Assembly: GCA_022484565.1 (NCBI GenBank)
Contig: JAKVKZ010000011.1
Span: forward strand, 1 to 61,249
Direction of reading: 5' to 3'
DNA: 61,249 nt
Origin: Muribaculaceae bacterium
GTDB lineage: Bacteria; Bacteroidota; Bacteroidia; Bacteroidales; Muribaculaceae
Shown here in pieces: positions 1-61,249 of this stretch. Below the pieces are notes generated by a model. It worked only from the letters and a program-made list of their open reading frames with translations, did no database searches and was not told the DNA's origin. Made by a program: the position numbers and the translations under genes. The first letter of the stretch is position 1, and each line of letters begins with the position of its first letter.

Positions 1-1
1 A

Positions 2-1339
2 AAGATAATGACAATAGCAGCGATTTTATTCGCTGCAACAGCAGTAGCAAGTGTGGCACTTCCAAAAATCATAGATTTCAAGATGGAAGACAACAGCAAT
101 GTGACAATTCATTCCTACAATGTGGCAAACATCGGCAAAATTGACCTCACATCCCCTACCCGCCAAATAATTTACGGGACTGACAACGCCACAGTGCTGT
201 CGAGCGTGTTGATTGACAGCCTAACTGACAAGAAATTCTATCCTGTGCTCAACGACAGCACATTCTTCAACGGAAGTTTCAGGACTGACTCATGGCACTA
301 TATGCTATTCCCTTCTGACGAAGCATTCATAAGCGAACTCGTTCCGGCCAACACAGTGATGAAAGTGAAATTGGCAGATGCTGGAACAAATCTGCAAGTT
401 CTTGCCGACGGCAGCACAACCGCACTTGAAGGCACTCCTGGAGTGACACAGCCGACTGAAGGCGGAGCATACATAGCTTCAAGCGGTGCCGTGCAGGACA
501 GCGCCTACGAATTCAAGCTGTCGGCCAACGACCTCTCAGCGCTCGACGCATCGAAAGGACTTGTGATTGGCGGTGAAAACGCCACAATCAAAAGCGTAGG
601 TCTGGCAAGCGACGTGATTTGGACAGGCGACGACGTGAGCTACAGCGACTGGGGCAGCAACACATCGGCAGACGCAACTACCGACCCGTTCAACCTCAAG
701 ACGCTGAAAGCAGGCGATAAGGTGACATTCCACATCCAGGCCATCGACAGCGACAGCAAGGGATATGTCAACTTCCAGATTATGAAGAACGCCACAGGTC
801 AAAACTCATTCGACTGCTTCAAGTCAAAGAACGCAGGCACTGAAGGCACAAACGTTTACTGGAATGTACTCGGAAGTTCACTTATAGTATCCGACACGGT
901 AACTACCGCAGACGTTGCAGCCCTTGCCGAAGGATATATGGTAAGTGCAGGCGACGGAACAGTGAAGGTAAAGTTCATTACAGTTGAACACAAAAGCAAC
1001 AGCAGCACCACCCCAACCACAAACACCCCTGTAACAATCTACAGCGGAAGTTTCGCGCTCGGCAACTGGGACAGCGACCTCTCAATCAACGTACCGTCAG
1101 GCTTCGAATTCAAAGCAGGCGACACAATCGCAATCAATTCCACCCTCGCCGGCGACGACCAAGTAAAGGCAGCCATTTCCAGCCCATGGACAGTGCTGTA
1201 CGAGAACTATTCAATGACAAGTTCCCCTGCATCCTTCACCATCACAGCCGACCAAGCCACTGCCCTCAACGCAGCCCATCTGTATCTTCAGGGAAAGAAC
1301 GCAACCGTCACTTCAGTGGTTGTAACACACGCTGAGTAA
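2..1339 (+). CDS. Secreted multi-module carbohydrate-binding-like protein (5' end cut by window edge)
   Basis: The reading frame is open to the left edge: codons for Lys-Ile precede the first visible ATG at base 8. The hydrophobic N-terminus (AAILFAATAVASVAL) is therefore probably the core of a signal peptide that starts just outside. Counting from that ATG, an N-terminal segment with the pattern YNVANIGKIDL is followed by three copies of a beta-rich module at about residues 85-200, 202-330 and 342-443. Each module has a W/F-x-G-S opening, a 'lkAGD.i.f' strand and an 'a.v.sv..th' end. The same module is attached to GH26 mannanases downstream, so a glycan-binding role is inferred. No catalytic domain is visible. 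A strong terminator follows the stop codon. Confidence 0.72.
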   Translation, partial: KIMTIAAILFAATAVASVALPKIIDFKMEDNSNVTIHSYNVANIGKIDLTSPTRQIIYGTDNATVLSSVLIDSLTDKKFYPVLNDSTFFNGSFRTDSWHYMLFPSDEAFISELVPANTVMKVKLADAGTNLQVLADGSTTALEGTPGVTQPTEGGAYIASSGAVQDSAYEFKLSANDLSALDASKGLVIGGENATIKSVGLASDVIWTGDDVSYSDWGSNTSADATTDPFNLKTLKAGDKVTFHIQAIDSDSKGYVNFQIMKNATGQNSFDCFKSKNAGTEGTNVYWNVLGSSLIVSDTVTTADVAALAEGYMVSAGDGTVKVKFITVEHKSNSSTTPTTNTPVTIYSGSFALGNWDSDLSINVPSGFEFKAGDTIAINSTLAGDDQVKAAISSPWTVLYENYSMTSSPASFTITADQATALNAAHLYLQGKNATVTSVVVTHAE

Positions 1340-1371
1340 AGTTTTTAGTTTCGAGTAATAATTAACAGCCA

Positions 1372-1410
1372 ATGAGCCGCCGTCCGATTTGGGTCGCGGC
1401 TCATTTTTTT
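1372..1410 (+). terminator. Rho-independent terminator
   Basis: A perfect 9-bp stem (ATGAGCCGC / GCGGCTCAT) encloses a 15-base loop and runs into seven T residues. It ends the transcript of the module protein and separates it from the next promoter, whose operator begins six bases later. Confidence 0.85.
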
Positions 1411-1415
1411 GTCGT

Positions 1416-1475
1416 GAAAGTATCGTAATCGGATAAAATAGTATCATTAATATCGGCAGGCAAGCATTAATTTTG
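1416..1475 (+). promoter_or_regulatory. Direct-repeat operator and -7 promoter box upstream of the first GH26 gene
   Basis: AGTATC occurs at 1419-1424 and again at 1440-1445, exactly 21 bp apart on the same face of the helix. The -7 box TAATTTTG lies at 1468-1475. The same layout, with identical spacing in every element, precedes the genes at 14195 and 16993. Two direct repeats 21 bp apart is the arrangement known for LytTR-type response regulators; assignment to that class is inference, and no such regulator is encoded in the window. Confidence 0.68.
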
Positions 1476-1579
1476 TGACGTTATTCCCTGGCCTACAATT
1501 AAGCGAACTCAGGCCAATAGCCAAATCAGGTATTGCACGCAGAGGGACATGAACATAAACCACTTTACAAAAAAGAAAA

Positions 1580-3994
1580 ATGAAACGTCACTTTATCATT
1601 CTATTAATGGCAATGCTTCTCACATCGCTGACAAGCGCGGGAACGTCATTAAAGATATTCCATTACCAAGCTAAAGATGCCAATGGGCGTCTGAATTACC
1701 GCTCATTCAATGCAGCGAACATCAAAAAAATTGATTTTTCAACCATCGACGTGCAGAAGATAGTGCTTAACGACGGCACTGAGGCGACAGCACCGATGAG
1801 TGAGCTTGACAGCCTTGTGTGCATACATGAAAGCGGAAATATGTGGAACGGCAGCTTAGGATTGACCGACACGGACTGGAAATCAGGACTTGTGACAGGC
1901 ACAAACGAAGCCGTGTGGGACATGATGAGCAATTACGACGTGCTCGCATTCGACTACTCGCTCACAGGCAGCACGCACCAATTCCAGGGACTTATCCAAA
2001 ACTCGGCAAACACTTCCGATGCCAACAATCTGCTGAGCGACATGAAGCACTATTCGGGCAGCAACGCCTACATTGAAGGACTTGAAAGTTCATGCCACTA
2101 TGTGAAACTCAACCCAGAGGATTTAACCAACATGAAGACTTACGGAGTGCTTTTCAACGGCATAGGATTGACATTGACATCAATACACAAGGCATCGAAC
2201 GTGATTTGGAGCGGTGCCGACAAGACTCTCGGCGAAGGTGACGCATGGAGCACAAATGCGACAAAAGTGAACATGATAATCGGTTCATCCACAGCCGACC
2301 CGCTAAATCTGCGCAATCTGCAGGTTGGCGACAAAATCACATTTCACTTCTACTCCACTTCGGGCGCGGAATTCCAGCTAATCAAGGATTCACAAAAGGA
2401 CCTTTTTTCGTTCATGACGAGCGACTATTACAGCGTGGGCGGGTCAACGAGCTTCACAACAGGTAAAGTAACCCAAGCCGACATCGACTACATCACCTCA
2501 AACGGCTACATTATGGACGGGCACAACCTTGTGCTTGACTTCATCACCGTCACACATGCCACACCATCAGTAGCCCTCGCGGCACTCGATCCATCGAAAG
2601 TGGCAACATCGCTTATCGACCCCAACGCCACTCAAGAGGCGGTGAATGTGTATAATTTCCTGAAATCCACCTATGGCAAAAAAACACTGTCGGGCATAAT
2701 GTCGCATTATTGCCTCGACACCAACGAGATGGCATATTGGGTTTACAACCGTACTAAGGCGCTCAGCGGCACCGGCTACTCGCCTGCTTTCGTCGGCTAC
2801 GACTTCATCGACGGCACCAACGGCAAGAGCGCTCCCGAGGAGCAATGGAACAATGGCGGACTTGTGGGCTTCAATTGGCACATCCGTGCCGGCGGCAGCG
2901 GTTTCTACTCAGCTGCCAACACCGTAGGTTGCTCTCCAACGACGGATTTCGATATCCGCAAGGCAGTGACCGAAGGTACAAGTGAATATAATGAGATTAT
3001 TGCCGACATCGACAATGTATCGGCTTATTTGAAGACGCTTCAGGACGAGAACATTCCAGTGCTTTGGCGACCTCTGCACGAGGCTGCAGGCGACTACAAC
3101 AACGCTTGGTTCTGGTGGGGACGTTACGGAGTGGAATACACTAAGCAGCTCTATTACATAATGTACAACCGCATGGTGAACTACCATGGCCTGCACAATC
3201 TGATTTGGGTTTGGACCATGCAGACGCCAACGGCACAGGGCAACGGCACGATTCAGGACATGAAGGATGCATACGTGGGCGATGACTATTGCGACATCGT
3301 CGGAGCTGACATATATCAGGACAAGACTTCACGCATCGACGATTTCAATGAAATCCGCCAAGCCATAGGCGACAAGAAAATCATCGCGCTTAGCGAATGT
3401 GGCAATATTCCTGAACCGAGTGCCTGCTACACCGATGGCGCGCCATGGTCGTATTTCATGGAATGGTGCCTCTACGGCATCGACACGCAGAACAGCACTG
3501 CCGACGGATTCGGCAATTCCGACACTGATTGGCTACGCATCATGACGGACAGCCACGTAATAACCCGCGACGCCATGCCGAATCTAAAGGTTACTACCAC
3601 TGAAAGTGCTACAGAATTGTGGAACTCCACCACTGCTGGCGTTACCGTGGGCAGCACAAGTGGTTGGGGCAGCAGCGATGTAACGATTCCTGCAAGTTAC
3701 TTTTCCACAGTTGCCACAGGCGGCAAGTTGCAGTTCATCATCAGCGGCAACAGCGGCCAATTCTCATTCAAGAAAGTAGGCAGCACTGATGGTGCAGACC
3801 TCGCATTCGATTGTTGGAACAAGACCAATACATCCGACGGAAAGACCTACGTGTATTCCAACGTGTCGAGCGGAACTACAATCATCCAGACCACCGCCCT
3901 CACAGCTGCCGATGTCACCGAACTTCAGGCGAACGGCTGCAAACTCAACGGCAACAACAATGTCGTCACTTCCATCCGCTATGTAGCGCCATAA
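1580..3994 (+). CDS. Secreted GH26 beta-mannanase with flanking carbohydrate-binding-like modules
   Basis: An 804-residue protein. It has a signal peptide at residues 1-20 and a conserved N-terminal segment containing FNAANIKKIDF. Two carbohydrate-binding-like modules follow at about 85-205 and 206-328. The GH26 catalytic barrel spans about 345-665, and one more module lies at 675-804. The family signatures are clear: WRPLHE places the acid/base glutamate at 501, the aromatic run WFWWGRYG follows, and IIALSECG places the nucleophile at Glu606. GH26 enzymes mostly cleave beta-1,4-mannan. The C-terminal module is absent from the sister enzyme at 14632, so modules have been shuffled. No SusC/SusD pair is present in the window. 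Expression is probably driven by the direct-repeat promoter upstream. Confidence 0.93.
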   Translation: MKRHFIILLMAMLLTSLTSAGTSLKIFHYQAKDANGRLNYRSFNAANIKKIDFSTIDVQKIVLNDGTEATAPMSELDSLVCIHESGNMWNGSLGLTDTDWKSGLVTGTNEAVWDMMSNYDVLAFDYSLTGSTHQFQGLIQNSANTSDANNLLSDMKHYSGSNAYIEGLESSCHYVKLNPEDLTNMKTYGVLFNGIGLTLTSIHKASNVIWSGADKTLGEGDAWSTNATKVNMIIGSSTADPLNLRNLQVGDKITFHFYSTSGAEFQLIKDSQKDLFSFMTSDYYSVGGSTSFTTGKVTQADIDYITSNGYIMDGHNLVLDFITVTHATPSVALAALDPSKVATSLIDPNATQEAVNVYNFLKSTYGKKTLSGIMSHYCLDTNEMAYWVYNRTKALSGTGYSPAFVGYDFIDGTNGKSAPEEQWNNGGLVGFNWHIRAGGSGFYSAANTVGCSPTTDFDIRKAVTEGTSEYNEIIADIDNVSAYLKTLQDENIPVLWRPLHEAAGDYNNAWFWWGRYGVEYTKQLYYIMYNRMVNYHGLHNLIWVWTMQTPTAQGNGTIQDMKDAYVGDDYCDIVGADIYQDKTSRIDDFNEIRQAIGDKKIIALSECGNIPEPSACYTDGAPWSYFMEWCLYGIDTQNSTADGFGNSDTDWLRIMTDSHVITRDAMPNLKVTTTESATELWNSTTAGVTVGSTSGWGSSDVTIPASYFSTVATGGKLQFIISGNSGQFSFKKVGSTDGADLAFDCWNKTNTSDGKTYVYSNVSSGTTIIQTTALTAADVTELQANGCKLNGNNNVVTSIRYVAP

Positions 3995-4018
3995 AATTCA
4001 ATCTAATATATTCAATCG

Positions 4019-4057
4019 AGCCGCCAAAGATTCAAATGAAATTTGGCGGCTTTTTTT
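4019..4057 (+). terminator. Rho-independent terminator after GH26
   Basis: A perfect 10-bp stem (AGCCGCCAAA / TTTGGCGGCT) with a 13-base loop, followed by a run of T. It marks the right end of the GC-richer mannan genes before the AT-rich island. Confidence 0.88.
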
Positions 4058-4087
4058 AGCATTTATTCCGATAGAGTACACTATCAA

Positions 4088-4576
4088 TTAAAAGTCAGGC
4101 CAAGTATCATTTATAGTTTCACACTTCCACTCCCTCTCCTCTTGCGCCTCTTTATCCTTTAGATAAATAGCCTCTTTATCCTCATCTTTAAGAAGTTTAT
4201 AAAATTCTGCTGGGACATCAGTAAAAATAGCGAGTTTAGTCGACCATAATTTCACAATACTATATCCATCGCTTAGTTCATAATGAAGGAGAGCTATCAG
4301 ATAGCATAATTGATTGTTAGCAGTACGTCTACCAGAATTACCAAAAGCACAAACTGTAGCAGTGGGATCCGCAAACCTTTTTCTATGAATACGTGAAAAA
4401 GCAGATTCCATGTGCCCAAGCGCTTCGCGAATTAATGACTCATTTGACCCGGCTCTCTCTAAAATTTCTTGGGCAATCAATAATTCTTTCCTTGCTTGAC
4501 CAAAGAATATTAAAAACTGATCCCTAACGCGGGGCAGAGCCTTGACAACTGTATTAATTGAAGAAGAAGATACCAT
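4088..4576 (-). CDS. Hypothetical helical protein, divergent from the island
   Basis: A 162-residue protein that I do not recognise. It has no signal peptide and no membrane segment. The first half looks alpha-helical (KALPRVRDQFLIFFGQARKELLIAQEILERAG), and the last 35 residues are rich in Glu, Asp and Lys. It reads away from the metallopeptidase-like genes and shares a 280-bp AT-rich intergenic region with them. Its base composition resembles the island rather than the mannanase genes, so it probably belongs to the island. An antitoxin or accessory role is possible, but nothing in the sequence shows it. Confidence 0.6.
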   Translation of the reverse strand: MVSSSSINTVVKALPRVRDQFLIFFGQARKELLIAQEILERAGSNESLIREALGHMESAFSRIHRKRFADPTATVCAFGNSGRRTANNQLCYLIALLHYELSDGYSIVKLWSTKLAIFTDVPAEFYKLLKDEDKEAIYLKDKEAQEEREWKCETINDTWPDF

Positions 4577-4685
4577 AGCAAAATAATTAAATTAATCAAT
4601 TCTATAATGACCTACTAAAATCATCTATAACAATGAATGTGAAACTAAACACATCTATCACAAAAAGCAAATAAAATTCAGCTCC

Positions 4686-4739
4686 TTACTAAAATAAATT
4701 AGTAATAATTTTATTTGCATTATTAATTTAGTATTTTTG
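4686..4739 (+). promoter_or_regulatory. Candidate promoter with inverted-repeat operator at the island's left end
   Basis: TTACTAA (4686-4692) and TTAGTAA (4699-4705) form a perfect 7-6-7 inverted repeat. A Bacteroidetes -7 box, TATTTTTG, lies at 4732-4739. The first long gene starts 117 bp downstream. The palindrome sits roughly where an operator or activator site would lie. No T run follows, so it is not a terminator. Confidence 0.5.
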
Positions 4740-4856
4740 CTGAAGTAAATATCAACAATCGATTTCGACTATTTACAATTATATTTAACGATTTCTGAAA
4801 GGTCTTAATCTATTGTCCACACATTGGTAATCGTAATATTATAAAAAAATAGTGAC

Positions 4857-5525
4857 ATGAGTGACTCTATATTTGACAACCCAATTTTTCAGGCATTCAA
4901 CCATGTTTCCATGGACGATTTTCTAAAGCTAAGCCAGCGCTACAGCAAATTCGGGTTAACCCCTGACGAAATAAGGGATGCAGTGAAATCAGCATGTGAT
5001 TTTTTCAATATACCAATGCCCAGACTTATTCAGGACTTGACCAATACGCCAGGAGGACAAACAATGTTTGTCAATTGGGACCGTGGAAGCTACGAAGATG
5101 ATGTGATATGCTTCAATATGCAACAGCTAATCGACATGAAAGTTGACAGCAAAGATGCTTTTTCTTTAGTAATCACCCACGAATGTGGGCATAGGGTATT
5201 GCAGAACACTCAGTTTCCTGGAGTAAACAATGGCGCATGGGAATCGGAACTATGTCCTGATTTTTTCATGGGATGCCGCGCAGGGTTATGGAATATGGAT
5301 ATATCCAACGTTACGTTAGGATTGATACTAACCAGCGGAAGTCAAAGTCATCCAGTAGGCACACTACGCGCACTGTTCATCCGTAAAGGATATTATCGTG
5401 CACCTGAAATGTATCATCAAGGAATTCCATTAACAATACAGAATCTTGTGAATGAATTCATGCTTTTCAGTGAACAGAATCTAAATGAAATACTGGACCA
5501 AGAGCATAAATTCTATAATTTCTAA
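4857..5525 (+). CDS. Zinc-metallopeptidase-like protein (zincin, HECGH)
   Basis: A 222-residue protein without a signal peptide, so it is probably cytoplasmic. It carries the zincin motif HECGH at 108-112 within VITHECGHRV. Downstream is ELCPD at 131-135, which can supply the third zinc ligand (Glu131) and an Asp. SHPVGTLR at 164-171 resembles the His-Pro...Arg motif of M48-like peptidases. The next gene has the same three motifs in the same order, so the two are paralogues. Family assignment beyond gluzincin-like is uncertain. It opens the main strand of the island and is followed after 28 bp by its paralogue. Confidence 0.75.
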   Translation: MSDSIFDNPIFQAFNHVSMDDFLKLSQRYSKFGLTPDEIRDAVKSACDFFNIPMPRLIQDLTNTPGGQTMFVNWDRGSYEDDVICFNMQQLIDMKVDSKDAFSLVITHECGHRVLQNTQFPGVNNGAWESELCPDFFMGCRAGLWNMDISNVTLGLILTSGSQSHPVGTLRALFIRKGYYRAPEMYHQGIPLTIQNLVNEFMLFSEQNLNEILDQEHKFYNF

Positions 5526-5553
5526 GAAAATTATACATAAAAGTTCGAAGTCA

Positions 5554-6300
5554 ATGAATCCTTACGAGATAATAAGCCAATATGACAAATTTCGGCGTCG
5601 GCACAAAGCAAATATTTTCGATTCAATTTTTTCAGACACTGAAGTCCTACAAGCAAAAGACATATCAGAAATACTTCAAAATGTCGTGAATTTCTTTACT
5701 CTGCCTGTACCACAAGTAAAAGAGACCGATAGGACATTAGCAGAAATAGTAACCCATGAACATGCAGAAGACAGCGAACTTTATTATAATCTTAGAATGT
5801 TGGTAGATAATGGAATCAACAATAAAGATGCACTGACTCTATGCTTAGTGCATGAAATGAGTCATCAAATTCTCCACCAAACCACATTCATGCTATTCCA
5901 AAATGAGCTATGGATTCAAGAACTGGCGGCTGACCTATTATGTGGAACTTATGCTGACCGTTACGATATTGCCACAGGAAAATACAAATTCACACTATCC
6001 AGACTAAAGGCATCGCCAACACATCCGCCAGGCAAAATAAGAGAGGAAATCGTTGAATATGGTAGGAATTTAAAAAATTCTTTTCTATCTTTGCACAAGC
6101 AGTTCAACGTTGATGACACTTTATTAGCTCTACCTGCTTTCGTATATTGTCATATGAAAGATCTGTCAATGTGTTGGAAAGAAATAGCAGCAATGGATTG
6201 GAATACATTCATTACAAATAAACCTATAGAACAAACCATCAACATTGACGATTTGCCAGGCAGTAATCTTCTAAAACAATACAAGCTGAAACACAAATAA
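5554..6300 (+). CDS. Second zinc-metallopeptidase-like protein (HEMSH)
   Basis: A 248-residue protein from the ATG at 5554. An in-frame start at 5485 would overlap the previous gene and add a basic tail with no match in the paralogue. HEMSH at 100-104 is followed by ELAAD at 123-127 and THPPGKIR at 156-163, exactly parallel to the previous protein. All putative zinc ligands are kept, so both copies look catalytically competent. About 85 extra C-terminal residues (FVYCHMKDLSMCWKEIAAMDW...) have no counterpart in the first copy. No signal peptide. It is in an apparent operon with both neighbours. Confidence 0.74.
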   Translation: MNPYEIISQYDKFRRRHKANIFDSIFSDTEVLQAKDISEILQNVVNFFTLPVPQVKETDRTLAEIVTHEHAEDSELYYNLRMLVDNGINNKDALTLCLVHEMSHQILHQTTFMLFQNELWIQELAADLLCGTYADRYDIATGKYKFTLSRLKASPTHPPGKIREEIVEYGRNLKNSFLSLHKQFNVDDTLLALPAFVYCHMKDLSMCWKEIAAMDWNTFITNKPIEQTINIDDLPGSNLLKQYKLKHK

Positions 6301-6319
6301 CAAAAACTATATAAAGACA

Positions 6320-7618
6320 ATGAAAATTATTAACAATAACATGCTAAAGAATCCTCCAGTAGGAAAATTCATCAGTGAAGACAAAGCTATAAATGGTTTG
6401 GAAACCAACCATTTATATCTTCTTGCACCAGTAGAATCAGAAATCTCAATTGAAGCCCAAAAAGCAATTAAAATACTGCTCGACCAAACAAATAAGGAAT
6501 CATTTATAAACAAATATGATTTTTCAGTGTTTGCCGATAAGTTATGCCTTGAGAACCAACCCACAATGAAATCCGAACTGGAATCGGGAAATTTCAATTT
6601 AATTCTACCTTTGCTAAAGATAAACAGGACTAATGAACTATATCTCATAGCAAAAGCTCAAAAGGAAGATTTGATGATGACCATTCCTTTGATGTTCAAT
6701 ACGGCTGAACAAGTAACACGTGAAAATCTGGTAGAGATTATAAAACGTTATGCGAAAGAAGACACTGAAGATTTTTTAGCTCTATTAAAACAAGTATTCT
6801 CGATTAAGGATATTACAAAGAATTTATCATTAAATAGCCTATTCACATCCATTCCATCATTCGGCATGGTTACAGGACCGTTAATTTCATTCATGAATAT
6901 GGGTAAAATTTACGAACGGCTATCCGAAATCGTACGTTTATACATAAAAGGCGACAAGAACGCCAAAATGGAAATTCATGCTATAACCAAGAATATTGAC
7001 CCTCGCATACTTATTGAAATATTTAAAAGAATGCCACCATCAATGGTAAATAAATACTGCAAATATCTTAATCCAAACTTCTTAGCAAAGTCATCTACTC
7101 TTAAATTTGAAATCCGAGACCACTCAGAATCCTATAATAAAAAAACCGCCAAAGAAAAAAGGTTGAAAAATGATGGCAAATTCGTATTATACCTTACTAA
7201 AAATAACCAAGAAGAATTTATTCATTTTGGCCATAAGGAATCATTCATTCTTTACCTCATTTACCTTATTGACCGTTATGAGAAAGGTACTGAAGTGGAT
7301 ACGCTGAAAATTCCCAAAATGAAAAAGGACTTTTGCAATTTATTTAACATTGTATATCCTGGTTCAGGAATTGACGGTGCATCCAGATTCGATAGAATGG
7401 TAAAGCCTTATATTTCACAAGGCAAGACGCAAAAGCCCAAAATCAGTAGTTACTACTCTGAAATCCGCAAAAAGGTTTATGAAGCATGTGATAATATGAA
7501 TGAAGTCCCCGTGCCTTTTGTTATATCCGATCCCACAAGCCATATTTACACACTTCAGAGCAACATTATCATAGATCCTTCCCTGCTTAAAGAAGTTCAA
7601 AAGACAACGAATAGTTAA
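6320..7618 (+). CDS. Large hypothetical protein of the island
   Basis: A 432-residue protein of unknown family. The N-terminal 190 residues are acidic and mixed. A hydrophobic stretch around 170-195 (LFTSIPSFGMVTGPLISFM) is too weak to call a membrane helix with confidence. A basic segment around 270-285 (SYNKKTAKEKRLKND) leads into a C-terminal region with strand-helix character (GKFVLYLTKNNQEEFIHFG, then a helix ending DRYEKG). That region ends in a compact part around PGSGIDGASRFDRMVKPY that could be a winged-helix-like domain; this is a guess from pattern. It follows the second peptidase-like gene by 19 bp, so it is probably co-transcribed. Confidence 0.65.
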   Translation: MKIINNNMLKNPPVGKFISEDKAINGLETNHLYLLAPVESEISIEAQKAIKILLDQTNKESFINKYDFSVFADKLCLENQPTMKSELESGNFNLILPLLKINRTNELYLIAKAQKEDLMMTIPLMFNTAEQVTRENLVEIIKRYAKEDTEDFLALLKQVFSIKDITKNLSLNSLFTSIPSFGMVTGPLISFMNMGKIYERLSEIVRLYIKGDKNAKMEIHAITKNIDPRILIEIFKRMPPSMVNKYCKYLNPNFLAKSSTLKFEIRDHSESYNKKTAKEKRLKNDGKFVLYLTKNNQEEFIHFGHKESFILYLIYLIDRYEKGTEVDTLKIPKMKKDFCNLFNIVYPGSGIDGASRFDRMVKPYISQGKTQKPKISSYYSEIRKKVYEACDNMNEVPVPFVISDPTSHIYTLQSNIIIDPSLLKEVQKTTNS

Positions 7619-7649
7619 CCAAAGTTAAACACAAATAGACGCTGATTCA

Positions 7650-7674
7650 TAACGTATTTATTTATAATACGTTA
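7650..7674. repeat. Perfect 9-bp inverted repeat between two island gene blocks
   Basis: TAACGTATT (7650-7658) and AATACGTTA (7666-7674) are separated by seven bases. The site lies in the 188-bp gap between the peptidase-like block and the sigma-like gene. There is no run of T afterwards, so an operator is more likely than an intrinsic terminator. It differs in sequence from the palindrome at 4686. Confidence 0.55.
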
Positions 7675-7806
7675 TAGCTAATTTTATACCCTTGATAAAA
7701 TAACCGTACCAAAGAGGGGTGATTCCGTCGTGAAGTTCCGATTTTTGCATCATAAAGACAATGCAAAAGTTGATACTTCATTAATAATTCTAAATACGAC
7801 GGAGAT

Positions 7807-9039
7807 ATGGAAAGCAGCAGCAAAACAAACCTGAAAGCTCAGCAGATTATTTCATCAGCTGACAGAACAATGTACACGCTTACCCGTGAACAACTAATTC
7901 AATTCATAACAACATTCTGCAACATAACACTTTCTGAAATTACTAATACGAACAAAAAGGTATCAGAATTGTTATCAGAACTTGTTGGCGAAACATTTTC
8001 AAGAATTGAAAATAATAATGGATTAATCTTCCATGATGACCATGAAGCCCTAAAGTATATTTACAATGAAACTCATTGCTTTATCTGGTATATTGCCATA
8101 AAGGAAGAGGCAAATTATATCATTCAGCGACTAACTTCAAATGACATAATTTTTGCAAAACATTTCTTTTATGATGACAATCCGAAAGGTTGTAACATTT
8201 CACGTCTAAGGTCAAAGATACTCAGTCAAATATGGCTGATTTATCATATAAAGCTATCAAAACAAGAATTTAACACCGTAATATATACACTTATATGGGC
8301 AGACGGCACTTGGTCGGCACTAAAATCATATAGATATGAGAGCAGTATTTTCGCATGGATGCTAAATGTCGCAAAAAATGGGATAATCTTATATCTGAAA
8401 CAGATGGGTATGATAAAGGAAGCCCCAAAGCGTACAATTGCAAACACAAGGACCAAATTATTATCAAAAAATGCACTCACATGTGAATTTGTGATTGAAA
8501 TGGTGGTACAAAACGCTGATATGCGCAAAATTCTTATAGACATATATGTTAAGCGAATAGATGATAGCACAATTATGTCACGGCTGGGCATGAATGAGGA
8601 GCAATACAACAAAATCAAAGACAAAGCCATAGCTATTTTAAAAAGCGGAATTATCCGGTCGCCATATAACTTTGAAGATATGCTTGGCGATAAGGAGCAC
8701 AAAGTAGTGACCGTGACGACTGAATATGCAACGCAATTTGCGGAATGGTGCGAATACAAAGCTGAAGAGAATCCGCTTATTGATATTTTTGGCACTAATT
8801 TAAGTGATGAAGAAATAGCTGAAAAGGTTGACGAACTGCTTCACTCCATGTACGAGAAAATGGATTGGAACGAATCGGAACGATATCTGTGGCGCAAACG
8901 CTATTTCGAGGATGCCTCCCCTAATGATTTAGCAGAAGAATTAGGCATTCGCCGCTCGAACGTGGATGTGCGTTACTCTCGCCTTAAGGCCAAATTCTAT
9001 TCTGCACTGCGTGAATGGTGGAAAGAAAATTCAAAATAA
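7807..9039 (+). CDS. Divergent sigma-70-like protein with two region-4-like domains
   Basis: A 410-residue protein. Residues about 155-200 resemble sigma region 2 (TWSALKSYRYESSIFAWMLNVAKNGIILYL, compare the W...A.N helix of ECF factors). Two segments then resemble region 4: about 232-285 (DMRKILIDIYVKRIDDSTIMSRLGMNEEQ...) and, more clearly, 350-408 (WNESERYLWRKRYFEDASPNDLAEELGIRRSNVDVRYSRLKAK is the span). The helix-turn-helix of the second is plain. ECF factors are usually near 190 residues, so this is about twice as long with an added N-terminal 150. It may direct transcription of the island. It precedes the AAA+ gene by 17 bp. Confidence 0.62.
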   Translation: MESSSKTNLKAQQIISSADRTMYTLTREQLIQFITTFCNITLSEITNTNKKVSELLSELVGETFSRIENNNGLIFHDDHEALKYIYNETHCFIWYIAIKEEANYIIQRLTSNDIIFAKHFFYDDNPKGCNISRLRSKILSQIWLIYHIKLSKQEFNTVIYTLIWADGTWSALKSYRYESSIFAWMLNVAKNGIILYLKQMGMIKEAPKRTIANTRTKLLSKNALTCEFVIEMVVQNADMRKILIDIYVKRIDDSTIMSRLGMNEEQYNKIKDKAIAILKSGIIRSPYNFEDMLGDKEHKVVTVTTEYATQFAEWCEYKAEENPLIDIFGTNLSDEEIAEKVDELLHSMYEKMDWNESERYLWRKRYFEDASPNDLAEELGIRRSNVDVRYSRLKAKFYSALREWWKENSK

Positions 9040-9056
9040 CTTAATCCTATAACAAT

Positions 9057-10946
9057 ATGATACTCAATATTAATAAACCGTTCAACAAATGTGAGATTGA
9101 ACATATTGTTGACACAGGCAACTGCAATTATCGTGAAGTGTACATAATCCACGATAAATCAGAGAAACAAATGTTTCTGACCGTATATTCCATAGATGAA
9201 ATGCCTGAAAGCATGAATCATGATGACATTAAAGAATTCACGCTTTGTGAAAGTCTTGCCAATGGCGTATTCCCTAAATTCATTTCCAAAGGGCAAATGA
9301 AATACGACAAGAAGGCCATAAAGTGGATGACTACTGAATATCAAGAAATGATGCCGTTAAGGACATTGGTAAATATAAAACCGCTTTCTGTGGAGACTTC
9401 CTTAAACATCATATTTGATATTCTCGTCGGGCTGAAAGAGATAAAACACAATTCACCAAAATCAGGGCACTTCAACATTTGTCCGGACACGATATTTGTC
9501 ACCAAAGAAAACAATGGAAACATAAAGACTCATCTTAGAGGCCTTCAATTTGTTGACGATGATACAAACAACAATATTGGGATAGACACAAAGCTCATTA
9601 ATAACTGTTTTCGCGCTCCTGAAACATTTCCGGGATTATTTTATGAACCCTCCATGGTGTATTCTCTCGCCATGCTGCTTGCTTATATGGCCCAAGGATT
9701 TTACCCTCTTAAAATAGATGAGAGCATGAATTCGTTTTCATGTTATAGCATAAAGAAAAGAGGAGACTTGAATTTGACTTTGCCTAAAGCGCTAAAAGCA
9801 ATAGTAGTTAAAGCAATGAAACGCAAGATTTCCGAGCGCTACCAGACAATAGAATTATTCGGTCAGGCATTAGCGAAACAGATGAGAAACAAGCATAAAG
9901 ATGTGTTCAGCTGCTTCTCTAATGAAACAAACGATAAAAATTCCACTCATAAAGGCAATTCAAAAAAAGATGTCGCCAAGAAAAGTCCGACAAAGGAAGA
10001 GACGGATTCAGAAGAGGGGATGAAAGAGATATCGAAACAGAGCCATGACTTTCAAGTAAATGTGCCAATCCAATCAATTAAGGGTGTCGGATTCGGGGCT
10101 GTTGCAGGAATGACGAGCCTTAAGCAACGCCTAATTCGCGACTTTGTTGATGTGGTCAACAACCATGAACTAGCAAGTGAATTCAATATATCGGCACCCA
10201 ACATTCTGTTCTACGGGCCTCCCGGAACAGGTAAGACTTACATATCAATGCGATTGGCCGAGGAGTGCGGTCTCGAAACAAGCTACGTCAAGCCATCAGA
10301 CCTCGGCAGCATCTACATACATGGTTCACAAGCGATGATTCGGGAACTGTTTGACAATGCTGAAACGCAAGCAAAGGAAAACGGGAAAGGTGTTCTTATC
10401 ATATTTGATGAATTTGACGCATTCTGTCCAGTACGTACTTCAGAGGACCGAAACAATCAATCAGGAGAAGTGGCAGAGTTCTTAACGCAGCTAAACAACA
10501 GCAATGAACGCAACATATTTGTTATAGGTACCACTAATTGTCTTGACCGCATCGACAAAGCTATAATCCGCAAAGGAAGAATGGACGAGGTGATTTATAT
10601 AGGATTGCCTGACGTGACGGCACGCAAAGAAATGTTTGAACTCGAACTTACAAAACGCCCACACGAGGAAAGCATTGATTTATCACATCTGGCAGAATTG
10701 ACAGATAAATATTCTTCATCCGACATTTCTTTCATAATTCAGGAAACTGCACGCCAATCGTTTGCCAAGAGCTTATGCAATGCAAATAAGGAACTGGTTA
10801 AAATAAGCCAGGCAATGGTTGAAAGCGTAATTAGTCAAACTCGCCCATCCGTTTCGCCTCAGGAGATGCGCAAATATGAGCAAATCCGTGATGAATACGC
10901 ACAATGCGGAACGAGTCAACAACGGCATGTGGGATTTATCGCATAA
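9057..10946 (+). CDS. Pseudokinase-AAA+ ATPase fusion
   Basis: A 629-residue protein. The first 280 residues read as a degenerate protein kinase. A glycine-loop remnant lies near 18-31, HFNICPDTIFV at 138-148 stands in the place of HRDxKPxN, RGLQFV at 161-166 stands in the place of DFG, and FRAPE at 185-189 keeps the APE motif. The ATP-binding lysine and the catalytic aspartates are missing, so kinase activity is unlikely. A charged linker (about 290-330) leads to an AAA+ domain of the FtsH/Cdc48 type. That domain has Walker A GPPGTGKT at 387-394, Walker B IIFDEFDA near 448-455, sensor-1 GTTN at 491-494, RKGRMD at 505-510 and SSSDIS at 553-558, all intact. It is likely a hexameric ATP-driven remodeller whose pseudokinase part binds a partner. 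Confidence 0.82.
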   Translation: MILNINKPFNKCEIEHIVDTGNCNYREVYIIHDKSEKQMFLTVYSIDEMPESMNHDDIKEFTLCESLANGVFPKFISKGQMKYDKKAIKWMTTEYQEMMPLRTLVNIKPLSVETSLNIIFDILVGLKEIKHNSPKSGHFNICPDTIFVTKENNGNIKTHLRGLQFVDDDTNNNIGIDTKLINNCFRAPETFPGLFYEPSMVYSLAMLLAYMAQGFYPLKIDESMNSFSCYSIKKRGDLNLTLPKALKAIVVKAMKRKISERYQTIELFGQALAKQMRNKHKDVFSCFSNETNDKNSTHKGNSKKDVAKKSPTKEETDSEEGMKEISKQSHDFQVNVPIQSIKGVGFGAVAGMTSLKQRLIRDFVDVVNNHELASEFNISAPNILFYGPPGTGKTYISMRLAEECGLETSYVKPSDLGSIYIHGSQAMIRELFDNAETQAKENGKGVLIIFDEFDAFCPVRTSEDRNNQSGEVAEFLTQLNNSNERNIFVIGTTNCLDRIDKAIIRKGRMDEVIYIGLPDVTARKEMFELELTKRPHEESIDLSHLAELTDKYSSSDISFIIQETARQSFAKSLCNANKELVKISQAMVESVISQTRPSVSPQEMRKYEQIRDEYAQCGTSQQRHVGFIA

Positions 10947-11007
10947 TTATGATAGAAGATCTATTATATCCTATTCTTTAATGTATAACAATTAAAATTT
11001 TATTATT

Positions 11008-11436
11008 ATGAACAAGACAGAAGTTATAGAACATTTCAGCGAACTCGGCTTCACATTGGAGGAGATTCCTGATTACGCTTACATTTTCCACTATGAAGAT
11101 TTGAACATGCTTTATATGCCAGATGATGAGGATAACGATTTCTTTAGAATCGCACTTCCAAACATCTATGACGTCACTGAAGAAAATCGCGCATTTTTGC
11201 TTGATGTAGCCAACGAAACGAACTTAATGATTAAGTCAGCAAAAATCTGCCTCACGCATGATGATGTATGGGCAATGTATGAATGCCCCATTTTCAGTGA
11301 AGACAAAATTGAGAATATGATTCAATACGCTGCGGAACTGCTTCAGGCAGCATCTGCACTATTTATCCGAAACCTTAATGGTGAAGGCTTTGGAAACGAA
11401 GAGGATAACAATGATGAAAAGCAAAATGACAAATAA
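11008..11436 (+). CDS. Small acidic YbjN/type III chaperone-like protein, copy 1
   Basis: A 142-residue acidic protein, with an Asp/Glu/Asn-rich tail (EEDNNDEKQNDK). An alpha/beta pattern runs through it: a helix at 1-14, then strands around DLNMLYMPDD and FFRIALPNIYDV, then a helix with ...FLLDVANETNLMIKSAKICL, another strand (WAMYECPIF) and a C-terminal helix. This layout matches the YbjN/type III secretion chaperone-like fold; the assignment is by pattern only. The next gene repeats LPN..., an N-L-x-M-K motif and a Y-E strand at equivalent places, so the two are paralogues. It lies 61 bp after the AAA+ gene. Confidence 0.62.
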   Translation: MNKTEVIEHFSELGFTLEEIPDYAYIFHYEDLNMLYMPDDEDNDFFRIALPNIYDVTEENRAFLLDVANETNLMIKSAKICLTHDDVWAMYECPIFSEDKIENMIQYAAELLQAASALFIRNLNGEGFGNEEDNNDEKQNDK

Positions 11437-11449
11437 TTAATTTTTGATT

Positions 11450-11842
11450 ATGGGATCAACAATTTTCTCAAGGATAAACACCATCTTGACCAATAATAAA
11501 TACAAGATTGTAGAGACAGACGAAAGTAGCATCATCATACGCTTTCAACTTAATACAATGCATATTTATCCCAGTGACCAAGATGATAATTTTGTCAGTG
11601 TCTTATTGCCTAACTTCGCTCCAATAGATAGCGAAAGCGATAAAGGAGCATTTCTTGAGCGATGTCAGCGTCTCAATCTCGAAATGAAAGTCGTAAAGAT
11701 ATATTCTTTGCGTGATATTATTGTAGCCTCATATGAATTCTATTTTCAGAATGATGATGACTTGGAGTTTAATATAAAACAGTCATTTAAATCACTTATA
11801 TCAGCCAAAGTCGCTTACAACAAACTGGAACAAACTGATTAA
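11450..11842 (+). CDS. Small acidic YbjN-like protein, copy 2
   Basis: A 130-residue protein from the ATG at 11450; a TTG two codons earlier is less likely. It shares with the previous protein the strand ending in a Leu-Pro-Asn turn (FVSVLLPNFAPI), the NLEMKVVKIYSL segment and the YEFYF strand. The pair are diverged tandem paralogues. A binding or chaperone role for the AAA+ protein or a secreted partner is inference. No signal peptide or membrane segment. The neighbouring genes are 13 and 11 bp away. Confidence 0.6.
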   Translation: MGSTIFSRINTILTNNKYKIVETDESSIIIRFQLNTMHIYPSDQDDNFVSVLLPNFAPIDSESDKGAFLERCQRLNLEMKVVKIYSLRDIIVASYEFYFQNDDDLEFNIKQSFKSLISAKVAYNKLEQTD

Positions 11843-11853
11843 ACATATCCAAC

Positions 11854-12438
11854 ATGAAACTATTCAAAAAAAAGAATTTGGAGTGGTGGGCAAAAAACCA
11901 CCCTCCAACAAATTCATTTGCAGCAAGTGTGGAAAAAGTATTAAACGACAATTGGTTTGCATACCATTATGATAGCACAAGTGATAGCTTTTTTCTCACA
12001 CTTAAGCGTGTAATTCAGGATTCTCTTGTGTACAACATAATTATTAATTGCAGACATTACACCATTAAGACTTACACCGGGCTTCCGATAGTGTATCAAA
12101 AAGACCATAAGCACCTCAATGAAGTATTGCAACAAATCAGCAAAGAATCGGAACTGATTAATCTGGAAATAGATGACATGACAAAATTAATTACAACTTC
12201 GCTCAATATTTATAATATTCAGGAATTCAATTTCATTATTCCGATATTAATCGAACAAGCGACCATAATTGACTGCCATCATGAACAAATCAACAAAGCA
12301 TACGAATCACCTAAAAATTGTTATATCCGGACAATAAGTGACTATCATGATTTTATGATATTTGACAAATTGATAATCAACAGGATAATAAAAATCGACG
12401 GAGAATATGCCATTGCTCATTTAATCAACAAAAAATAA
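11854..12438 (+). CDS. Hypothetical island protein
   Basis: A 194-residue, Asn/Ile-rich protein that I do not recognise. It starts with a basic tip (MKLFKKKNLEWWAKNHPP). It then has an alpha/beta region (SFFLTLKRVI, LVYNIIINCRHYTIKTYTGLP) that loosely resembles the YbjN-like neighbours but is longer. There are no cysteine clusters and no signal peptide. The stop codon overlaps the next start by one base (TAATG), so translation of the two is probably coupled. Codon use is strongly AT-rich. Confidence 0.55.
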   Translation: MKLFKKKNLEWWAKNHPPTNSFAASVEKVLNDNWFAYHYDSTSDSFFLTLKRVIQDSLVYNIIINCRHYTIKTYTGLPIVYQKDHKHLNEVLQQISKESELINLEIDDMTKLITTSLNIYNIQEFNFIIPILIEQATIIDCHHEQINKAYESPKNCYIRTISDYHDFMIFDKLIINRIIKIDGEYAIAHLINKK

Positions 12439-12896
12439 TGAAACCCGATAATAAAATATTATTGAAATTATGCAGCGACTGCAAAACAACAGTTCACAAA
12501 AACATGAACAATTTCATTGCCTTTGCACAAAATATTTTAATGAATAAAACTTTTATCACTTCAGCGTATTCATTGCTCCCTTTTGATAAATCCATAAACA
12601 CAAGCATCGATCTCAACAATAATAAATCTCTTGTAAAAAATCTTGGTATAACTCTAATGCGTATGGATATTGAACCTGACTTGTTTTCATTTGGGCTGTC
12701 AATAACAATTAGTGGCAGTAAATACAGCATTGGCGAAAATGCTACAATATTGATTAGCGCAGGTGTTTCATTCGACAAGATTTGTGAGAGCATTAATTCA
12801 ACGGAATTTGTAAATTATGCCTATACTCTTTTCTCTCAGCAAATTGACGATTGTTTTTCAACAATTCAGCTAAAGGAATTAATTAATATCACATGA
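12438..12896 (+). CDS. Hypothetical island protein, possible paralogue of the next gene
   Basis: A 152-residue protein whose function is not recognised. A central beta-rich part (DLFSFGLSITISGSKYSI, ATILISAGVSF) is followed by a helix DKICESINSTEFVNYAYTL. The protein at 13023 has a comparable arrangement (YSLIIGVNFELS..., then DKLIEAMKSNEFHEKW). The shared D-K-(I/L)...S-x-E-F pattern suggests distant paralogy. Its start overlaps the previous stop. A 126-bp gap follows, in which I see no clear promoter. Confidence 0.52.
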   Translation: MKPDNKILLKLCSDCKTTVHKNMNNFIAFAQNILMNKTFITSAYSLLPFDKSINTSIDLNNNKSLVKNLGITLMRMDIEPDLFSFGLSITISGSKYSIGENATILISAGVSFDKICESINSTEFVNYAYTLFSQQIDDCFSTIQLKELINIT

Positions 12897-13022
12897 ACAA
12901 CCTAAGTGAAGAAAAGTACATCAAAATTATTTAATATTATAAGTTTCAAAACTCCACGCTTTTATGATAGAAATTCCGTCGCCATCATCTCTTTATTAGT
13001 GTAACATTTATAAAATAGCAAT

Positions 13023-13505
13023 ATGGAAAAGGACAACAAACAAGAAGATTTCGTATTTTCAGAAGCTGCTATATCAGCCTCCTTTTTTGCTTTTGAAAAC
13101 CGTGAATTTGTAGAAGGACATTTCAACAAACTGACAGTAGAAATGGTGAAATGCGCAAACGATGAAAAGTTCATTACGAACTTACGTGAGCTAAAAAAGA
13201 GACAAAGAATAACACGTGGCATAACATTCCAACCAGAGGATTTTTGCTTTGTCAATAAAATATGGTTCTCGATTCACAAATCCACATCCAATTATTACGA
13301 CACCTATTCACTAATTATAGGAGTAAATTTCGAACTTAGCGCAATGTGCCCATTCGCGAAAATACAAGGTAGAGTTTATTATGGCTTTATAGATAAGTTG
13401 ATTGAAGCCATGAAATCCAATGAATTTCATGAGAAATGGCAAAAGTTATTAATGGAAAATGTATATGACAATCTTTTCAATGGCTATAATGAAATTTTCA
13501 AATAA
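13023..13505 (+). CDS. Hypothetical island protein
   Basis: A 160-residue protein with no signal peptide and no recognised domain. The first 70 residues are charged and probably helical (NLRELKKRQRITRG). The middle is beta-rich (FCFVNKIWFSIHKS, YSLIIGVNFEL). The end is helical and holds the S-N-E-F motif noted in the previous gene. The 126-bp gap upstream could contain a weak promoter, but no TAnnTTTG box is evident there, so read-through is equally likely. Confidence 0.52.
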   Translation: MEKDNKQEDFVFSEAAISASFFAFENREFVEGHFNKLTVEMVKCANDEKFITNLRELKKRQRITRGITFQPEDFCFVNKIWFSIHKSTSNYYDTYSLIIGVNFELSAMCPFAKIQGRVYYGFIDKLIEAMKSNEFHEKWQKLLMENVYDNLFNGYNEIFK

Positions 13506-13542
13506 AAATTCAAACTACACTTAAATTAATTTACAAAATAAT

Positions 13543-13917
13543 ATGGGAAAGCAAAAAATCAAAATAGAATATACGTCGGAGACAATAGCAGAAAGGACTT
13601 ACGGAGACGGCGACGATTGTGATACAGTTTTTATTGAAGTTCAATCTGCTTTCGGAAAGCCCGTTAAACTCTGCATCGGATATAATCGTTGCAGTAAAGA
13701 CCTTGAAGAATACTATGGCGATTGCGACTTAGAAGATTATATTCACGTCGAAGGAGATGATCTTAGAAAATTGGCGTCTAAATTTTCTGCTTTGAATACA
13801 AAGACATTGGTAGAACGTATCGTGATTAGATTCGAGCCATATGGATTAGGGGCATATAAAGCTTTTGAGGAGTTTCTTAAGAAAAAAGGCATACACTACT
13901 CCACAAGTTTTTATTAA
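13543..13917 (+). CDS. Small hypothetical protein closing the island
   Basis: A 124-residue acidic protein. It opens with a beta strand (KIKIEYTSETIAER). A cluster of Gly and Asp (YGDGDDCDTVF) and four further cysteines lie in the first two thirds, without a zinc-finger spacing. A helix near the end (GAYKAFEEFLKKKG) completes a likely small alpha/beta fold. It is 37 bp after the previous gene and is the last island gene before the promoter of the second mannanase locus. Function unknown; an immunity-like role is possible but unsupported. Confidence 0.52.
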   Translation: MGKQKIKIEYTSETIAERTYGDGDDCDTVFIEVQSAFGKPVKLCIGYNRCSKDLEEYYGDCDLEDYIHVEGDDLRKLASKFSALNTKTLVERIVIRFEPYGLGAYKAFEEFLKKKGIHYSTSFY

Positions 13918-14015
13918 CTGCCAAATTCACAATTTAGCATCATAGCACTATTTCAATCCTAATATTTATTCACCATCACAAAACAAAACGACCTCATTTT
14001 TCCTTTTTTTCGCAG

Positions 14016-14075
14016 AAAAGTATCACATATAGATAAGAAAGTATTATTTTATTTGGAAATTCGTGTCTAATTTTG
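14016..14075 (+). promoter_or_regulatory. Direct-repeat operator and -7 promoter box upstream of the sorting-domain/GH26 pair
   Basis: AGTATC at 14019-14024 and AGTATT at 14040-14045 are 21 bp apart, and TAATTTTG lies at 14068-14075. Measured from the first repeat, every element falls at the same position as in the sites at 1416 and 16767. The distance to the start codon at 14195 leaves a leader of about 110 bases. Confidence 0.68.
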
Positions 14076-14194
14076 TCACGTTGAAAATAGCCTATTCGGG
14101 CAGGAAGTGATATCCCGAAAATCTGAAACCAAATTGTCCTGCTGAGATAGGCGCTTATTACATACCGCAAACATAGACCATAAATAAATAATAC

Positions 14195-14635
14195 ATGCAT
14201 AAATCATTACTTTTATTATCATTGCTGCTTGCATCGCAATTTGCAGGCGCAGAAGGCTATAAGACAATCTCCGTCATAACCAAGAACGGCAACACCACCG
14301 CTGTGGATATTGCCGAGCAGACTCAAATCAAGTTTTCGGGCACTCAAATCACTTTCGGCGACAAGACTTTCAACCGCGCCGATGTGGTGAAATTCTCCTA
14401 TGTTAAAGGTAGCGGCACGGTAGCAATAAAGACCGGTGCTGAACGTCCTTTCCGTCAAGTGGGCAATTCGCTGATTTTCAGTACCGATGCAAATGCTGCC
14501 ATTTTTGCCGTTGACGGCCGCAAGGTAATCAGCGACAAGGTGGAGGCTGGATCATCAATCAGCATAGCTTCGCTGGCAACTGGAGTGTATATTATAAAGG
14601 TAAACAATGAAACTTTTAAAATAGCCAAAAGATGA
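14195..14635 (+). CDS. Small secreted protein with T9SS-type C-terminal sorting domain, copy 1
   Basis: A 146-residue protein with a signal peptide (MHKSLLLLSLLLASQFAGA). A short N-terminal domain (YKTISVITKNGNTTAVDIAEQ...) is followed by about 75 residues of the type IX secretion sorting-domain pattern. The end, IFAVDGRKVI...LATGVYIIKVN..., is characteristic. Such domains normally sit at the end of large cargo proteins, so a protein that is little more than the domain is unusual. Its stop overlaps the start of the GH26 gene (ATGA), which implies coupled translation. The pair is duplicated downstream as 16993-19106. Confidence 0.75.
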   Translation: MHKSLLLLSLLLASQFAGAEGYKTISVITKNGNTTAVDIAEQTQIKFSGTQITFGDKTFNRADVVKFSYVKGSGTVAIKTGAERPFRQVGNSLIFSTDANAAIFAVDGRKVISDKVEAGSSISIASLATGVYIIKVNNETFKIAKR

Positions 14636-16629
14636 AAAAGTATATATCAGCCATTGCAGCTCTTTTACTGCTGGCATCCGCAGTTACGGCAAACGTAACA
14701 TACATAACACGTAGCGACAACGCTTTCAACGCTTTTGTTGAGGACAGCGTGAAGTGCATCCAGTTCACCGACGGCTCAGCAGCCGATGGCTACAACACAC
14801 AGCAAATAGTGAACAACGATGGCACAGTCAGCAATATCGACATGAGCAAGATTGAAGAATTGGTGCTCAGCGACAACGCGACAATTTGGAAAGGCAGCGT
14901 GAATTTCGGCAACTGGCTCGCCAACGGCTATCTGCAAATCCCCGCAGGTGACCCGTTGATGTCAACATTGAAGGCAGGCGACGTGCTTACCTTCAACTTC
15001 ACAGAGGATTCCTCCGCATCGTGGTGGCAGTTCAAGTTCACTGATTCCAACGGCAGCGACAATGTGATGGCCTGCGTAAGCTCAAACGTCAATACTTACA
15101 ACTGCGTTGACATGAGCAAAGGTGCAACCACATTCAGCATCAAGCCGACGGCAGCCGACATCACTTATCTGAAAGCTAACGGAATGTTCATCAAGGGCTG
15201 CAATCTCACTCTCACATCTATTGAGCACGCAGCCGCCCAAACGGAGACAACAGTGTGGAGCGGCAGCACAGACCTCGGCACAGCATGGTCGTCGATGTTG
15301 ACGATTCCAGCAAGCAGCCTGCAGGACGTGGTAAGCGGAACCAAAATGACTGTGAATTTCACCGAAAACTCATCATGCACATATTGGCAACTCCAGCCGC
15401 TTTACAACGACAACTCTTGGACGACGCTCAGCAGCGTATCCTCCCTCGTCAACCAATACAATTGCATTGACATGTCGCAAAATGCCACAAGCTACACCTT
15501 CACCATCAATGAATCCGATGCCACAAGCCTCAAAACCTACGGAATGATTTTCAAAGGCTACGGACTTACGCTCACATCAGTGGTGATTTCCGGAGGTAGC
15601 GGAACAGGTGGAGGCGGAACTGGAGGCGGCGGAACTGGCGGCGACACCACAACAACCAAATCCGACCTTTGCGACGCAAAAGCCACACAGCAGGCCGTGA
15701 ATGTCTATAACTATCTCAAATCAGTGTATGGCAGCAAGGAACTTTCAGGCGTAATGGCAAACGTTGACAACAACAACACCATGAGCAATTGGGTATATGC
15801 CAAGACCGGCAAGCACCCTGCTCTCACTTGCTACGATTTCATCAACATCGGTTACAGCTGGGCCAATTACACAATTTCCTACGCTCAGGACCAATGGAAC
15901 AACAACGGTCTCGTGGCATTCATGTGGCACTGGCGTCCAGGCAGTGAAGACGGCTTCTACACTCCAAGCGGTGGCTCACCTTCCACTGAATTCGATGTTC
16001 GTCAAGCCGTGACTAAAGGCACCAGCCAGTACAACACCATCATCAGCGACATCGACAAGATTGCCGTCGTCCTGAAGAATCTCCAATCGGCCAACATCCC
16101 CGTAATCTGGCGTCCACTGCACGAGGCTGCAGGAAATTCATCGGGCAGCAACAACAACGCATGGTTCTGGTGGGGACGTTACGGCGCAAGCTACACAAAG
16201 CAGCTTTACGACATAATGTACGACCGCCTCGTCAATTATCACGGCATCCACAATCTCATCTGGGTGTGGACATTCAACGACAGCGACACTGGCACAATGA
16301 CCAATTGGTATCCCGGCAACGACAAGGTTGACATAGTAGGCACCGACCTCTACCCTACAGGAACGGATTCGCAAAAATCAGTTTTTGATAAAATCAACAC
16401 TGTCACCGGCGGCAAGAAAATCATCGCCCTCGCCGAGTGCGGCAGAATTCCCGACCCCGACAAGTGCTTCTCATCAGGCGACAAATGGTCGTGGTTCATG
16501 GAATGGTACAAATACGGAATCACAACAAGCGACTCGAGTGACGGATTCGCAAACACTGCCGACTATTGGTCACAGATAATGAACAACAGCCACATTGTGA
16601 CCCGCGAAGCCATGAAAAGCTTAAAGTAA
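14632..16629 (+). CDS. Secreted GH26 beta-mannanase with two N-terminal modules and Gly linker
   Basis: A 665-residue protein. A signal peptide (1-20) precedes the conserved N-terminal segment. Two carbohydrate-binding-like modules follow at about 84-200 and 207-320, then a Gly/Thr-rich linker at 321-343 and a GH26 domain to the C-terminus. WRPLHE puts the acid/base residue at Glu498, and IIALAECG puts the nucleophile at Glu602. The WFWWGRYG and NLIWVWT motifs match the first enzyme. It lacks the C-terminal module of that enzyme, and its catalytic domain ends at the protein end. It overlaps the sorting-domain gene by four bases. Confidence 0.93.
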   Translation: MKKYISAIAALLLLASAVTANVTYITRSDNAFNAFVEDSVKCIQFTDGSAADGYNTQQIVNNDGTVSNIDMSKIEELVLSDNATIWKGSVNFGNWLANGYLQIPAGDPLMSTLKAGDVLTFNFTEDSSASWWQFKFTDSNGSDNVMACVSSNVNTYNCVDMSKGATTFSIKPTAADITYLKANGMFIKGCNLTLTSIEHAAAQTETTVWSGSTDLGTAWSSMLTIPASSLQDVVSGTKMTVNFTENSSCTYWQLQPLYNDNSWTTLSSVSSLVNQYNCIDMSQNATSYTFTINESDATSLKTYGMIFKGYGLTLTSVVISGGSGTGGGGTGGGGTGGDTTTTKSDLCDAKATQQAVNVYNYLKSVYGSKELSGVMANVDNNNTMSNWVYAKTGKHPALTCYDFINIGYSWANYTISYAQDQWNNNGLVAFMWHWRPGSEDGFYTPSGGSPSTEFDVRQAVTKGTSQYNTIISDIDKIAVVLKNLQSANIPVIWRPLHEAAGNSSGSNNNAWFWWGRYGASYTKQLYDIMYDRLVNYHGIHNLIWVWTFNDSDTGTMTNWYPGNDKVDIVGTDLYPTGTDSQKSVFDKINTVTGGKKIIALAECGRIPDPDKCFSSGDKWSWFMEWYKYGITTSDSSDGFANTADYWSQIMNNSHIVTREAMKSLK

Positions 16630-16694
16630 GAAAGAATAAGCGTTTAAAGGTAATTATAAGTTTTAGTTCAAAGGTTGTTGATAAGGTTGATATG

Positions 16695-16743
16695 TTATCT
16701 GCATGGATTGGCGCTAAATTCGCCACCATGCAGATAATTTTTT
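16695..16743 (+). terminator. Rho-independent terminator after the second GH26 gene
   Basis: TTATCTGCATGG pairs perfectly with CCATGCAGATAA, with an inner stem TGGCG/CGCCA, and six T residues follow. The rest of the 363-bp gap to 16993 holds the operator and promoter at 16767-16826 and an AT-rich leader of about 165 bases in which I see no gene. Confidence 0.87.
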
Positions 16744-16766
16744 AAGGTAAAACCGAAAAAAGTAAG

Positions 16767-16826
16767 ATTAGTGTCATAATCTGCTAAAATAGTATTAGAA
16801 AGTAGAGAAATTGTAATTTACCTTTG
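16767..16826 (+). promoter_or_regulatory. Direct-repeat operator and -7 promoter box upstream of the second sorting-domain pair
   Basis: AGTGTC at 16770-16775 and AGTATT at 16791-16796 are 21 bp apart, with TACCTTTG at 16819-16826. The first half-site has one change from the two sister sites, but the spacing is unchanged. About 160 bases of AT-rich leader separate the promoter from the ATG at 16993. Confidence 0.66.
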
Positions 16827-16992
16827 CATCAATGAATGTTAAGAGCCGTTTATAATCAATTATTATGATGATTATTTTAAATTTTGTCCAAAGCAATAAT
16901 TCATCAAGAGTAACATTTTTATAAACTCCCCAAACCAATTCAAGAAATACTTTTTTTAATAAACCAATTTATAATTAATCAATTTTCACGAC

Positions 16993-17430
16993 ATGAAAAA
17001 GTCATTACTATTCGCATTTATTCTCTGCGCTGCACAATTAGTGTCGGCAGCAGGGTTTAACACCGTGGTAGTTTCGATGAAAGACGGGACGTCGAAAAAC
17101 ATCCATCTCACCGAAACCAGCCAAATCACATTCACAGGGACGGCAATCGATTTTGGCGGCACATCAGTCAATCGTGCCAACATTGTGAAGTTCGCCTACA
17201 CATTCGACTCAAGCGTAGCATCAATCAATGCCAACGCGCAAAAGCCATTCAACAAAATCGGCGATGAACTTGTGTTCAACACCGCCGCCATCGTAGCGCT
17301 GTTCTCCATCGACGGCCGCATGATTACCCGCCAGGCAGTTCAGTCCGGCTCTTCCCTCAGCATCTCCAGCCTTGCAAATGGAGTGTATATTGTAAAGGTA
17401 AATAATTCATCCTATAAAATCGCGAAGTGA
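16993..17430 (+). CDS. Small secreted protein with T9SS-type sorting domain, copy 2
   Basis: A 145-residue paralogue of the protein at 14195, with a signal peptide (MKKSLLFAFILCAAQLVSA). It has the same short N-terminal domain (FNTVVVSMKDGTSKNIHL...) and the same C-terminal sorting pattern (LFSIDGRMIT...LANGVYIVKVN). Its TGA stop overlaps the ATG of the following module protein. As in copy 1, it is translated just ahead of a large secreted glycan protein that has no sorting domain of its own. Confidence 0.75.
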   Translation: MKKSLLFAFILCAAQLVSAAGFNTVVVSMKDGTSKNIHLTETSQITFTGTAIDFGGTSVNRANIVKFAYTFDSSVASINANAQKPFNKIGDELVFNTAAIVALFSIDGRMITRQAVQSGSSLSISSLANGVYIVKVNNSSYKIAK

Positions 17431-19106
17431 TGAAAAAGTCTATTTTATTCTCCGTTCTCGGCGCTGTAGCAATTGCTTCAGTAGCCTTCGCAGCTGACAA
17501 TTATTTCTATTACAGCCGCAACGATTTCAATTACAATTCCTACAACGACAATAAAGTCACTTCCATCGATTTCGCCAAAAACGGCGAGGAAAACCTCTCC
17601 GTGCAGTATGTACGCAATGCCGACGGCACAACCGATACAATTCCGATGAGCGCTACCGATGCAGTCATCGTGGCCCAAAACGATTCCGACCTCTGGCAAG
17701 GCAATGTGGCCTGCACATGGAGCAATAATCATTTCATCAAGATTGGCGGCGGTGAACCGGCATTCGCCAACCTGAAATCAGGCGACATTATAGAATTTGC
17801 TGTAAGCGCCACCGAAAGCGGCACTACTCCTCAAATGCAGTTCCTAAAAGCTGACTGGACCACTCCTCTTGAATGTGTTGCCGGCAGCGGAAACAACTAT
17901 GTTGACCTTCCTTCCGGACAGACCACTTACGACATCAAATTAACAGCAGCCGATGCAGCCTACATCATTGCCAACGGTTTCAACATCAAGGGCAACAACG
18001 TCACCTTCACTTCCATGAAGATTGTCGCTCCTTCCACAAGCAATGTAATCTGGCAAGGCAGCGAAGACTGGACAAGCGGCTCTATGGACACTTGGATTAC
18101 TATCGACCCTAACAATCTCGTGGTTCAATCGCTCGAAGCCGGTGACGAACTGGTATTCTACTTCACTGAATCACAAGCAACTACTTATTGGCAGATTTTC
18201 GCTTATCTCGGTGGCTGGAGCGCAGGTTTCAATGGTGAGACCAATCCTCAGCTCGACATGAAATCAGGCCAAACAAGCTATGCCATCACCTTAACAAGTG
18301 CTGATGTCAATACCCTTAAGACTAAGGGAGCTTACATCAAGGGCAAATATCTCACTCTCACAAAGATTACCAAAGGAGCTGACACAGGTGGCGGCACAGG
18401 CGGTGGCGGTTCATCAACCGGCGATGTTTACTGGGAAGGAAGTCTTGACATGGGCGAATGGGCTGAAACTGGCCTTATCAAAATCGCTCCCGACGCTAAA
18501 TTCAGCAGCCTGAAAGCTGGCGACGTAATAGAATTTGACTTCACTTGCGATGCTACCAAGACTTACTGGCAAATCAAGCCGACCTATATGGACTGGATGA
18601 CTCTCCTCGGCGGCAAGACAGCTTCACAAATCGACGTTTCCGGCACTTCATATTCATTGACACTCACAGCAGCCGATGTTACGGAAATCCAAAAGAATGG
18701 CTTCGCTGTTAAGGGTTACGGCGTGACTATGACCAAGATATGCAAAGGTATCGCAATGGCTGCCGGCAACATCTGGGAAGGCGCTACTGATTTCGGCACT
18801 GACTGGAGCAAATACGTCAAACTCGACGGCGACGCTTTCGCCAACGTAGCTGAAGGTACTGTCCTGACTTTCAACTTTGCTGAAGGCACCACTGACTATT
18901 GGCAAATCAAATGGACCAAAGCCGACTGGAGCAGCATTTTCGACTGCGAAAAGACGCTTGTAAACACTTACAACTGCATTGACATGACTTCTGGCCAGAC
19001 ATCACAAAGTGTGACTTTGACTGCTGCCGATGCCACTGCATTGAAAGCTTCAGGCTGCGCAATCAAAGGCTACGGCCTGACCCTGAAATCGATAAGTTAT
19101 AAGTAA
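17430..19106 (+). CDS. Secreted protein made of four carbohydrate-binding-like modules
   Basis: A 558-residue protein from the ATG at 17430; a GTG one codon earlier is possible. The signal peptide and conserved N-terminal segment precede four modules at about 86-200, 205-316, 332-440 and 445-558. A Gly/Ser linker lies between the second and third. The modules repeat the pattern W.GS..(x)W...I.....F..LkaGD.i.F.ft....YWQI and end in ...kGyGlTlt.i. No catalytic domain is present, so it is probably a surface glycan-binding protein that works with the mannanases. The terminal modules 3 and 4 look most like those of the GH26 enzyme at 14632. Confidence 0.75.
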   Translation: MKKSILFSVLGAVAIASVAFAADNYFYYSRNDFNYNSYNDNKVTSIDFAKNGEENLSVQYVRNADGTTDTIPMSATDAVIVAQNDSDLWQGNVACTWSNNHFIKIGGGEPAFANLKSGDIIEFAVSATESGTTPQMQFLKADWTTPLECVAGSGNNYVDLPSGQTTYDIKLTAADAAYIIANGFNIKGNNVTFTSMKIVAPSTSNVIWQGSEDWTSGSMDTWITIDPNNLVVQSLEAGDELVFYFTESQATTYWQIFAYLGGWSAGFNGETNPQLDMKSGQTSYAITLTSADVNTLKTKGAYIKGKYLTLTKITKGADTGGGTGGGGSSTGDVYWEGSLDMGEWAETGLIKIAPDAKFSSLKAGDVIEFDFTCDATKTYWQIKPTYMDWMTLLGGKTASQIDVSGTSYSLTLTAADVTEIQKNGFAVKGYGVTMTKICKGIAMAAGNIWEGATDFGTDWSKYVKLDGDAFANVAEGTVLTFNFAEGTTDYWQIKWTKADWSSIFDCEKTLVNTYNCIDMTSGQTSQSVTLTAADATALKASGCAIKGYGLTLKSISYK

Positions 19107-19178
19107 AAATAAGTTCAGTACAATACAAGAAAAAGTTATAATAGTTATATTGTAGTAGTTTTAGTTGTGTTGACTAAG

Positions 19179-19209
19179 AGGCTGACCACTGTGAAAGCGG
19201 TCAGCCTTT
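19179..19209 (+). terminator. Probable terminator of the module-protein operon
   Basis: AGGCTGACC (19179-19187) pairs with GGTCAGCCT (19199-19207) across an 11-base loop. The T run is short and interrupted, so efficiency is uncertain. Confidence 0.7.
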
Positions 19210-19290
19210 GTTATTTTTCCGCTCAAAAACGTTCCTATTACAGAAAATTTATGTACGTTTGTAATTCAGAAGCTAACGTTTTGCTGAATT

Positions 19291-20259
19291 ATGGATTTCC
19301 GCACTGTCATAAAAATTGCTCCGCATCGTGGCGAAATCCGCCACTCCGACAGGCTCATGCTGATTGGCTCATGCTTCACCGACAACATCGGCGCACGCAT
19401 GCGCACAGCCATGATGCATGCCGACGTGAATCCGCTCGGCACGGTTTACAATCCTAAAAGTCTTCAGCGGATTGTGGGTAGAATAATCGACAATAGGCAA
19501 GTAGCGGACGACGAGCTTTTCGAGGCTGGCGGGCTATGGCATCATTTCGATTTCCATTCCGAGTTTTCGGGCACCGACCGCGATTCAGTAAAGTCCGGCA
19601 TGAATGCCGCAATCGCCTCAGCAAACGCCGCCATAAAGAGCGCACAATGGGTGATTATCACGCTCGGCACTGCTATATGCTACGAGTTTGCCGACACAGG
19701 TACGGTGGTGAACAATTGCCACAAACTGCCTGCCGATCGATTCGTCCGCCGCATGGCCTCTGCCAACGAAATTGCTGAAATTCTGGGCAATGTGGCCGAC
19801 AGTATTAAGGCGGTTAATCCGCAATCGCGCGTGATGTTCACAGTAAGCCCTATCCGGCACATCGGCGACGGCCTCGACACTAATTCGCTAAGCAAGGCAA
19901 CTCTGAGAGTGGCAATCGATGCCGCAATCAGCCTTCATCCCAACTTTTGCAGCTACTTCCCAAGTTATGAAATCATGCTCGACGACCTTCGCGACTACCG
20001 CTTCTACGCCGCCGACATGGTTCATCCGAGCGAAGTGGCAATCAGCTATATCTGGCAACTTTTTGCCGAAACTTATTTCGACGACAAGTCGCTCGCAGCC
20101 ATCGACCGCTGCCAACGGCTGTCGAAACGCCTTGCACACCGCATCATGACCGACAGCCCCGAAAACTTGAAATTCAGGGAGAGCACGCGCCAAATGTGGG
20201 AGCAACTTGTGAACGATTATCCGTATCTTAATGATTTTGACCAAAATTTTAATATATAA
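19291..20259 (+). CDS. GSCFA family protein
   Basis: A 322-residue protein. The signature LIGSCFTDNIG near residues 25-35 defines the GSCFA family, which is found widely in Bacteroidetes and is related to SGNH/GDSL-type hydrolases. Further family-like segments are TLGTAICYE and the late ...MVHPSEVAISYIW, where Asp/His residues near the end of SGNH folds normally act. There is no signal peptide. The exact substrate is not known. It is six bases upstream of the MurF-Alr gene, so the two are probably co-transcribed. Confidence 0.87.
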   Translation: MDFRTVIKIAPHRGEIRHSDRLMLIGSCFTDNIGARMRTAMMHADVNPLGTVYNPKSLQRIVGRIIDNRQVADDELFEAGGLWHHFDFHSEFSGTDRDSVKSGMNAAIASANAAIKSAQWVIITLGTAICYEFADTGTVVNNCHKLPADRFVRRMASANEIAEILGNVADSIKAVNPQSRVMFTVSPIRHIGDGLDTNSLSKATLRVAIDAAISLHPNFCSYFPSYEIMLDDLRDYRFYAADMVHPSEVAISYIWQLFAETYFDDKSLAAIDRCQRLSKRLAHRIMTDSPENLKFRESTRQMWEQLVNDYPYLNDFDQNFNI

Positions 20260-20265
20260 ACTATA

Positions 20266-22743
20266 ATGAAATATTCTATAAAGGAAATTGCTTCGGTGCT
20301 TCACTTCTCCGCCGACAGGCTCTACGACAAAGAAGCCATAATCAGTGAACTGCTCACCGACTCAAGGTCGCTCAACAATCCAGCCGAAACTCTATTTTTC
20401 GCCATACGCACAAGCAACAACGACGGTCACCGCTACATCGCCCCGCTCTATGAACGCGGCGTGCGCAATTTCGTCATCGACAACATCACAAGTGTGCCGC
20501 CGGAATTGCAGGAGGCCAATTTCATCGTTGTGCCCAACTCCATCGCCGCGCTCCAGTCAATAGCCACTTACCACCGCCGCCGCTTCACAATCCCAGTTAT
20601 CGGAATAACCGGCAGCCGTGGCAAGACCACCGTTAAGGAATGGCTCAACCAGCTGCTTCAGGATGATTTCAACATTGTGCGCAGCCCGCGCAGCTATAAT
20701 TCCCAAATCGGTGTGCCGCTTTCATTGTGGGAAATCGACGACAGCACCACCCTCGCCATCATCGAGGCCGGAATTTCACAGCCGGGCGAAATGGGTTCGC
20801 TGCAATCGATGATTCGCCCGACAATCGGCGTAATCACCAACATAGGCAACGAGCACAACGAAGGATTCATTTCGCTTGAGCAAAAAGCCACTGAAAAGGC
20901 GCAGCTGCTCACCGCCTGCGACTGCATAATCTATTGTGCCGACGACAAAATAGTCAACGGCACCGTGCAGCCGATTCTTGCAGTGGCGCAGGAAATAGCA
21001 TGGTCAAGGCGCGATGCCGACCGTCCCCTCTTCATCTCGAAAATCGAGAAGCACGACAAAAGCACCACGATTTGCTATAATTTCCTCGAAACTCCCAACA
21101 CTGTGGAAGTGCCGTTCGTCAACGACAGCGACATTGAAAATGTGATTATCTGCATCGCCATAATGCTTTATCTCCACATTCCGGCTGAAGAAATCGCAGC
21201 CAAGGTGAAGAAGCTCACAGCCGTGGGCACTCGCCTGAATGTGATTGAAGGAATGAACAACTGCATGGTGATTGCCGACAGCTACACAAGCGACTACAAC
21301 AGCCTTGCACCAGCCATCGACTTCATGGCACGCCGCTCCACCCCGCACACTTCCATGACGGTGATTCTTTCCGATGTGCTTCACGGCTCAATCGAGGACG
21401 ACGACCTATATCAGCAGATTGCCACTTTGCTCGCCAACAAGCGCATCAGCCGGTTCATCGGCATCGGTCCGGGAATGGTGGCACACAGCCGCTTCTTCGA
21501 CGTGAACTCGCAATTTTTCGCATCCACTCAGGAATTTATGGAAAACATGTCGCAAAGCGACTTTGAGGATGAGCTGATTCTCGTGAAAGGCGCGCCCGAA
21601 TTCAATTTTGCGCAGATTACGGATAAACTTGAGGCAAAACAGCACCAGACGGTGCTTGAAGTCAACATCGACTCCGTGATAAATAATTTCAACTTCTTCC
21701 GCTCGAAAGTTAAGCCTACCACCAAACTCGTCTGCATGGTCAAGGCTTCGGGCTATGGTGCAGGCTCTTACGAACTCGCAAAGACCCTTCAGGGCGCAGG
21801 CGCATCCTATCTTGCTGTGGCAGTTCACGACGAGGGCGTTGACCTCCGCAAGGCGGGCATAACCATGCCTATCATGGTACTCAATCCTGTTGTGGTGAAT
21901 TACAAGGCCATGTTCACTTATCGCCTTGAGCCTGAAGTTTTCAGCATTGATGAATGTAAGGAAATCATCCGCGAAGCCGAAAAATACGGCATCACCGATT
22001 ATCCTGTCCACATCAAGCTCGACACCGGTATGCACCGCCTCGGTTTTCTGAAGGAGCAGCTGCCTGAACTGGTGAAATTGCTTCAGGGGCAAAATGCCAT
22101 ACGCCCAGCAAGCGTATTTTCGCATCTTTGCGTGGCCGACGAACCCGCACAGGACGAATACACCCGCGGTCAATTCAAATATTTCGATGAATGCTGCGAA
22201 ATTCTGCAACGCGGATTCCAGCACCACATCCTCCGCCATATCCTCAACACCACAGGCATTGTCCGCTTCCCTGAACATCAGTTCGACATGGTGCGCGTGG
22301 GAATCGGGCTTTACGGCATCTCCACCACCACCGACGGCAGCGAATCGCCTTTGAAACCGGTATCGTCGCTGCACTCCGTGATTATCAGCATCAAGGATTG
22401 GCCTGAAGGCACCACCATCGGCTACGGGCGCAAAGGTGTGCTTCACCGCCAGTCGCGAATAGCAACTGTGCCTGTGGGCTACGCCGACGGTTTCGACCGC
22501 CATTTCGGCAACGGGCACGTGAGCATGTACGTCAATGGCACTCTCTGCCCCACTGTGGGCAATGTGTGCATGGACGTGTGCATGATTGACGTTACCGATG
22601 CCAAATGCCAGGTTGGCGACCATGTGGAGATTTTCGGCGACCACATCCCCGTAACAGTGCTTGCCGACGTACGCGGAACGATTCCTTATGAGATTCTCAC
22701 CTCAATAAGCAACCGCGTTAAGCGCGTTTACTACCGTGAATAA
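20266..22743 (+). CDS. murF-alr: Bifunctional MurF ligase / alanine racemase
   Basis: An 825-residue fusion for cell-wall precursor synthesis. The first ~455 residues are a MurF-like ligase that adds D-Ala-D-Ala to UDP-MurNAc-tripeptide, with the ATP loop GITGSRGKTT at about 113-122. The rest is a fold type III PLP alanine racemase: MVKASGYGAG places the PLP lysine at 493, and TIGYGRKG and VPVGYADGFDR follow. The fusion couples D-Ala production to its use and is the normal form in many Bacteroidetes. In the ligase half, the segments corresponding to the central and C-terminal Mur domains (for example NIGNEHNEG) are present, so both halves look functional. Its last bases overlap tadA. Confidence 0.93.
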   Translation: MKYSIKEIASVLHFSADRLYDKEAIISELLTDSRSLNNPAETLFFAIRTSNNDGHRYIAPLYERGVRNFVIDNITSVPPELQEANFIVVPNSIAALQSIATYHRRRFTIPVIGITGSRGKTTVKEWLNQLLQDDFNIVRSPRSYNSQIGVPLSLWEIDDSTTLAIIEAGISQPGEMGSLQSMIRPTIGVITNIGNEHNEGFISLEQKATEKAQLLTACDCIIYCADDKIVNGTVQPILAVAQEIAWSRRDADRPLFISKIEKHDKSTTICYNFLETPNTVEVPFVNDSDIENVIICIAIMLYLHIPAEEIAAKVKKLTAVGTRLNVIEGMNNCMVIADSYTSDYNSLAPAIDFMARRSTPHTSMTVILSDVLHGSIEDDDLYQQIATLLANKRISRFIGIGPGMVAHSRFFDVNSQFFASTQEFMENMSQSDFEDELILVKGAPEFNFAQITDKLEAKQHQTVLEVNIDSVINNFNFFRSKVKPTTKLVCMVKASGYGAGSYELAKTLQGAGASYLAVAVHDEGVDLRKAGITMPIMVLNPVVVNYKAMFTYRLEPEVFSIDECKEIIREAEKYGITDYPVHIKLDTGMHRLGFLKEQLPELVKLLQGQNAIRPASVFSHLCVADEPAQDEYTRGQFKYFDECCEILQRGFQHHILRHILNTTGIVRFPEHQFDMVRVGIGLYGISTTTDGSESPLKPVSSLHSVIISIKDWPEGTTIGYGRKGVLHRQSRIATVPVGYADGFDRHFGNGHVSMYVNGTLCPTVGNVCMDVCMIDVTDAKCQVGDHVEIFGDHIPVTVLADVRGTIPYEILTSISNRVKRVYYRE

Positions 22744-23185
22744 AATCGACGATAATCTCGACGAACGCTACATGCGCATCGCCCTCGACGAGGCGCACAA
22801 GGCGGCTGAGGCCGACGAGGTGCCGGTCGGGGCTGTGATTTTGTGCCGCGGTACAATAATCGGACGTGGACACAACCTCACCGAAACCCTCACCGACGTC
22901 ACCGCTCATGCCGAAATGCAGGCCATAACTGCCGCGGCGAGCTATCTTGGCGGTAAATATCTGATTGATTGCACGCTCTACGTCACTGTGGAGCCGTGCC
23001 TGATGTGTGCCGCCGCACTCGGATGGAGCCAAATAAGCCGCGTGGTCTGGGGCGCCGACGACCCCAAACGCGGCTATCATTTGTTCTGCGAAAACCCATT
23101 CCACAAAAAGACGATTCTTGCAAAAGGAGTGCTTGCCGACGAATGTGCAGCCCTGATGAGCGATTTTTTCCGAAAAAAACGCTAA
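22736..23185 (+). CDS. tadA: tRNA-specific adenosine deaminase
   Basis: A 149-residue protein that converts the wobble adenosine of tRNA-Arg(ACG) to inosine. HAEMQAI holds the zinc histidine and catalytic glutamate. VEPCLMCAAAL holds the two zinc cysteines. The start is a GTG that overlaps murF-alr by eight bases; an ATG at 22772 would give 137 residues and still keep the whole deaminase domain. The length is usual for the family. Confidence 0.93.
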   Translation: MNKIDDNLDERYMRIALDEAHKAAEADEVPVGAVILCRGTIIGRGHNLTETLTDVTAHAEMQAITAAASYLGGKYLIDCTLYVTVEPCLMCAAALGWSQISRVVWGADDPKRGYHLFCENPFHKKTILAKGVLADECAALMSDFFRKKR

Positions 23186-23224
23186 ATTCAGCATTTTGCA
23201 CCAATAAATTCATCAACTAAATAT

Positions 23225-23232
23225 TATTTTTG
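23225..23232 (+). promoter_or_regulatory. -7 promoter box for the esterase gene
   Basis: TATTTTTG matches the Bacteroidetes -7 consensus 31 bp before the ATG at 23263. It argues against a TTG start at 23230, which would lie inside the promoter. Confidence 0.55.
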
Positions 23233-23262
23233 CATCAAAATAATCATCAAAACTTGATTACA

Positions 23263-24180
23263 ATGAAAACTCTCAAACTACGCTCATTCTTTTTCCTGAT
23301 TGTCTTCCTGCTCACGTCAGTGACATTCAGCCAAGCTTCAACATTCGCCATTCCGCAGAACGACGACAGCAAAGTAATCATATCGGAGGAACAGCCGCAA
23401 GCCGACACCATTGCAGTGCCGAGTGCAAAAATGGGACGTTCCATAAAATGCACAATCATAGTCCCGGTGCAATATTTCGACGACACATCCTCGCGCTTTC
23501 CTGTGGTGTATCTCCTTCACGGTTACAGCGGCGACTACAAGTCATGGTCCGACATCACAAAGCCCAACATCGGCGACGTATCCAGCCAGTACGGAATGAT
23601 TTTCGTCTGCCCCGACGGTCAGGACAGCTGGTACTGGAATTCACCCATCGACCCTAAAATGCAGTTCGAGACATTCATGACCACCGAACTCGTCCCTTAC
23701 ATCGACAGCCATTACCGCACCTTGGCCGATTCAGCCCACCGTGCCATCACAGGCCTCAGCATGGGTGGACACGGCGGTCTTTGGCTCGGATTCCGCCATC
23801 CAAACATTTTCGGTTCATGCGGCAGCATGAGCGGAGGTGTTGACATAGTTCCGTTCCCCGAAAAATGGAAAATGAAAGAGCGTCTTGGTGATGAGGCCAC
23901 CAACATGGACGTATGGCGTTCACATTCCGTGGCAAGTCTCGTCCCCACCCTGAAAAATATCGGGCAAAACGTGATTTTCGACTGCGGCACTGAAGATGAA
24001 TATTTTGTGAAAGTCAATGCCGAGCTTCATCAGGCACTGCTGAAGCAGGGCATCCCTCACGATTACATTGAGCGTCCGGGCCGCCACAATCATGCATATT
24101 GGAGCAATTCCCTCGATTATCAGCTCCTTTTCTTCGACAAGGCTTTCAAAAAAGCCACTTCCAAAGAAGAGCAGCAATAA
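23263..24180 (+). CDS. Secreted alpha/beta-hydrolase esterase (S-formylglutathione hydrolase-like)
   Basis: A 305-residue protein with a signal peptide (FFFLIVFLLTSVTFSQA). It is an alpha/beta hydrolase of the esterase D/tributyrin esterase group. VVYLLHGYSG is the oxyanion loop, GLSMGGHGG carries the nucleophile Ser166, an Asp lies in DCGTEDEYF, and RPGRHNHAYW carries the histidine. Members cleave short acyl esters; a secreted one in this setting could remove acetyl or feruloyl groups from glycans, which is inference. It has its own promoter and converges on the lipoprotein gene. Confidence 0.85.
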   Translation: MKTLKLRSFFFLIVFLLTSVTFSQASTFAIPQNDDSKVIISEEQPQADTIAVPSAKMGRSIKCTIIVPVQYFDDTSSRFPVVYLLHGYSGDYKSWSDITKPNIGDVSSQYGMIFVCPDGQDSWYWNSPIDPKMQFETFMTTELVPYIDSHYRTLADSAHRAITGLSMGGHGGLWLGFRHPNIFGSCGSMSGGVDIVPFPEKWKMKERLGDEATNMDVWRSHSVASLVPTLKNIGQNVIFDCGTEDEYFVKVNAELHQALLKQGIPHDYIERPGRHNHAYWSNSLDYQLLFFDKAFKKATSKEEQQ

Positions 24181-24220
24181 GGAATAATAATAAGGAGCAG
24201 GCTATGGAAAAGAAGCAGCC

Positions 24221-24814
24221 TCACTTCACTTTCGCCGAGTAAGGTTTTGCGTCAGTGATGCGCCAAAGCATCACGCCGAGGCACAGACAATGGTCGGTGA
24301 CTTGGCTGCGGTCGGTGTCGAAACCGTACATGAATGTCACGGGCGCCACATCGAAATACCGGTCAAAATCGTCGATATTGGTGACTGTACTGATAAAGTG
24401 CCCTTCAAGGGTGTAATATTCGCGGCAACGCAATTGGGCAAGTTGGTCGCGGGTCATTATAGCCATCACGTCGCAATGGATGGCGCGCAGATTATATTTC
24501 AGCTGAAAGCCTTTAGGCAATTGCCAGCCCTGAAAATCCACCACATATTTATTTGGCTTGTATGGCTTTATCTCCATCATCTGTAGCGGTATGCCCTCGA
24601 TGAACTCATTATCGATGGAATCGGCGAGGGCCATTTCAAAGGCTTTGTTGGTGCTGCGTATGGAAGATTCATCATCCAACCAGTCGGAATGTTCGTCGGC
24701 AAATTCATTATAAAACCGTTCCACCGGCAAATCGGCACGATTAGGCCCGCTTTCTCGGCAGCTGCTGAAAAGTGCGACTAAAATGCTCAATATCAATAAT
24801 GCCGGTTTCATCAT
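24221..24814 (-). CDS. Hypothetical lipoprotein
   Basis: A 197-residue protein from the ATG-ATG pair at 24814/24811. The start is set by a lipoprotein signal (LLILSILVALFSSC) immediately after it and by a minus-strand promoter box at 24885-24878, which excludes the longer frame from 24919. The mature part has no recognised domain. It contains a beta-rich C-terminal half (YYTLEGHFISTVTNIDDFDRYF is the span) and is probably anchored at the outer membrane. It converges with the esterase gene. Confidence 0.68.
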   Translation of the reverse strand: MMKPALLILSILVALFSSCRESGPNRADLPVERFYNEFADEHSDWLDDESSIRSTNKAFEMALADSIDNEFIEGIPLQMMEIKPYKPNKYVVDFQGWQLPKGFQLKYNLRAIHCDVMAIMTRDQLAQLRCREYYTLEGHFISTVTNIDDFDRYFDVAPVTFMYGFDTDRSQVTDHCLCLGVMLWRITDAKPYSAKVK

Positions 24815-24877
24815 AAGTTCTGGCTTCGTTGCTTTTCCATTTCCGATTCCTCGGCAAATCGGCAGGCAACATTTTTG

Positions 24878-24885
24878 CAAAAATA
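24878..24885 (-). promoter_or_regulatory. -7 promoter box for the lipoprotein gene
   Basis: Read on the minus strand, this is TATTTTTG, 64 bp before the ATG. The rest of the 340-bp gap from 24815 to 25154 is AT-rich and holds only a TGCGCA repeat near 25114-25128. No clear -7 box for the alcohol dehydrogenase gene was found. Confidence 0.5.
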
Positions 24886-25154
24886 GAATTAAAGACTGAT
24901 TTATCGAAATTTGCGCCACTATTTTTCATTTTCGGCATTTTTCCGATATAGCTCATCCAAGTCAAGCAAATTTTCACCAATCATTGATTTACAGACCGTT
25001 ATAAACCTTTTGCACAATTGTTGCAACCATATTTTTGAATTATTAGCAGAAAGAATTTTTCTTTTTCCATGCAGTTTGATTATCTTTACCACAAAGAAAT
25101 TAAATCAAGGATTATGCGCATGTTGCGCAAATCCCTAAAAAACATAGCATTGCA

Positions 25155-26330
25155 ATGAACAAAACAATGAATTTCGGATTCAACATCCCCACAAAACTCA
25201 TTTTTGGTGCGGGAGAATTAAGCAAACTGGCAAAAATGCCCTTACCCGGGTCGAAGGCCCTAATCGTAATCTCGTCAGGCTCCTCAATGAAAAAATATGG
25301 TTATCTCGACCGCGTTGTAGAGTTTCTAAATGAGAACAACGTCGATTCAGTAGTCTTCGACAAGATTCTGCCAAATCCCGTAAAATCACATGTCACTGAA
25401 GGTGCCGCACTCTGCCGCGAGGAGAAATGCGACTTCGTGATTGGCTTGGGCGGAGGGTCGTCAATCGACTCTGCCAAGAGCATCGCCGTGATGGCCAAAA
25501 ATCCGGGCGACTATTGGGACTACATCGTCGGTGGAAGTGGCAAAGGACAGGAAATAGCCAACAAACCGCTGCCTATCGTAGCCATCCCTACAACTTCGGG
25601 AACAGGCACGGAGGTGGACCCATGGACCGTAATCACCGACCTAGAAAAGAACGAGAAAATCGGCTTTGGCACTCCATCGCTTTTCCCGACGATTTCAATC
25701 GTTGACCCAGAACTGATGCTCACTCTTCCTCCAAAATTCACTGCTTATCAGGGTTTCGACGCATTCTTCCATGCATCGGAAGGATTCATTGCCAATATCG
25801 CCACTCCTATCAGCGACATATTCGCAATTGAGGCTATACGCCTGCTCTTCAAATATCTGCCTGTTGCCGTCAACGATGGCAAGAACATCAAGGCACGCAG
25901 CAAAGTGGCTTGGGCAAGCACCCTTGCAGGCATGGTTGAAAGCACTTCATGCTGCACCAGCGAGCACTCAATGGAGCACGCCATGAGCGCATTCTTCCCT
26001 GAATTGCCTCACGGAGCGGGCCTGATTGCCCTTTCCAAGGCTTATTTCCGCACGTTCAAGAACGACACGATGAAGCGCTACATGAAAATGGCTGAAGCCA
26101 TGACTCAGCAAAAGAGCGCACGCCCGGGCGATTTTATTGACGCACTCGAGGTGATGCAGCGCGAATGTGGCGTTGACGACGTGAAATTAAGCAGCTGGGG
26201 TATCCAGCCATCCGATTTCGACCGCTTTGCTGACAATGCGATGACTACTTGCGGTAATCTCTTCGACCTCGACCCGCGCCAGCTCACGCGTGAAGAAGTC
26301 ATAAACATTTATGCACAATCGTGGAAGTAA
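25155..26330 (+). CDS. Iron-containing alcohol dehydrogenase
   Basis: A 391-residue cytoplasmic oxidoreductase of the Fe-ADH family. The N-terminal dinucleotide-binding domain has GLGGGSSIDSAK, and IPTTSGTGTE is the usual second signature. The metal ligands are visible in GFDAFFHASE and in SEHSMEHAMSAFFPELPHG. The family reduces aldehydes to alcohols in fermentation, usually with NAD(P)H; the cofactor cannot be told from the sequence alone. The gene is followed by a zeta-toxin-like gene on the same strand. Confidence 0.9.
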   Translation: MNKTMNFGFNIPTKLIFGAGELSKLAKMPLPGSKALIVISSGSSMKKYGYLDRVVEFLNENNVDSVVFDKILPNPVKSHVTEGAALCREEKCDFVIGLGGGSSIDSAKSIAVMAKNPGDYWDYIVGGSGKGQEIANKPLPIVAIPTTSGTGTEVDPWTVITDLEKNEKIGFGTPSLFPTISIVDPELMLTLPPKFTAYQGFDAFFHASEGFIANIATPISDIFAIEAIRLLFKYLPVAVNDGKNIKARSKVAWASTLAGMVESTSCCTSEHSMEHAMSAFFPELPHGAGLIALSKAYFRTFKNDTMKRYMKMAEAMTQQKSARPGDFIDALEVMQRECGVDDVKLSSWGIQPSDFDRFADNAMTTCGNLFDLDPRQLTREEVINIYAQSWK

Positions 26331-26449
26331 AAGGCTTTAATCCGGAAAACGTGCCGGCGGAAATCGCCGACGACTGCGAGTTGCCACTCGACGCGCTTTT
26401 CCAGAACACATTTGCCTCTGTTTCCGATTTCCATCATATAAATAAAAAT

Positions 26450-27031
26450 ATGCCAAATCTATTCATCGTTTCAGGGTGCAACGGCGCTGGCAAGACCACT
26501 GCCTCCTACACCGTGTTGCCCGAAATTCTCGGCTGCGAGGAGTTTGTCAATGCCGACGAGATTGCTAAAGGCCTGTCGCCTTTCAATCCCAAGGGCGTCG
26601 CCATCGATGCCGGTCGCGTAATGCTCATGCGCATGGACTCGCTCATCAAGCAGAAGCAGACGTTCTCCATCGAAACCACCCTCGCCATAAAAATGTACGA
26701 GAAGTTGGTGCAGAACGTCCAGAAGCAGGGCTATGCGGTTTCCCTCATTTATTTCTGGCTCAAATCGCCTGAACTGGCCATGCAGCGTGTGGCCACGCGA
26801 GTTGCTTCCGGCGGACACGACATCCCTGTCGACACCATTTTCCGCCGTTATGAAAGTGGCATCAACAACCTCTTCAACATTTACCTTCCGCTGGTCGATT
26901 ATTGCCTGATAGTCGATAACAGTTCCTCTCCAAGCGTCCTCGTCGCTGAAAAGCGGAAAGATGAGGATATCAAAATCTATAATCAAGCAATTTTTAATGA
27001 AATGCAAAGCCATGTCAAGCAAGAAGAATAA
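26450..27031 (+). CDS. Zeta-toxin-like P-loop kinase
   Basis: A 194-residue protein from the ATG at 26450. It begins MPNLFIVSGCNGAGKTTAS, a normal family N-terminus. A GTG at 26321 would add 43 unconserved-looking residues overlapping the previous gene. Walker A is GCNGAGKTT near residues 9-17. NADEIAKGLSPF and SIETTLA follow, and a conserved RV..RV..GGHDIP segment lies downstream. Zeta toxins phosphorylate UDP-GlcNAc. In Bacteroidetes such stand-alone proteins often come with a small downstream gene, as here. Whether it is toxic is unknown. Confidence 0.8.
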   Translation: MPNLFIVSGCNGAGKTTASYTVLPEILGCEEFVNADEIAKGLSPFNPKGVAIDAGRVMLMRMDSLIKQKQTFSIETTLAIKMYEKLVQNVQKQGYAVSLIYFWLKSPELAMQRVATRVASGGHDIPVDTIFRRYESGINNLFNIYLPLVDYCLIVDNSSSPSVLVAEKRKDEDIKIYNQAIFNEMQSHVKQEE

Positions 27032-27215
27032 CAAACCTACTGAAACGCCCGACGACATGGGCGAAAAAATCAAAGAGGGCATTGCACTTTCCTACCGAAA
27101 ACTCCTTGAAAGCAAAGCCCAGGAAGATCAGAGCCTCGTCTTTGAAAACGGCGACGGCAAAATTGTGTATGTCAAGGCAAAGGACTTGCTGAAAAAGAAG
27201 GATTTCCGCCTTTAG
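27012..27215 (+). CDS. Small partner protein of the zeta-like kinase
   Basis: A 67-residue protein from the ATG at 27012, which overlaps the kinase gene by 20 bases. It is lysine-rich, with a central helix (GEKIKEGIALSYRKLLESKA) and a small beta hairpin (SLVFENGDGKIVYVKAKDLL). The overlap indicates coupled translation, and the position suggests an antitoxin or regulatory subunit; that role is inferred from context. An in-frame start at 26961 is less likely because it lies deep in the kinase gene. Confidence 0.68.
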   Translation: MSSKKNNKPTETPDDMGEKIKEGIALSYRKLLESKAQEDQSLVFENGDGKIVYVKAKDLLKKKDFRL

Positions 27216-27236
27216 TTCCGCAAGCGATGCCTATTT

Positions 27237-29024
27237 ATGGAAGCTAAGCAATATTATGCCTCGTTGTCGGCTTCAGCCCGCGCTGAGCGGAGCAGGTTGT
27301 CGCGGAGCATCACTCTTATATCCACACTCCGATTGGCGACGGTGATTGCCGCCATTGCGGCGGTGTGGATTTTTTGGTCGAGCACTCCGGCTGTCATCGG
27401 CATAATCCTTATTGCCATCGCAGCTTTCCTTTTCCTTGTGAAATATCACGACCGCCTTTTCAGCTCCCGTGCCATGCAGGATGCCCTGATTGCCATTGCC
27501 GGCGACGGACTTGCGCGGATTGCCCTCGACCTGAAGAAAATGCCTGCCGGCGAGCGGTACATCTCGTCGCGCCACCAGTACACCTACGATTTGGACGTGT
27601 TCGGCACTGATTCACTTTTCTCGCTGCTCTCATCCACTGCCACCGTTGCAGGCTCCGACCTCCTTGCTGAACACCTTGCCGCACCCGATTCGCTCCGCAC
27701 TTCCATCGCAATGCGACAGCAGGCCATAAAAGAGCTGTCGGAAAACGTGGATTTCCGCACTCATTTCCGTGCGCTCGGCATTATGGCTCAAAATGAAAAT
27801 GCCGATTCTGTCCCTCTTGATTTCTCCAAGATTCCCGATTTCAAAATCAGCGGTTGGCAGCGCGCCGTCACTTGGATTGCGCCTTCGGCAATAGGCGTGC
27901 TCATCATTCTTGAGGCCATAGGCTTTGCCGTCACTCCGTTGCTAATCCTTGCCATCATTGTCTCCATCGTGCTGGCGGGCATAGGAGCAAAGCGCGTCGG
28001 ACATCTCCACAGCACGCTCGATACGATTGTGAAGCAGATTTCAGCGTTTCATTCACTGCTGCGCCAAATTGAAGACACCGATTTCAATTCTCCGCTGCTC
28101 ATTAGTCTGCAAGGCGGGCTTCGCACTGGCGAAGTCACCGCCTCGGTAGCTTCCGAGCGGCTTGCCCGGATTCTCACCAATCTCGACCAACGCTACAACT
28201 GGCTCAGCTATCTTATTCTCAACTGCCTGCTTCAATGGGACTATCGCCAAATCATCAATGCTGGCCACTGGATGAAGCTTTATCGCCAGTCACTTTCCGA
28301 TTGGCAGAATGTGCTGAGCAGTTTCGATGAACTTTCCGCCCTCGCCACTTTCAGTTTCCACAACCCCGCTTATTGCTTCCCCGAAGTCGTGGCCGACGGC
28401 GACAACACCGTCATCGAAGCCGTACAAATGGGGCATCCGCTCATCCCGTCGCAGCGTTGCGTCTGCAATGATGTGCGCAGCATGGCGGCAGGCGATTTCA
28501 TGGTGGTTACCGGAGCGAATATGGCTGGCAAAAGCACCTATCTCCGCACTGTCGGTGTGAATTATCTCCTTGCCCTTATCGGTGCGCCGGTTTTTGCCAA
28601 GTCGATGCGTTTCAAGCCTGTCACGCTCTTCACTGGCCTCCGCACATCCGATTCACTTCACGACAACGAATCATATTTCTTCGCCGAGCTTTCACGGCTT
28701 CAATCGATTGTTAGGCGTGCCACCGCTGGCGAACCGATGTTCGTCATCCTCGACGAAATTCTGCGCGGCACCAACTCAATCGACAAGCAAAAAGGTTCCT
28801 TGGCACTGGTCAGCAAGCTCACAGCACTCGGCGTCACTGGCATTATTGCCACCCACGACCTCACTCTTGGCACTCTTGCCGACAAATTCCCGCTCCACGT
28901 GTTCAATCGCTGCTTCGAGGCTGAAATTGAAGGCACCACAATGAAATTCTCCTATCTCCTCCAGCCGGGCATCGCCAAGAACATGAACGCTTCTTTCCTG
29001 ATGCATCAAATGGGCATCACTTGA
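27237..29024 (+). CDS. Membrane-anchored MutS-family ATPase
   Basis: A 595-residue protein. Two hydrophobic pairs near residues 33-68 and 211-250 are transmembrane segments, and the C-terminal third is a MutS-type ATPase. Walker A is TGANMAGKST near 425-434, SDSLHDNESYFFAEL carries the Q-loop/signature area, the Walker B strand is FVILDEILRGTNS, and ATHDLTLG contains the switch histidine. The mismatch-recognition domain of true MutS is missing, and the core and lever regions are short. This family is common in Bacteroidetes and its role is unknown. It follows the zeta pair by 21 bp. Confidence 0.85.
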   Translation: MEAKQYYASLSASARAERSRLSRSITLISTLRLATVIAAIAAVWIFWSSTPAVIGIILIAIAAFLFLVKYHDRLFSSRAMQDALIAIAGDGLARIALDLKKMPAGERYISSRHQYTYDLDVFGTDSLFSLLSSTATVAGSDLLAEHLAAPDSLRTSIAMRQQAIKELSENVDFRTHFRALGIMAQNENADSVPLDFSKIPDFKISGWQRAVTWIAPSAIGVLIILEAIGFAVTPLLILAIIVSIVLAGIGAKRVGHLHSTLDTIVKQISAFHSLLRQIEDTDFNSPLLISLQGGLRTGEVTASVASERLARILTNLDQRYNWLSYLILNCLLQWDYRQIINAGHWMKLYRQSLSDWQNVLSSFDELSALATFSFHNPAYCFPEVVADGDNTVIEAVQMGHPLIPSQRCVCNDVRSMAAGDFMVVTGANMAGKSTYLRTVGVNYLLALIGAPVFAKSMRFKPVTLFTGLRTSDSLHDNESYFFAELSRLQSIVRRATAGEPMFVILDEILRGTNSIDKQKGSLALVSKLTALGVTGIIATHDLTLGTLADKFPLHVFNRCFEAEIEGTTMKFSYLLQPGIAKNMNASFLMHQMGIT

Positions 29025-29077
29025 TATTTAATGTCACTCGTGAGCATATTACACTGCAATGTCAAAACTATATTTAT

Positions 29078-29125
29078 CTGCAAAACAACTGCAAAAAGAC
29101 ACAATAAATGTACCCTTTTGCAGTT
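29078..29125 (+). promoter_or_regulatory. CTGCAAAA operator array upstream of the AbiE pair
   Basis: CTGCAAAA occurs at 29078-29085 and 29089-29096, and its complement TTTTGCAG at 29116-29123. The second and third copies form a perfect 10-bp inverted repeat (AACTGCAAAA / TTTTGCAGTT) with a 19-base spacer. AbiEi antitoxins are known to repress their own promoter through inverted repeats, so this is the likely operator. The start codon is 20 bp downstream. Confidence 0.62.
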
Positions 29126-29145
29126 ATATTGTAAAATGAATCAAT

Positions 29146-29946
29146 ATGGAAGATTTATCTTTAGCTGCATGGGTTGACAATAGGTCCAAAAAAGGACTTT
29201 ATTGTTTTACCAAAAAAGAGATATTAAATGCTCTAAGCAATGTGAAGAAGAATACTATAAAAATGGCTCTTCACAGACTTATTTGTTCCCGACGAATAAT
29301 ATCACCTTGGCACAACTTTTACATGGCCGTACCAGAGGAATATGCGTTGAAAGGCGTTGTCCCCCAGAACCTATACATTGACCAGCTGATGCATTTTTTA
29401 GGGAAAGATTATTATGTATGTCTCATGAATGCTGCATCTCTTCACGGTGCCGCACATCAGGCAGTGATGACATATTCTGTAATGACATCGGTTCCATCAC
29501 TGCGTAGCACAACGAACGGAGATATGCAGACAAACTTCTATTCACGCAAAAATGTACCCATGAAGTTTGTGGTTCAACGCAAGACAAAGACTGGATATTA
29601 TAACGTGTCGTCACCAGAACTTACTGCACTGGATTTAATTTCTCGATACAAGGAAGTGGGCGGACTGAACAGGGTGGCAGTAATAATGAATGAACTGGTG
29701 GAAGCAATGGACATGAGCAAAATGAGTGAAGAACTGCTATCATTTTTTTCTATTGCCGATGTGCAAAAATTAGGTTACATATTAGACACAGTATTAGATG
29801 AACATAATTTGGCCGACAAATTATATGACTTGGCACATGCCAGATTCAGAAAAACGGCACTAAAAAGGTCGAAGCAAGCTGATAGTGCCGAAATGGACAA
29901 AAAATGGAAAATACTAATTAACGAAAATATCATTGTAGAAGAATGA
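29146..29946 (+). CDS. AbiEi-like type IV antitoxin
   Basis: A 266-residue protein. The N-terminal winged-helix region (FTKKEILNALSNVKKNTIKMALHRLICSRRII is the span, residues about 22-55) is of the DNA-binding kind found in AbiEi. The following alpha/beta domain includes YYVCLMNAASLHGAAHQ and YNVSSPELTALDLI, both typical of the family. In this type the antitoxin does not bind the toxin but opposes its effect, and it represses its own operon. The stop overlaps the toxin start (ATGA). Base composition is more AT-rich than the flanking MutS gene, consistent with a mobile module. Confidence 0.83.
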   Translation: MEDLSLAAWVDNRSKKGLYCFTKKEILNALSNVKKNTIKMALHRLICSRRIISPWHNFYMAVPEEYALKGVVPQNLYIDQLMHFLGKDYYVCLMNAASLHGAAHQAVMTYSVMTSVPSLRSTTNGDMQTNFYSRKNVPMKFVVQRKTKTGYYNVSSPELTALDLISRYKEVGGLNRVAVIMNELVEAMDMSKMSEELLSFFSIADVQKLGYILDTVLDEHNLADKLYDLAHARFRKTALKRSKQADSAEMDKKWKILINENIIVEE

Positions 29947-30746
29947 TACAGATAGGCGCATTAATGGAGCACAGAGCTATTGCACCCTGGACTACTGATA
30001 TGATGGTAGAACAGGATTTGCTTATCTGCCGTGCTATTGTAGAAATCTATAGAGATGAGTTCTTGGCTAAAAGACTCGTTTTCCGTGGAGGAACAGCTTT
30101 GCATAAATTGTTCTTTTCACCTCAGCCACGGTATAGCGAAGACTTAGACTTTGTTCAGATGGAGCCAGAACCGATAAAAGAGACGTTCGACCACCTTTGG
30201 GACGCTTTGTCATTTCTCGGCAAGGGAAAAGTTAAACAGAAAAGGAATAACAACGATATCATATTCCGCGTTGCCTCAGAAAATGACACGGAACTGACGC
30301 TTCGTATCAAGGTCGAGATAAACTGTATGGAACACTTTCACATTCTTCCATTACAGATAGTTCCTTTCAAGATAAACAACCAATGGTTCTCAGGAAGTTG
30401 CTCAATATTGACTTATCAGCTTGAAGAACTTGTTGGAACTAAGTTCAGAGCACTTTATCAGCGACGCAAAGGAAGGGATTTGTTCGACCTCTACACAGCC
30501 CTGACAAGGGCTGAACTGAACATGGACAGCGTCTTGCAATGCTACGAACGTTACATGACCTTTACAACAGATCATCTTCCAACATACAAGGAATATGTGG
30601 CAAATATGGAAGAAAAAATGCTCGATGATGAATTTCTTGGTGACACCACTGGATTACTTCAACCTTCACTGAAATTCAGTCCTAAGGAAGGTTACAAACT
30701 TATAAAACGAATGATGATAGACAGACTACCCGGTGACAGAGATTAA
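29943..30746 (+). CDS. AbiEii-like nucleotidyltransferase toxin
   Basis: A 267-residue toxin of the AbiEii/AbiGii family. FRGGTALHK at 47-55 and RYSEDLDF at 63-70 give the nucleotidyltransferase GG...S and D-x-D motifs. KVEIN near 130 supplies the third acidic residue. ELVGTKFRALYQRRKGRDLFDLY is the usual C-terminal signature. Characterised relatives add nucleotides to tRNA ends and cause abortive infection. All catalytic residues are present, so the pair looks intact. Confidence 0.88.
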   Translation: MIQIGALMEHRAIAPWTTDMMVEQDLLICRAIVEIYRDEFLAKRLVFRGGTALHKLFFSPQPRYSEDLDFVQMEPEPIKETFDHLWDALSFLGKGKVKQKRNNNDIIFRVASENDTELTLRIKVEINCMEHFHILPLQIVPFKINNQWFSGSCSILTYQLEELVGTKFRALYQRRKGRDLFDLYTALTRAELNMDSVLQCYERYMTFTTDHLPTYKEYVANMEEKMLDDEFLGDTTGLLQPSLKFSPKEGYKLIKRMMIDRLPGDRD

Positions 30747-30837
30747 ATATCGTGTTGCTATACAAGATGTCTCTCTTTTCTCTTGCATTTGTCGATAAAA
30801 GTGTGCAACTTTGGCGCGTGAATAAAATATTACTGTC

Positions 30838-31281
30838 ATGACACGTAGATTTGCTCTTATCTTTTTCTGCCTCGCCCTGCTGGCTTTCGGCGCTTTAGCG
30901 CAAAGCCGCTACTACTGCCGTTATTGCGGCGCAAGTGCAGGCAGCGTCTATTCCCTCACCCACAGCAAATGCGAACATTCCCCTCTCGGCTCTTATGAAG
31001 GCTATCACGAACCTTACGACGGCCCGATTCAGCAACGCTATTACTGCATGTATTGCGGTGCGGGCGCAAGCAGCCTCTATTCACTCACCCATAGCAAATG
31101 CGAACATTCGTCGCTTGGAGCTTACGAAGGCTACCATGTTCCTTATGAAGGCGGCATAAAGTCGCGTTATTACTGCCGTTATTGTGGTGAAGGCGCAAGT
31201 TCCATCTACTCTCTCACCCACAGCAAATGTTCACATTCACCCCTCGGCTCTTACGAGGGCTATCATGTACCTCTCCGCTGA
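30838..31281 (+). CDS. Small secreted protein of three Cys/His repeats
   Basis: A 147-residue protein with a signal peptide (ALIFFCLALLAFGALA). The mature part is three near-identical 43-residue repeats, each YYCxYCG...YSLTHSKCxHS.LG.YEGYH. Each repeat has two cysteines in C-x-x-C, a later H-x-x-x-C-x-H and a final Tyr-His, so each could bind one zinc. Similar C..C...C.H repeats occur in other Bacteroidetes proteins of unknown role. The YkvA gene follows after five bases. Confidence 0.75.
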   Translation: MTRRFALIFFCLALLAFGALAQSRYYCRYCGASAGSVYSLTHSKCEHSPLGSYEGYHEPYDGPIQQRYYCMYCGAGASSLYSLTHSKCEHSSLGAYEGYHVPYEGGIKSRYYCRYCGEGASSIYSLTHSKCSHSPLGSYEGYHVPLR

Positions 31282-31286
31282 TTTCC

Positions 31287-31637
31287 ATGGATGCCAACAT
31301 TAATCTTCATCCTGCCGACGGTTCAAAGCCTCCACGCTGGAAAGTTGTCCTCGCTTGGGTGTGGCTCGCTGCAGCCGTCGCCTACGATGTTCTGCCCGCC
31401 GATTTCATTCCCGACATTCCTTTCATCGGTTGGATCGACGACTTTTTCTTCTCGGCAGCCGCAATCGCCAATCTCATTGAGCAGCTCGGCGGAAGCAAGG
31501 CCAAGAAAGTTGCCCATGTGGTAAGGTGGGTTGAGGTGTTCGGCTGGCTCAAATGGGTACTTCTCGCAGCCTTCATCATTATGGTCATTGTAGCGATTGT
31601 CGTCGCAGTGATTCTCGGTTATGCCATTTTCAGCTGA
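31287..31637 (+). CDS. YkvA/DUF1232 membrane protein, copy 1
   Basis: A 116-residue protein from the ATG at 31287; an upstream in-frame start would overlap the repeat protein. VLPADFIPDIPFIGWIDD is the DUF1232 signature. It is flanked by one hydrophobic segment near the N-terminus and a strong C-terminal one (VLLAAFIIMVIVAIVVAVILGYAIF is the span). The function of the family is unknown. The last 23 bases before its stop recur at 34572-34594. A second, different family member lies at 36242. Confidence 0.82.
   Translation: MDANINLHPADGSKPPRWKVVLAWVWLAAAVAYDVLPADFIPDIPFIGWIDDFFFSAAAIANLIEQLGGSKAKKVAHVVRWVEVFGWLKWVLLAAFIIMVIVAIVVAVILGYAIFS
31611..31633. repeat. 23-bp direct repeat, left copy
   Basis: This segment at the end of the YkvA gene is identical to 34572-34594. 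In both places the next base is C or T and then TGA. The two copies enclose 2.9 kb holding the acyltransferase, nitroreductase and AraC genes. Confidence 0.8.
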
Positions 31638-31665
31638 TACGGTTTTGATGGCATTTTATCCGCAT

Positions 31666-32853
31666 TTATCCCCTTCGATTTCTTGCTTTTTTGTGAAGTA
31701 GCTTTTCCTTTAGCCATTCGCGCACAGGGAGGTCGTAGAGTTTCAGTGATGCGTAGGCCAAGCCTATCGAAAGCATGAACACCGAAATGCCCACGAAGAT
31801 GTGTACCTGCAATGGCGCGTTCGCATGCCCCGCTGCCCATGTCTTTTGAAGGTAAACCAGCGGCAGATGCATGATGTAGAGCGGATAGGAGATGAAGCCA
31901 AGGAACTTGCAGGCGGCAATCCATTTCTTGCCTTTCACAACGCTGCCGGCACCGATGCTCACCACGAGCGGGAAAATCACGAGGATTACTATTGTTTCGT
32001 ACAGGCCGTTAATCCACAGGTTCGATTCACCTCCCAATCGGGGCATGATTTGTATACCTGCCACAATGAGCGAGCAGAGCAGAAAGCCGCCCTTCACTTT
32101 TATCAGTTTGTTTAGGCGAGATATTAGCAGACCTACGAAGAACGGATAGAGCAGGCGTGTAAAGCCTATGGTGATTTGTTCGGTGTCAATGCTCCATCCA
32201 CCAATTACGGTGTAGGCAGCATAGTCACGATTGCCCCAAAGCCCCAGAATGTCGATGTTCATTGTTAGATTGACGGTGAGCAGTGCAAAGAATGCAACCA
32301 GCACTATCAGCAGCTTGGTCTTGAAATGACGAATGAACAGGGCATAGAATATATTTGCAATGTATTCATAAAATAGCGACCATGCCGTATCTACAAGTGG
32401 ATAGGTCACCATGTCATAACGAATGTTCATCCAGCTGCCGAATGCCGGAAACATGAGGCAGCCCAACGCAAACATCACGAGCAATTTCCACACTGGTGTG
32501 CTGTCAACAGGCGGTGCAAATGGTGCTCCAGTGAAATAGAACATGAACAGTCCGAAAATTGTTGCGAGAATCACCAACGGATGAAGGCGTATCAGTCTGC
32601 GCTTGGCAAAATCGCCCAGCGACATACGGTCCCAACGGTCGTCGTAGGCATATCCGATGACGAATCCCGAAAGCACATAGAAAAAGTCCACCCCCAGATA
32701 GCCGTGATTGATGAACTCTTGATAGACTGGGCCTCTTGAATAAGTTTCGCATAAATGGAAAGCGACGACAATCATTGCAGCCACTCCGCGAAGTCCGTCG
32801 AGAATCTCGTATCTTGGCTTCGATGCAAGGTAAATGGAGTTTTGTGTCATCAT
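31666..32853 (-). CDS. Acyltransferase 3 family membrane protein (OafA-like)
   Basis: A 395-residue integral membrane protein that transfers acyl groups to sugars or other acceptors. The family N-terminus YEILDGLRGVAAMIVVAFHL contains the catalytic-type histidine, and about ten hydrophobic segments follow. The start is the ATG at 32853, which overlaps the stop of the nitroreductase gene (TGATG); a TTG at 32868 is less likely. The tail is basic (KEKLLHKKARNRRG). The substrate cannot be told from the sequence. Confidence 0.87.
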   Translation of the reverse strand: MMTQNSIYLASKPRYEILDGLRGVAAMIVVAFHLCETYSRGPVYQEFINHGYLGVDFFYVLSGFVIGYAYDDRWDRMSLGDFAKRRLIRLHPLVILATIFGLFMFYFTGAPFAPPVDSTPVWKLLVMFALGCLMFPAFGSWMNIRYDMVTYPLVDTAWSLFYEYIANIFYALFIRHFKTKLLIVLVAFFALLTVNLTMNIDILGLWGNRDYAAYTVIGGWSIDTEQITIGFTRLLYPFFVGLLISRLNKLIKVKGGFLLCSLIVAGIQIMPRLGGESNLWINGLYETIVILVIFPLVVSIGAGSVVKGKKWIAACKFLGFISYPLYIMHLPLVYLQKTWAAGHANAPLQVHIFVGISVFMLSIGLAYASLKLYDLPVREWLKEKLLHKKARNRRG

Positions 32854-33452
32854 CACCACTTGTTCCAATGAACCTTATTTTCCACTGTCGCCTTGATTTG
32901 TGCAGGGATTTCAGGATTGGTTATTGAATATCCCATACACACGAGTGCTGGAAGATAATATCCAGCGGGGCTTTTGATAAACTCCTTAATTTGGTCAGGC
33001 TCTTTCTTTACGGGAATGTGGACCACTGAGCCAAGCCCTTCGGCGGTGGCTGCAAGCAGAATGTTCTCAATCAGTGCCCATGCCGCACCCAAGTCCATCA
33101 GCCCATAATCGTTAGTGGCACTCTTCAAGTCGTATTTCAGCTTGAAAAATGGCAGAATGACGCATGCCGCTTCCTCCACCATTGTGCGTTGCTTGGGGAA
33201 TGCGATCTTAAACATTTCCTGTTGAGGAGTTTTAGGTTCGATGATACGGCAGGGATATGGCTTGATGATTTTCGCCAATTCCTTGATTATTGACTTGTCG
33301 GTTAGTGTAACCAGTTCCCACTGGCGCTGATGGTTAGATGACGGTGCTTTAAGCCCTGCGTCAAGAATGCTCTCCAGTGCATCCTGCTGTATCGGCTTGT
33401 CCTGAAATTGCCTGATACTTCTTCTTCGGTTGATTACTTCGTAGAATTCCAT
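32853..33452 (-). CDS. Nitroreductase family protein
   Basis: A 199-residue flavoprotein oxidoreductase from the ATG at 33452. RRRSIRQFQDKPI near the N-terminus and APSSNHQRQWELV form the FMN-binding signature. LGAAWALIENILLAATAEGLGS is the usual second motif span. It lies first in a two-gene minus-strand unit with the acyltransferase and is divergent from an AraC regulator that may control it. The natural substrate is unknown. Confidence 0.88.
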   Translation of the reverse strand: MEFYEVINRRRSIRQFQDKPIQQDALESILDAGLKAPSSNHQRQWELVTLTDKSIIKELAKIIKPYPCRIIEPKTPQQEMFKIAFPKQRTMVEEAACVILPFFKLKYDLKSATNDYGLMDLGAAWALIENILLAATAEGLGSVVHIPVKKEPDQIKEFIKSPAGYYLPALVCMGYSITNPEIPAQIKATVENKVHWNKW

Positions 33453-33507
33453 ATTATTTATTGTTTCTGTAACATCCCATTGATTTAATTCCCTCATATT
33501 ATGAGTG

Positions 33508-33515
33508 CAAAGTTA
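33508..33515 (-). promoter_or_regulatory. -7 promoter box of the nitroreductase-acyltransferase unit
   Basis: On the minus strand this reads TAACTTTG, 56 bp before the ATG at 33452. An inverted repeat CAACAA-C-TTGTTG at 33519-33531 lies directly upstream of it and could be a site for the divergent AraC protein. Confidence 0.5.
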
Positions 33516-33623
33516 GAGCAACAACTTGTTGGACATTTGTCGTATATTAGTAAATTCTTGTCGGATATTCACAATAATTCAAGATTTGTTGCTTATTTGC
33601 TTTTTTCCCTTCAAAACTTGCCG

Positions 33624-33631
33624 TATTTTTG
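33624..33631 (+). promoter_or_regulatory. -7 promoter box of the AraC gene
   Basis: TATTTTTG lies 31 bp before the ATG at 33662. The in-frame ATG at 33629 falls within this box, which supports the later start. Confidence 0.55.
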
Positions 33632-33661
33632 CATACGGATAAATTCTTTGAGTTTCGGATT

Positions 33662-34519
33662 ATGGAAGAGACAGTGATTCCCTACGAATTGCCCGAACAG
33701 GCCAACCATTCGTTTTTCTTTATTGATCAGCGGTTGGATTTTAACATGGAGGCCCCTTTGCACCAGCATGATGCATGGGAGTTGTATTGTGTCCTCCATG
33801 GCCATGGGAATCGCACGGCTGGCGACTCACTTCAACCGTTTAAGGCCAATGATGTGGCTCTAATTCCTCCAATGATGTTCCATCGCTGGGATTATGCGCC
33901 CAGCTCTGCTGATGCCGATGGTAAAATCCATTATCTGATGGTGGCTTTCAGCCATAAATTTGTGGAGCGTTGCATGGAAAATTTCCCCGAAATTTGCAAT
34001 CGGTTGCAAGCAACTGAATTTCCTGCTGAAGCGTTAGTGTTTGGCTGCGACAGCGCCCGTAAAATCAAAAGGGTGCTTGGCCGAATGTCAGGACTTGACG
34101 AACTTGGCCGATTGAGTGCCTTTCTATGCCTGCTGCCAACAATTTTCACCTCTGCCGACAGGATTTTGACAGGACGCCCCATTAATATAGAGCGCGATGT
34201 GCGTCGCATTCAGCATGTAAATGAATATGTGATGCAGCATTACGTCCACCAAATTTCCCTTAATGATATTGCAACTGAGATGGGCATGAACCAGTCTTCA
34301 TTCTGCTTTTATTTCAAGAAGCATAAGGGCTTGACGTTTTATCAGTTTGTCACTCAGTATCGTTTGAGCACTGCGTGCAAACTCCTTAGAAATACCCACG
34401 ACCAGATATCCGACATCTGCTACATGGTGGGCTTTAATGATGTCCCTCATTTCGTAAGGGTTTTCACGAGGGAAATAGGCATGTCGCCGAGCAAATACAG
34501 AAAAGAGAAAATAATATGA
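33662..34519 (+). CDS. AraC family transcriptional regulator
   Basis: A 285-residue regulator. The N-terminal cupin-like sensor domain includes LHQHDAWELYCVLHGHGNRTAGD and the span up to FHRWDYAP. The C-terminal two-helix-turn-helix domain runs from about residue 185, with ISLNDIATEMGMNQSSF as the first helix-turn-helix and ISDICYMVGFNDVPHFVRVF as the second, ending GMSPSKYR. It is transcribed away from the nitroreductase/acyltransferase unit, a common layout for a regulator and its target. The ligand is unknown. Confidence 0.9.
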   Translation: MEETVIPYELPEQANHSFFFIDQRLDFNMEAPLHQHDAWELYCVLHGHGNRTAGDSLQPFKANDVALIPPMMFHRWDYAPSSADADGKIHYLMVAFSHKFVERCMENFPEICNRLQATEFPAEALVFGCDSARKIKRVLGRMSGLDELGRLSAFLCLLPTIFTSADRILTGRPINIERDVRRIQHVNEYVMQHYVHQISLNDIATEMGMNQSSFCFYFKKHKGLTFYQFVTQYRLSTACKLLRNTHDQISDICYMVGFNDVPHFVRVFTREIGMSPSKYRKEKII

Positions 34520-34571
34520 CATATTACTGTTGTAACTGAATGGCCTCAAAATGGGTGTAGTCCTGGCATAA

Positions 34572-34594
34572 ATTCTCGGTTATGCCATTTTCAG
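34572..34594. repeat. 23-bp direct repeat, right copy
   Basis: An exact copy of 31611-31633, here in non-coding DNA between the AraC and MFS genes. It looks like a leftover end of a YkvA gene. Confidence 0.8.
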
Positions 34595-34623
34595 TTGAGT
34601 CCAGTTGATTCCGTTCAGAATAA

Positions 34624-35793
34624 TCAATCTTTCTTATCCCTTAAAGATACTATTATAGAACAGCAGGCAAAGAGCAAACCCACCAAGCAGACTCCCGTCC
34701 ACCCTAATATGCTCCACCCAAGACTCGAAACGAATGTGCCCAATGCTCCAAATACGAAATAAGTGGTCATGAAGATGGTGTTTACCCGATTGGCCGCCGA
34801 CGGAAGCGTCTGTATGCACCCGCTTTGATTGCTCAACTGCTGAAACTGAAGGCCGATATCAACCAAGATTACGGCTGAAATGAGGCCTGCAAATGAGTTG
34901 AAAATGCCTGCTATAAGCCATGCTGAAATCTGTATCAGAGAGCCCATGATGCTGAACCGTTTCACACCCAGACGCTCTACGTACTTGCCTATGCCCATCG
35001 ATGCCACAGCACCGGCAACACCGCACAATCCAAGCAAACCCACCATGTCGCTGCCTGCATGAAAAGGTGAACCTGCCAAATGGAATGCAAGACACGACCA
35101 CACTGACAACATGGAGCCGAAAGCCAACCCTGCGCGCAGAGAATTAAGCCGGATTTGAGGATAAGCCTTGAAAATATGGAATACTGACCGCATCAAATCA
35201 GCATAACTCCCTGTAAAGTTCTTTTTCATTTTGGGGAACAGACGCCATGTAAAGAACAAGCACAAAATCATAATCAGAATATTGATTTCGTACATCATGC
35301 GCCATCCGAATTGTTTACCTATAATTCCGCCAAGTACACGGCTTGCCAATATTCCCACAAGCAGCCCTGTGAGGATATAGCCCATGTTGCGACTTTTGTT
35401 TTCCGGTTCGGAATATTGGCCTGCCACAGGCATGCAAAGTTGAGGCACGATAGAGCTGATTCCAATAAATAGGGATGCGGTCCACATCACATGAATATCT
35501 GTTGAGAACGACATCACTGTCGTCATCAGCAGAGCTACAGAAATACACGACAGAATGAGTTTACGCTGGCTGAACAAATCGCCCATCGGGATGATGAACA
35601 ACAGGCCAAGCGCATAACCGGTCTGGACTATAACAGCCAAAAAATTGGCCTCTATCGATGAAACTTTTATGTCTTTAGCTATAACATCCAGAAGAGGCTG
35701 ATTATAATATAGGTTGGCTACCATGAAAGCTGCGATGATGCTCAGCATGACCACCATTTTCATTGGTATTCCCTTGTTCTCTTGAAGTATCAT
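34624..35793 (-). CDS. MFS transporter
   Basis: A 389-residue protein of the major facilitator superfamily with about twelve transmembrane segments and no signal peptide. The loop after the second helix (GDLFSQRKLIL) is a variant of the MFS motif A. The first helix pair begins MVVMLSIIAAFMVANLYYNQPLLD, as in a sugar/drug-exporter branch common in Bacteroidetes. ATG codons at 35793 and 35763 are both possible starts. The substrate is not known. The gene points toward the AraC gene. Confidence 0.85.
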   Translation of the reverse strand: MILQENKGIPMKMVVMLSIIAAFMVANLYYNQPLLDVIAKDIKVSSIEANFLAVIVQTGYALGLLFIIPMGDLFSQRKLILSCISVALLMTTVMSFSTDIHVMWTASLFIGISSIVPQLCMPVAGQYSEPENKSRNMGYILTGLLVGILASRVLGGIIGKQFGWRMMYEINILIMILCLFFTWRLFPKMKKNFTGSYADLMRSVFHIFKAYPQIRLNSLRAGLAFGSMLSVWSCLAFHLAGSPFHAGSDMVGLLGLCGVAGAVASMGIGKYVERLGVKRFSIMGSLIQISAWLIAGIFNSFAGLISAVILVDIGLQFQQLSNQSGCIQTLPSAANRVNTIFMTTYFVFGALGTFVSSLGWSILGWTGVCLVGLLFACCSIIVSLRDKKD

Positions 35794-36241
35794 TCCTTTT
35801 TATTTTTTTCTTGACTTTGCGACGTTTGCGTCTGTTTTTGCGCAAATTTGAGTAATCCGTTTGTGCAATTTAGTGAACATATAGGCTTATTTTATTTGCA
35901 AAGATACTCAAAAGTTTCTATCATTAGTTCCCTTTGGAAGGCATATCTGACTTTTTGTCCTTTATCTATCACTGCTTTCACTATTTATAAACTCTGACAT
36001 CATGATGATTGATTTTGCCTTTCAACCTTGTCATATTCATTTCCCGTCATTTCATTCCATTTTGTCTCGTGCCATTATAGATTAACAATTGAGGCTTTTA
36101 GGACACAATCCAGCAACAAATTAATTTGTTTTTTTCATGTGCAATCATTATCTTTGAGGAATAAATGTAAGTTGATTCCGTGCATTATGTTTTGGCACGA
36201 AAAATGTTGTTATTGTTGTAATTTACTTAAGCTGAAACAAT
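35794..36241. other. 448-bp intergenic region without a gene
   Basis: AT-rich. A minus-strand -7 box (TATCTTTG, plus-strand 35899-35906) may serve the MFS gene. No convincing promoter for the YkvA gene was found. A short open frame at 36028-36285 has unlikely composition and no homology that I recognise. Confidence 0.5.
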
Positions 36242-36631
36242 ATGGAAAATCCAAAAGACTTAGAAAGTTATTCCGGCCACTATAGTGAACCGAAATTTTG
36301 GGATAAGCTTACCAAGGTTGCCAAACTTGCTGGCGTGAAGGTTATTTATGCCTCCCTCCTGCTTTTCTACGTTCTGCGCAGCCCCGAAGTCTCTATTGCC
36401 GACAAGGCTAAAATCTACGGTGCTCTCGGCTATTTCATTCTCCCTATCGACTTTATTCCCGACACAATTCCAATCGCCGGCTATTCCGACGACCTTGCAG
36501 CTCTGATGTGGGCGTTGCATTCTGTCAGCAAGAACATCACTCCTGAAATAAAGAATCAGGCAAAATTTAAATTGAAAAGTTGGCTCGACATCCCTGCCGG
36601 TGAGGAGCTTGACTCTTTTTTCAATATTTAG
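36242..36631 (+). CDS. YkvA/DUF1232 protein, copy 2
   Basis: A 129-residue protein. ALGYFILPIDFIPDTIPIAGYSDDLAAL carries the DUF1232 signature (the PxDxIPD core), preceded by a hydrophobic segment (VIYASLLLFYVL). It differs from the copy at 31287 in having a longer, soluble N-terminus and no second C-terminal membrane helix. The function of the family is not known. It is followed by the portal-protein gene under a separate promoter. Confidence 0.85.
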   Translation: MENPKDLESYSGHYSEPKFWDKLTKVAKLAGVKVIYASLLLFYVLRSPEVSIADKAKIYGALGYFILPIDFIPDTIPIAGYSDDLAALMWALHSVSKNITPEIKNQAKFKLKSWLDIPAGEELDSFFNI

Positions 36632-36679
36632 CTCATCCCTTTTTCCCATTTTCGTGGTTTTTACCACGTTGATGCCTCT

Positions 36680-36687
36680 TAACTTTG
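36680..36687 (+). promoter_or_regulatory. -7 promoter box of the portal gene
   Basis: TAACTTTG lies 59 bp before the ATG at 36747. It lies downstream of an earlier in-frame start at 36600, which argues against using that start. Confidence 0.5.
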
Positions 36688-36746
36688 CATTCGTGTCCGT
36701 TGGCCTGTTACCGGCGGGCACGAATAACTTTTTTAATCCACTTATC

Positions 36747-38222
36747 ATGAACAACTTTAAGACAAAGCACAAGCATCAACAGGAATCCGACGATGATTCC
36801 TCCCAAAATCGCTCTTTGGCGGTGCTCAATGCCGCCTATCGCGCTTGGCTCGCTTGGGCCGACTTCCGAAAAATTCGTCGCCGCAACAAAAATTTCACCT
36901 ATGGCTCGCAATGGAACGACCTCACCCGCGACAGCGACGGAAATGTCGTCACCGAGTACGAGGAAATGGCTCAAAACGGCAAAGAGCCTATAACCAACAA
37001 TCTTATCCGCCAACTCGTGAAAAGCGTTGTCGGGCGTTTCCGCAACGACCTGCAAGCACCCTCCGACGAATGCCTGAAAGCCATCCATTCCAGCAATTTG
37101 CTCGATGAACTCGACAGCCGTTGCCTCGAGGAATTTCTAATTTCAGGCTGCTGCATCCAGCGTATCGGCTTTGCCCGCCATTTCAACCGCCGCGGCATCA
37201 GGATTGACAATGTGAATCCCAACCGCTTCTTTTGCAATGCGCTTAGCGATTCGCGTGGCTGGGACTACGAAATTGTGGGGCAAATCCACGATTTGAGCCT
37301 CACCGAAATAATAATGCGCATTGCCAGTTCCGACCGCAATCTGGCGGCTTGGATTCGCAATGTTTACTGCAATCTCAATTCCACTTCCATTTCCTTTTTC
37401 GCCTCATCAATCGGCGCTGATGCCGAACTGGGCGACGACTTCTGGCACGCCCGCACCAACCGTTGCCGTGCCATCGAGGTGTGGACTCTTGAAAGCCACG
37501 AAATTCTGCGCTGCCACGACGTGAAATCGGCTGATTTCTATTATGTCGATTACGACCGTCGCGATGCCGTCGAGGATGAGAACCGCAGCCGTGAAGAGGC
37601 GGGCGAGCCGCTTATCATCACCAGTTGGGACATAATCGAAACATGGCATTGCCGCTGGTATGCTCCCGACGGCACCCTGCTTGCGCATTTCGATTCTCCC
37701 TATGCCAATGGCGCGCATCCCTTCATCATGAAGCTTTATCCGCTCACCGACGGCGAAATTCACTCGTTTGTGGAAGATGTCATCGACCAGCAGAAATATG
37801 TGAACAGGCTCATCACGATGGTTGACCACATCATGGGGGCAAGTGCCAAAGGCGTGCTGCTTTTCCCTGAAAAATGTATGCCTGCGGGTTATTCTTGGGA
37901 ACGGCTAAAGCAGGATTGGTCGAAAACCGACAGCATTATTCCTTACAACACTGTGGCTGGCGAGAAGATTCCGCAGCAGATTTCCACCAATGCCACCAAC
38001 ATGGGCGCTTACGAGATGCTTTCGCTCCAGATGCGTCTTTTCGAGGAAATTTCGGGCGTAAGTGGCGCGTTGCAGGGCCGCACTTCCAATCCCGCCACAG
38101 GTGCGCAGCTCTACAATGCGCAGGCGCAGAATTCCGCCATCGCCCTGTCCGACATTTTCTGCTCTTTCCAATCTTTCCGCTCCGAGCGCGATTCGCTTGC
38201 ACTCGCCTGCCATGAAGCCTGA
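36747..38222 (+). CDS. Lone phage portal-like protein
   Basis: A 491-residue protein resembling portal proteins of tailed phages: an N-terminal polar arm (DDDSSQNRSLAVLNAAYRAWL), a central domain with YEEMAQNGKEPITNNLIRQLVKSVVGRFRND, and a late MRLFEEISGVSGALQGR segment that matches the portal stem/crown helices. It stops soon after that, where relatives usually continue with a further helical tail, so it may be shortened. No terminase, capsid or other phage gene is nearby. It sits upstream of phoH and ends inside a perfect terminator. It may be a phage remnant or a kept, domesticated gene. Confidence 0.72.
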   Translation: MNNFKTKHKHQQESDDDSSQNRSLAVLNAAYRAWLAWADFRKIRRRNKNFTYGSQWNDLTRDSDGNVVTEYEEMAQNGKEPITNNLIRQLVKSVVGRFRNDLQAPSDECLKAIHSSNLLDELDSRCLEEFLISGCCIQRIGFARHFNRRGIRIDNVNPNRFFCNALSDSRGWDYEIVGQIHDLSLTEIIMRIASSDRNLAAWIRNVYCNLNSTSISFFASSIGADAELGDDFWHARTNRCRAIEVWTLESHEILRCHDVKSADFYYVDYDRRDAVEDENRSREEAGEPLIITSWDIIETWHCRWYAPDGTLLAHFDSPYANGAHPFIMKLYPLTDGEIHSFVEDVIDQQKYVNRLITMVDHIMGASAKGVLLFPEKCMPAGYSWERLKQDWSKTDSIIPYNTVAGEKIPQQISTNATNMGAYEMLSLQMRLFEEISGVSGALQGRTSNPATGAQLYNAQAQNSAIALSDIFCSFQSFRSERDSLALACHEA

Positions 38223-38246
38223 CTCTGTCAGGCTTCTGCTTTTTTT
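38214..38246 (+). terminator. Rho-independent terminator overlapping the portal stop codon
   Basis: GAAGCCTGA (38214-38222) pairs perfectly with TCAGGCTTC (38228-38236) around a five-base loop, and seven T residues end the site at 38246. The left arm includes the last codons and the TGA of the portal gene. Confidence 0.88.
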
Positions 38247-38251
38247 GTCGA

Positions 38252-38288
38252 TTTTTGTTGGGTACTCGCCATAAAGATAGTACTTTTG
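38252..38288 (+). promoter_or_regulatory. Promoter of the phoH-purC unit
   Basis: A -33-like TTG at 38258-38260 (within TTTTTGTTG) is followed after 20 bp by the -7 box TACTTTTG at 38281-38288. The ATG used is 30 bp downstream at 38318, so the in-frame codon at 38255 is excluded. Confidence 0.65.
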
Positions 38289-38317
38289 CATTGGCTATTA
38301 TTTCTTGGCCGAATTTT

Positions 38318-39331
38318 ATGATTGAGCGCATTATTCTCATCGACAGCGTTGACCCCGTGGTGTTCTACGGTGTCAATAACTCTAATATCCAGCTTATCCG
38401 CAATCTCTTTCCGAAATTGCGCCTTGCCGCACGCGGCAGTGTCATCAAGGTTATCGGCGACGATGCCGAAACCTCGGAATTTGAGGCTAAAATCAAGGAA
38501 CTGGAACAATATTGCGCTAAATACAACAAACTCACCGAGGAAGTTATAATCGACATCATCAAAGGCAATCCCCCCGAGCAGCTTAACGTCGACGACGTTA
38601 TCATTTATGGCGTCAACGGCAAGCCAATTTCCGGGCGCACGCCCAATCAGCAGCTCATGGTGAAGCTGTTCAGCCGCAACGACCTGCTTTTCGCTCTCGG
38701 CCCTGCCGGCACTGGCAAGACTTATGTTGCCATCGCCCTTGCTGTCCGTGCGCTGAAGAACCGTGAGGTGCGCAAGATTATCCTTTCGCGTCCGGCTGTT
38801 GAGGCCGGCGAGAAGCTCGGTTTTCTCCCTGGCGACATGCGCGACAAAATCGACCCGTATCTCCAGCCTCTCTACGATGCTTTGGAGGATATGATTCCTA
38901 CGGCCAAGCTGCATGAATACATGGACTCCAACGTCATTCAGATTGCTCCGCTCGCCTTTATGCGCGGACGCACTCTCAACGATGCCGTAATCGTCCTTGA
39001 TGAGGCTCAGAACACCACCACGCACCAGATTAAGATGTTCCTTACTCGTCTGGGCATGGGTGCAAAGATGATTGTCACCGGCGACATCACGCAAATCGAC
39101 CTTCCGCGCTCTTCAGTTTCCGGACTTGTGCAGGCGCTTCACGTTCTTCGCAATGTCAATGGCATCGGCCGTGTGGAATTCGATAAGAAGGACATCATTC
39201 GCCACCAACTTGTGCAGCGGATCGTTGAGGCCTACGAGCATCACGATGAGGAAGTTCGTGCTGCTGCCGCTGCTGAACGTGCCGAAAAGGAGGCTCAGGC
39301 CTTCGATAGGAAAGAGGATACAAATCAATAA
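38318..39331 (+). CDS. phoH: PhoH-family ATPase
   Basis: A 337-residue cytoplasmic P-loop protein. Walker A is GPAGTGKT at 128-135 and Walker B is [10 protein letters not shown]. The motif GDITQIDLP between strands is conserved in PhoH. An N-terminal region of about 100 residues precedes the ATPase (FGVN..., IKVIGDD). PhoH proteins bind and hydrolyse ATP and are linked to RNA metabolism or phosphate stress, but the exact role is not settled. The gene is first in an operon with purC, which starts 15 bp after it ends. Confidence 0.92.
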
Positions 39332-39345
39332 ATTCATATATCAAA

Positions 39346-40296
39346 ATGGCAAAGACTTTAGTTCGCACTGATTTCAGTTTCCCTGGTCAAAAGGGTGTGT
39401 ATCACGGCAAAGTTCGTGACGTTTACAACATCGACGACGACCTCCTCGTGATGGTCGCCACCGACCGTATTTCGGCTTTCGATGTTATTCTTCCTAAGGG
39501 AATTCCTTCAAAGGGGCAGGTTCTCAATCAGATTGCAGCCACTTTCCTTGATGCCACTTCCGACATCGTTCCTAACTGGAAACTTGCCACTCCCGACCCT
39601 ATGGTCACCGTCGGTCTGCGTGCCGAAGGCTTCCGTGTCGAGATGATTATCCGCAGCATCCTCACTGGCAGTGCATGGCGTGCCTATTCCGAGGGCTGCC
39701 GCGAACTTTGCGGTGTGAAATTGCCTGATGGAATGCGTGAAAACCAGCGTTTCCCCGAACCTATCATCACCCCTACCACCAAGGCCGACAGCGGCCACGA
39801 TGAGAACATCTCCCGCGAGGAAATCATCAAGCAGGGCATCGTAGCCAAAGACGATTATGAAGCTATGGAACGCTACACCCGCGCGCTCTTTGCCCGTGGC
39901 AGCGAGATTGCCGCCAAGCGCGGTCTGATTCTCGTCGACACCAAATATGAGTTCGGCAAGCGCGACGGCAAAGTCATTCTCATCGACGAAATCCACACTC
40001 CCGACTCTTCACGCTATTTCTATGCCGACGGCTACGAGGAGCGTTTCCAGAAAGGTGAGGCACAGAAGCAGCTTTCCAAGGAATTTGTCCGCCAATGGCT
40101 TATCGACCATAATTTCATGGGCAAAGCCGGCCAATCAGTTCCTGAAATGACCGAAGACTATTGCGAAAGCGTTTCGCAGCGCTACATCGAACTTTATGAG
40201 CATATCGTGGGCAAAAAGTTTGAGCCTGCCACTGATGCCGACATTGCAGCCCGCATCGAAGGCAACGTCAAGGCTTATCTCGCTTCACGCAAATAA
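39346..40296 (+). CDS. purC: SAICAR synthetase
   Basis: A 316-residue enzyme of purine synthesis that joins aspartate to CAIR using ATP. The N-terminal [10 protein letters not shown] and [12 protein letters not shown] segments are the family signatures. [11 protein letters not shown] and [27 protein letters not shown] (span) contain the aspartate and ATP contacts. The length fits the longer class of PurC that is common in Bacteroidetes. Co-transcription with phoH is likely. Confidence 0.95.
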
Positions 40297-40359
40297 AATT
40301 TTTCATCGCTGGAGGGCTGGTCATTATCAGTCCTCTTGCTTTTTCTTTATTAATTTTCA

Positions 40360-41097
40360 ATGCCCTACAAATCTGAAAAAATATTGCCTTATGGCGAAGG
40401 CGGCAGCAAGACGGGACAGGTGCGCGACATGTTCAACAGCATCGCTCCTGCCTACGACTTCATGAACCGTGCCATGACTTTTGGCATCGACCGGCTTTGG
40501 CGGCGCCGTGCCATCAACCTTTTGCGCAAAAATTCGCCTAAGGAAATCCTCGATGTGGCCACTGGCACTGGCGATTTTGCCATTCTCCTTCAGGAGAAGC
40601 TGAATCCTAAGCACATCATGGGCATCGACCTTGCCAAGGAAATGCTTGCCATTGCCCGCGAAAAGGCGGCTAAACGCGGTTTGCGCGATAAAATCACTTT
40701 TCAGATTGGCGACTGCCTCAACCTTTGTTTCGACGACGGCTCTTTCGATGCGGTCACTGTGGCTTACGGTGTCCGCAATTTCGAGCATCTCGATTGGGGC
40801 TATCGCGAAATGTACCGTGTTCTCGCACCGGGCGGCATTCTCTGCGTGGTGGAATTGTCAACTCCCGTGAATCCGTTCATTAAATTCCTCTACAACATCT
40901 ATACCAAGGCTCTTATTCCGATGGTTGGCCGCCTGATTTCACACGACCGCCGCGCTTATTCCTATCTTCCCGAAAGCATCGCAGCCGTGCCGCAGGGCGA
41001 CGACATGCTCGCAATAATGAGCCATGCCGGTTTCACCGATTGCCGCTGCATCCGCCTCACTTTCGGAGTTTGCTCCATCTATTTGGGCAGAAAATAG
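40360..41097 (+). CDS. menG: Demethylmenaquinone methyltransferase
   Basis: A 245-residue SAM-dependent methyltransferase of the UbiE/MenG group. VRDMFNSIAPAYDFMNRAMTFGID is the first signature span. VATGTGDFAI is the SAM glycine loop, and VAYGVRNFEH is the second signature. It catalyses the last step of menaquinone synthesis; in a Bacteroidales host the ubiquinone role does not apply. It lies 63 bp after purC, in a gap with no evident promoter box or terminator. Confidence 0.94.
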   Translation: MPYKSEKILPYGEGGSKTGQVRDMFNSIAPAYDFMNRAMTFGIDRLWRRRAINLLRKNSPKEILDVATGTGDFAILLQEKLNPKHIMGIDLAKEMLAIAREKAAKRGLRDKITFQIGDCLNLCFDDGSFDAVTVAYGVRNFEHLDWGYREMYRVLAPGGILCVVELSTPVNPFIKFLYNIYTKALIPMVGRLISHDRRAYSYLPESIAAVPQGDDMLAIMSHAGFTDCRCIRLTFGVCSIYLGRK

Positions 41098-41236
41098 GCA
41101 TTCTTCATCATTATCGCATTATCACTGGATTTCAGTTGAATTCCAGTCCTTTGATTGTATAAATTAGTATAATGTTTCTCTGCTGTCATTCTTCTTTATT
41201 CCCAAAATCACTAATTTCGCGCCAAAATAAATTCTA

Positions 41237-42175
41237 ATGAGAAATGCAAAAGCAGTAAAGGCCCACATAAGCATATTTTCGGCATGTCTGATTTGGGGCC
41301 TTATGTCGCCTGTCGGTAAAGATGCCATGCTCAATGGCGTGAGCGGCCTTGCTATGGTGGCGTTTCGGGTGGTTGGTGGAGCAATTTTGTTTTGGTTGAC
41401 TTCCATTTTCATGAAGAGTCAGAAAGTCCCGCCGCACGACATGCTTATGATTGCTCTCGCTGCCGTTCTCGGACTTGTCTGCAACCAATGCTGCTTCACT
41501 ATCGGGTTAAGCATCACTTCCCCCATCAATGCCAGCATTGTCACCACCACTTTGCCTATCATCACCTTAATTCTTGCTGCGCTGTTCCTCCACGAGCCTG
41601 TCACCGGCAAAAAGGTTATCGGAATATTTTGCGGAGCTGCTGGAGCGTTGATGCTGATTCTCGGCAGCGCTTCGGCTGTAAATGCCAAGGTGGGCGACAT
41701 CCGTGGCGACATGCTTTGCCTTGTTTCCCAAATTTCTTTTGCCGGCTATCTCTCTATTTTCAAGAACATTATAAAGAAGTACGATGTCTTCACTTTCCAG
41801 AAATGGATGTTTCTTTTCGGCTCTATAATCGTCATTCCTTTGTCGTTCAATAGCGTGGTTTCGTTGCCTTGGGCGGCCATTTCCGTCGCCACTTGGGGTG
41901 AAACGGCTTTCGTCGTGGTTGGCAGCACATTTTTCGCCTACATCCTCATGATGATTGGCCAGAAGGTGCTTCGTCCTACGGTTATCAGCATGTACAATTA
42001 TGTGCAGCCTGTCGTGGCGTGCGTGGTCAGCGTCATTGCCGGTCTGGGAGTGTTTGGCTGGGGACAGTCAATAGCTGTTGTCCTCGTGTTTTCAGGCGTT
42101 TATCTCGTCACTAAAAGCAAAAGCCGCAACGATATGCTGAAGGATGCCGCTGCAGGCAATTTGCCCCGAAAATAA
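41237..42175 (+). CDS. EamA/DMT-family transporter
   Basis: A 312-residue inner-membrane protein with ten predicted hydrophobic segments in two EamA repeats. The first repeat contains LIWGLMSPVGKDAM and NQCCFTIGLSITSPINASIV, the second AYILMMIGQKVLRPTVISMYNYVQPVVA (span), both typical. It is a drug/metabolite-type exporter with unknown substrate. The gene has a weak -7-like box (TAATTTCG) upstream and is followed by pfkA under its own promoter. Confidence 0.9.
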   Translation: MRNAKAVKAHISIFSACLIWGLMSPVGKDAMLNGVSGLAMVAFRVVGGAILFWLTSIFMKSQKVPPHDMLMIALAAVLGLVCNQCCFTIGLSITSPINASIVTTTLPIITLILAALFLHEPVTGKKVIGIFCGAAGALMLILGSASAVNAKVGDIRGDMLCLVSQISFAGYLSIFKNIIKKYDVFTFQKWMFLFGSIIVIPLSFNSVVSLPWAAISVATWGETAFVVVGSTFFAYILMMIGQKVLRPTVISMYNYVQPVVACVVSVIAGLGVFGWGQSIAVVLVFSGVYLVTKSKSRNDMLKDAAAGNLPRK

Positions 42176-42236
42176 GTTTTCTCCTTATTTTATTTTTATT
42201 ATTCATTTCTTTATCTCGCTCCAAATAAAAAAGTAT

Positions 42237-42244
42237 TATCTTTG
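42237..42244 (+). promoter_or_regulatory. -7 promoter box of pfkA
   Basis: TATCTTTG, followed by the common CATTC context, lies 57 bp before the pfkA ATG. Confidence 0.55.
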
Positions 42245-42300
42245 CATTCGATTAACCACTTGTTATGGCTTTTCTGTATTCACTTTAATACGTTTAGATT

Positions 42301-43281
42301 ATGGAAGGAATTAAAACTATTGGTATTCTCACTTCAGGAGGCGATGCCCCCGGAATGAACGCGGCTGTCCGTGCCGTCACTCGTACTGCCATTTACGCAG
42401 GTTTCAAGGTTAAGGGCATTTATCGTGGCTACAGAGGCCTAATCACTGACGAAATCGTCGAATTCAAGACTCAAAACGTCTCCAACATCATACAGATGGG
42501 CGGTACTATTCTGAAAACTGCCCGTTGCAAGGAATTTGAAACTCCCGAAGGCCGTCAGCTCGCCCACGACGTGATTAAGCGCGAAGGCATCGATGCAATG
42601 GTGGTTATCGGCGGCGACGGCTCCCTCACTGGTGCTCGTGTTTTCGCCAACGAATTCAATTTCCCTATCATCGGTCTTCCTGGCACTATCGACAACGACC
42701 TTTATGGCACTGACCGCACTATCGGCTACGACACTGCACTCAACACCATCATGCAGTGCGTCGATAAAATCCGCGACACCGCCACAAGTCACGAACGCCT
42801 GTTCTTCATCGAGGTCATGGGCCGCGATGCAGGTTTCCTCGCTCTTAACGGCGCTATCGCATCAGGTGCTGAAGCTGCCATCATCCCTGAGATCTCCACT
42901 GAGGTCGACCAACTTGGCGAGCTCATCAAGAACGGCTTCCGCAAGAGCAAGAACTCTTCAATTGTCCTTGTCGCTGAAAGTCCTGTCACTGGTGGTGCAA
43001 TGGCTCAGGCTGAACGTGTAAAGAAGGAATATCCGCAATACGACGTGCGCGTCACCATTCTCGGCCACCTGCAGCGTGGCGGTTCTCCTACAGCTATCGA
43101 CCGCATCCTTGCATCCCGCACGGGTGCTGCTGCCATCGATGCCCTCCTTGAGGACCAGCGCAACGTGATGATTGGTGTCGTCAACGACGAGATTGTCTAT
43201 GTGCCTTTCTCAAAGGCCATCAAAAAGGAGAAGCCTATCAATCGCACTCTCCTCGAAACTCTGCGTCGCCTCTCCATCTAA
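42301..43281 (+). CDS. pfkA: ATP-dependent 6-phosphofructokinase
   Basis: A 326-residue glycolytic enzyme. [14 protein letters not shown] is the ATP-binding N-terminus, PGTIDND holds the catalytic aspartate pair, and [15 protein letters not shown] binds the sugar phosphate. The Gly in the MGGTIL / GGDGSLTG region fits an ATP-dependent rather than a pyrophosphate-dependent enzyme. Length is normal for the bacterial family. It has its own promoter and no clear terminator. Confidence 0.96.
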
Positions 43282-43381
43282 GCGCACAGTTTTTAATCCG
43301 AATCTGAATTTTCAATTTTTCAAGATAAATTTCTCATGCTGGCTTCTGGTCGGCAGGAGTTTTTATTATGTATTATCTTTC

Positions 43382-43421
43382 ATTCCACGAACATAGAGTT
43401 CGTACTTATTTTGTACTTTTG
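43382..43421 (+). promoter_or_regulatory. Palindromic operator and promoter of the WYL regulator
   Basis: CGAAC-ATAGA-GTTCG at 43388-43402 is a perfect 5-bp palindrome in a 24-bp block (43382-43405). The -7 box TACTTTTG follows after eight bases, at 43414-43421, so the operator covers the -33 region. Nearly the same block recurs at 44553 with the same eight-base spacing, which suggests autoregulation. Confidence 0.66.
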
Positions 43422-43476
43422 CAGCGTGAATATTTTGCCTCAATTTTCTTATCGATAATTATAACACTAACGAACT

Positions 43477-44553
43477 ATGCCAGCAAACAAGAACGCAATG
43501 ACGCGATATAAGATTCTCGACGAACTGCTCAGCAGCCCTTATCATGATTACTCGCTCGATGAATTGACCGATGAAGTGAGCAATCGGCTTTGCGTTTTGT
43601 ATCCCGATTTCGATGGCGTTGTCCGCCGCACAATTGAGAAAGATATATCTTATCTCGAACGCGAAGGCCCTTTCTTGGTGGATATCAAGCGCTACACCGT
43701 AAGCACTTTCAATTGGGATAAGCAAAAGAATGTTGAAAAGCATTGTTTGCGTTATGAAAAGCCGGGATTTTCAATATTCAAAAAGGATATGACTGACGAT
43801 GAAAAGCACCTTTTGTCGGAAGCTCTTTCTTTGCTCGGCCAGTTCGACGGACTTCCTAATCTTGATGCGCTCGAGAATTTCAGACTTGGTTTAGGCGTAA
43901 GGGAAAGCCACAAAATTATCTCCTTCACCAAAAATCCGTTGGAAAATTCCAATTTGCTCGGAGAAATATTCACCGCAATTTCCCAGAAGCAGGTCATTGA
44001 AATAATTTATCATAAGTTCGGAGATTCAGCCGATGAACTCAAAATCAACCTCCATCCATATCTTCTGAAGGAGTACAACAACCGCTGGTTTCTTTTGGCT
44101 GCCACTGAAGTCGAGGAAAAGCTGCTGTGCTTCGGGCTGGAGCGCATTGGCAAAATCACGCCCTTGCCGTCGCATAAATATTTGGAATACAAAGGCAATC
44201 TTGACGAATATTTTGAGGACATCATCGGTGTCACCAATTACGCCAACAGCAAAGTGGAGCACATCGAATTTTGGGTAAGCGACATTTCCAAGGATTACGT
44301 TGCCACCAAGCCTCTTCACGATTCCCAGAAGCATTATCATGGCGAAGCCGAACAGCAATTCCGCCTGAAATATCCCAGCCTCTCCTCAGGCTCTTTCTTC
44401 TCCATTGATTGCAAGGAGAATTACGAGCTGATTCGCGAACTCTCCTCCTTTGGTGAAAACCTATTGGTACTTTCACCCCGTAACATTCAGGATAAAGTGT
44501 ACCATTCCATAACCCAAATGGCTGAAAAATATAAATCTTTACGAAAAGAATAA
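43477..44553 (+). CDS. WYL-domain transcriptional regulator
   Basis: A 358-residue protein. The N-terminal winged helix (residues ~8-80) has RYKILDELLSS and DGVVRRTIEKDISYLE as the recognition region. The WYL domain follows at about 165-235 (IIYHKFGDSADELKINLHPYLLKEYNNRWFLLA is the span). A C-terminal WCX-like part includes HIEFWVS...DYVATKPLH. Such proteins sense nucleic-acid or nucleotide ligands and control defence or stress genes. A palindromic operator lies at its own promoter and again just after its stop. Confidence 0.88.
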   Translation: MPANKNAMTRYKILDELLSSPYHDYSLDELTDEVSNRLCVLYPDFDGVVRRTIEKDISYLEREGPFLVDIKRYTVSTFNWDKQKNVEKHCLRYEKPGFSIFKKDMTDDEKHLLSEALSLLGQFDGLPNLDALENFRLGLGVRESHKIISFTKNPLENSNLLGEIFTAISQKQVIEIIYHKFGDSADELKINLHPYLLKEYNNRWFLLAATEVEEKLLCFGLERIGKITPLPSHKYLEYKGNLDEYFEDIIGVTNYANSKVEHIEFWVSDISKDYVATKPLHDSQKHYHGEAEQQFRLKYPSLSSGSFFSIDCKENYELIRELSSFGENLLVLSPRNIQDKVYHSITQMAEKYKSLRKE

Positions 44554-44592
44554 TTCCACGAAAATAGAGTTCGCACATGGGCATTAACTTTG
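44553..44592 (+). promoter_or_regulatory. Second copy of the WYL-type operator and a promoter downstream of the gene
   Basis: The 24-bp block 44553-44576 matches 43382-43405 at 22 of 24 positions. TAACTTTG at 44585-44592 lies eight bases further on, exactly as in the first copy. It should start a short transcript that ends at the terminator near 44757. That transcript could carry a nine-codon frame at 44614-44643; nothing else is visible. Confidence 0.6.
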
Positions 44593-44730
44593 TCGCACTA
44601 ATCAACGGAAATTATGCCCATGGGAGGAAATAGTAGCATTTGAAAATTGATGGCGTTAATCAATAGCTGGCTGCCTACCCTAAGTTAGCTGTAGATTCGC
44701 CGGATTTTTTCACGTCATAGCAATAAAAAA

Positions 44731-44757
44731 TCCCGAAGGAAAGCCTTCGGGATTTTT
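44731..44757. terminator. Bidirectional Rho-independent terminator
   Basis: TCCCGAAGG (44731-44739) pairs perfectly with CCTTCGGGA (44744-44752), loop AAAG. It is flanked by six A on the left and five T on the right, so it can serve the short plus-strand transcript and the minus-strand monooxygenase gene. Confidence 0.9.
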
Positions 44758-44776
44758 AAATAATGAAAATATCTTT

Positions 44777-45052
44777 CTAAAATTCAAATTTTTCGAGTTT
44801 CATATTTCCCAAACTTTGAATTTTAGGGACAAGCGTTGTGAAATGCTTCGAATTCTCATGTGCTGTCAGTGATGCAGCATCCTTCCATGTCTCACAAATC
44901 ATCATCACTTCCTTGCGTGTAGCGCTCTCAAAAATGTCGTATGCCACACATCCTTTGTCGTTTTGCGACTTTGCTACAAGTTCTTTACTTGCTTCGAGGG
45001 CGGCCTCTCTATTCTCGGCCTTCACCTCAACAAAAACATTCAATCTAATCAT
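44777..45052 (-). CDS. Antibiotic biosynthesis monooxygenase-like protein
   Basis: A 91-residue single-domain protein with the ABM/quinol monooxygenase fold. It begins MIRLNVFVEVKAENREAALE, and contains NDKGCVAYDIFES and MICETWKDAASLTAHENSKHF (span), the typical W...H pattern. Small members act on quinones or haem, but the substrate is not known. Expression comes from a clear minus-strand promoter, and the transcript ends at the bidirectional terminator. Confidence 0.88.
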   Translation of the reverse strand: MIRLNVFVEVKAENREAALEASKELVAKSQNDKGCVAYDIFESATRKEVMMICETWKDAASLTAHENSKHFTTLVPKIQSLGNMKLEKFEF

Positions 45053-45085
45053 AACTTTTTACTTTAAACTAACTATAATGTTCCA

Positions 45086-45116
45086 CAAAATTATAATTTA
45101 TATTCCACTTTTGCAA
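45086..45116 (-). promoter_or_regulatory. Promoter of the monooxygenase gene
   Basis: On the minus strand, TTG at 45116-45114 is followed after 20 bases by TAATTTTG at 45093-45086. The start codon is 33 bases further on. Confidence 0.62.
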
Positions 45117-45284
45117 TAGCTTCTCCGCAATCTGAAGCCGTCACAATGCCGTTATCTGCTCAATCATCTGAAAAATAATCTAATATTTCTTTTCCCCAAT
45201 AGGATATTTTCATGATAAATTTCACATCATCAGCATTATTTTCGCAATTATCTAAACAAAATAGTTCCTTGACACATTTGCATA

Positions 45285-45605
45285 GTTATTAGTTAATCCA
45301 AAAATGCGAAAAACATGGTGAAAAAATTTGTGGGACACGCCTCCAATAGTTCTGCAATTCAGCCAATTGCAAGCCGAAATTTGTCCCACTCGCATGTCCC
45401 GAATCGCACTCTTGTCCCGCTTACGGCATGAAGTATTCACAAGCAGCATCGTGCATGCTTCTATCAGCCAGACATTTCCAGATGTCCCACGGAAAAGTAA
45501 AAAGCGGAAAATATTCCGAAAAATCTAAAGGAAAGGATGCCGTAACTTATTGGCGGATAAGCCTTGGCATCCTTGTTTTTTGTCCCAAATTTGTCCCGTG
45601 TTTTC
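45285..45605. repeat. TGTCCC-motif repeat region, dispersed copy
   Basis: The 564-bp gap between 45053 and 45616 holds no gene that I can support. From about 45310 it has the same elements as the tandem repeat at the right edge of the window: GGTGAAAAAATTT followed by GGGACA, an ATTCAG/CAATTG section, then TTGTCCCACTCGCATGTCCC at 45381-45400. Further TGTCCC copies lie near 45411, 45483, 45581 and 45593. Confidence 0.6.
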
Positions 45606-45616
45606 ACACGGCAGTT

Positions 45617-47683
45617 TTAATATGTTCTGTTCTGCGAGTCGGTATATTTATTGCCTGTATAGACGGGGTTATTGGTGTTTTCCTCATCTTCCTCGTCAGT
45701 ATTTTTCTTTGTTTGCTGGTCGCCCTTCTTCGATTCAGGCTTGTTCTTCTTGATTTCTTCCGGCTTCTGTTTGTCAACGGCTGTGATGTAGATGTTCCAC
45801 GTCTGCTCGTTGTCCCAATTCTTCTTCAAAGTGATTTTTTTGGGAAAATAGTACACTTCTTCAGGTTGCAGGCGTTCGTTGTAGTTGCCAGTGTCCCATT
45901 TGCCGTTGCCGTTTTTGTCCTTTATAAGCCTTGCGTAGTATGTGCCTGGGGTCACATTTTCAAAGGCAGCCGTGCCGTTCTTGACTTGCGAGGCTCGCAC
46001 CACTGCATCAGAGCCATTAAGCAGTTCCACAAATGCGCTGTCGCGGAGATTCACGTTCAGGTAGAGGTTTGCGTATTCATCAAGGCTCTTTACGGTAATC
46101 TGCTGTGTTATCGTCTTGTTCATCAATCCGTAGATGCTCCTCACCGACATTGAATCAATTGTTATCTTGTAAATGGCGCCCGGCTCCCACTTTTGTTTCA
46201 TCACATAGTAGAGCGGATTATATGGCGATGCCTGTTCCAACTTTGCCGGCGTCGCATCAGTCCACACCGAGTCCTTCGCTGTTTTCTTCATCACAAGATG
46301 TATTGCCGCCTGATTTATGCTGTCAATAGGCTCATCACTCTCAAATTGTAGCGGCAAGTTTACCTCCTGCGAACTTCCGCTCTTCAAGTTGAAGCCAAGC
46401 ATTTTCATTTCGGGTATCGAATCGTTTCCACCCTCGCGCTTTTTCTTCAGGGCCATTTTTTCGGCATAGTCGTCTTCATCTTTCCTTCCGCTCGGCTTCG
46501 ATTTTTTTTTCTTTGCGTCCTTCTGCTTCTTCTTTTTCTCTTTTTCCACTTTTGCCTTCTCCTGTTTCTGCTTTTTCGTCAATTTCTTCAAATTGAAGTT
46601 CAAAGTGTCGTTCTGCCAAGTAAGGTGATCGGTTGAATCAGTATGCAGATAGCGTGCCTCAATCATCAGCGAATCGGTCTTCACGAGGTTGGTGTCAGTT
46701 ATCCAATAGTTCAGCGTATCGTTATGTTCCGAATGTTGAAGCACGTACCAATTTTTCTCGTGCTTTGCGGGACGGATGATTTTCATCGTTGGCAATGTGT
46801 CGCTCGGAGCGCCGAACATCATTGTTAACCTGCGCCCTTCAGGTCTTTCATGCTTCACAAGGTACTGCGACTTGTAATCTTCATTGAACATGCTTAGCAG
46901 TATGTCGTTCGGCGTGAAGAATGTGTGAACATTGTTCACCACGGTGTCAACTTTATGCTTCACCGTGAACACTGTGTCGCTTGTCTCCTTTCTGTAGCTC
47001 GACGGCACTATCACATCGCCAAGAAAGGCCAAATCCTCGCTGCGCGCGAACTTATAATTATTGTCCACGTCGTTTAGGGCATAAATTCTATATTTTCCGC
47101 CCTTCACGCTCCTGATTGTGAATTGTCCCTTGTCGTTGGTCCGCGCTATCCTGTCGAATGGCAATGTCGTGAATGCCGAATCGGCAAGATTGTTGTGTAT
47201 TCCCACTATCACGTTCTGCATCGGTTCAAGGTCTTTCGCCCTGAGCACCATGCCCGAAATCTGAAGTGAATCAATTGAGTCACCTGTCGAGAATGCGAAT
47301 GCGAAGTCATTAAGCGGGTTGCCCTCGTTATTGTCCTCTATCGCATCTGAAAAGTCTATAGTATATGTGGTGTTGGGTTTCAATGTGTCGCGCAATTCTA
47401 TCGTCACCTTTTTCCCTAATGCGCTGATTTTTGGAGCATCGTGCTGTACTGGCGACACCACCACTTTCTTGCTTTGGTCTTTTAGCTGCACTATTTCGTC
47501 GAATTGCAGCTCTATTTTGTTCTTTTTGCAGTTCAGTTCGTACAATTTCGGCGTACTGCCCACAAACACTGGCGGAGTTACGTCCCTCGGACCTCCTTCA
47601 GGATGGCCTATATTGGCGCATGCACAAAGCAGCGCCGAGGCTGCCGCCGCCATCATTATTCTTATCGTTTTCTTTAATGTCAC
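45617..47683 (-). CDS. Ig-like-domain lipoprotein
   Basis: A 688-residue lipoprotein. The start is GTG at 47683, which gives a basic tip (MTLKKTIRIMM) before the lipobox ALLCAC; an ATG at 47656 would shorten it. The mature N-terminus (ANIGHPEGGPRDVTPP) is typical of a Bacteroidetes family with a bacterial Ig-like (Big_5) domain, here with KNKIELQFDEIV and LKPNTTYTIDFSDAI. A Lys/Glu-rich stretch near the middle and an acidic, Asn/Lys-rich end are notable. The function is unknown; a surface or periplasmic structural role is likely. Confidence 0.82.
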   Translation of the reverse strand: MTLKKTIRIMMAAAASALLCACANIGHPEGGPRDVTPPVFVGSTPKLYELNCKKNKIELQFDEIVQLKDQSKKVVVSPVQHDAPKISALGKKVTIELRDTLKPNTTYTIDFSDAIEDNNEGNPLNDFAFAFSTGDSIDSLQISGMVLRAKDLEPMQNVIVGIHNNLADSAFTTLPFDRIARTNDKGQFTIRSVKGGKYRIYALNDVDNNYKFARSEDLAFLGDVIVPSSYRKETSDTVFTVKHKVDTVVNNVHTFFTPNDILLSMFNEDYKSQYLVKHERPEGRRLTMMFGAPSDTLPTMKIIRPAKHEKNWYVLQHSEHNDTLNYWITDTNLVKTDSLMIEARYLHTDSTDHLTWQNDTLNFNLKKLTKKQKQEKAKVEKEKKKKQKDAKKKKSKPSGRKDEDDYAEKMALKKKREGGNDSIPEMKMLGFNLKSGSSQEVNLPLQFESDEPIDSINQAAIHLVMKKTAKDSVWTDATPAKLEQASPYNPLYYVMKQKWEPGAIYKITIDSMSVRSIYGLMNKTITQQITVKSLDEYANLYLNVNLRDSAFVELLNGSDAVVRASQVKNGTAAFENVTPGTYYARLIKDKNGNGKWDTGNYNERLQPEEVYYFPKKITLKKNWDNEQTWNIYITAVDKQKPEEIKKNKPESKKGDQQTKKNTDEEDEENTNNPVYTGNKYTDSQNRTY

Positions 47684-47870
47684 TTTTTATTCTCGTTTTG
47701 CGCTGATTGCTTTCTTTTTTTCGGCAAAATTAGTGTTTCGGCACATTTTTTGCGCTGTAAAGGTAATAATTTTTGCTGATTTCTGCCTTTCAACTGTCAA
47801 AATATGCACTTTTACCCCATTTTCTTTTCTTAAACTATCCCTAAAAATTTCTAACTTGAAAAATTTGATG

Positions 47871-47878
47871 TATATTTG
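47871..47878 (+). promoter_or_regulatory. -7 promoter box of secDF
   Basis: TATATTTG followed by CA lies 58 bp before the secDF ATG. The -33 element is not clear. Confidence 0.5.
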
Positions 47879-47936
47879 CAGGCTGTAAAAACCATTTTTG
47901 AAAATATTAATAACAAAATAATTAACTAATCAACAA

Positions 47937-50906
47937 ATGCAAAGTTATAAAGGTTTTATTAGAGTTATCGCTATTTTCTTAGCTCTTGTATGCGCTTTCT
48001 ACCTTTCATTCTCCATCGTCACTAGCCATTGGGAGAACAAGGCAGCATCTTATGCGCAGTCGATGTCGCACAGTAATGACCCATCGAATCAAAAGTACAA
48101 GACTTATTATAGCGGTTATCTCGACTCTATTGCTAAAGAGAAAGTGTATCTCGGTTATTACACTTTCCAGCAGGCTCGCGAAATGGAGGTTGGTCTTGGC
48201 CTCGACCTTAAGGGCGGTATGAACGTTACTCTTCAGATTTCTGTCCCTGACATCCTCAAGGCATTGTCTAACAACAATCCTGACCCTAAGTTCAATCGCG
48301 CTATCGCCGTCACTGATTCGCTTCATCACAATGAAAAGGACTTCGTTGGCGCTTTCTGCGCTGAATACGCGAAAATTGCCCCGGAAGGCAATCTTGCGCA
48401 AGTCTTTCATAATATAGATAAGATTAAGGATAAGCCGAACGCTTCCAATGCTGAAGTTGAGTCTATCCTTAAGGATCAGGTCAACTCTATGGTTGACAAC
48501 TCCTATAATGTGCTCCGTACTCGTATCGACCGTTTCGGCGTTGTTTCTCCTAACATCCAGAAACTTGAAAACACTGGCCGTATCCTTTTGGAACTCCCTG
48601 GTGTGAAAGAGCCTGAACGTGTCCGCAAACTTCTTCAGGGAAGTGCGAACCTCGAATTCTACGAGACCTACACAATGCAGGATCTTCAGCAGCCTCTCCA
48701 GGCTCTCAGCGAAGCTATTGCCAATGGAAGCAAAGCTAAAGCCGACACTGCAAAGAATGCTGCTCCTGCCGCTAAGGCTGCTCCTGTAAAGGGCGCTAAA
48801 GCCGCTCCCGCAAAAGCTAAAGGTGCCAAGACTCTTGCCCAAATGCTTTGGGCTGCAAGTGGTGGCCAAATGTCTGGTCCTGTCATCGGTATCGTTGCTG
48901 CAAGCGACACTGCAAGTGTCAACCGCATCATGCGTTCACCTGATGCCATCCGTCTTCTCCCTACTAACTTGAAAGCACGTTGGACTGTTAAGTCAATCGA
49001 CGAAAAGGGACACTTCTTCCAGCTCGTCGCTCTTAAGACTAATCAAGGCCGTCCTGCACTCGCGGGTGATGTTGTCACCGATGCAAGCAGCGACGTCGAT
49101 AACCTTCAAGGTAATGTGGTTTCAATGACCATGAACGATGAAGGCGCACGCGCTTGGGCTCGTGTAACTCAGCAGAACTTGAACAAATCTGTTGCCATCG
49201 TTCTTGATGATCAGGTTTATTCATTCCCTACCGTCAACAGTGTAATTGAAGGTGGCCGTTCACAAATCACTGGTAAGTTCTCCCTCGAAGAGGCAAAGGA
49301 CTTAGCCAACGTGCTCAAGAGCGGCAAGATGGTTGCCAAAGTCAACATCGTCAGTGAAAGTGTCATTGGCCCGTCTCTTGGTCAGCAGGCCATCCAGTCA
49401 GGTCTTTGGTCATTCATCATTGCACTTGTGCTCCTCATGATTTTCATGATGTGCCTCTATGGTGTCGTCCCTGGTATGATTGTCAACTTTGCGTTGTTCT
49501 GTAATATATTCTTCACGATGGGTATTCTGGCGTCAATCCAGACGGTGCTCACGCTTTCCGGTATTGCCGGTATCGTGCTCTCCTTGGGTATGGCGGTTGA
49601 TGCCAACGTGCTGATATTTGAACGTGCCAAGGAGGAACTCCGTGCCGGCAAGGGTATCAAGGCTGCAATGGCCGATGGTTACAAGAATGCGTTCTCTGCA
49701 ATCTTCGACTCCAACTTGACTTCCCTTATCACCGCATTCATTCTGCTTTATAATGGTTCCGGCCCTATCAAAGGTTTCGCCACCACTCTTATTATCGGTC
49801 TTGTTTGCTCATTCTTCACAGCCGTCTTCCTTACTCGTCTTATCTTCGAAAGCGGCCTCGACCATGGTCATTTCAAGAACATCACTCTTACAACTCCTTT
49901 GACTAAGAATCTTTGGGAACATATTCACTTTGATTTCATTGGTAAACGTAAGAAAGGCTTCATGGCCGTCGGTGTTGTAATCGTTCTGGGCTGCATCCTT
50001 CTTGGATTCCGCGGACTCAGCAGCGGTATTGACTTCTCTGGTGGTCGTAACTACGTCGTGCAGTTCGATCATCCTGTCAACACAGTGAAACTTCACGACC
50101 AGCTGGCTCCTCTGTTCCCTGGTTCTTCAATCTCAGTTATCACCATCGATAACGCCACTAAGGTGCGTATTTCTACCAACTTTAAGATCTCTTCCAATTC
50201 TGATAAGACTGATGAGGAAATCATGCAGATTCTCTATAAAGGTCTTAAATCCGAAATCGGAAACATGAGCTATAAGGACTTCGGTCAGCAAAATGAGCAT
50301 GTGGGCGTGGTTTCTTCTGAAAAGGTCGGACCGAGCATCGCCGAGGATATGACTCGAGGTGCAGTTTGGGCTGTGGTCTTCTCTCTGATTGCCATGGCAC
50401 TCTACATCTTGGTTCGTTTCCGCGACATCGCATTCTCTCTCGGCGCTCTTGCTGCCGTTGCATTCACTGCATTTGCCATCATCATTTTCTACGGCTTGCA
50501 TGGATGGTTCCCGATGTCAATGGAGGTTGACCAATCATTTATCGCCGCCATCTTGACCATCATCGGTTATCAGGTCAACGATACTGTGGTTGTGTTCGAC
50601 CGTGTGCGTGAAAATCGCAAACTGTATCCTAAGCAGGATCAGTACACCACTTTCAACCATTCATTGAACAGCACACTGTCCCGTACCATCATGACGTCAT
50701 TGAGTACATTGCTCGTCTTGATTGTCATCATCTTCCTTGGCGGCGAGACTATCCGTTCGTTTACATTCGCAATGGCTCTCGGTGTTGTTATCGGTACTTT
50801 CTCTTCAATCTTCGTAGCTGCTCCTTGCGCTTATGCAATCCTGAAGCGTTTCGACAAGAAAGAGGATGTGAAAGTTGCTAAATTGCAGTCACAACAACAG
50901 CAATAA
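47937..50906 (+). CDS. secDF: SecD/SecF fusion protein
   Basis: A 989-residue inner-membrane subunit of the Sec translocase that uses the proton gradient to help release exported proteins. One N-terminal helix precedes the SecD periplasmic domain, which starts with LGLDLKGGMNVTL. A six-helix SecD block follows (to about residue 640), then the SecF half with SGIDFSGGRNYVV and a second six-helix block ending near 975. An Ala/Lys-rich insert of about 30 residues (near 268-298) lies in the SecD periplasmic domain and is not a usual part of it. The fusion is normal for Bacteroidetes. Confidence 0.95.
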   Translation: MQSYKGFIRVIAIFLALVCAFYLSFSIVTSHWENKAASYAQSMSHSNDPSNQKYKTYYSGYLDSIAKEKVYLGYYTFQQAREMEVGLGLDLKGGMNVTLQISVPDILKALSNNNPDPKFNRAIAVTDSLHHNEKDFVGAFCAEYAKIAPEGNLAQVFHNIDKIKDKPNASNAEVESILKDQVNSMVDNSYNVLRTRIDRFGVVSPNIQKLENTGRILLELPGVKEPERVRKLLQGSANLEFYETYTMQDLQQPLQALSEAIANGSKAKADTAKNAAPAAKAAPVKGAKAAPAKAKGAKTLAQMLWAASGGQMSGPVIGIVAASDTASVNRIMRSPDAIRLLPTNLKARWTVKSIDEKGHFFQLVALKTNQGRPALAGDVVTDASSDVDNLQGNVVSMTMNDEGARAWARVTQQNLNKSVAIVLDDQVYSFPTVNSVIEGGRSQITGKFSLEEAKDLANVLKSGKMVAKVNIVSESVIGPSLGQQAIQSGLWSFIIALVLLMIFMMCLYGVVPGMIVNFALFCNIFFTMGILASIQTVLTLSGIAGIVLSLGMAVDANVLIFERAKEELRAGKGIKAAMADGYKNAFSAIFDSNLTSLITAFILLYNGSGPIKGFATTLIIGLVCSFFTAVFLTRLIFESGLDHGHFKNITLTTPLTKNLWEHIHFDFIGKRKKGFMAVGVVIVLGCILLGFRGLSSGIDFSGGRNYVVQFDHPVNTVKLHDQLAPLFPGSSISVITIDNATKVRISTNFKISSNSDKTDEEIMQILYKGLKSEIGNMSYKDFGQQNEHVGVVSSEKVGPSIAEDMTRGAVWAVVFSLIAMALYILVRFRDIAFSLGALAAVAFTAFAIIIFYGLHGWFPMSMEVDQSFIAAILTIIGYQVNDTVVVFDRVRENRKLYPKQDQYTTFNHSLNSTLSRTIMTSLSTLLVLIVIIFLGGETIRSFTFAMALGVVIGTFSSIFVAAPCAYAILKRFDKKEDVKVAKLQSQQQQ

Positions 50907-50957
50907 TCCGCAAATTCAGGCTTCTTCCGTTTCGGAATTTTAGCCTCTTAATATCAC

Positions 50958-50993
50958 GAAGACCGGTGGAATTTTCCGCCGGTCTTCTTTTTG
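50958..50993 (+). terminator. Rho-independent terminator of secDF
   Basis: GAAGACCGGTGG (50958-50969) pairs with CCGCCGGTCTTC (50976-50987) with one G-T pair and a six-base loop, followed by a T run. Confidence 0.9.
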
Positions 50994-50995
50994 TC

Positions 50996-51026
50996 TTGGT
51001 TTTTCCCTCACTTTTATGTACTTTTG
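50996..51026 (+). promoter_or_regulatory. Promoter of the large secreted glycosidase-like gene
   Basis: TTG at 50996-50998 is followed after 20 bases by TACTTTTG at 51019-51026, 34 bp before the ATG. Confidence 0.6.
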
Positions 51027-51060
51027 TATTCATCAATTATAGCTTAAAACGAGTGCCATT

Positions 51061-54000
51061 ATGAACAAGACTCTTCTTGTGCTTTTCATCGCTGCTTTGT
51101 TTGCTTCCTTTTCTTGGGCAAAGCCTGTTGCAGCCACCTCTTATTTATATTCTGTCCCCGATTCGGCTTGGCAGGAATCGTTAGGTAATCACCGCGCCGT
51201 GATAAGTGTGGCGAAGAGTGCCGATGTGGCGCATCTTGCTTTCCGTTGGCGCAGGGCTGATGCCGATGTTGCCAACCATCGCTTCATCATCGTTGAGTCC
51301 GCTTCCGGCGACACTGTTCCCTCCATCCAGCGCATTTCTGTTGACAATCAGCTTTGCGACATAAAATTCGGCCCTGTTAAGGCCGGCACTTACTATTTCT
51401 ATTATTTGCCCTATAATGTGCAGATTCCTGCCGGTGGATTCACTAACGATTATGTCCGTCTTGCCCCAGGTTCTGAATCTGCCGTACTAAAGGGCAAATC
51501 GGTTGAGGCAAAAGTGATGAAGGTGGAAAGCCGCACTGTTCACGACAGTTTCTTCCCAATGGAAATTGCCTGTTCCGATGCTGAAATGCAGCAGTACGCC
51601 GCCAATTATCAACGTCCGTTCTATGTGTTTGGCGAGGACCGCACTCTTCCTGTTCGTATGCGCCACGCGCTCCCATTTAGTTGGCTTAGCTATGTGCAGG
51701 GCCAGACATTGAATCTCTCCGCCCAGCCGAACGAATATTATGCTTTTCAGGCCGTTTTATGGTCTCCGGCTGCTGCTTTGGACAGCGTCACCTATTCCAT
51801 CTCCGATTTCACTGGCACTGCCGGCGTGATTCCGTCTAAACTTGTCACCTGCTTCAATCATGAAGGTGTCAATCCCGACGGCAAGTCTTTCATAAAGCGT
51901 ATTTCGGTTGCAAAAGGCGCAGTCCAGCCTTTATGGTTCGGCATCGATCTGCCTTCTGATGCCGCTGCTGGCACTTATTCCGCAACTCTCTCTTTCAAAT
52001 CTTCGGCTGGCGATGTTCAGTCTTTGCCGATTAGCCTTACCATAGCTGGCGCTCCACTCGCCGATCGTGGCGACAGCGAAACTTGGCGTCACAGCCGTCT
52101 CCGCTGGCTCAATTCCACTCTCGGCATTGCCGACGCTCCCACTGATGGCTTTTCTCCTATGTCGGTTGCTGGCGACACTGTCCGTTTCTCAGGCCGTGCG
52201 CTTGTCACTGATGCTTCATCTCCCCTTCCAAGCCAACTTATGGCAGGCAATAATAAGTTGCTGTCGGCTCCCATGCGCTTCGTCATCACCACTGCCGATG
52301 GCGACAAGTCTTTCAAGGCCGTGCCTTCAGTCATCGAGTCCACCTCGGGCCACACTCTTATCGGTTGGCAGGCTGAGGATGCTGATTTGAGCGTTTCTTG
52401 CCGTGTACGGAGCGAATTCGATGGTTGGAGCGACTATTCCTTCACCATCCTTCCCAAGCGCGACTTGAAGGTTAGCGATATCCGTCTTGAAATGGATTTT
52501 CTTTCCGCCTCCACTCCTCTTTTCATGGGATTGGGGCTTGCCGGGCAGGAAACTCCCGTCAGCTATCAGGGCACATGGAAGTCAAAGGGCGAACTTGTCC
52601 GTCCAGTCGGTACGCCTGAGCCTAACATTCCCCACGATGAATGGCTCTATCCTTTCGATAGCTTCTGGATTGGCGGTGCTCATGCAGGTGTGCAGTGCGA
52701 GTTCCGTGGAGCCGATTACACTGGCCCTATGCTCAATCTTTATCTCCCAGCTCCACCAGTTTCATGGAACAATGGCGGCAAGGGCGGTTTCCGCATCAGC
52801 CGAGTAGGAACTGCTGTAACCCGTGTCACTGCTTTCAGCGGCTCACGCGATTTGCATGCCGCTCAACCTCTGCCTTTCGAGTTTTCGCTCATTCTCACTC
52901 CTGTAAAATCTCTGAACACTGCCTCGCAGTTCACCGATAGATATTATCATTGCCTCGACCATCCTATCCCTACCGATTCCGACATCAATGCCGGCGTGCG
53001 CATCATCAATGTGCATCACGCCACTTTTGTCAACCCAACAATCAACTACCCGTTCCTCACTGCCGATAAATTGCGCAATTTCGTGAGCGAGTGGCATTCC
53101 CGCGGTTGCAAGGTCAAGGTTTATTACACTGTCCGCGAACTCTCATCGGTTTTCACCGAACTTTGGGCGGCACGCAGTCTTGGCAACGAGATTCTCCACA
53201 CCGGTGGCGGTGGCGGATATCCATGGCTTCGCGAGCATCTTGTCAGCGATTACGTTCCTCAATGGTATCACCGTTTCCTCGATTTCACCATGCCCGACGG
53301 CATCAGTGCCGATGCGGCTATCCTTACTGCCGAGGGTGAGACGCGTTGGTTTAATTATTATGTCGAAGGTCTTCGCTGGCTCGTCAAGAACACCGACATC
53401 GACGGCATCTATCTTGATGATGTGGCTTTTGGCCGCCAGATTCTCAAGCGTATGCGCCGTGCCATGGAGAGCGTTAAGCCCGGCTGTGTCATCGACCTTC
53501 ATTCCAACACTGATTTCTCCCGTGGCCCAGCCAATCAGTACATAGAATTCTTCCCATACATCAATAAGACTTGGTTTGGCGAAGGCTTCCAGTATAATCA
53601 CATGTCGCCTGCCAATTGGCTTGTCGAGACTTCCGGCATTCCTTTCGGCCTTATGGGTGATATGCTTCAGGGCGGAGGCAATCTTTGGCTCGGCATGCAG
53701 TATGGTATGACTTCACGCCGTCCTTGGGTCACCGATGATAAAATCTGCGACCCGCGTCCCGTTTGGAAAGTCTGGGATTCCTTCGATATTGCCCATTCCT
53801 CAATGATTGGCTATTGGGAACCTGATGTGCCTGTAGTCAGCGATAATCCTGCCGTTAAAGTCACGGTTTACCGCCATTCCGATGGCCGCACGCTGCTCTC
53901 TGTCGGCAATTATTCCGACAGCACACTGAATGTTCACCTCAAGTTCAGCAAGTCAGTATTCGGCAAAAATGTGGCCAAAATGCAGCTTGTGGCTCCTGAG

Positions 54001-54093
54001 ATTGCCAATTTCCAGAATGCTGCCACATGGCACGTTTCCGATGCCATTTCTGTAGCGCCAAAGAAAGGTTGGCTGATTTACCTGCAAAAATAA
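51061..54093 (+). CDS. Large secreted glycoside-hydrolase-like protein (DUF6067-type)
   Basis: A 1010-residue protein with a signal peptide (LLVLFIAALFASFSWA). The first ~330 residues are beta-rich (LAFRWRRADADVA...GTYSATLSFKS) and resemble a C-terminal-like bacterial sandwich. A large central beta domain follows, and from about 640 an alpha/beta barrel-like part. That part has NVHHATFVNPTINYPFLT, GCKVKVYYTVREL, and DIDGIYLDDVAFGRQ with an acidic pair that may be catalytic. The C-terminus is a small beta domain (KVTVYRHSDGRTLLSVGNYSD). It resembles the DUF6067 glycosidase-like family; the substrate and even activity are not established. Confidence 0.75.
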   Translation: MNKTLLVLFIAALFASFSWAKPVAATSYLYSVPDSAWQESLGNHRAVISVAKSADVAHLAFRWRRADADVANHRFIIVESASGDTVPSIQRISVDNQLCDIKFGPVKAGTYYFYYLPYNVQIPAGGFTNDYVRLAPGSESAVLKGKSVEAKVMKVESRTVHDSFFPMEIACSDAEMQQYAANYQRPFYVFGEDRTLPVRMRHALPFSWLSYVQGQTLNLSAQPNEYYAFQAVLWSPAAALDSVTYSISDFTGTAGVIPSKLVTCFNHEGVNPDGKSFIKRISVAKGAVQPLWFGIDLPSDAAAGTYSATLSFKSSAGDVQSLPISLTIAGAPLADRGDSETWRHSRLRWLNSTLGIADAPTDGFSPMSVAGDTVRFSGRALVTDASSPLPSQLMAGNNKLLSAPMRFVITTADGDKSFKAVPSVIESTSGHTLIGWQAEDADLSVSCRVRSEFDGWSDYSFTILPKRDLKVSDIRLEMDFLSASTPLFMGLGLAGQETPVSYQGTWKSKGELVRPVGTPEPNIPHDEWLYPFDSFWIGGAHAGVQCEFRGADYTGPMLNLYLPAPPVSWNNGGKGGFRISRVGTAVTRVTAFSGSRDLHAAQPLPFEFSLILTPVKSLNTASQFTDRYYHCLDHPIPTDSDINAGVRIINVHHATFVNPTINYPFLTADKLRNFVSEWHSRGCKVKVYYTVRELSSVFTELWAARSLGNEILHTGGGGGYPWLREHLVSDYVPQWYHRFLDFTMPDGISADAAILTAEGETRWFNYYVEGLRWLVKNTDIDGIYLDDVAFGRQILKRMRRAMESVKPGCVIDLHSNTDFSRGPANQYIEFFPYINKTWFGEGFQYNHMSPANWLVETSGIPFGLMGDMLQGGGNLWLGMQYGMTSRRPWVTDDKICDPRPVWKVWDSFDIAHSSMIGYWEPDVPVVSDNPAVKVTVYRHSDGRTLLSVGNYSDSTLNVHLKFSKSVFGKNVAKMQLVAPEIANFQNAATWHVSDAISVAPKKGWLIYLQK

Positions 54094-54106
54094 GGGCAAC
54101 GGAGAT

Positions 54107-54364
54107 TTACTTGATAAAGACGGTCGCCGTGTCCTCGTCGGTCTCCACGCATTCCACCGTGGCTGTTCCGCCCTTGAATCGCAAGTACAGGCTATCTTCT
54201 TTATTCTCGCAAATGGAAGAAATGAATGCAAAGCAATCTTCTTCTGAGTTGAAATCGTCAAATTCTTGGTAGTCCTTTCCATCCTTGCTTCTAAGGTGAA
54301 CCTCATATGTGTAATCGCCGAGGTAACAAATACTGCCATCCGCCATTCTTCCTATTATTCTCAT
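54107..54364 (-). CDS. Small acidic protein, tandem copy A
   Basis: An 85-residue protein from the ATG at 54364; the frame extends to a TTG at 54394. It begins MRIIGRMADG and is mixed alpha/beta with acidic patches (DFNSEEDCFAFISS). It is a paralogue of the next gene, with which it shares RMADG, a middle strand-helix, and a late F.GG.A.V.C.E segment. The flanking non-coding DNA is also duplicated. Function not recognised. Confidence 0.6.
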   Translation of the reverse strand: MRIIGRMADGSICYLGDYTYEVHLRSKDGKDYQEFDDFNSEEDCFAFISSICENKEDSLYLRFKGGTATVECVETDEDTATVFIK

Positions 54365-54394
54365 ACTAATCCCCGTGTGCCGATAGGTCAGCAA

Positions 54395-54480
54395 TTAGTT
54401 GATACTCTATAATTCCTATAATCTCATTCAGATTCTCACTTCCCCGCAGAGCGAGTAAGTGAAGTATCTCTTTATGCTAA
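54395..54480. repeat. Decayed second copy of the ansA 3' end
   Basis: This stretch resembles 54778-54860, which contains the last codons of ansA. Common blocks include GTCAGCAATTAGTT, CTTCCCCGC and AGCGAGTAAGTGA. It shows that the duplicated unit included the end of ansA as well as the small gene. Confidence 0.7.
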
Positions 54481-54483
54481 CGT

Positions 54484-54747
54484 TTACTCTATGACGCGAC
54501 GATACTCAATGAGGCCGGTTTCTTCACATTGCACTCGAGCCTCTCCGCCATTGAATTCCATAAAAAGTTTGCGTTTGCCACGAACTATGTCCCTGCAAAT
54601 AACAACAAGGCTTTGTTTGCATTCTTCTACTGTACCATAAGGGCCCAGTCTTCTAAAATGGGCTTTATCCTTGGTACAAAAAACCAAATCATAATGGCGA
54701 TGCCCATAATAAGTTTCGCCATCTGCCATTCTCCTTTTTATTCTCAT
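54484..54747 (-). CDS. Small protein, tandem copy B
   Basis: An 87-residue protein from the ATG at 54747, basic where copy A is acidic (MRIKRRMADGETYYG, DIVRGKRKLF). The late FNGGEARVQCEETG matches FKGGTATVECVETD in copy A. The two diverged after tandem duplication. It lies 65 bp downstream of the end of ansA on the same strand and may be co-transcribed with it. Function unknown. Confidence 0.62.
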   Translation of the reverse strand: MRIKRRMADGETYYGHRHYDLVFCTKDKAHFRRLGPYGTVEECKQSLVVICRDIVRGKRKLFMEFNGGEARVQCEETGLIEYRRVIE

Positions 54748-54812
54748 ACTATTCCCCGTGTGCCGATAGGTCAGCAATTAGTTAATACTCTAAAAAATTC
54801 CAGCAATCTTGT

Positions 54813-55859
54813 TCAGATTGTCACTTCCCCGCAAAGCGAGTAAGTGAGGTATTTCTTTACGCTTTCGCTTGGAAGCCCCATGCCGAATAGGTACATCATC
54901 TTGGTAATGGCTGCCTCCGAAGTTATGTCACGTCCGCTTATCACGCCTGCACGCGTCAGGCAGTTGCCCGTGTCGTACATCTTGTTGTTCACGCCGCCAT
55001 TCACGCATTGCGTCACGTTCATTATCACTATTCCGCGCTCCACCGCATCGCGTATGGCTCTGGTGAACCAGTCGTCGGTCGGTGCGTTTCCCGCTCCGAA
55101 TGTGCGCAGCACTATCCCCTTTATGTCGGGAACATTCAGCAGATAGCGCAATGTGCTTTCCGTGATTCCAGGATTCAAGTCAAGGAACATCACATTGGGG
55201 TCCATATTGTAGCGCACCTTTAGCGGGCGCTTCGTGGGCATCCTGTATAACGATTCCTCATTGAAGTGTATGCCCAGACCAATTTTGGCCAAAGCCGGAT
55301 AATTGTTGCTCTTGAATGCGTTGAAATTGTCCGCGCTCATCTTGGTGCTGCGGTTGCCGCGCCACAGATAATTCTCGAAAAGTATCGCCACTTCTTGCAC
55401 CATCGGCTCGCCGCTCGGGTCGCACGCCGCAGCCACCTGAAGTGCCGTAATCAAATTTTCCTCGCCATCGGTCCGCACCTCGCCAATAGGCAACTGTGAG
55501 CCGGTAATTATCACAGGCTTATGCAGATTTTCAAGCATAAAGCTCAGCGCCGATGCCGAAAAAGCCATCGTATCTGTGCCATGAAGCACCACGAACCCGT
55601 CAAATTTGTCATAATTGTCCTCAATGGCAGCAGCTATGTCGCTCCAATGGCTTGGAGCCATATTTGCGCTGTCGATTGGAGGATTGAACTGGATATTGTC
55701 AATATCGTAGTCAAGCAGGTTTATTTTCGGCACATTGTCTATCAAGTGCGAAAAGTCGAAAGGTTGGAGAGCCTTCGTTGTCGGGTTCTCTATCATCCCA
55801 ATCGTCCCACCAGTGTAAATGATGAGTATTTTTGGCCGCGGTTGTATCTCTTCAAGCAT
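54813..55859 (-). CDS. ansA: Type I L-asparaginase
   Basis: A 348-residue cytoplasmic enzyme that hydrolyses L-asparagine to aspartate and ammonia. The first catalytic threonine lies in IIYTGGTIGMI, the second in VVLHGTDTMA, and GSQLPIGEVRTDGEENL completes the site. There is no signal peptide, which fits type I. Its final codons are partly duplicated downstream. No promoter box was identified upstream. Confidence 0.93.
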   Translation of the reverse strand: MLEEIQPRPKILIIYTGGTIGMIENPTTKALQPFDFSHLIDNVPKINLLDYDIDNIQFNPPIDSANMAPSHWSDIAAAIEDNYDKFDGFVVLHGTDTMAFSASALSFMLENLHKPVIITGSQLPIGEVRTDGEENLITALQVAAACDPSGEPMVQEVAILFENYLWRGNRSTKMSADNFNAFKSNNYPALAKIGLGIHFNEESLYRMPTKRPLKVRYNMDPNVMFLDLNPGITESTLRYLLNVPDIKGIVLRTFGAGNAPTDDWFTRAIRDAVERGIVIMNVTQCVNGGVNNKMYDTGNCLTRAGVISGRDITSEAAITKMMYLFGMGLPSESVKKYLTYSLCGEVTI

Positions 55860-56229
55860 ATTCCTGTGAATTTATTGGTGCAAATATAGTAACTTTCAAA
55901 AAACCATTTCTATGGCATTTTGTAAGCTCTAATATTCTAAAAGCCTATCATTTTCACAATTATTTGTAGAATATTCACGCATTTCATCTCATTTTTCTCC
56001 ATTTTGTTTCGCAATGACACTTTTCAGTCGCTTCCATTATTTTCGGTTAATTAGTCATTATTTCTTATTTTCGCGCACCGCCAAAAAATATTTTTCGTGC
56101 TGGCTGTCACAAATTGAATAAAACTTCTTATATTTACGCCGAAAATCCGTAATCAGTAAGCCACTTACTGATTTAACTGCAAAAACCATACCAAATGTAT
56201 TATCCTTAACATTCTTATTTCTATAAATT
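55860..56229. other. 370-bp AT-rich intergenic region
   Basis: No gene is supported here. It contains a perfect inverted repeat, AATCAGTAAG (56151-56160) and CTTACTGATT (56164-56173), separated by three bases. It lies 56 bp before the small gene at 56230 and is not followed by a T run, so it may be an operator or an mRNA hairpin. Confidence 0.55.
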
Positions 56230-56442
56230 ATGACAAAATATTTTTTAAACAAAAGAGAGCAGTCTGGCCATGGATGCAATCATGAAGTTCACAGGGAAGA
56301 CTGCTATTTAGCAGCTAACATCAAGTTCAGAAGGTATCTTGGCGAGTTCCCGTCAAGCGCGGAAGCCCTTGCCTACGCAAAAGTAACTTATCCCGATGCC
56401 GATGGCTGTGCCCATTGCTGCCCCGAAATCAATCACGGCTAA
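56230..56442 (+). CDS. Small Cys/His-rich protein
   Basis: A 70-residue protein with no signal peptide. GCNHEVHREDCYL and DGCAHCCPE give five cysteines and several histidines that could bind a metal. The middle (YLGEFPSSAEALAYAKVTYPDADGC) matches a pattern found in many short bacterial proteins of unknown role. It has its own terminator. Function not known. Confidence 0.68.
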   Translation: MTKYFLNKREQSGHGCNHEVHREDCYLAANIKFRRYLGEFPSSAEALAYAKVTYPDADGCAHCCPEINHG

Positions 56443-56477
56443 TCCCTCATCTTAAGGGATAAATTCCATCCTCATAG

Positions 56478-56518
56478 TGAGGAATCGGCCCATGGCTTGA
56501 TTCCTCACTTTATTTTTC
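56478..56518 (+). terminator. Rho-independent terminator
   Basis: GTGAGGAATC (56478-56487) pairs with GATTCCTCAC (56500-56509), followed by a T-rich run. Confidence 0.87.
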
Positions 56519-56610
56519 ATCTTCATTGCCGTTCGTCCCCCAAAAATCCTCACGCATCTTTTCTCCCTATAATTAAATCGCAAAATCATCACATTCTCTA
56601 AAAATTTCAT

Positions 56611-56618
56611 TACCTTTG
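56611..56618 (+). promoter_or_regulatory. -7 promoter box of the TPR-LuxR regulator
   Basis: TACCTTTG lies 24 bp before the ATG at 56643. Confidence 0.55.
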
Positions 56619-56642
56619 TCTCTACACATTTTCACCTGACGG

Positions 56643-58319
56643 ATGAAACCTGCACACCACATATTCATAATTGCGATAATGTTTGCATTGTCAGCATGCA
56701 CGTGGAGCAAAAGCTATCAACTCCTATCGCAGAGCGATTCGCTGCTCAATTCGCACCCCGACAGTGCCTTGAAAATTCTTGATGGCATCAATGATGCTGG
56801 ACGATTGAGCGAGGAAGGCATAATGCACTATTTGTGGAACCAGTCCATGGCGCACATGAATATGGGAATGTCGCTTGAGCAGGACACTCTGACTTTGGAT
56901 GCGGTGAATTATTACCGAAAGAAAGGCGACACGACCAAAACGGTTGATGGATATTTGCTGTCAGCCTCATATTTGAGCTGGACGGGAAAGACAAAACAGG
57001 CTATCGACACTCTTAACAAAGGCTATTCCGAAGCCGTTAGGATAAAGGATGTGCAGGGAGCTACGAGAATGCTCATTCAAAAAATCATTATATTATCGCG
57101 ATCCAACAACTATGCGCAAGCCGTTTCCGCTGCCCGACAAGCACTGAAGAATGGCAATCGGTTGCCGGTTAGCGAGCGCAGTAAACTGACGTATATTTTG
57201 GCTGAAAACCTTTCGCTGCTCGCTGACAAATCTGCTCCGCAATATTATGAACAGGCCATCGCCATGGCTAAGTCAGCTGGCAATAATGAAATTGCATGTG
57301 AAATAATGCGCAATTATTCATCATCGCTTTGTGTGTCAGGACAATATCGTAAATCCAATGACTTGCTTTTTGAAATTGGCAAGATAAATCCCGAATTGTT
57401 CAAGTATTCTGTAATACAAATGAGCATAGCTGAAAACTACGTGAATTTGCACCAACTTGATTCAGCACGCATCTTTATTGAAAATGCCAAGAAAAGCGAG
57501 GCGAAACTTCAGGCAGCTGGTCAAGGTAATCTGAACCGACAGGCATCTATCGACCGCATCTGCTATTTGCTCAATTATCAAGCAGGCAAACCTGTGTCGT
57601 CTGTAGGATTCAACAGGTATTGCGATTCCGTGACAAATGCCATGATTGACCAGGAGAAAACCTCATTACGCCGATTGGAGATGAAAAAACAATTACAGAC
57701 GGCCAATAACGGACTGCACAGTCGATTGCAGACAATGATTTGGTGGATTTTCGCATTATTGCTCATAATAGCCATTGCAGCTATTGGGGTCTATCAGTTC
57801 TATAAAAACCGTTATCGCAAATTAGCCGAAGCTGAGGACAGCATTGAAACTCTGAAAAAGATGCTGACTGACGCACAGACTCCATCCGCCGATGACCAAC
57901 GGCCAGAGGAAAGCGCCGACAGTGCCTTCTTCAAAAAGATTTTGCTGCAGCAACTCGGCATTATCCGGCTTGTGGCTTCCACTCCGACCAACCAGAACCA
58001 AGCTCTGCTGCGGCGCATTTCGGGCATCAGTGGCGGAGAAATATCCACCGACAGCCTGCTCGTTTGGGCCGACCTATATCCAGTTATCGACCGTTTATAC
58101 AATGATTTTTACAGCCGATTGGTGGCAAAATTCGGAAATTCGCTTACTGAAAAGGAGATTCAGATTTGTTGCCTGCTCTGCGCTGGTTTTTCCACAAAAG
58201 AAATAGGCGTAATCACCCAGCAGACCAATGCGACGATATATGTGCGGAAAACTTCCATCAGGAAAAAGATAGGTGCTGCCGAAGGAGAAGATATAGTGAC
58301 GCATATCAGCGCCCTTTAG
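56643..58319 (+). CDS. Membrane TPR regulator with LuxR-type helix-turn-helix
   Basis: A 558-residue protein. An N-terminal lipoprotein-like signal (IMFALSAC, Cys19) leads to about 320 residues of tetratricopeptide-like helical repeats, probably outside the inner membrane. One transmembrane helix lies at about 365-387, then a short coiled coil (KLAEAEDSIETLKKML). The C-terminal LuxR-like DNA-binding domain is at about 500-558 (LTEKEIQICCLLCAGFSTKEIGVI is the span). This layout occurs in Bacteroidales regulators next to outer-membrane genes. A CGTAATC palindrome just downstream of its end is a candidate target. Confidence 0.83.
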   Translation: MKPAHHIFIIAIMFALSACTWSKSYQLLSQSDSLLNSHPDSALKILDGINDAGRLSEEGIMHYLWNQSMAHMNMGMSLEQDTLTLDAVNYYRKKGDTTKTVDGYLLSASYLSWTGKTKQAIDTLNKGYSEAVRIKDVQGATRMLIQKIIILSRSNNYAQAVSAARQALKNGNRLPVSERSKLTYILAENLSLLADKSAPQYYEQAIAMAKSAGNNEIACEIMRNYSSSLCVSGQYRKSNDLLFEIGKINPELFKYSVIQMSIAENYVNLHQLDSARIFIENAKKSEAKLQAAGQGNLNRQASIDRICYLLNYQAGKPVSSVGFNRYCDSVTNAMIDQEKTSLRRLEMKKQLQTANNGLHSRLQTMIWWIFALLLIIAIAAIGVYQFYKNRYRKLAEAEDSIETLKKMLTDAQTPSADDQRPEESADSAFFKKILLQQLGIIRLVASTPTNQNQALLRRISGISGGEISTDSLLVWADLYPVIDRLYNDFYSRLVAKFGNSLTEKEIQICCLLCAGFSTKEIGVITQQTNATIYVRKTSIRKKIGAAEGEDIVTHISAL

Positions 58320-58373
58320 GCATCATTAAGATTCCAGAACCCCTAATTTAGATTCAAACCAGAAATAAGCTCT

Positions 58374-58391
58374 CGTAATCAGCCGATTACG
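58374..58391. promoter_or_regulatory. CGTAATC palindrome upstream of the TonB-type gene
   Basis: CGTAATC (58374-58380) and GATTACG (58385-58391) form a perfect 7-4-7 inverted repeat about 60 bp before the -7 box. It is a candidate site for the LuxR-type protein encoded just upstream. Confidence 0.5.
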
Positions 58392-58429
58392 CCCCATTGA
58401 TTAAGACTTTTTATTTGGCCGTTAAGTCG

Positions 58430-58458
58430 TTGTAAGGCTTAATGCCTACTTAATTTTG
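58430..58458 (+). promoter_or_regulatory. Promoter of the TonB-type outer-membrane gene
   Basis: TTG at 58430-58432 and TAATTTTG at 58451-58458 are 18 bases apart. The ATG lies 31 bp downstream. Confidence 0.62.
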
Positions 58459-58489
58459 CATCATCAAAATTTTAATAAAAAGTCATAAT

Positions 58490-60559
58490 ATGAAACATCT
58501 CATTTTGTTATTTTTTGTGGTGAATGCAATGATTGCTTATGCCCAAAACGTCAACGACACCACAATCAATCTCCATGAAGTCACGGTTACAGGCCGTTCC
58601 ATTATCCAAAAAGTGGACCGCATGGTGATTATCCCCACACAATCTGCCAAGATGAATTCTTACAACGTTTACGATTTGATGCAGAAGATGGCCATACCGC
58701 ATTTACATGTCGATGGAATATCAAAAGATGTTTCAGCCAATGGTGGTGCTGTGCAGTTACGCATCAACGGCATCAAGGCTACACAGGCGGAAGCTGCGTC
58801 ATTGCTGCCTAAGGATATTGTCCGCATAGAGCTGATTGAGAATCCGGGCAAACGGTATGGCGATGAAGAACTCGGTGCAGTGGTCGACATCATTGTCCGA
58901 AAACGTGAGGATGGAGGGCTGGTGAACCTTCAGACGGTCAATTCACCGCACGTGCCTTTCGGCGAGAACTACTTAACCATGAAATATAATCACAGTAAAT
59001 CGCAATGGGGGCTGTACTATTCTTTAAATTATCGTGATGCCAAGAAGAGCCGGACTGACAAAACTGAAGATTTCTTTCTGCACGATGAGAATATCCATCG
59101 CGTGCAGCAAGGCGTGAACGACCGGCGCAATTGGAATGAGCAGAACATTGACTTGTCTTACAATCTGTCGGTTCCCGAAAAATACACATTCAATGCTGTG
59201 TGGCGCAATAATGTGCTGAATGCACCCCATCAGAATGAAACGAGTATCATCAACGGCATCATCACCGCCCGACAACTCACCAAAAGCAACCATTACACTC
59301 CCGCCATTGAATTATATTACCAACATATTCTGCCGCATCAGCAGACTTTGACGTTAAACATGACCGGGACACTCATCAATAGCAACATGACGCGGGCTTA
59401 TTCCGAGCAGACTCTTGTCGGCTCACCGATTGCCGACTTCCTCACCGTAGTTGATGAGCGTAAGAGCAGCATCATTGGCGAAGCTATCTACGACAAAAAA
59501 TTCAATACTATTTTATTCAGTGCAGGCCTCCGCCATTATCAGATGCACGACCGCAATATTTATTCAGGGACTAATCCCGTTACATCACGCATGGACCAGA
59601 TGCGTTCATCGGCATTCGCTGAGATGCAGGGCGTATGGCTGAAAGTGAATTATGTTTTGAGCGCTGGCATCACGCGCTCATATTTCAAAGAGAATGGCAA
59701 ATCGCACTCCTACTTCACATTCACTCCATCCGTCCGCCTGTCGTTTGTGCCTCACAAGGACGGATACATATCTTACAGATTTTCCACCGACCCGCAAATC
59801 CCGTCATTGTCTGCGCTTACCGATGTGGAACAGGCTATCGACACCATTCAAATCATGCGGGGCAATCCGAATTTACGCACTTACAATGTTTACAATCAGA
59901 CTTTAAGCTATTCCTACAACAAGAATAAAATGTTGTTGATGCTCAATACCAACTACGGCTATCACCACAACTGCATAATGGAAAATGCGTTTTCCGAAGG
60001 CAACAAACTCATCATCATGCAGGACAATCAGAAGAATTACCAATCATTGCAGGTCGGCCCGATGATTGCATTCCGAGGGCTGGATATTTTCGGAATGAAA
60101 AATTTCCTCACCTTAAGCCTCGAAGGCGGCTTTGCCCGATATTGGAGCTTCGGCAACACCTACACTCACACCTACAGTAATTTCTATTACAACGCACAAT
60201 TTTCAATGGATTATAAAAAGTTCGGATTAATGGGGCAATTCAGCAAGAATCGCAACACTCTGCGGGGAGAGACAATTTTCAAAGGTGAGAATCAGACCGC
60301 CATATTAGCCACATGGACGCATAAGCAGCTGCAGTTAGGAGTCGGCATGCTGTTCCCATTCACCAACAATTACAAAACCGAACGTGAGCGCATTTCAAGC
60401 ATAGCGCCTTATTCATCGCGTAGCTATGTGAAAGAAACTGGACAGCTCCTCGTTATCCGCCTTAATTACAACTTTGAATTCGGTAAAAAGTACAATTCAG
60501 CACAAAAGAGAATCAACAATAGTGACAAGGAATCAGGAATATTAAACATGCAAGAATGA
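58490..60559 (+). CDS. TonB-dependent-receptor-like outer-membrane protein
   Basis: A 689-residue protein with a signal peptide (LILLFFVVNAMIAYA). A short N-terminal segment (INLHEVTVTGRSIIQKVDRMV) precedes a plug domain (residues ~40-130) with IELIENPGKRYGDEELGAVVDI. The remainder is a beta-barrel with alternating aromatic residues. It belongs to the outer-membrane beta-barrel branch common in Bacteroidetes and lacks the long CarboxypepD-like N-terminal domain of SusC proteins. It has no SusD partner here. The protein ends in a polar tail rather than the usual terminal Phe strand. The neighbouring TPR-LuxR protein may regulate it. Confidence 0.85.
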   Translation: MKHLILLFFVVNAMIAYAQNVNDTTINLHEVTVTGRSIIQKVDRMVIIPTQSAKMNSYNVYDLMQKMAIPHLHVDGISKDVSANGGAVQLRINGIKATQAEAASLLPKDIVRIELIENPGKRYGDEELGAVVDIIVRKREDGGLVNLQTVNSPHVPFGENYLTMKYNHSKSQWGLYYSLNYRDAKKSRTDKTEDFFLHDENIHRVQQGVNDRRNWNEQNIDLSYNLSVPEKYTFNAVWRNNVLNAPHQNETSIINGIITARQLTKSNHYTPAIELYYQHILPHQQTLTLNMTGTLINSNMTRAYSEQTLVGSPIADFLTVVDERKSSIIGEAIYDKKFNTILFSAGLRHYQMHDRNIYSGTNPVTSRMDQMRSSAFAEMQGVWLKVNYVLSAGITRSYFKENGKSHSYFTFTPSVRLSFVPHKDGYISYRFSTDPQIPSLSALTDVEQAIDTIQIMRGNPNLRTYNVYNQTLSYSYNKNKMLLMLNTNYGYHHNCIMENAFSEGNKLIIMQDNQKNYQSLQVGPMIAFRGLDIFGMKNFLTLSLEGGFARYWSFGNTYTHTYSNFYYNAQFSMDYKKFGLMGQFSKNRNTLRGETIFKGENQTAILATWTHKQLQLGVGMLFPFTNNYKTERERISSIAPYSSRSYVKETGQLLVIRLNYNFEFGKKYNSAQKRINNSDKESGILNMQE

Positions 60560-60572
60560 TTCCATTATCAGT

Positions 60573-60610
60573 GCATGAGGGTGTGTAAACTCCACGCCCT
60601 CATGCTTTAT
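60573..60610 (+). terminator. Probable terminator of the TonB-type gene
   Basis: GCATGAGGG (60573-60581) pairs with CCCTCATGC (60597-60605), with a partly paired loop. The T run is short. Confidence 0.75.
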
Positions 60611-60846
60611 GCTACTAATAATTACTTAAAATCTAATTCTATCTCTGATTTATCCCATTTCCTTGATTCTTTGAATTATGTCTTCTTTATTTTTGCTTGG
60701 AGAAACTATTGCTGTTATTCGGCAAAAAGTTTATGAAGTAGTTCTTTGAAATCATGTCCCAAGGAATAAAAAAAGGATCAAGTTATTGAAGTAGGATGAA
60801 GCACACTATAAAAATTTTGTTAGCGTGAAAAATTTTGAATTATGTT

Positions 60847-61249
60847 TTGTCCCACTCACCTGTCCCAGCACACTGCGTAACAAGTTGGTAAAAAATTTCT
60901 GGTACAAATCCCAAATTTCAGTTGCAACGAATTGAAAATCAGCCATCAGCCTTGTCCCAAACTGTCCCACCGAGTTGTCCCACCAATGAGTAGCATAGTT
61001 GGTGAAAATTTTTCTGGACAAAGCCCAAATTTCAATTGTAACAAATTGAAAATCAGGCATCAACTTTGTCCCAAACTGTCCCACCGAGTTGTCCCATCAA
61101 TAAGTAGCATAGTTGGTGAAAATCTTTCGGGACAAAGCTAAAAATCCATTTGCAATCAATTGAAAATCAGCCATCAGCCTTGTCCCAAACTGTCCCACCT
61201 AGTTGTCCCACCAATAAGGTAGCACATTTGGTGAAAAACTTTTGGGACA
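60847..61249. repeat. 114-bp tandem repeat extending past the window edge
   Basis: The phrase TTGTCCCAAACTGTCCCACC begins at 60952, 61066 and 61180, a period of 114 bp; a more decayed unit begins at 60847. Each unit has three TGTCCC boxes, then GGTGAAAA...TTT with GGACAA or GGGACA (the complement), then TTTCAATT/AATTGAAA-type arms. The segment 60560-60846 holds the terminator and otherwise AT-rich DNA with no supported gene. Confidence 0.8.

Follow-up and report, generated by a model that had tools for sequence, protein, structure and literature searches.

A gene cluster encoding a pseudokinase-AAA ATPase, two gluzincins, a sigma-70 family factor and paired YbjN-like proteins looks like an apparently undescribed signalling or defence system in Bacteroidales

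We analysed a 61,249-nucleotide stretch of a Muribaculaceae genome, hereafter the window, and examined an island near its left end. The island comprises one divergent ORF (4088-4576) and 11 plus-strand ORFs (4857-13917), whose ten intergenic distances are -41, 19, 188, 17, 61, 7, 11, -1, 126 and 37 bp. With 8 of these 10 gaps at 61 bp or less, the gene number, divergent left-end gene and close spacing given in a preliminary description of this DNA were confirmed. The ORFs are the following:

A, 4088-4576, minus strand: divergent 162-aa ORF, which matched only its own genome among the 41 searched
B, 4857-5525, plus strand: gluzincin 1, 222 aa, HECGH-x18-E
C, 5485-6300, plus strand: gluzincin 2, 271 aa, a distinct paralogue of B, HEMSH-x18-E
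D, 6320-7618, plus strand: 432 aa, predicted thioredoxin-like N-domain and OmpR-type winged-helix C-domain
E, 7807-9039, plus strand: sigma-70 family factor with an N-terminal extension (TIGR02937)
F, 9057-10946, plus strand: pseudokinase-AAA+ fusion, kinase domain at about 1-300 and Cdc48/p97-like AAA+ domain at about 340-615
G (T1), 11008-11436, plus strand: acidic YbjN/TY-chaperone-like protein, grouping with other T1 proteins (support 92)
H (T2), 11444-11842, plus strand: second YbjN-like protein, in the T2 clade (support 99)
I, 11854-12438, plus strand: 194-aa accessory protein, the window giving the sole match among the ORFs compared
J, 12438-12896, plus strand: 152-aa accessory protein with a single relative (L032, 9782-10213)
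K, 13023-13505, plus strand: 160-aa accessory protein that may be distantly paralogous to J (weak)
L, 13543-13917, plus strand: 124-aa accessory protein with a single relative (L176, 15925-16266)

We refer to the gluzincins B and C, D, the sigma factor E, the pseudokinase-AAA protein F and the YbjN-like T1 (G) and T2 (H) as the core genes. GC content is 0.356 in 4088-13917 and 0.473 in the remaining window, and the 60-nucleotide counts on which a sharp drop had been claimed (14 against 38 G/C) were exact; past position 14000, the minimum for a stretch of 9,830 bp was 0.453 (250-bp steps). AT-richness was rejected as a trait of the system, because a drop greater than 0.1 was found in just 2 of the 11 relatives measured (L188 and L107); the L115 locus, for example, has 0.453 against 0.456. 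Within 3500-14700 we found neither inverted repeats nor any repeat longer than 16 bp, and in promoter and terminator scans the real sequence did no better than shuffled sequence.

The earlier claim of two metallopeptidase-like proteins held, since HExxH is present in both B and C. An HExxH followed by a Glu 18 residues further on, the spacing for which we take the name gluzincin, was found in all nine zincins examined from kinase-AAA loci (B, C, five others of alignment A7 and two of L188), and the spacing after HExxH differs in three zincins of L034-L036. The true start of C may lie downstream of the called start. B has no TM-like hydrophobic stretch (19-residue hydropathy maximum 0.89). It is 79% identical to its counterpart in L115, 69% in L140 and 39% in L188; a first reading of B as uniformly conserved was dropped on account of this last value. 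For C, identity is 33-36% in L147, L115 and L111, and 29% in L188. F is just 34% and 37% identical in L115 and L140, respectively, so that B and its supposed client and motor differ greatly in how they evolve in some loci. A zincin profile gave nothing significant against PDB sequences (best ERAP1, E 0.36). By the searches used, B had no match in 50,697 phage and 72,556 plasmid records and the zincin profile had none in IMG/VR; with these absences and the lack of repeats around the island, the idea of a mobile element was rejected.

E scored above the curated TIGR02937 cut-off (47.4 bits vs 42.9), and the model matched 6 of the 7 E-family members at 1e-3. In structure comparison (VIA), the entries matched by E carry titles that name a sigma factor or a sigma-RNAP complex (best Z 9.7). 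The preliminary label "sigma-like" was right about the nature of E but understated it: both model and fold place E in the sigma-70 family, and it is predicted to bind RNA polymerase core and a promoter. A second HTH-like stretch at about 226-276, ahead of the region-4-like part, was matched by phrog_248 (226-275, 5.7e-8). For D, we propose with low confidence a thioredoxin-like N-domain and an OmpR-type winged-helix C-domain, based on an AF2 model of pLDDT 62. In that pLDDT-62 model, residues 261-410 align with the AdeR DNA-binding domain (best VIA Z 5.7, 3.1 A over 89 residues), and residues 22-134 align with thioredoxins (VIA Z about 5); both leads are weak. With a threshold of E 0.001, Foldseek found nothing for D in the PDB, and no anti-sigma domain could be identified.

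Its sequence places F in a family of Cdc48-like AAA proteins that carry a kinase domain at the N-terminus. The AAA domain was matched by PF00004 (2.1e-28), in line with the AAA+ remodeller described earlier, and the N-terminal domain is homologous to kinases: PF00069 was found in 18 of 20 aligned family members, and the window F itself, which had no PF00069 match at 1e-3, was matched by the MAD6 kinase model (3.5e-12). The best 60 PDB matches were headed by Cdc48/p97 and their relatives, FtsH_fam matched the AAA part, and F was similar to the PADLOC models IetA (3.1e-26) and PD-T4-6. A C-terminal VGF tail is conserved. We found no peptidase family among the Pfam matches of F and no TM-like segment (19-residue hydropathy maximum 1.22).

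The catalytic-residue state of the kinase domain varies group by group on the F tree. The window F keeps none of the catalytic Lys, HxD Asp and DFG Asp, and all three are absent in 13/13 rows of the pseudokinase clade to which it belongs (support 97) and which holds the sigma-linked loci; all three are lost in 2 of the 75 other rows. In the Hsp70-linked group, all three are kept in 0/14 rows. The earlier claim of a dead kinase is thus right for the window clade, whereas outside it and the Hsp70 group 53/61 rows keep all three. The sister clade encodes the same AAA with Hsp70, DnaJ-like and often TerB genes, and an F-type protein in G487 lacks the kinase domain, which indicates that this domain is dispensable. 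The tree and motif counts leave out identical copies and rows shorter than 480 aa (among them L112, which is split in two, and the forms in G487 and L104 that have the AAA part only), and an F-profile match without the family motifs (L178, 17379-19394) was dropped before the tree.

Regarding the small proteins, the acidic character stated before holds for G (pI 4.1) and H (pI 4.9), and paralogy is supported for these two only. TY-Chap1 matched 2 of the 15 members of the T family (best 9.3e-9) and YbjN matched 5 (best 1.1e-4), G being matched by neither. PF22551 reached H at 0.0018 (18.4 bits vs a cut-off of 27) and G at 12.3 bits, and the family gave nothing significant against PDB sequences (best E 0.1). 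The T2 clade comprises 10 rows, every one from tandem loci; T1 and T2 form a derived pair, and we saw this pair in no other group of loci. A, without a match in Pfam, NCBIfam or PADLOC, is probably not a core part. The relative of J adjoins an E homologue (10393-11394), and that of L (33% over 63 aa) lies amid WG/Sir2/PP2C genes of another kinase-AAA locus. The J-K alignment by hhalign gave E 0.016 over 128 columns with a probability of 1.3%, the 44 other pairs having E of at least 0.11; among I, J, K, L, A and the small families of L032, L108, L114 and L115 there was no convincing link. No Pfam model matched I, J, K or L above its cut-off (sub-cut-off matches to I at E 0.04 and J at 0.028). 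In the family-library scans that included them, B, C, D and I-L had no match at a curated cut-off or with an informative E-value; the NCBIfam and PADLOC scans covered ten island proteins (all but J and L), as did PHROGs (all but H and L).

The core set recurs in other Bacteroidales, whole or in part. All seven genes are found in L115 in the identical order B-C-D-E-F-T1-T2, at 21-36% identity to the window for 6 of the 7 products. Five core genes are present in L031/L147 as far as the contig end and five each in L116 and L108, while L111 has three on a 4.2-kb contig. Partial sets were recovered from G206, L116, L111 and L108 (Lentimicrobiaceae) and from another family in G487, where one contig carries D-E-(extra AAA)-F-T1 and a second B-C-D-PP2C-T1-T2-WG. 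Relatives' loci add PP2C, vWA, Sir2, WG-repeat and GTPase genes. The preliminary description had proposed that four or more of these genes grouped in unrelated Bacteroidetes would support a system, and such groupings occur in L115, L031/L147, L116, L108 and G487.

The 80 loci of the neighbour survey were drawn by F, so their neighbours are not an unbiased sample; separate whole-genome searches for E, D and the zincins served as an independent test of linkage, with profiles built from the window, plus G331 for the zincins, and not from G487. The same 2 of 295 Bacteroidales genomes gave matches to E (at an E-value of 1e-25 or better) and to D (1e-5), and 3 gave zincins (1e-8). F is present in all three of these genomes: E, D and F are clustered in G000 and G487, and in G331 the zincin abuts F. 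We regarded E matches of 189-206 aa (L034, L035, L184) as sigma factors of a generic kind. The 71 loci counted as the rest contain three members of the pseudokinase clade (L119, L123 and L156) as well as L147 and L140, which duplicate the L031 and L099 contigs. The genomes of L107, L111 and L114, MAGs that may be incomplete, have the pseudokinase-AAA protein and no E at 1e-15.

The components also occur apart. In 51/80 loci a YbjN-like gene is one of the two genes that follow F, and nearly all of these loci lack E, D and zincin. E and J are found in L032 with F, D and zincin all missing nearby, and L033 has a D paralogue where E and F are absent. L034-L036 have an AAA-free set that combines ECF-like sigma factors with zincins of the same family (in L036 also a WG-repeat protein), an independent hint that zincin and sigma factor may cooperate. 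The earlier reading of the island as one system is supported by the shared order and subsets. The observation that the preliminary description named as refuting it, homologues standing alone among unrelated neighbours, was also made in part, in these loci where E with J, a D paralogue or zincins occur without F. Since the gene set recurs whole or in part in the same order, the cluster looks, from gene order and sequence, like a real and apparently undescribed signalling or defence system, and its treatment as a unit is well supported. Neither the libraries nor the literature searched contained a description or known operon type matching the whole set, in agreement with the preliminary description.

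FtsH, together with DnaK/DnaJ, controls sigma-32. The island resembles this circuit in having a classical AAA motor, a zinc metallopeptidase and a sigma factor as possible client, and in the sister clade of its AAA the accompanying genes code for Hsp70 and DnaJ-like proteins. Unlike FtsH, in which AAA and zinc peptidase form one membrane-anchored chain, F lacks a peptidase domain and a TM-like segment; here the peptidases are separate gluzincins, F bears a pseudokinase and YbjN-like proteins replace DnaK/J. The partner of IetA, IetS, is a serine protease. The island likewise encodes an IetA-like ATPase beside a peptidase, but the similarity of F to IetA lies mainly across the AAA part, the peptidases are zincins, and the sigma, D and YbjN genes are extra. 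No IetS match was found among the 10 of 12 island proteins scanned (all but J and L) in a library that may or may not include an IetS model. The VMAP, FtsH-ternary and GTPase-centred NTP-dependent conflict systems share the theme of an NTPase chaperone combined with peptidases, vWA, PP2C, Hsp70, decayed kinases and variable accessory genes (Kaur et al. 2020, PMC7159879). In contrast to the VMAP/ternary systems, the island has a Cdc48-like core AAA with a pseudokinase, a dedicated sigma factor and a YbjN pair, and no vWA or AAA_3 (MoxR) model of the MoxR-vWA ternary set was among the Pfam matches of A-L. The TerY-P triad consists of vWA, PP2C and kinase, according to PMC11090510; the L114 and L115 relatives carry vWA and PP2C near a kinase-fold protein, but the F kinase domain is dead and fused to AAA, and the island has neither a vWA nor a PP2C match in Pfam. 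The TY-Chap/YbjN chaperones of ADP-ribose-linked systems are likewise small YbjN-type proteins beside conflict-type genes (PMC9503650), though the core genes there differ and T1/T2 are tied to an AAA motor here.

We tentatively propose, at less than even likelihood, an intracellular ATP-driven Bacteroidales signalling system in which an AAA+/metallopeptidase machine gates a dedicated sigma factor; we infer all physical interactions, the direction of regulation and the stimulus. F would form a Cdc48-like AAA+ ring, its dead kinase domain acting as client receptor and the two acidic YbjN-like proteins as adaptors. The ring would unfold or release a client that restrains E, most likely the neighbour D or E itself, and B and C would cleave the segments exposed by F. 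Freed E would then transcribe its own gene set and accessory or effector genes. Apart from having motor and peptidase on separate chains, such a circuit would resemble FtsH with DnaK/DnaJ acting on sigma-32. The proposal retains, in modified form, the mechanism suggested in the preliminary description. A broader version, possible though doubtful, is a new ATP-dependent regulatory machine (decayed-kinase AAA+ ring, YbjN heterodimer and split gluzincins switching a private sigma factor) at the hub of a modular Bacteroidales super-operon with GTPase, Sir2, vWA, PP2C and WG-repeat sensor modules; the F kinase domain would in that case be a client receptor that arose by decay of a kinase which was apparently active in the ancestor.

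The patchy spread (E and D in 2 of 295 genomes) and variable accessory genes of conflict type, such as Sir2, PP2C, vWA and dynamin-like GTPases, would also suit an inducible anti-phage or anti-mobile-element conflict system, a conceivable but rather unlikely alternative. In such a system the AAA ring and adaptors would set a threshold, the sigma factor would amplify expression, and the effectors might be the zincins or, in relatives, Sir2, GTPases or RtcB. It draws on the PADLOC similarity of F to IetA and PD-T4-6 and of the relatives' GTPases to LeoBC, and on sister loci adjoining BREX genes or a DNA methylase (L013). However, PADLOC gave no whole-system match, the zincin was absent from the phage, plasmid and IMG/VR sets by the searches used, the window has no obvious cell-killing effector, and the defence-gene neighbours belong to single loci without a control count. 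That F with T1/T2 is a self-standing chaperone machine for stress or protein quality, with sigma factor, D and zincins as a separate regulator sharing the locus, is unlikely: the many F and YbjN-like loci without E, D or zincin, and the E-J and zincin-sigma sets without F, fit it, but E, D and the zincins are rare and F is close wherever E and D co-occur, and T2 and complete kinase decay mark the very group of loci that holds E and D.

In the VMAP/FtsH-ternary conflict systems, a zincin-like peptidase and a radical-SAM protein together make up a peptide-processing module (PMC7159879), and in L114 and L099/L140 the genes upstream of F include radical-SAM genes. Zincins that cleave a small variable peptide chaperoned by F/T would be comparable, but this is very unlikely, given that no island protein has a radical-SAM match or is a recognisable precursor and that the L114 locus has the radical-SAM gene without a zincin. 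Finally, a chance grouping of unrelated, horizontally acquired AT-rich genes would accommodate the low GC content and the lack of homologues of A, I and K in the sets searched; it is exceedingly improbable, being contradicted by the conserved gene order, in L115 at such low product identity, and relatives mostly show no GC drop.

The F family of kinase-AAA fusions is apparently undescribed and occurs in three separable contexts: with a YbjN partner, with Hsp70/TerB, and with zincin and sigma factor. Because natural versions with an intact, a decayed or no kinase domain exist, the role of a pseudokinase on an unfoldase is directly testable. If the proposed sigma-gating system is real, AAA-centred signalling or defence in bacteria would gain a private sigma factor, and transcription that depends on it would provide a read-out.

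In the island at 4088-13917, eleven plus-strand genes (B-L) follow a divergent ORF (A) and are mostly closely spaced, as the preliminary description had reported (8 of the 10 gaps among B-L are 61 bp or shorter). The drop in base composition noted there was also borne out, with a GC content of 0.356 in the island and 0.473 in the remainder of the window, and the flanks consist of larger, unrelated ORFs of higher GC. The host genome amounts to 2.95 Mb in 93 contigs and is 82.5% complete. A 16-bp direct repeat with one mismatch, which may be due to chance, was found at 6311-6326 (start of D) and 7752-7767 (upstream of E).

B and C are zinc peptidases with no TM-like stretches, and a glutamate lies exactly 18 residues past HExxH in both, as in all 9 of 9 zincins examined from kinase-AAA loci. 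The protein previously described as a divergent sigma-like factor, E, indeed scored above the cut-off of the sigma-70 superfamily model (47.4 vs 42.9 bits), which matched 6 out of 7 members of the E family. The AF2 model of E (pLDDT 68) retrieved sigma factors and sigma-RNAP complexes, judged by title, with a best Z of 9.7 and a high rmsd across the whole chain, while its C-terminal region alone superposed on sigma region 4 domains at 1.8–2.9 Å. No family assignment was found for D; the model of D (pLDDT 62) gives two weak leads, a thioredoxin-like N-domain and an OmpR-type winged helix beyond it. F combines a kinase-fold domain with a following Cdc48-like AAA domain, and G and H (hereafter T1 and T2) belong to a family in which 2 of 15 members matched TY-Chap1 (best 9.3e-9) and 5 matched YbjN (best 1.1e-4).

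Several of the fetched loci (L-numbers) shared this gene set in whole or in part. The order B-C-D-E-F-T1-T2 was identical to the window in L115; D-E-F-T1-T2 was present in L108 and in L116 (in the latter T1 is an overlapping ORF), C-D-E-F-T1 in L031/L147, one contig of genome G206 that ends there, C-D-F on the 4.2-kb contig L111, and B-F-T on L099/L140, one contig of G331. In separate whole-genome searches of 295 Bacteroidales genomes, E was found in 2 (cut-off 1e-25), D in the same 2 (1e-5) and zincins in 3 (1e-8), and F was present in all three genomes so matched, namely the window's own (G000), G331 and G487, the last being the only one without sequences in the search profiles. In G487, consecutive genes on one contig encode D, E, an additional AAA protein and an AAA of the F type; another contig carries B and C, a further D, PP2C, T1, T2 and a WG gene. 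The additional AAA protein, between E and F (L187, 11151-12776), has an IetA-like ATPase domain. Within the window's own family, 198 genomes searched with single proteins yielded E in 4 (strong in G000 and G203, 1.2e-11 in G206, and a short match of 9.4e-5 in G021); D was found in 2 genomes and B in 4, and G206 had E, D and B together.

A search of contigs in GTDB using the C-terminal AAA region of F gave 263 relatives, of which the best 80 loci were retained. A YbjN-like gene lay at most 2 genes downstream of F in 51 of these 80; 8 had Hsp70, and 21 had neither. F thus occurs in three contexts: with a YbjN-like gene; with DnaJ-like and Hsp70 genes, often with TerB, as also seen in further fetched loci beyond the 80; and in the window type. 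A tree of 88 AAA-domain rows placed those linked to Hsp70 in one group (97*), inside which L101, without an Hsp70 match, nests, and the 13 window-type rows, including L119, L123 and L156, in another (97*). The tree is a quick one in which several long branches meet, the window with L107 among them, so finer placements are unsure. Outside both groups, 53 of the 61 rows had all three kinase catalytic residues intact, including 40 of the 43 whose locus contains a YbjN-like gene; among the 14 Hsp70 rows the number was 0. All 13 rows of the window clade lacked every one of these residues, against 2 of 75 elsewhere (L100 and L102). The Walker B DE and a C-terminal [VIM]G[FY] tail, at most 6 residues from the end, were present in all 88 rows. 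AAA proteins without a kinase domain were found in G487 and L104.

Some F loci had further neighbours. The window's own genome also has a paralogue of F whose kinase motifs are intact, together with one YbjN-like gene (L013, 1306-6555); the two lie about 1.8 kb downstream from a gene for a DNA methylase (PF01555), with adjacent ORFs that appear restriction-like by inspection alone. In L014 (4856-12002, genome G017), inspection of translations alone suggested a Cas1-like ORF and a stretch rich in repeats close to an F-YbjN pair. On the Haliscomenobacter plasmid pHALHY02 (L191, 6383-15674), Hsp70, kinase-AAA and TerB genes directly adjoin the BREX genes brxL and pglZ. Radical-SAM genes with small adjoining ORFs lie upstream of F in L114 (1278-3183) and L099 (2863-4583), possibly a maturase and a peptide precursor.

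Extra genes in the relatives encode Sel1-AAA, DUF1232, WG-repeat, vWA, FtsZ_C-like, Sir2, PP2C, RtcB and dynamin-like GTPase proteins. We compared 13 window-type loci (the window, L031, L107, L108, L111, L112, L114, L115, L116, L136, L141, L187 and L188) with 71 other loci of the 80-locus collection. In raw counts from contigs of unequal length, WG was found in 6/13 vs 3/71, Sir2 in 4/13 vs 1/71, DUF1232 in 4/13 vs 3/71, PP2C in 3/13 vs 1/71 and FtsZ_C-like in 3/13 vs 0/71, with smaller or little contrast for vWA (3 vs 6), Sel1-AAA (3 vs 5) and dynamin (1 vs 1). Among the island's own accessory proteins, J had one relative, adjoining an E homologue, and L one, in a kinase-AAA locus where it is surrounded by genes for WG, Sir2 and PP2C proteins; A, I and K had none in the loci and genomes compared.

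The unit is modular, since parts of it also occur alone. G203 (L032) has E and J with no F, D or zincin nearby, and L033, in the window's genome, has a D paralogue near a DUF1232 gene. The genomes of L107, L111 and L114 carry the pseudokinase-AAA, with E not found at 1e-15, and in L136 E lies a few genes from F on a contig without D. In G065 and G076 (L034-L036), the zincins are part of a different set with ECF-like sigma genes and without F. This set (L034, 9219-14508; L035, 9183-14725; L036, 8151-15326) contains a small ECF-like sigma, a small protein, an island-family zincin and further uncharacterised proteins; in L036 one protein has eight WG-repeat matches. Two halves, F-T1-T2 and E-D-zincin, are therefore joined often but not always.

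No model in four family libraries covers the gene set, and no description of it was found in the open-licence papers searched, which does not prove its absence from print. A defence system is a close rival reading, given the patchy distribution and the accessory genes of conflict type, although no result here demonstrates protection. The island resembles in theme the NTP-dependent conflict systems, but the MoxR and vWA parts of these (Kaur et al. 2020, PMC7159879) were not found in it.

The mechanism that we favour is a switch that is driven by ATP and acts on sigma E, supported by the gene order, the sigma identity, the zinc motifs and the zincin-sigma pairing that recurs in the second, AAA-free set. 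Against this switch count the several loci with F but without E, and the conservation of B, which does not track the other genes: B is 79% identical in L115 (window 4857-5525 vs L115 4501-5187), where its six core neighbours reach only 21–36% (F 34%), and 69% in L140, where F is 37% identical, yet B is only 39% identical in L188. Transfer of B is perhaps the cause of this unevenness. In the favoured switch, E would be the target and D its likely partner, F with T1 and T2 would act as the remodeller, and B and C would serve as the peptidases, an arrangement analogous to FtsH-DnaK-sigma-32.
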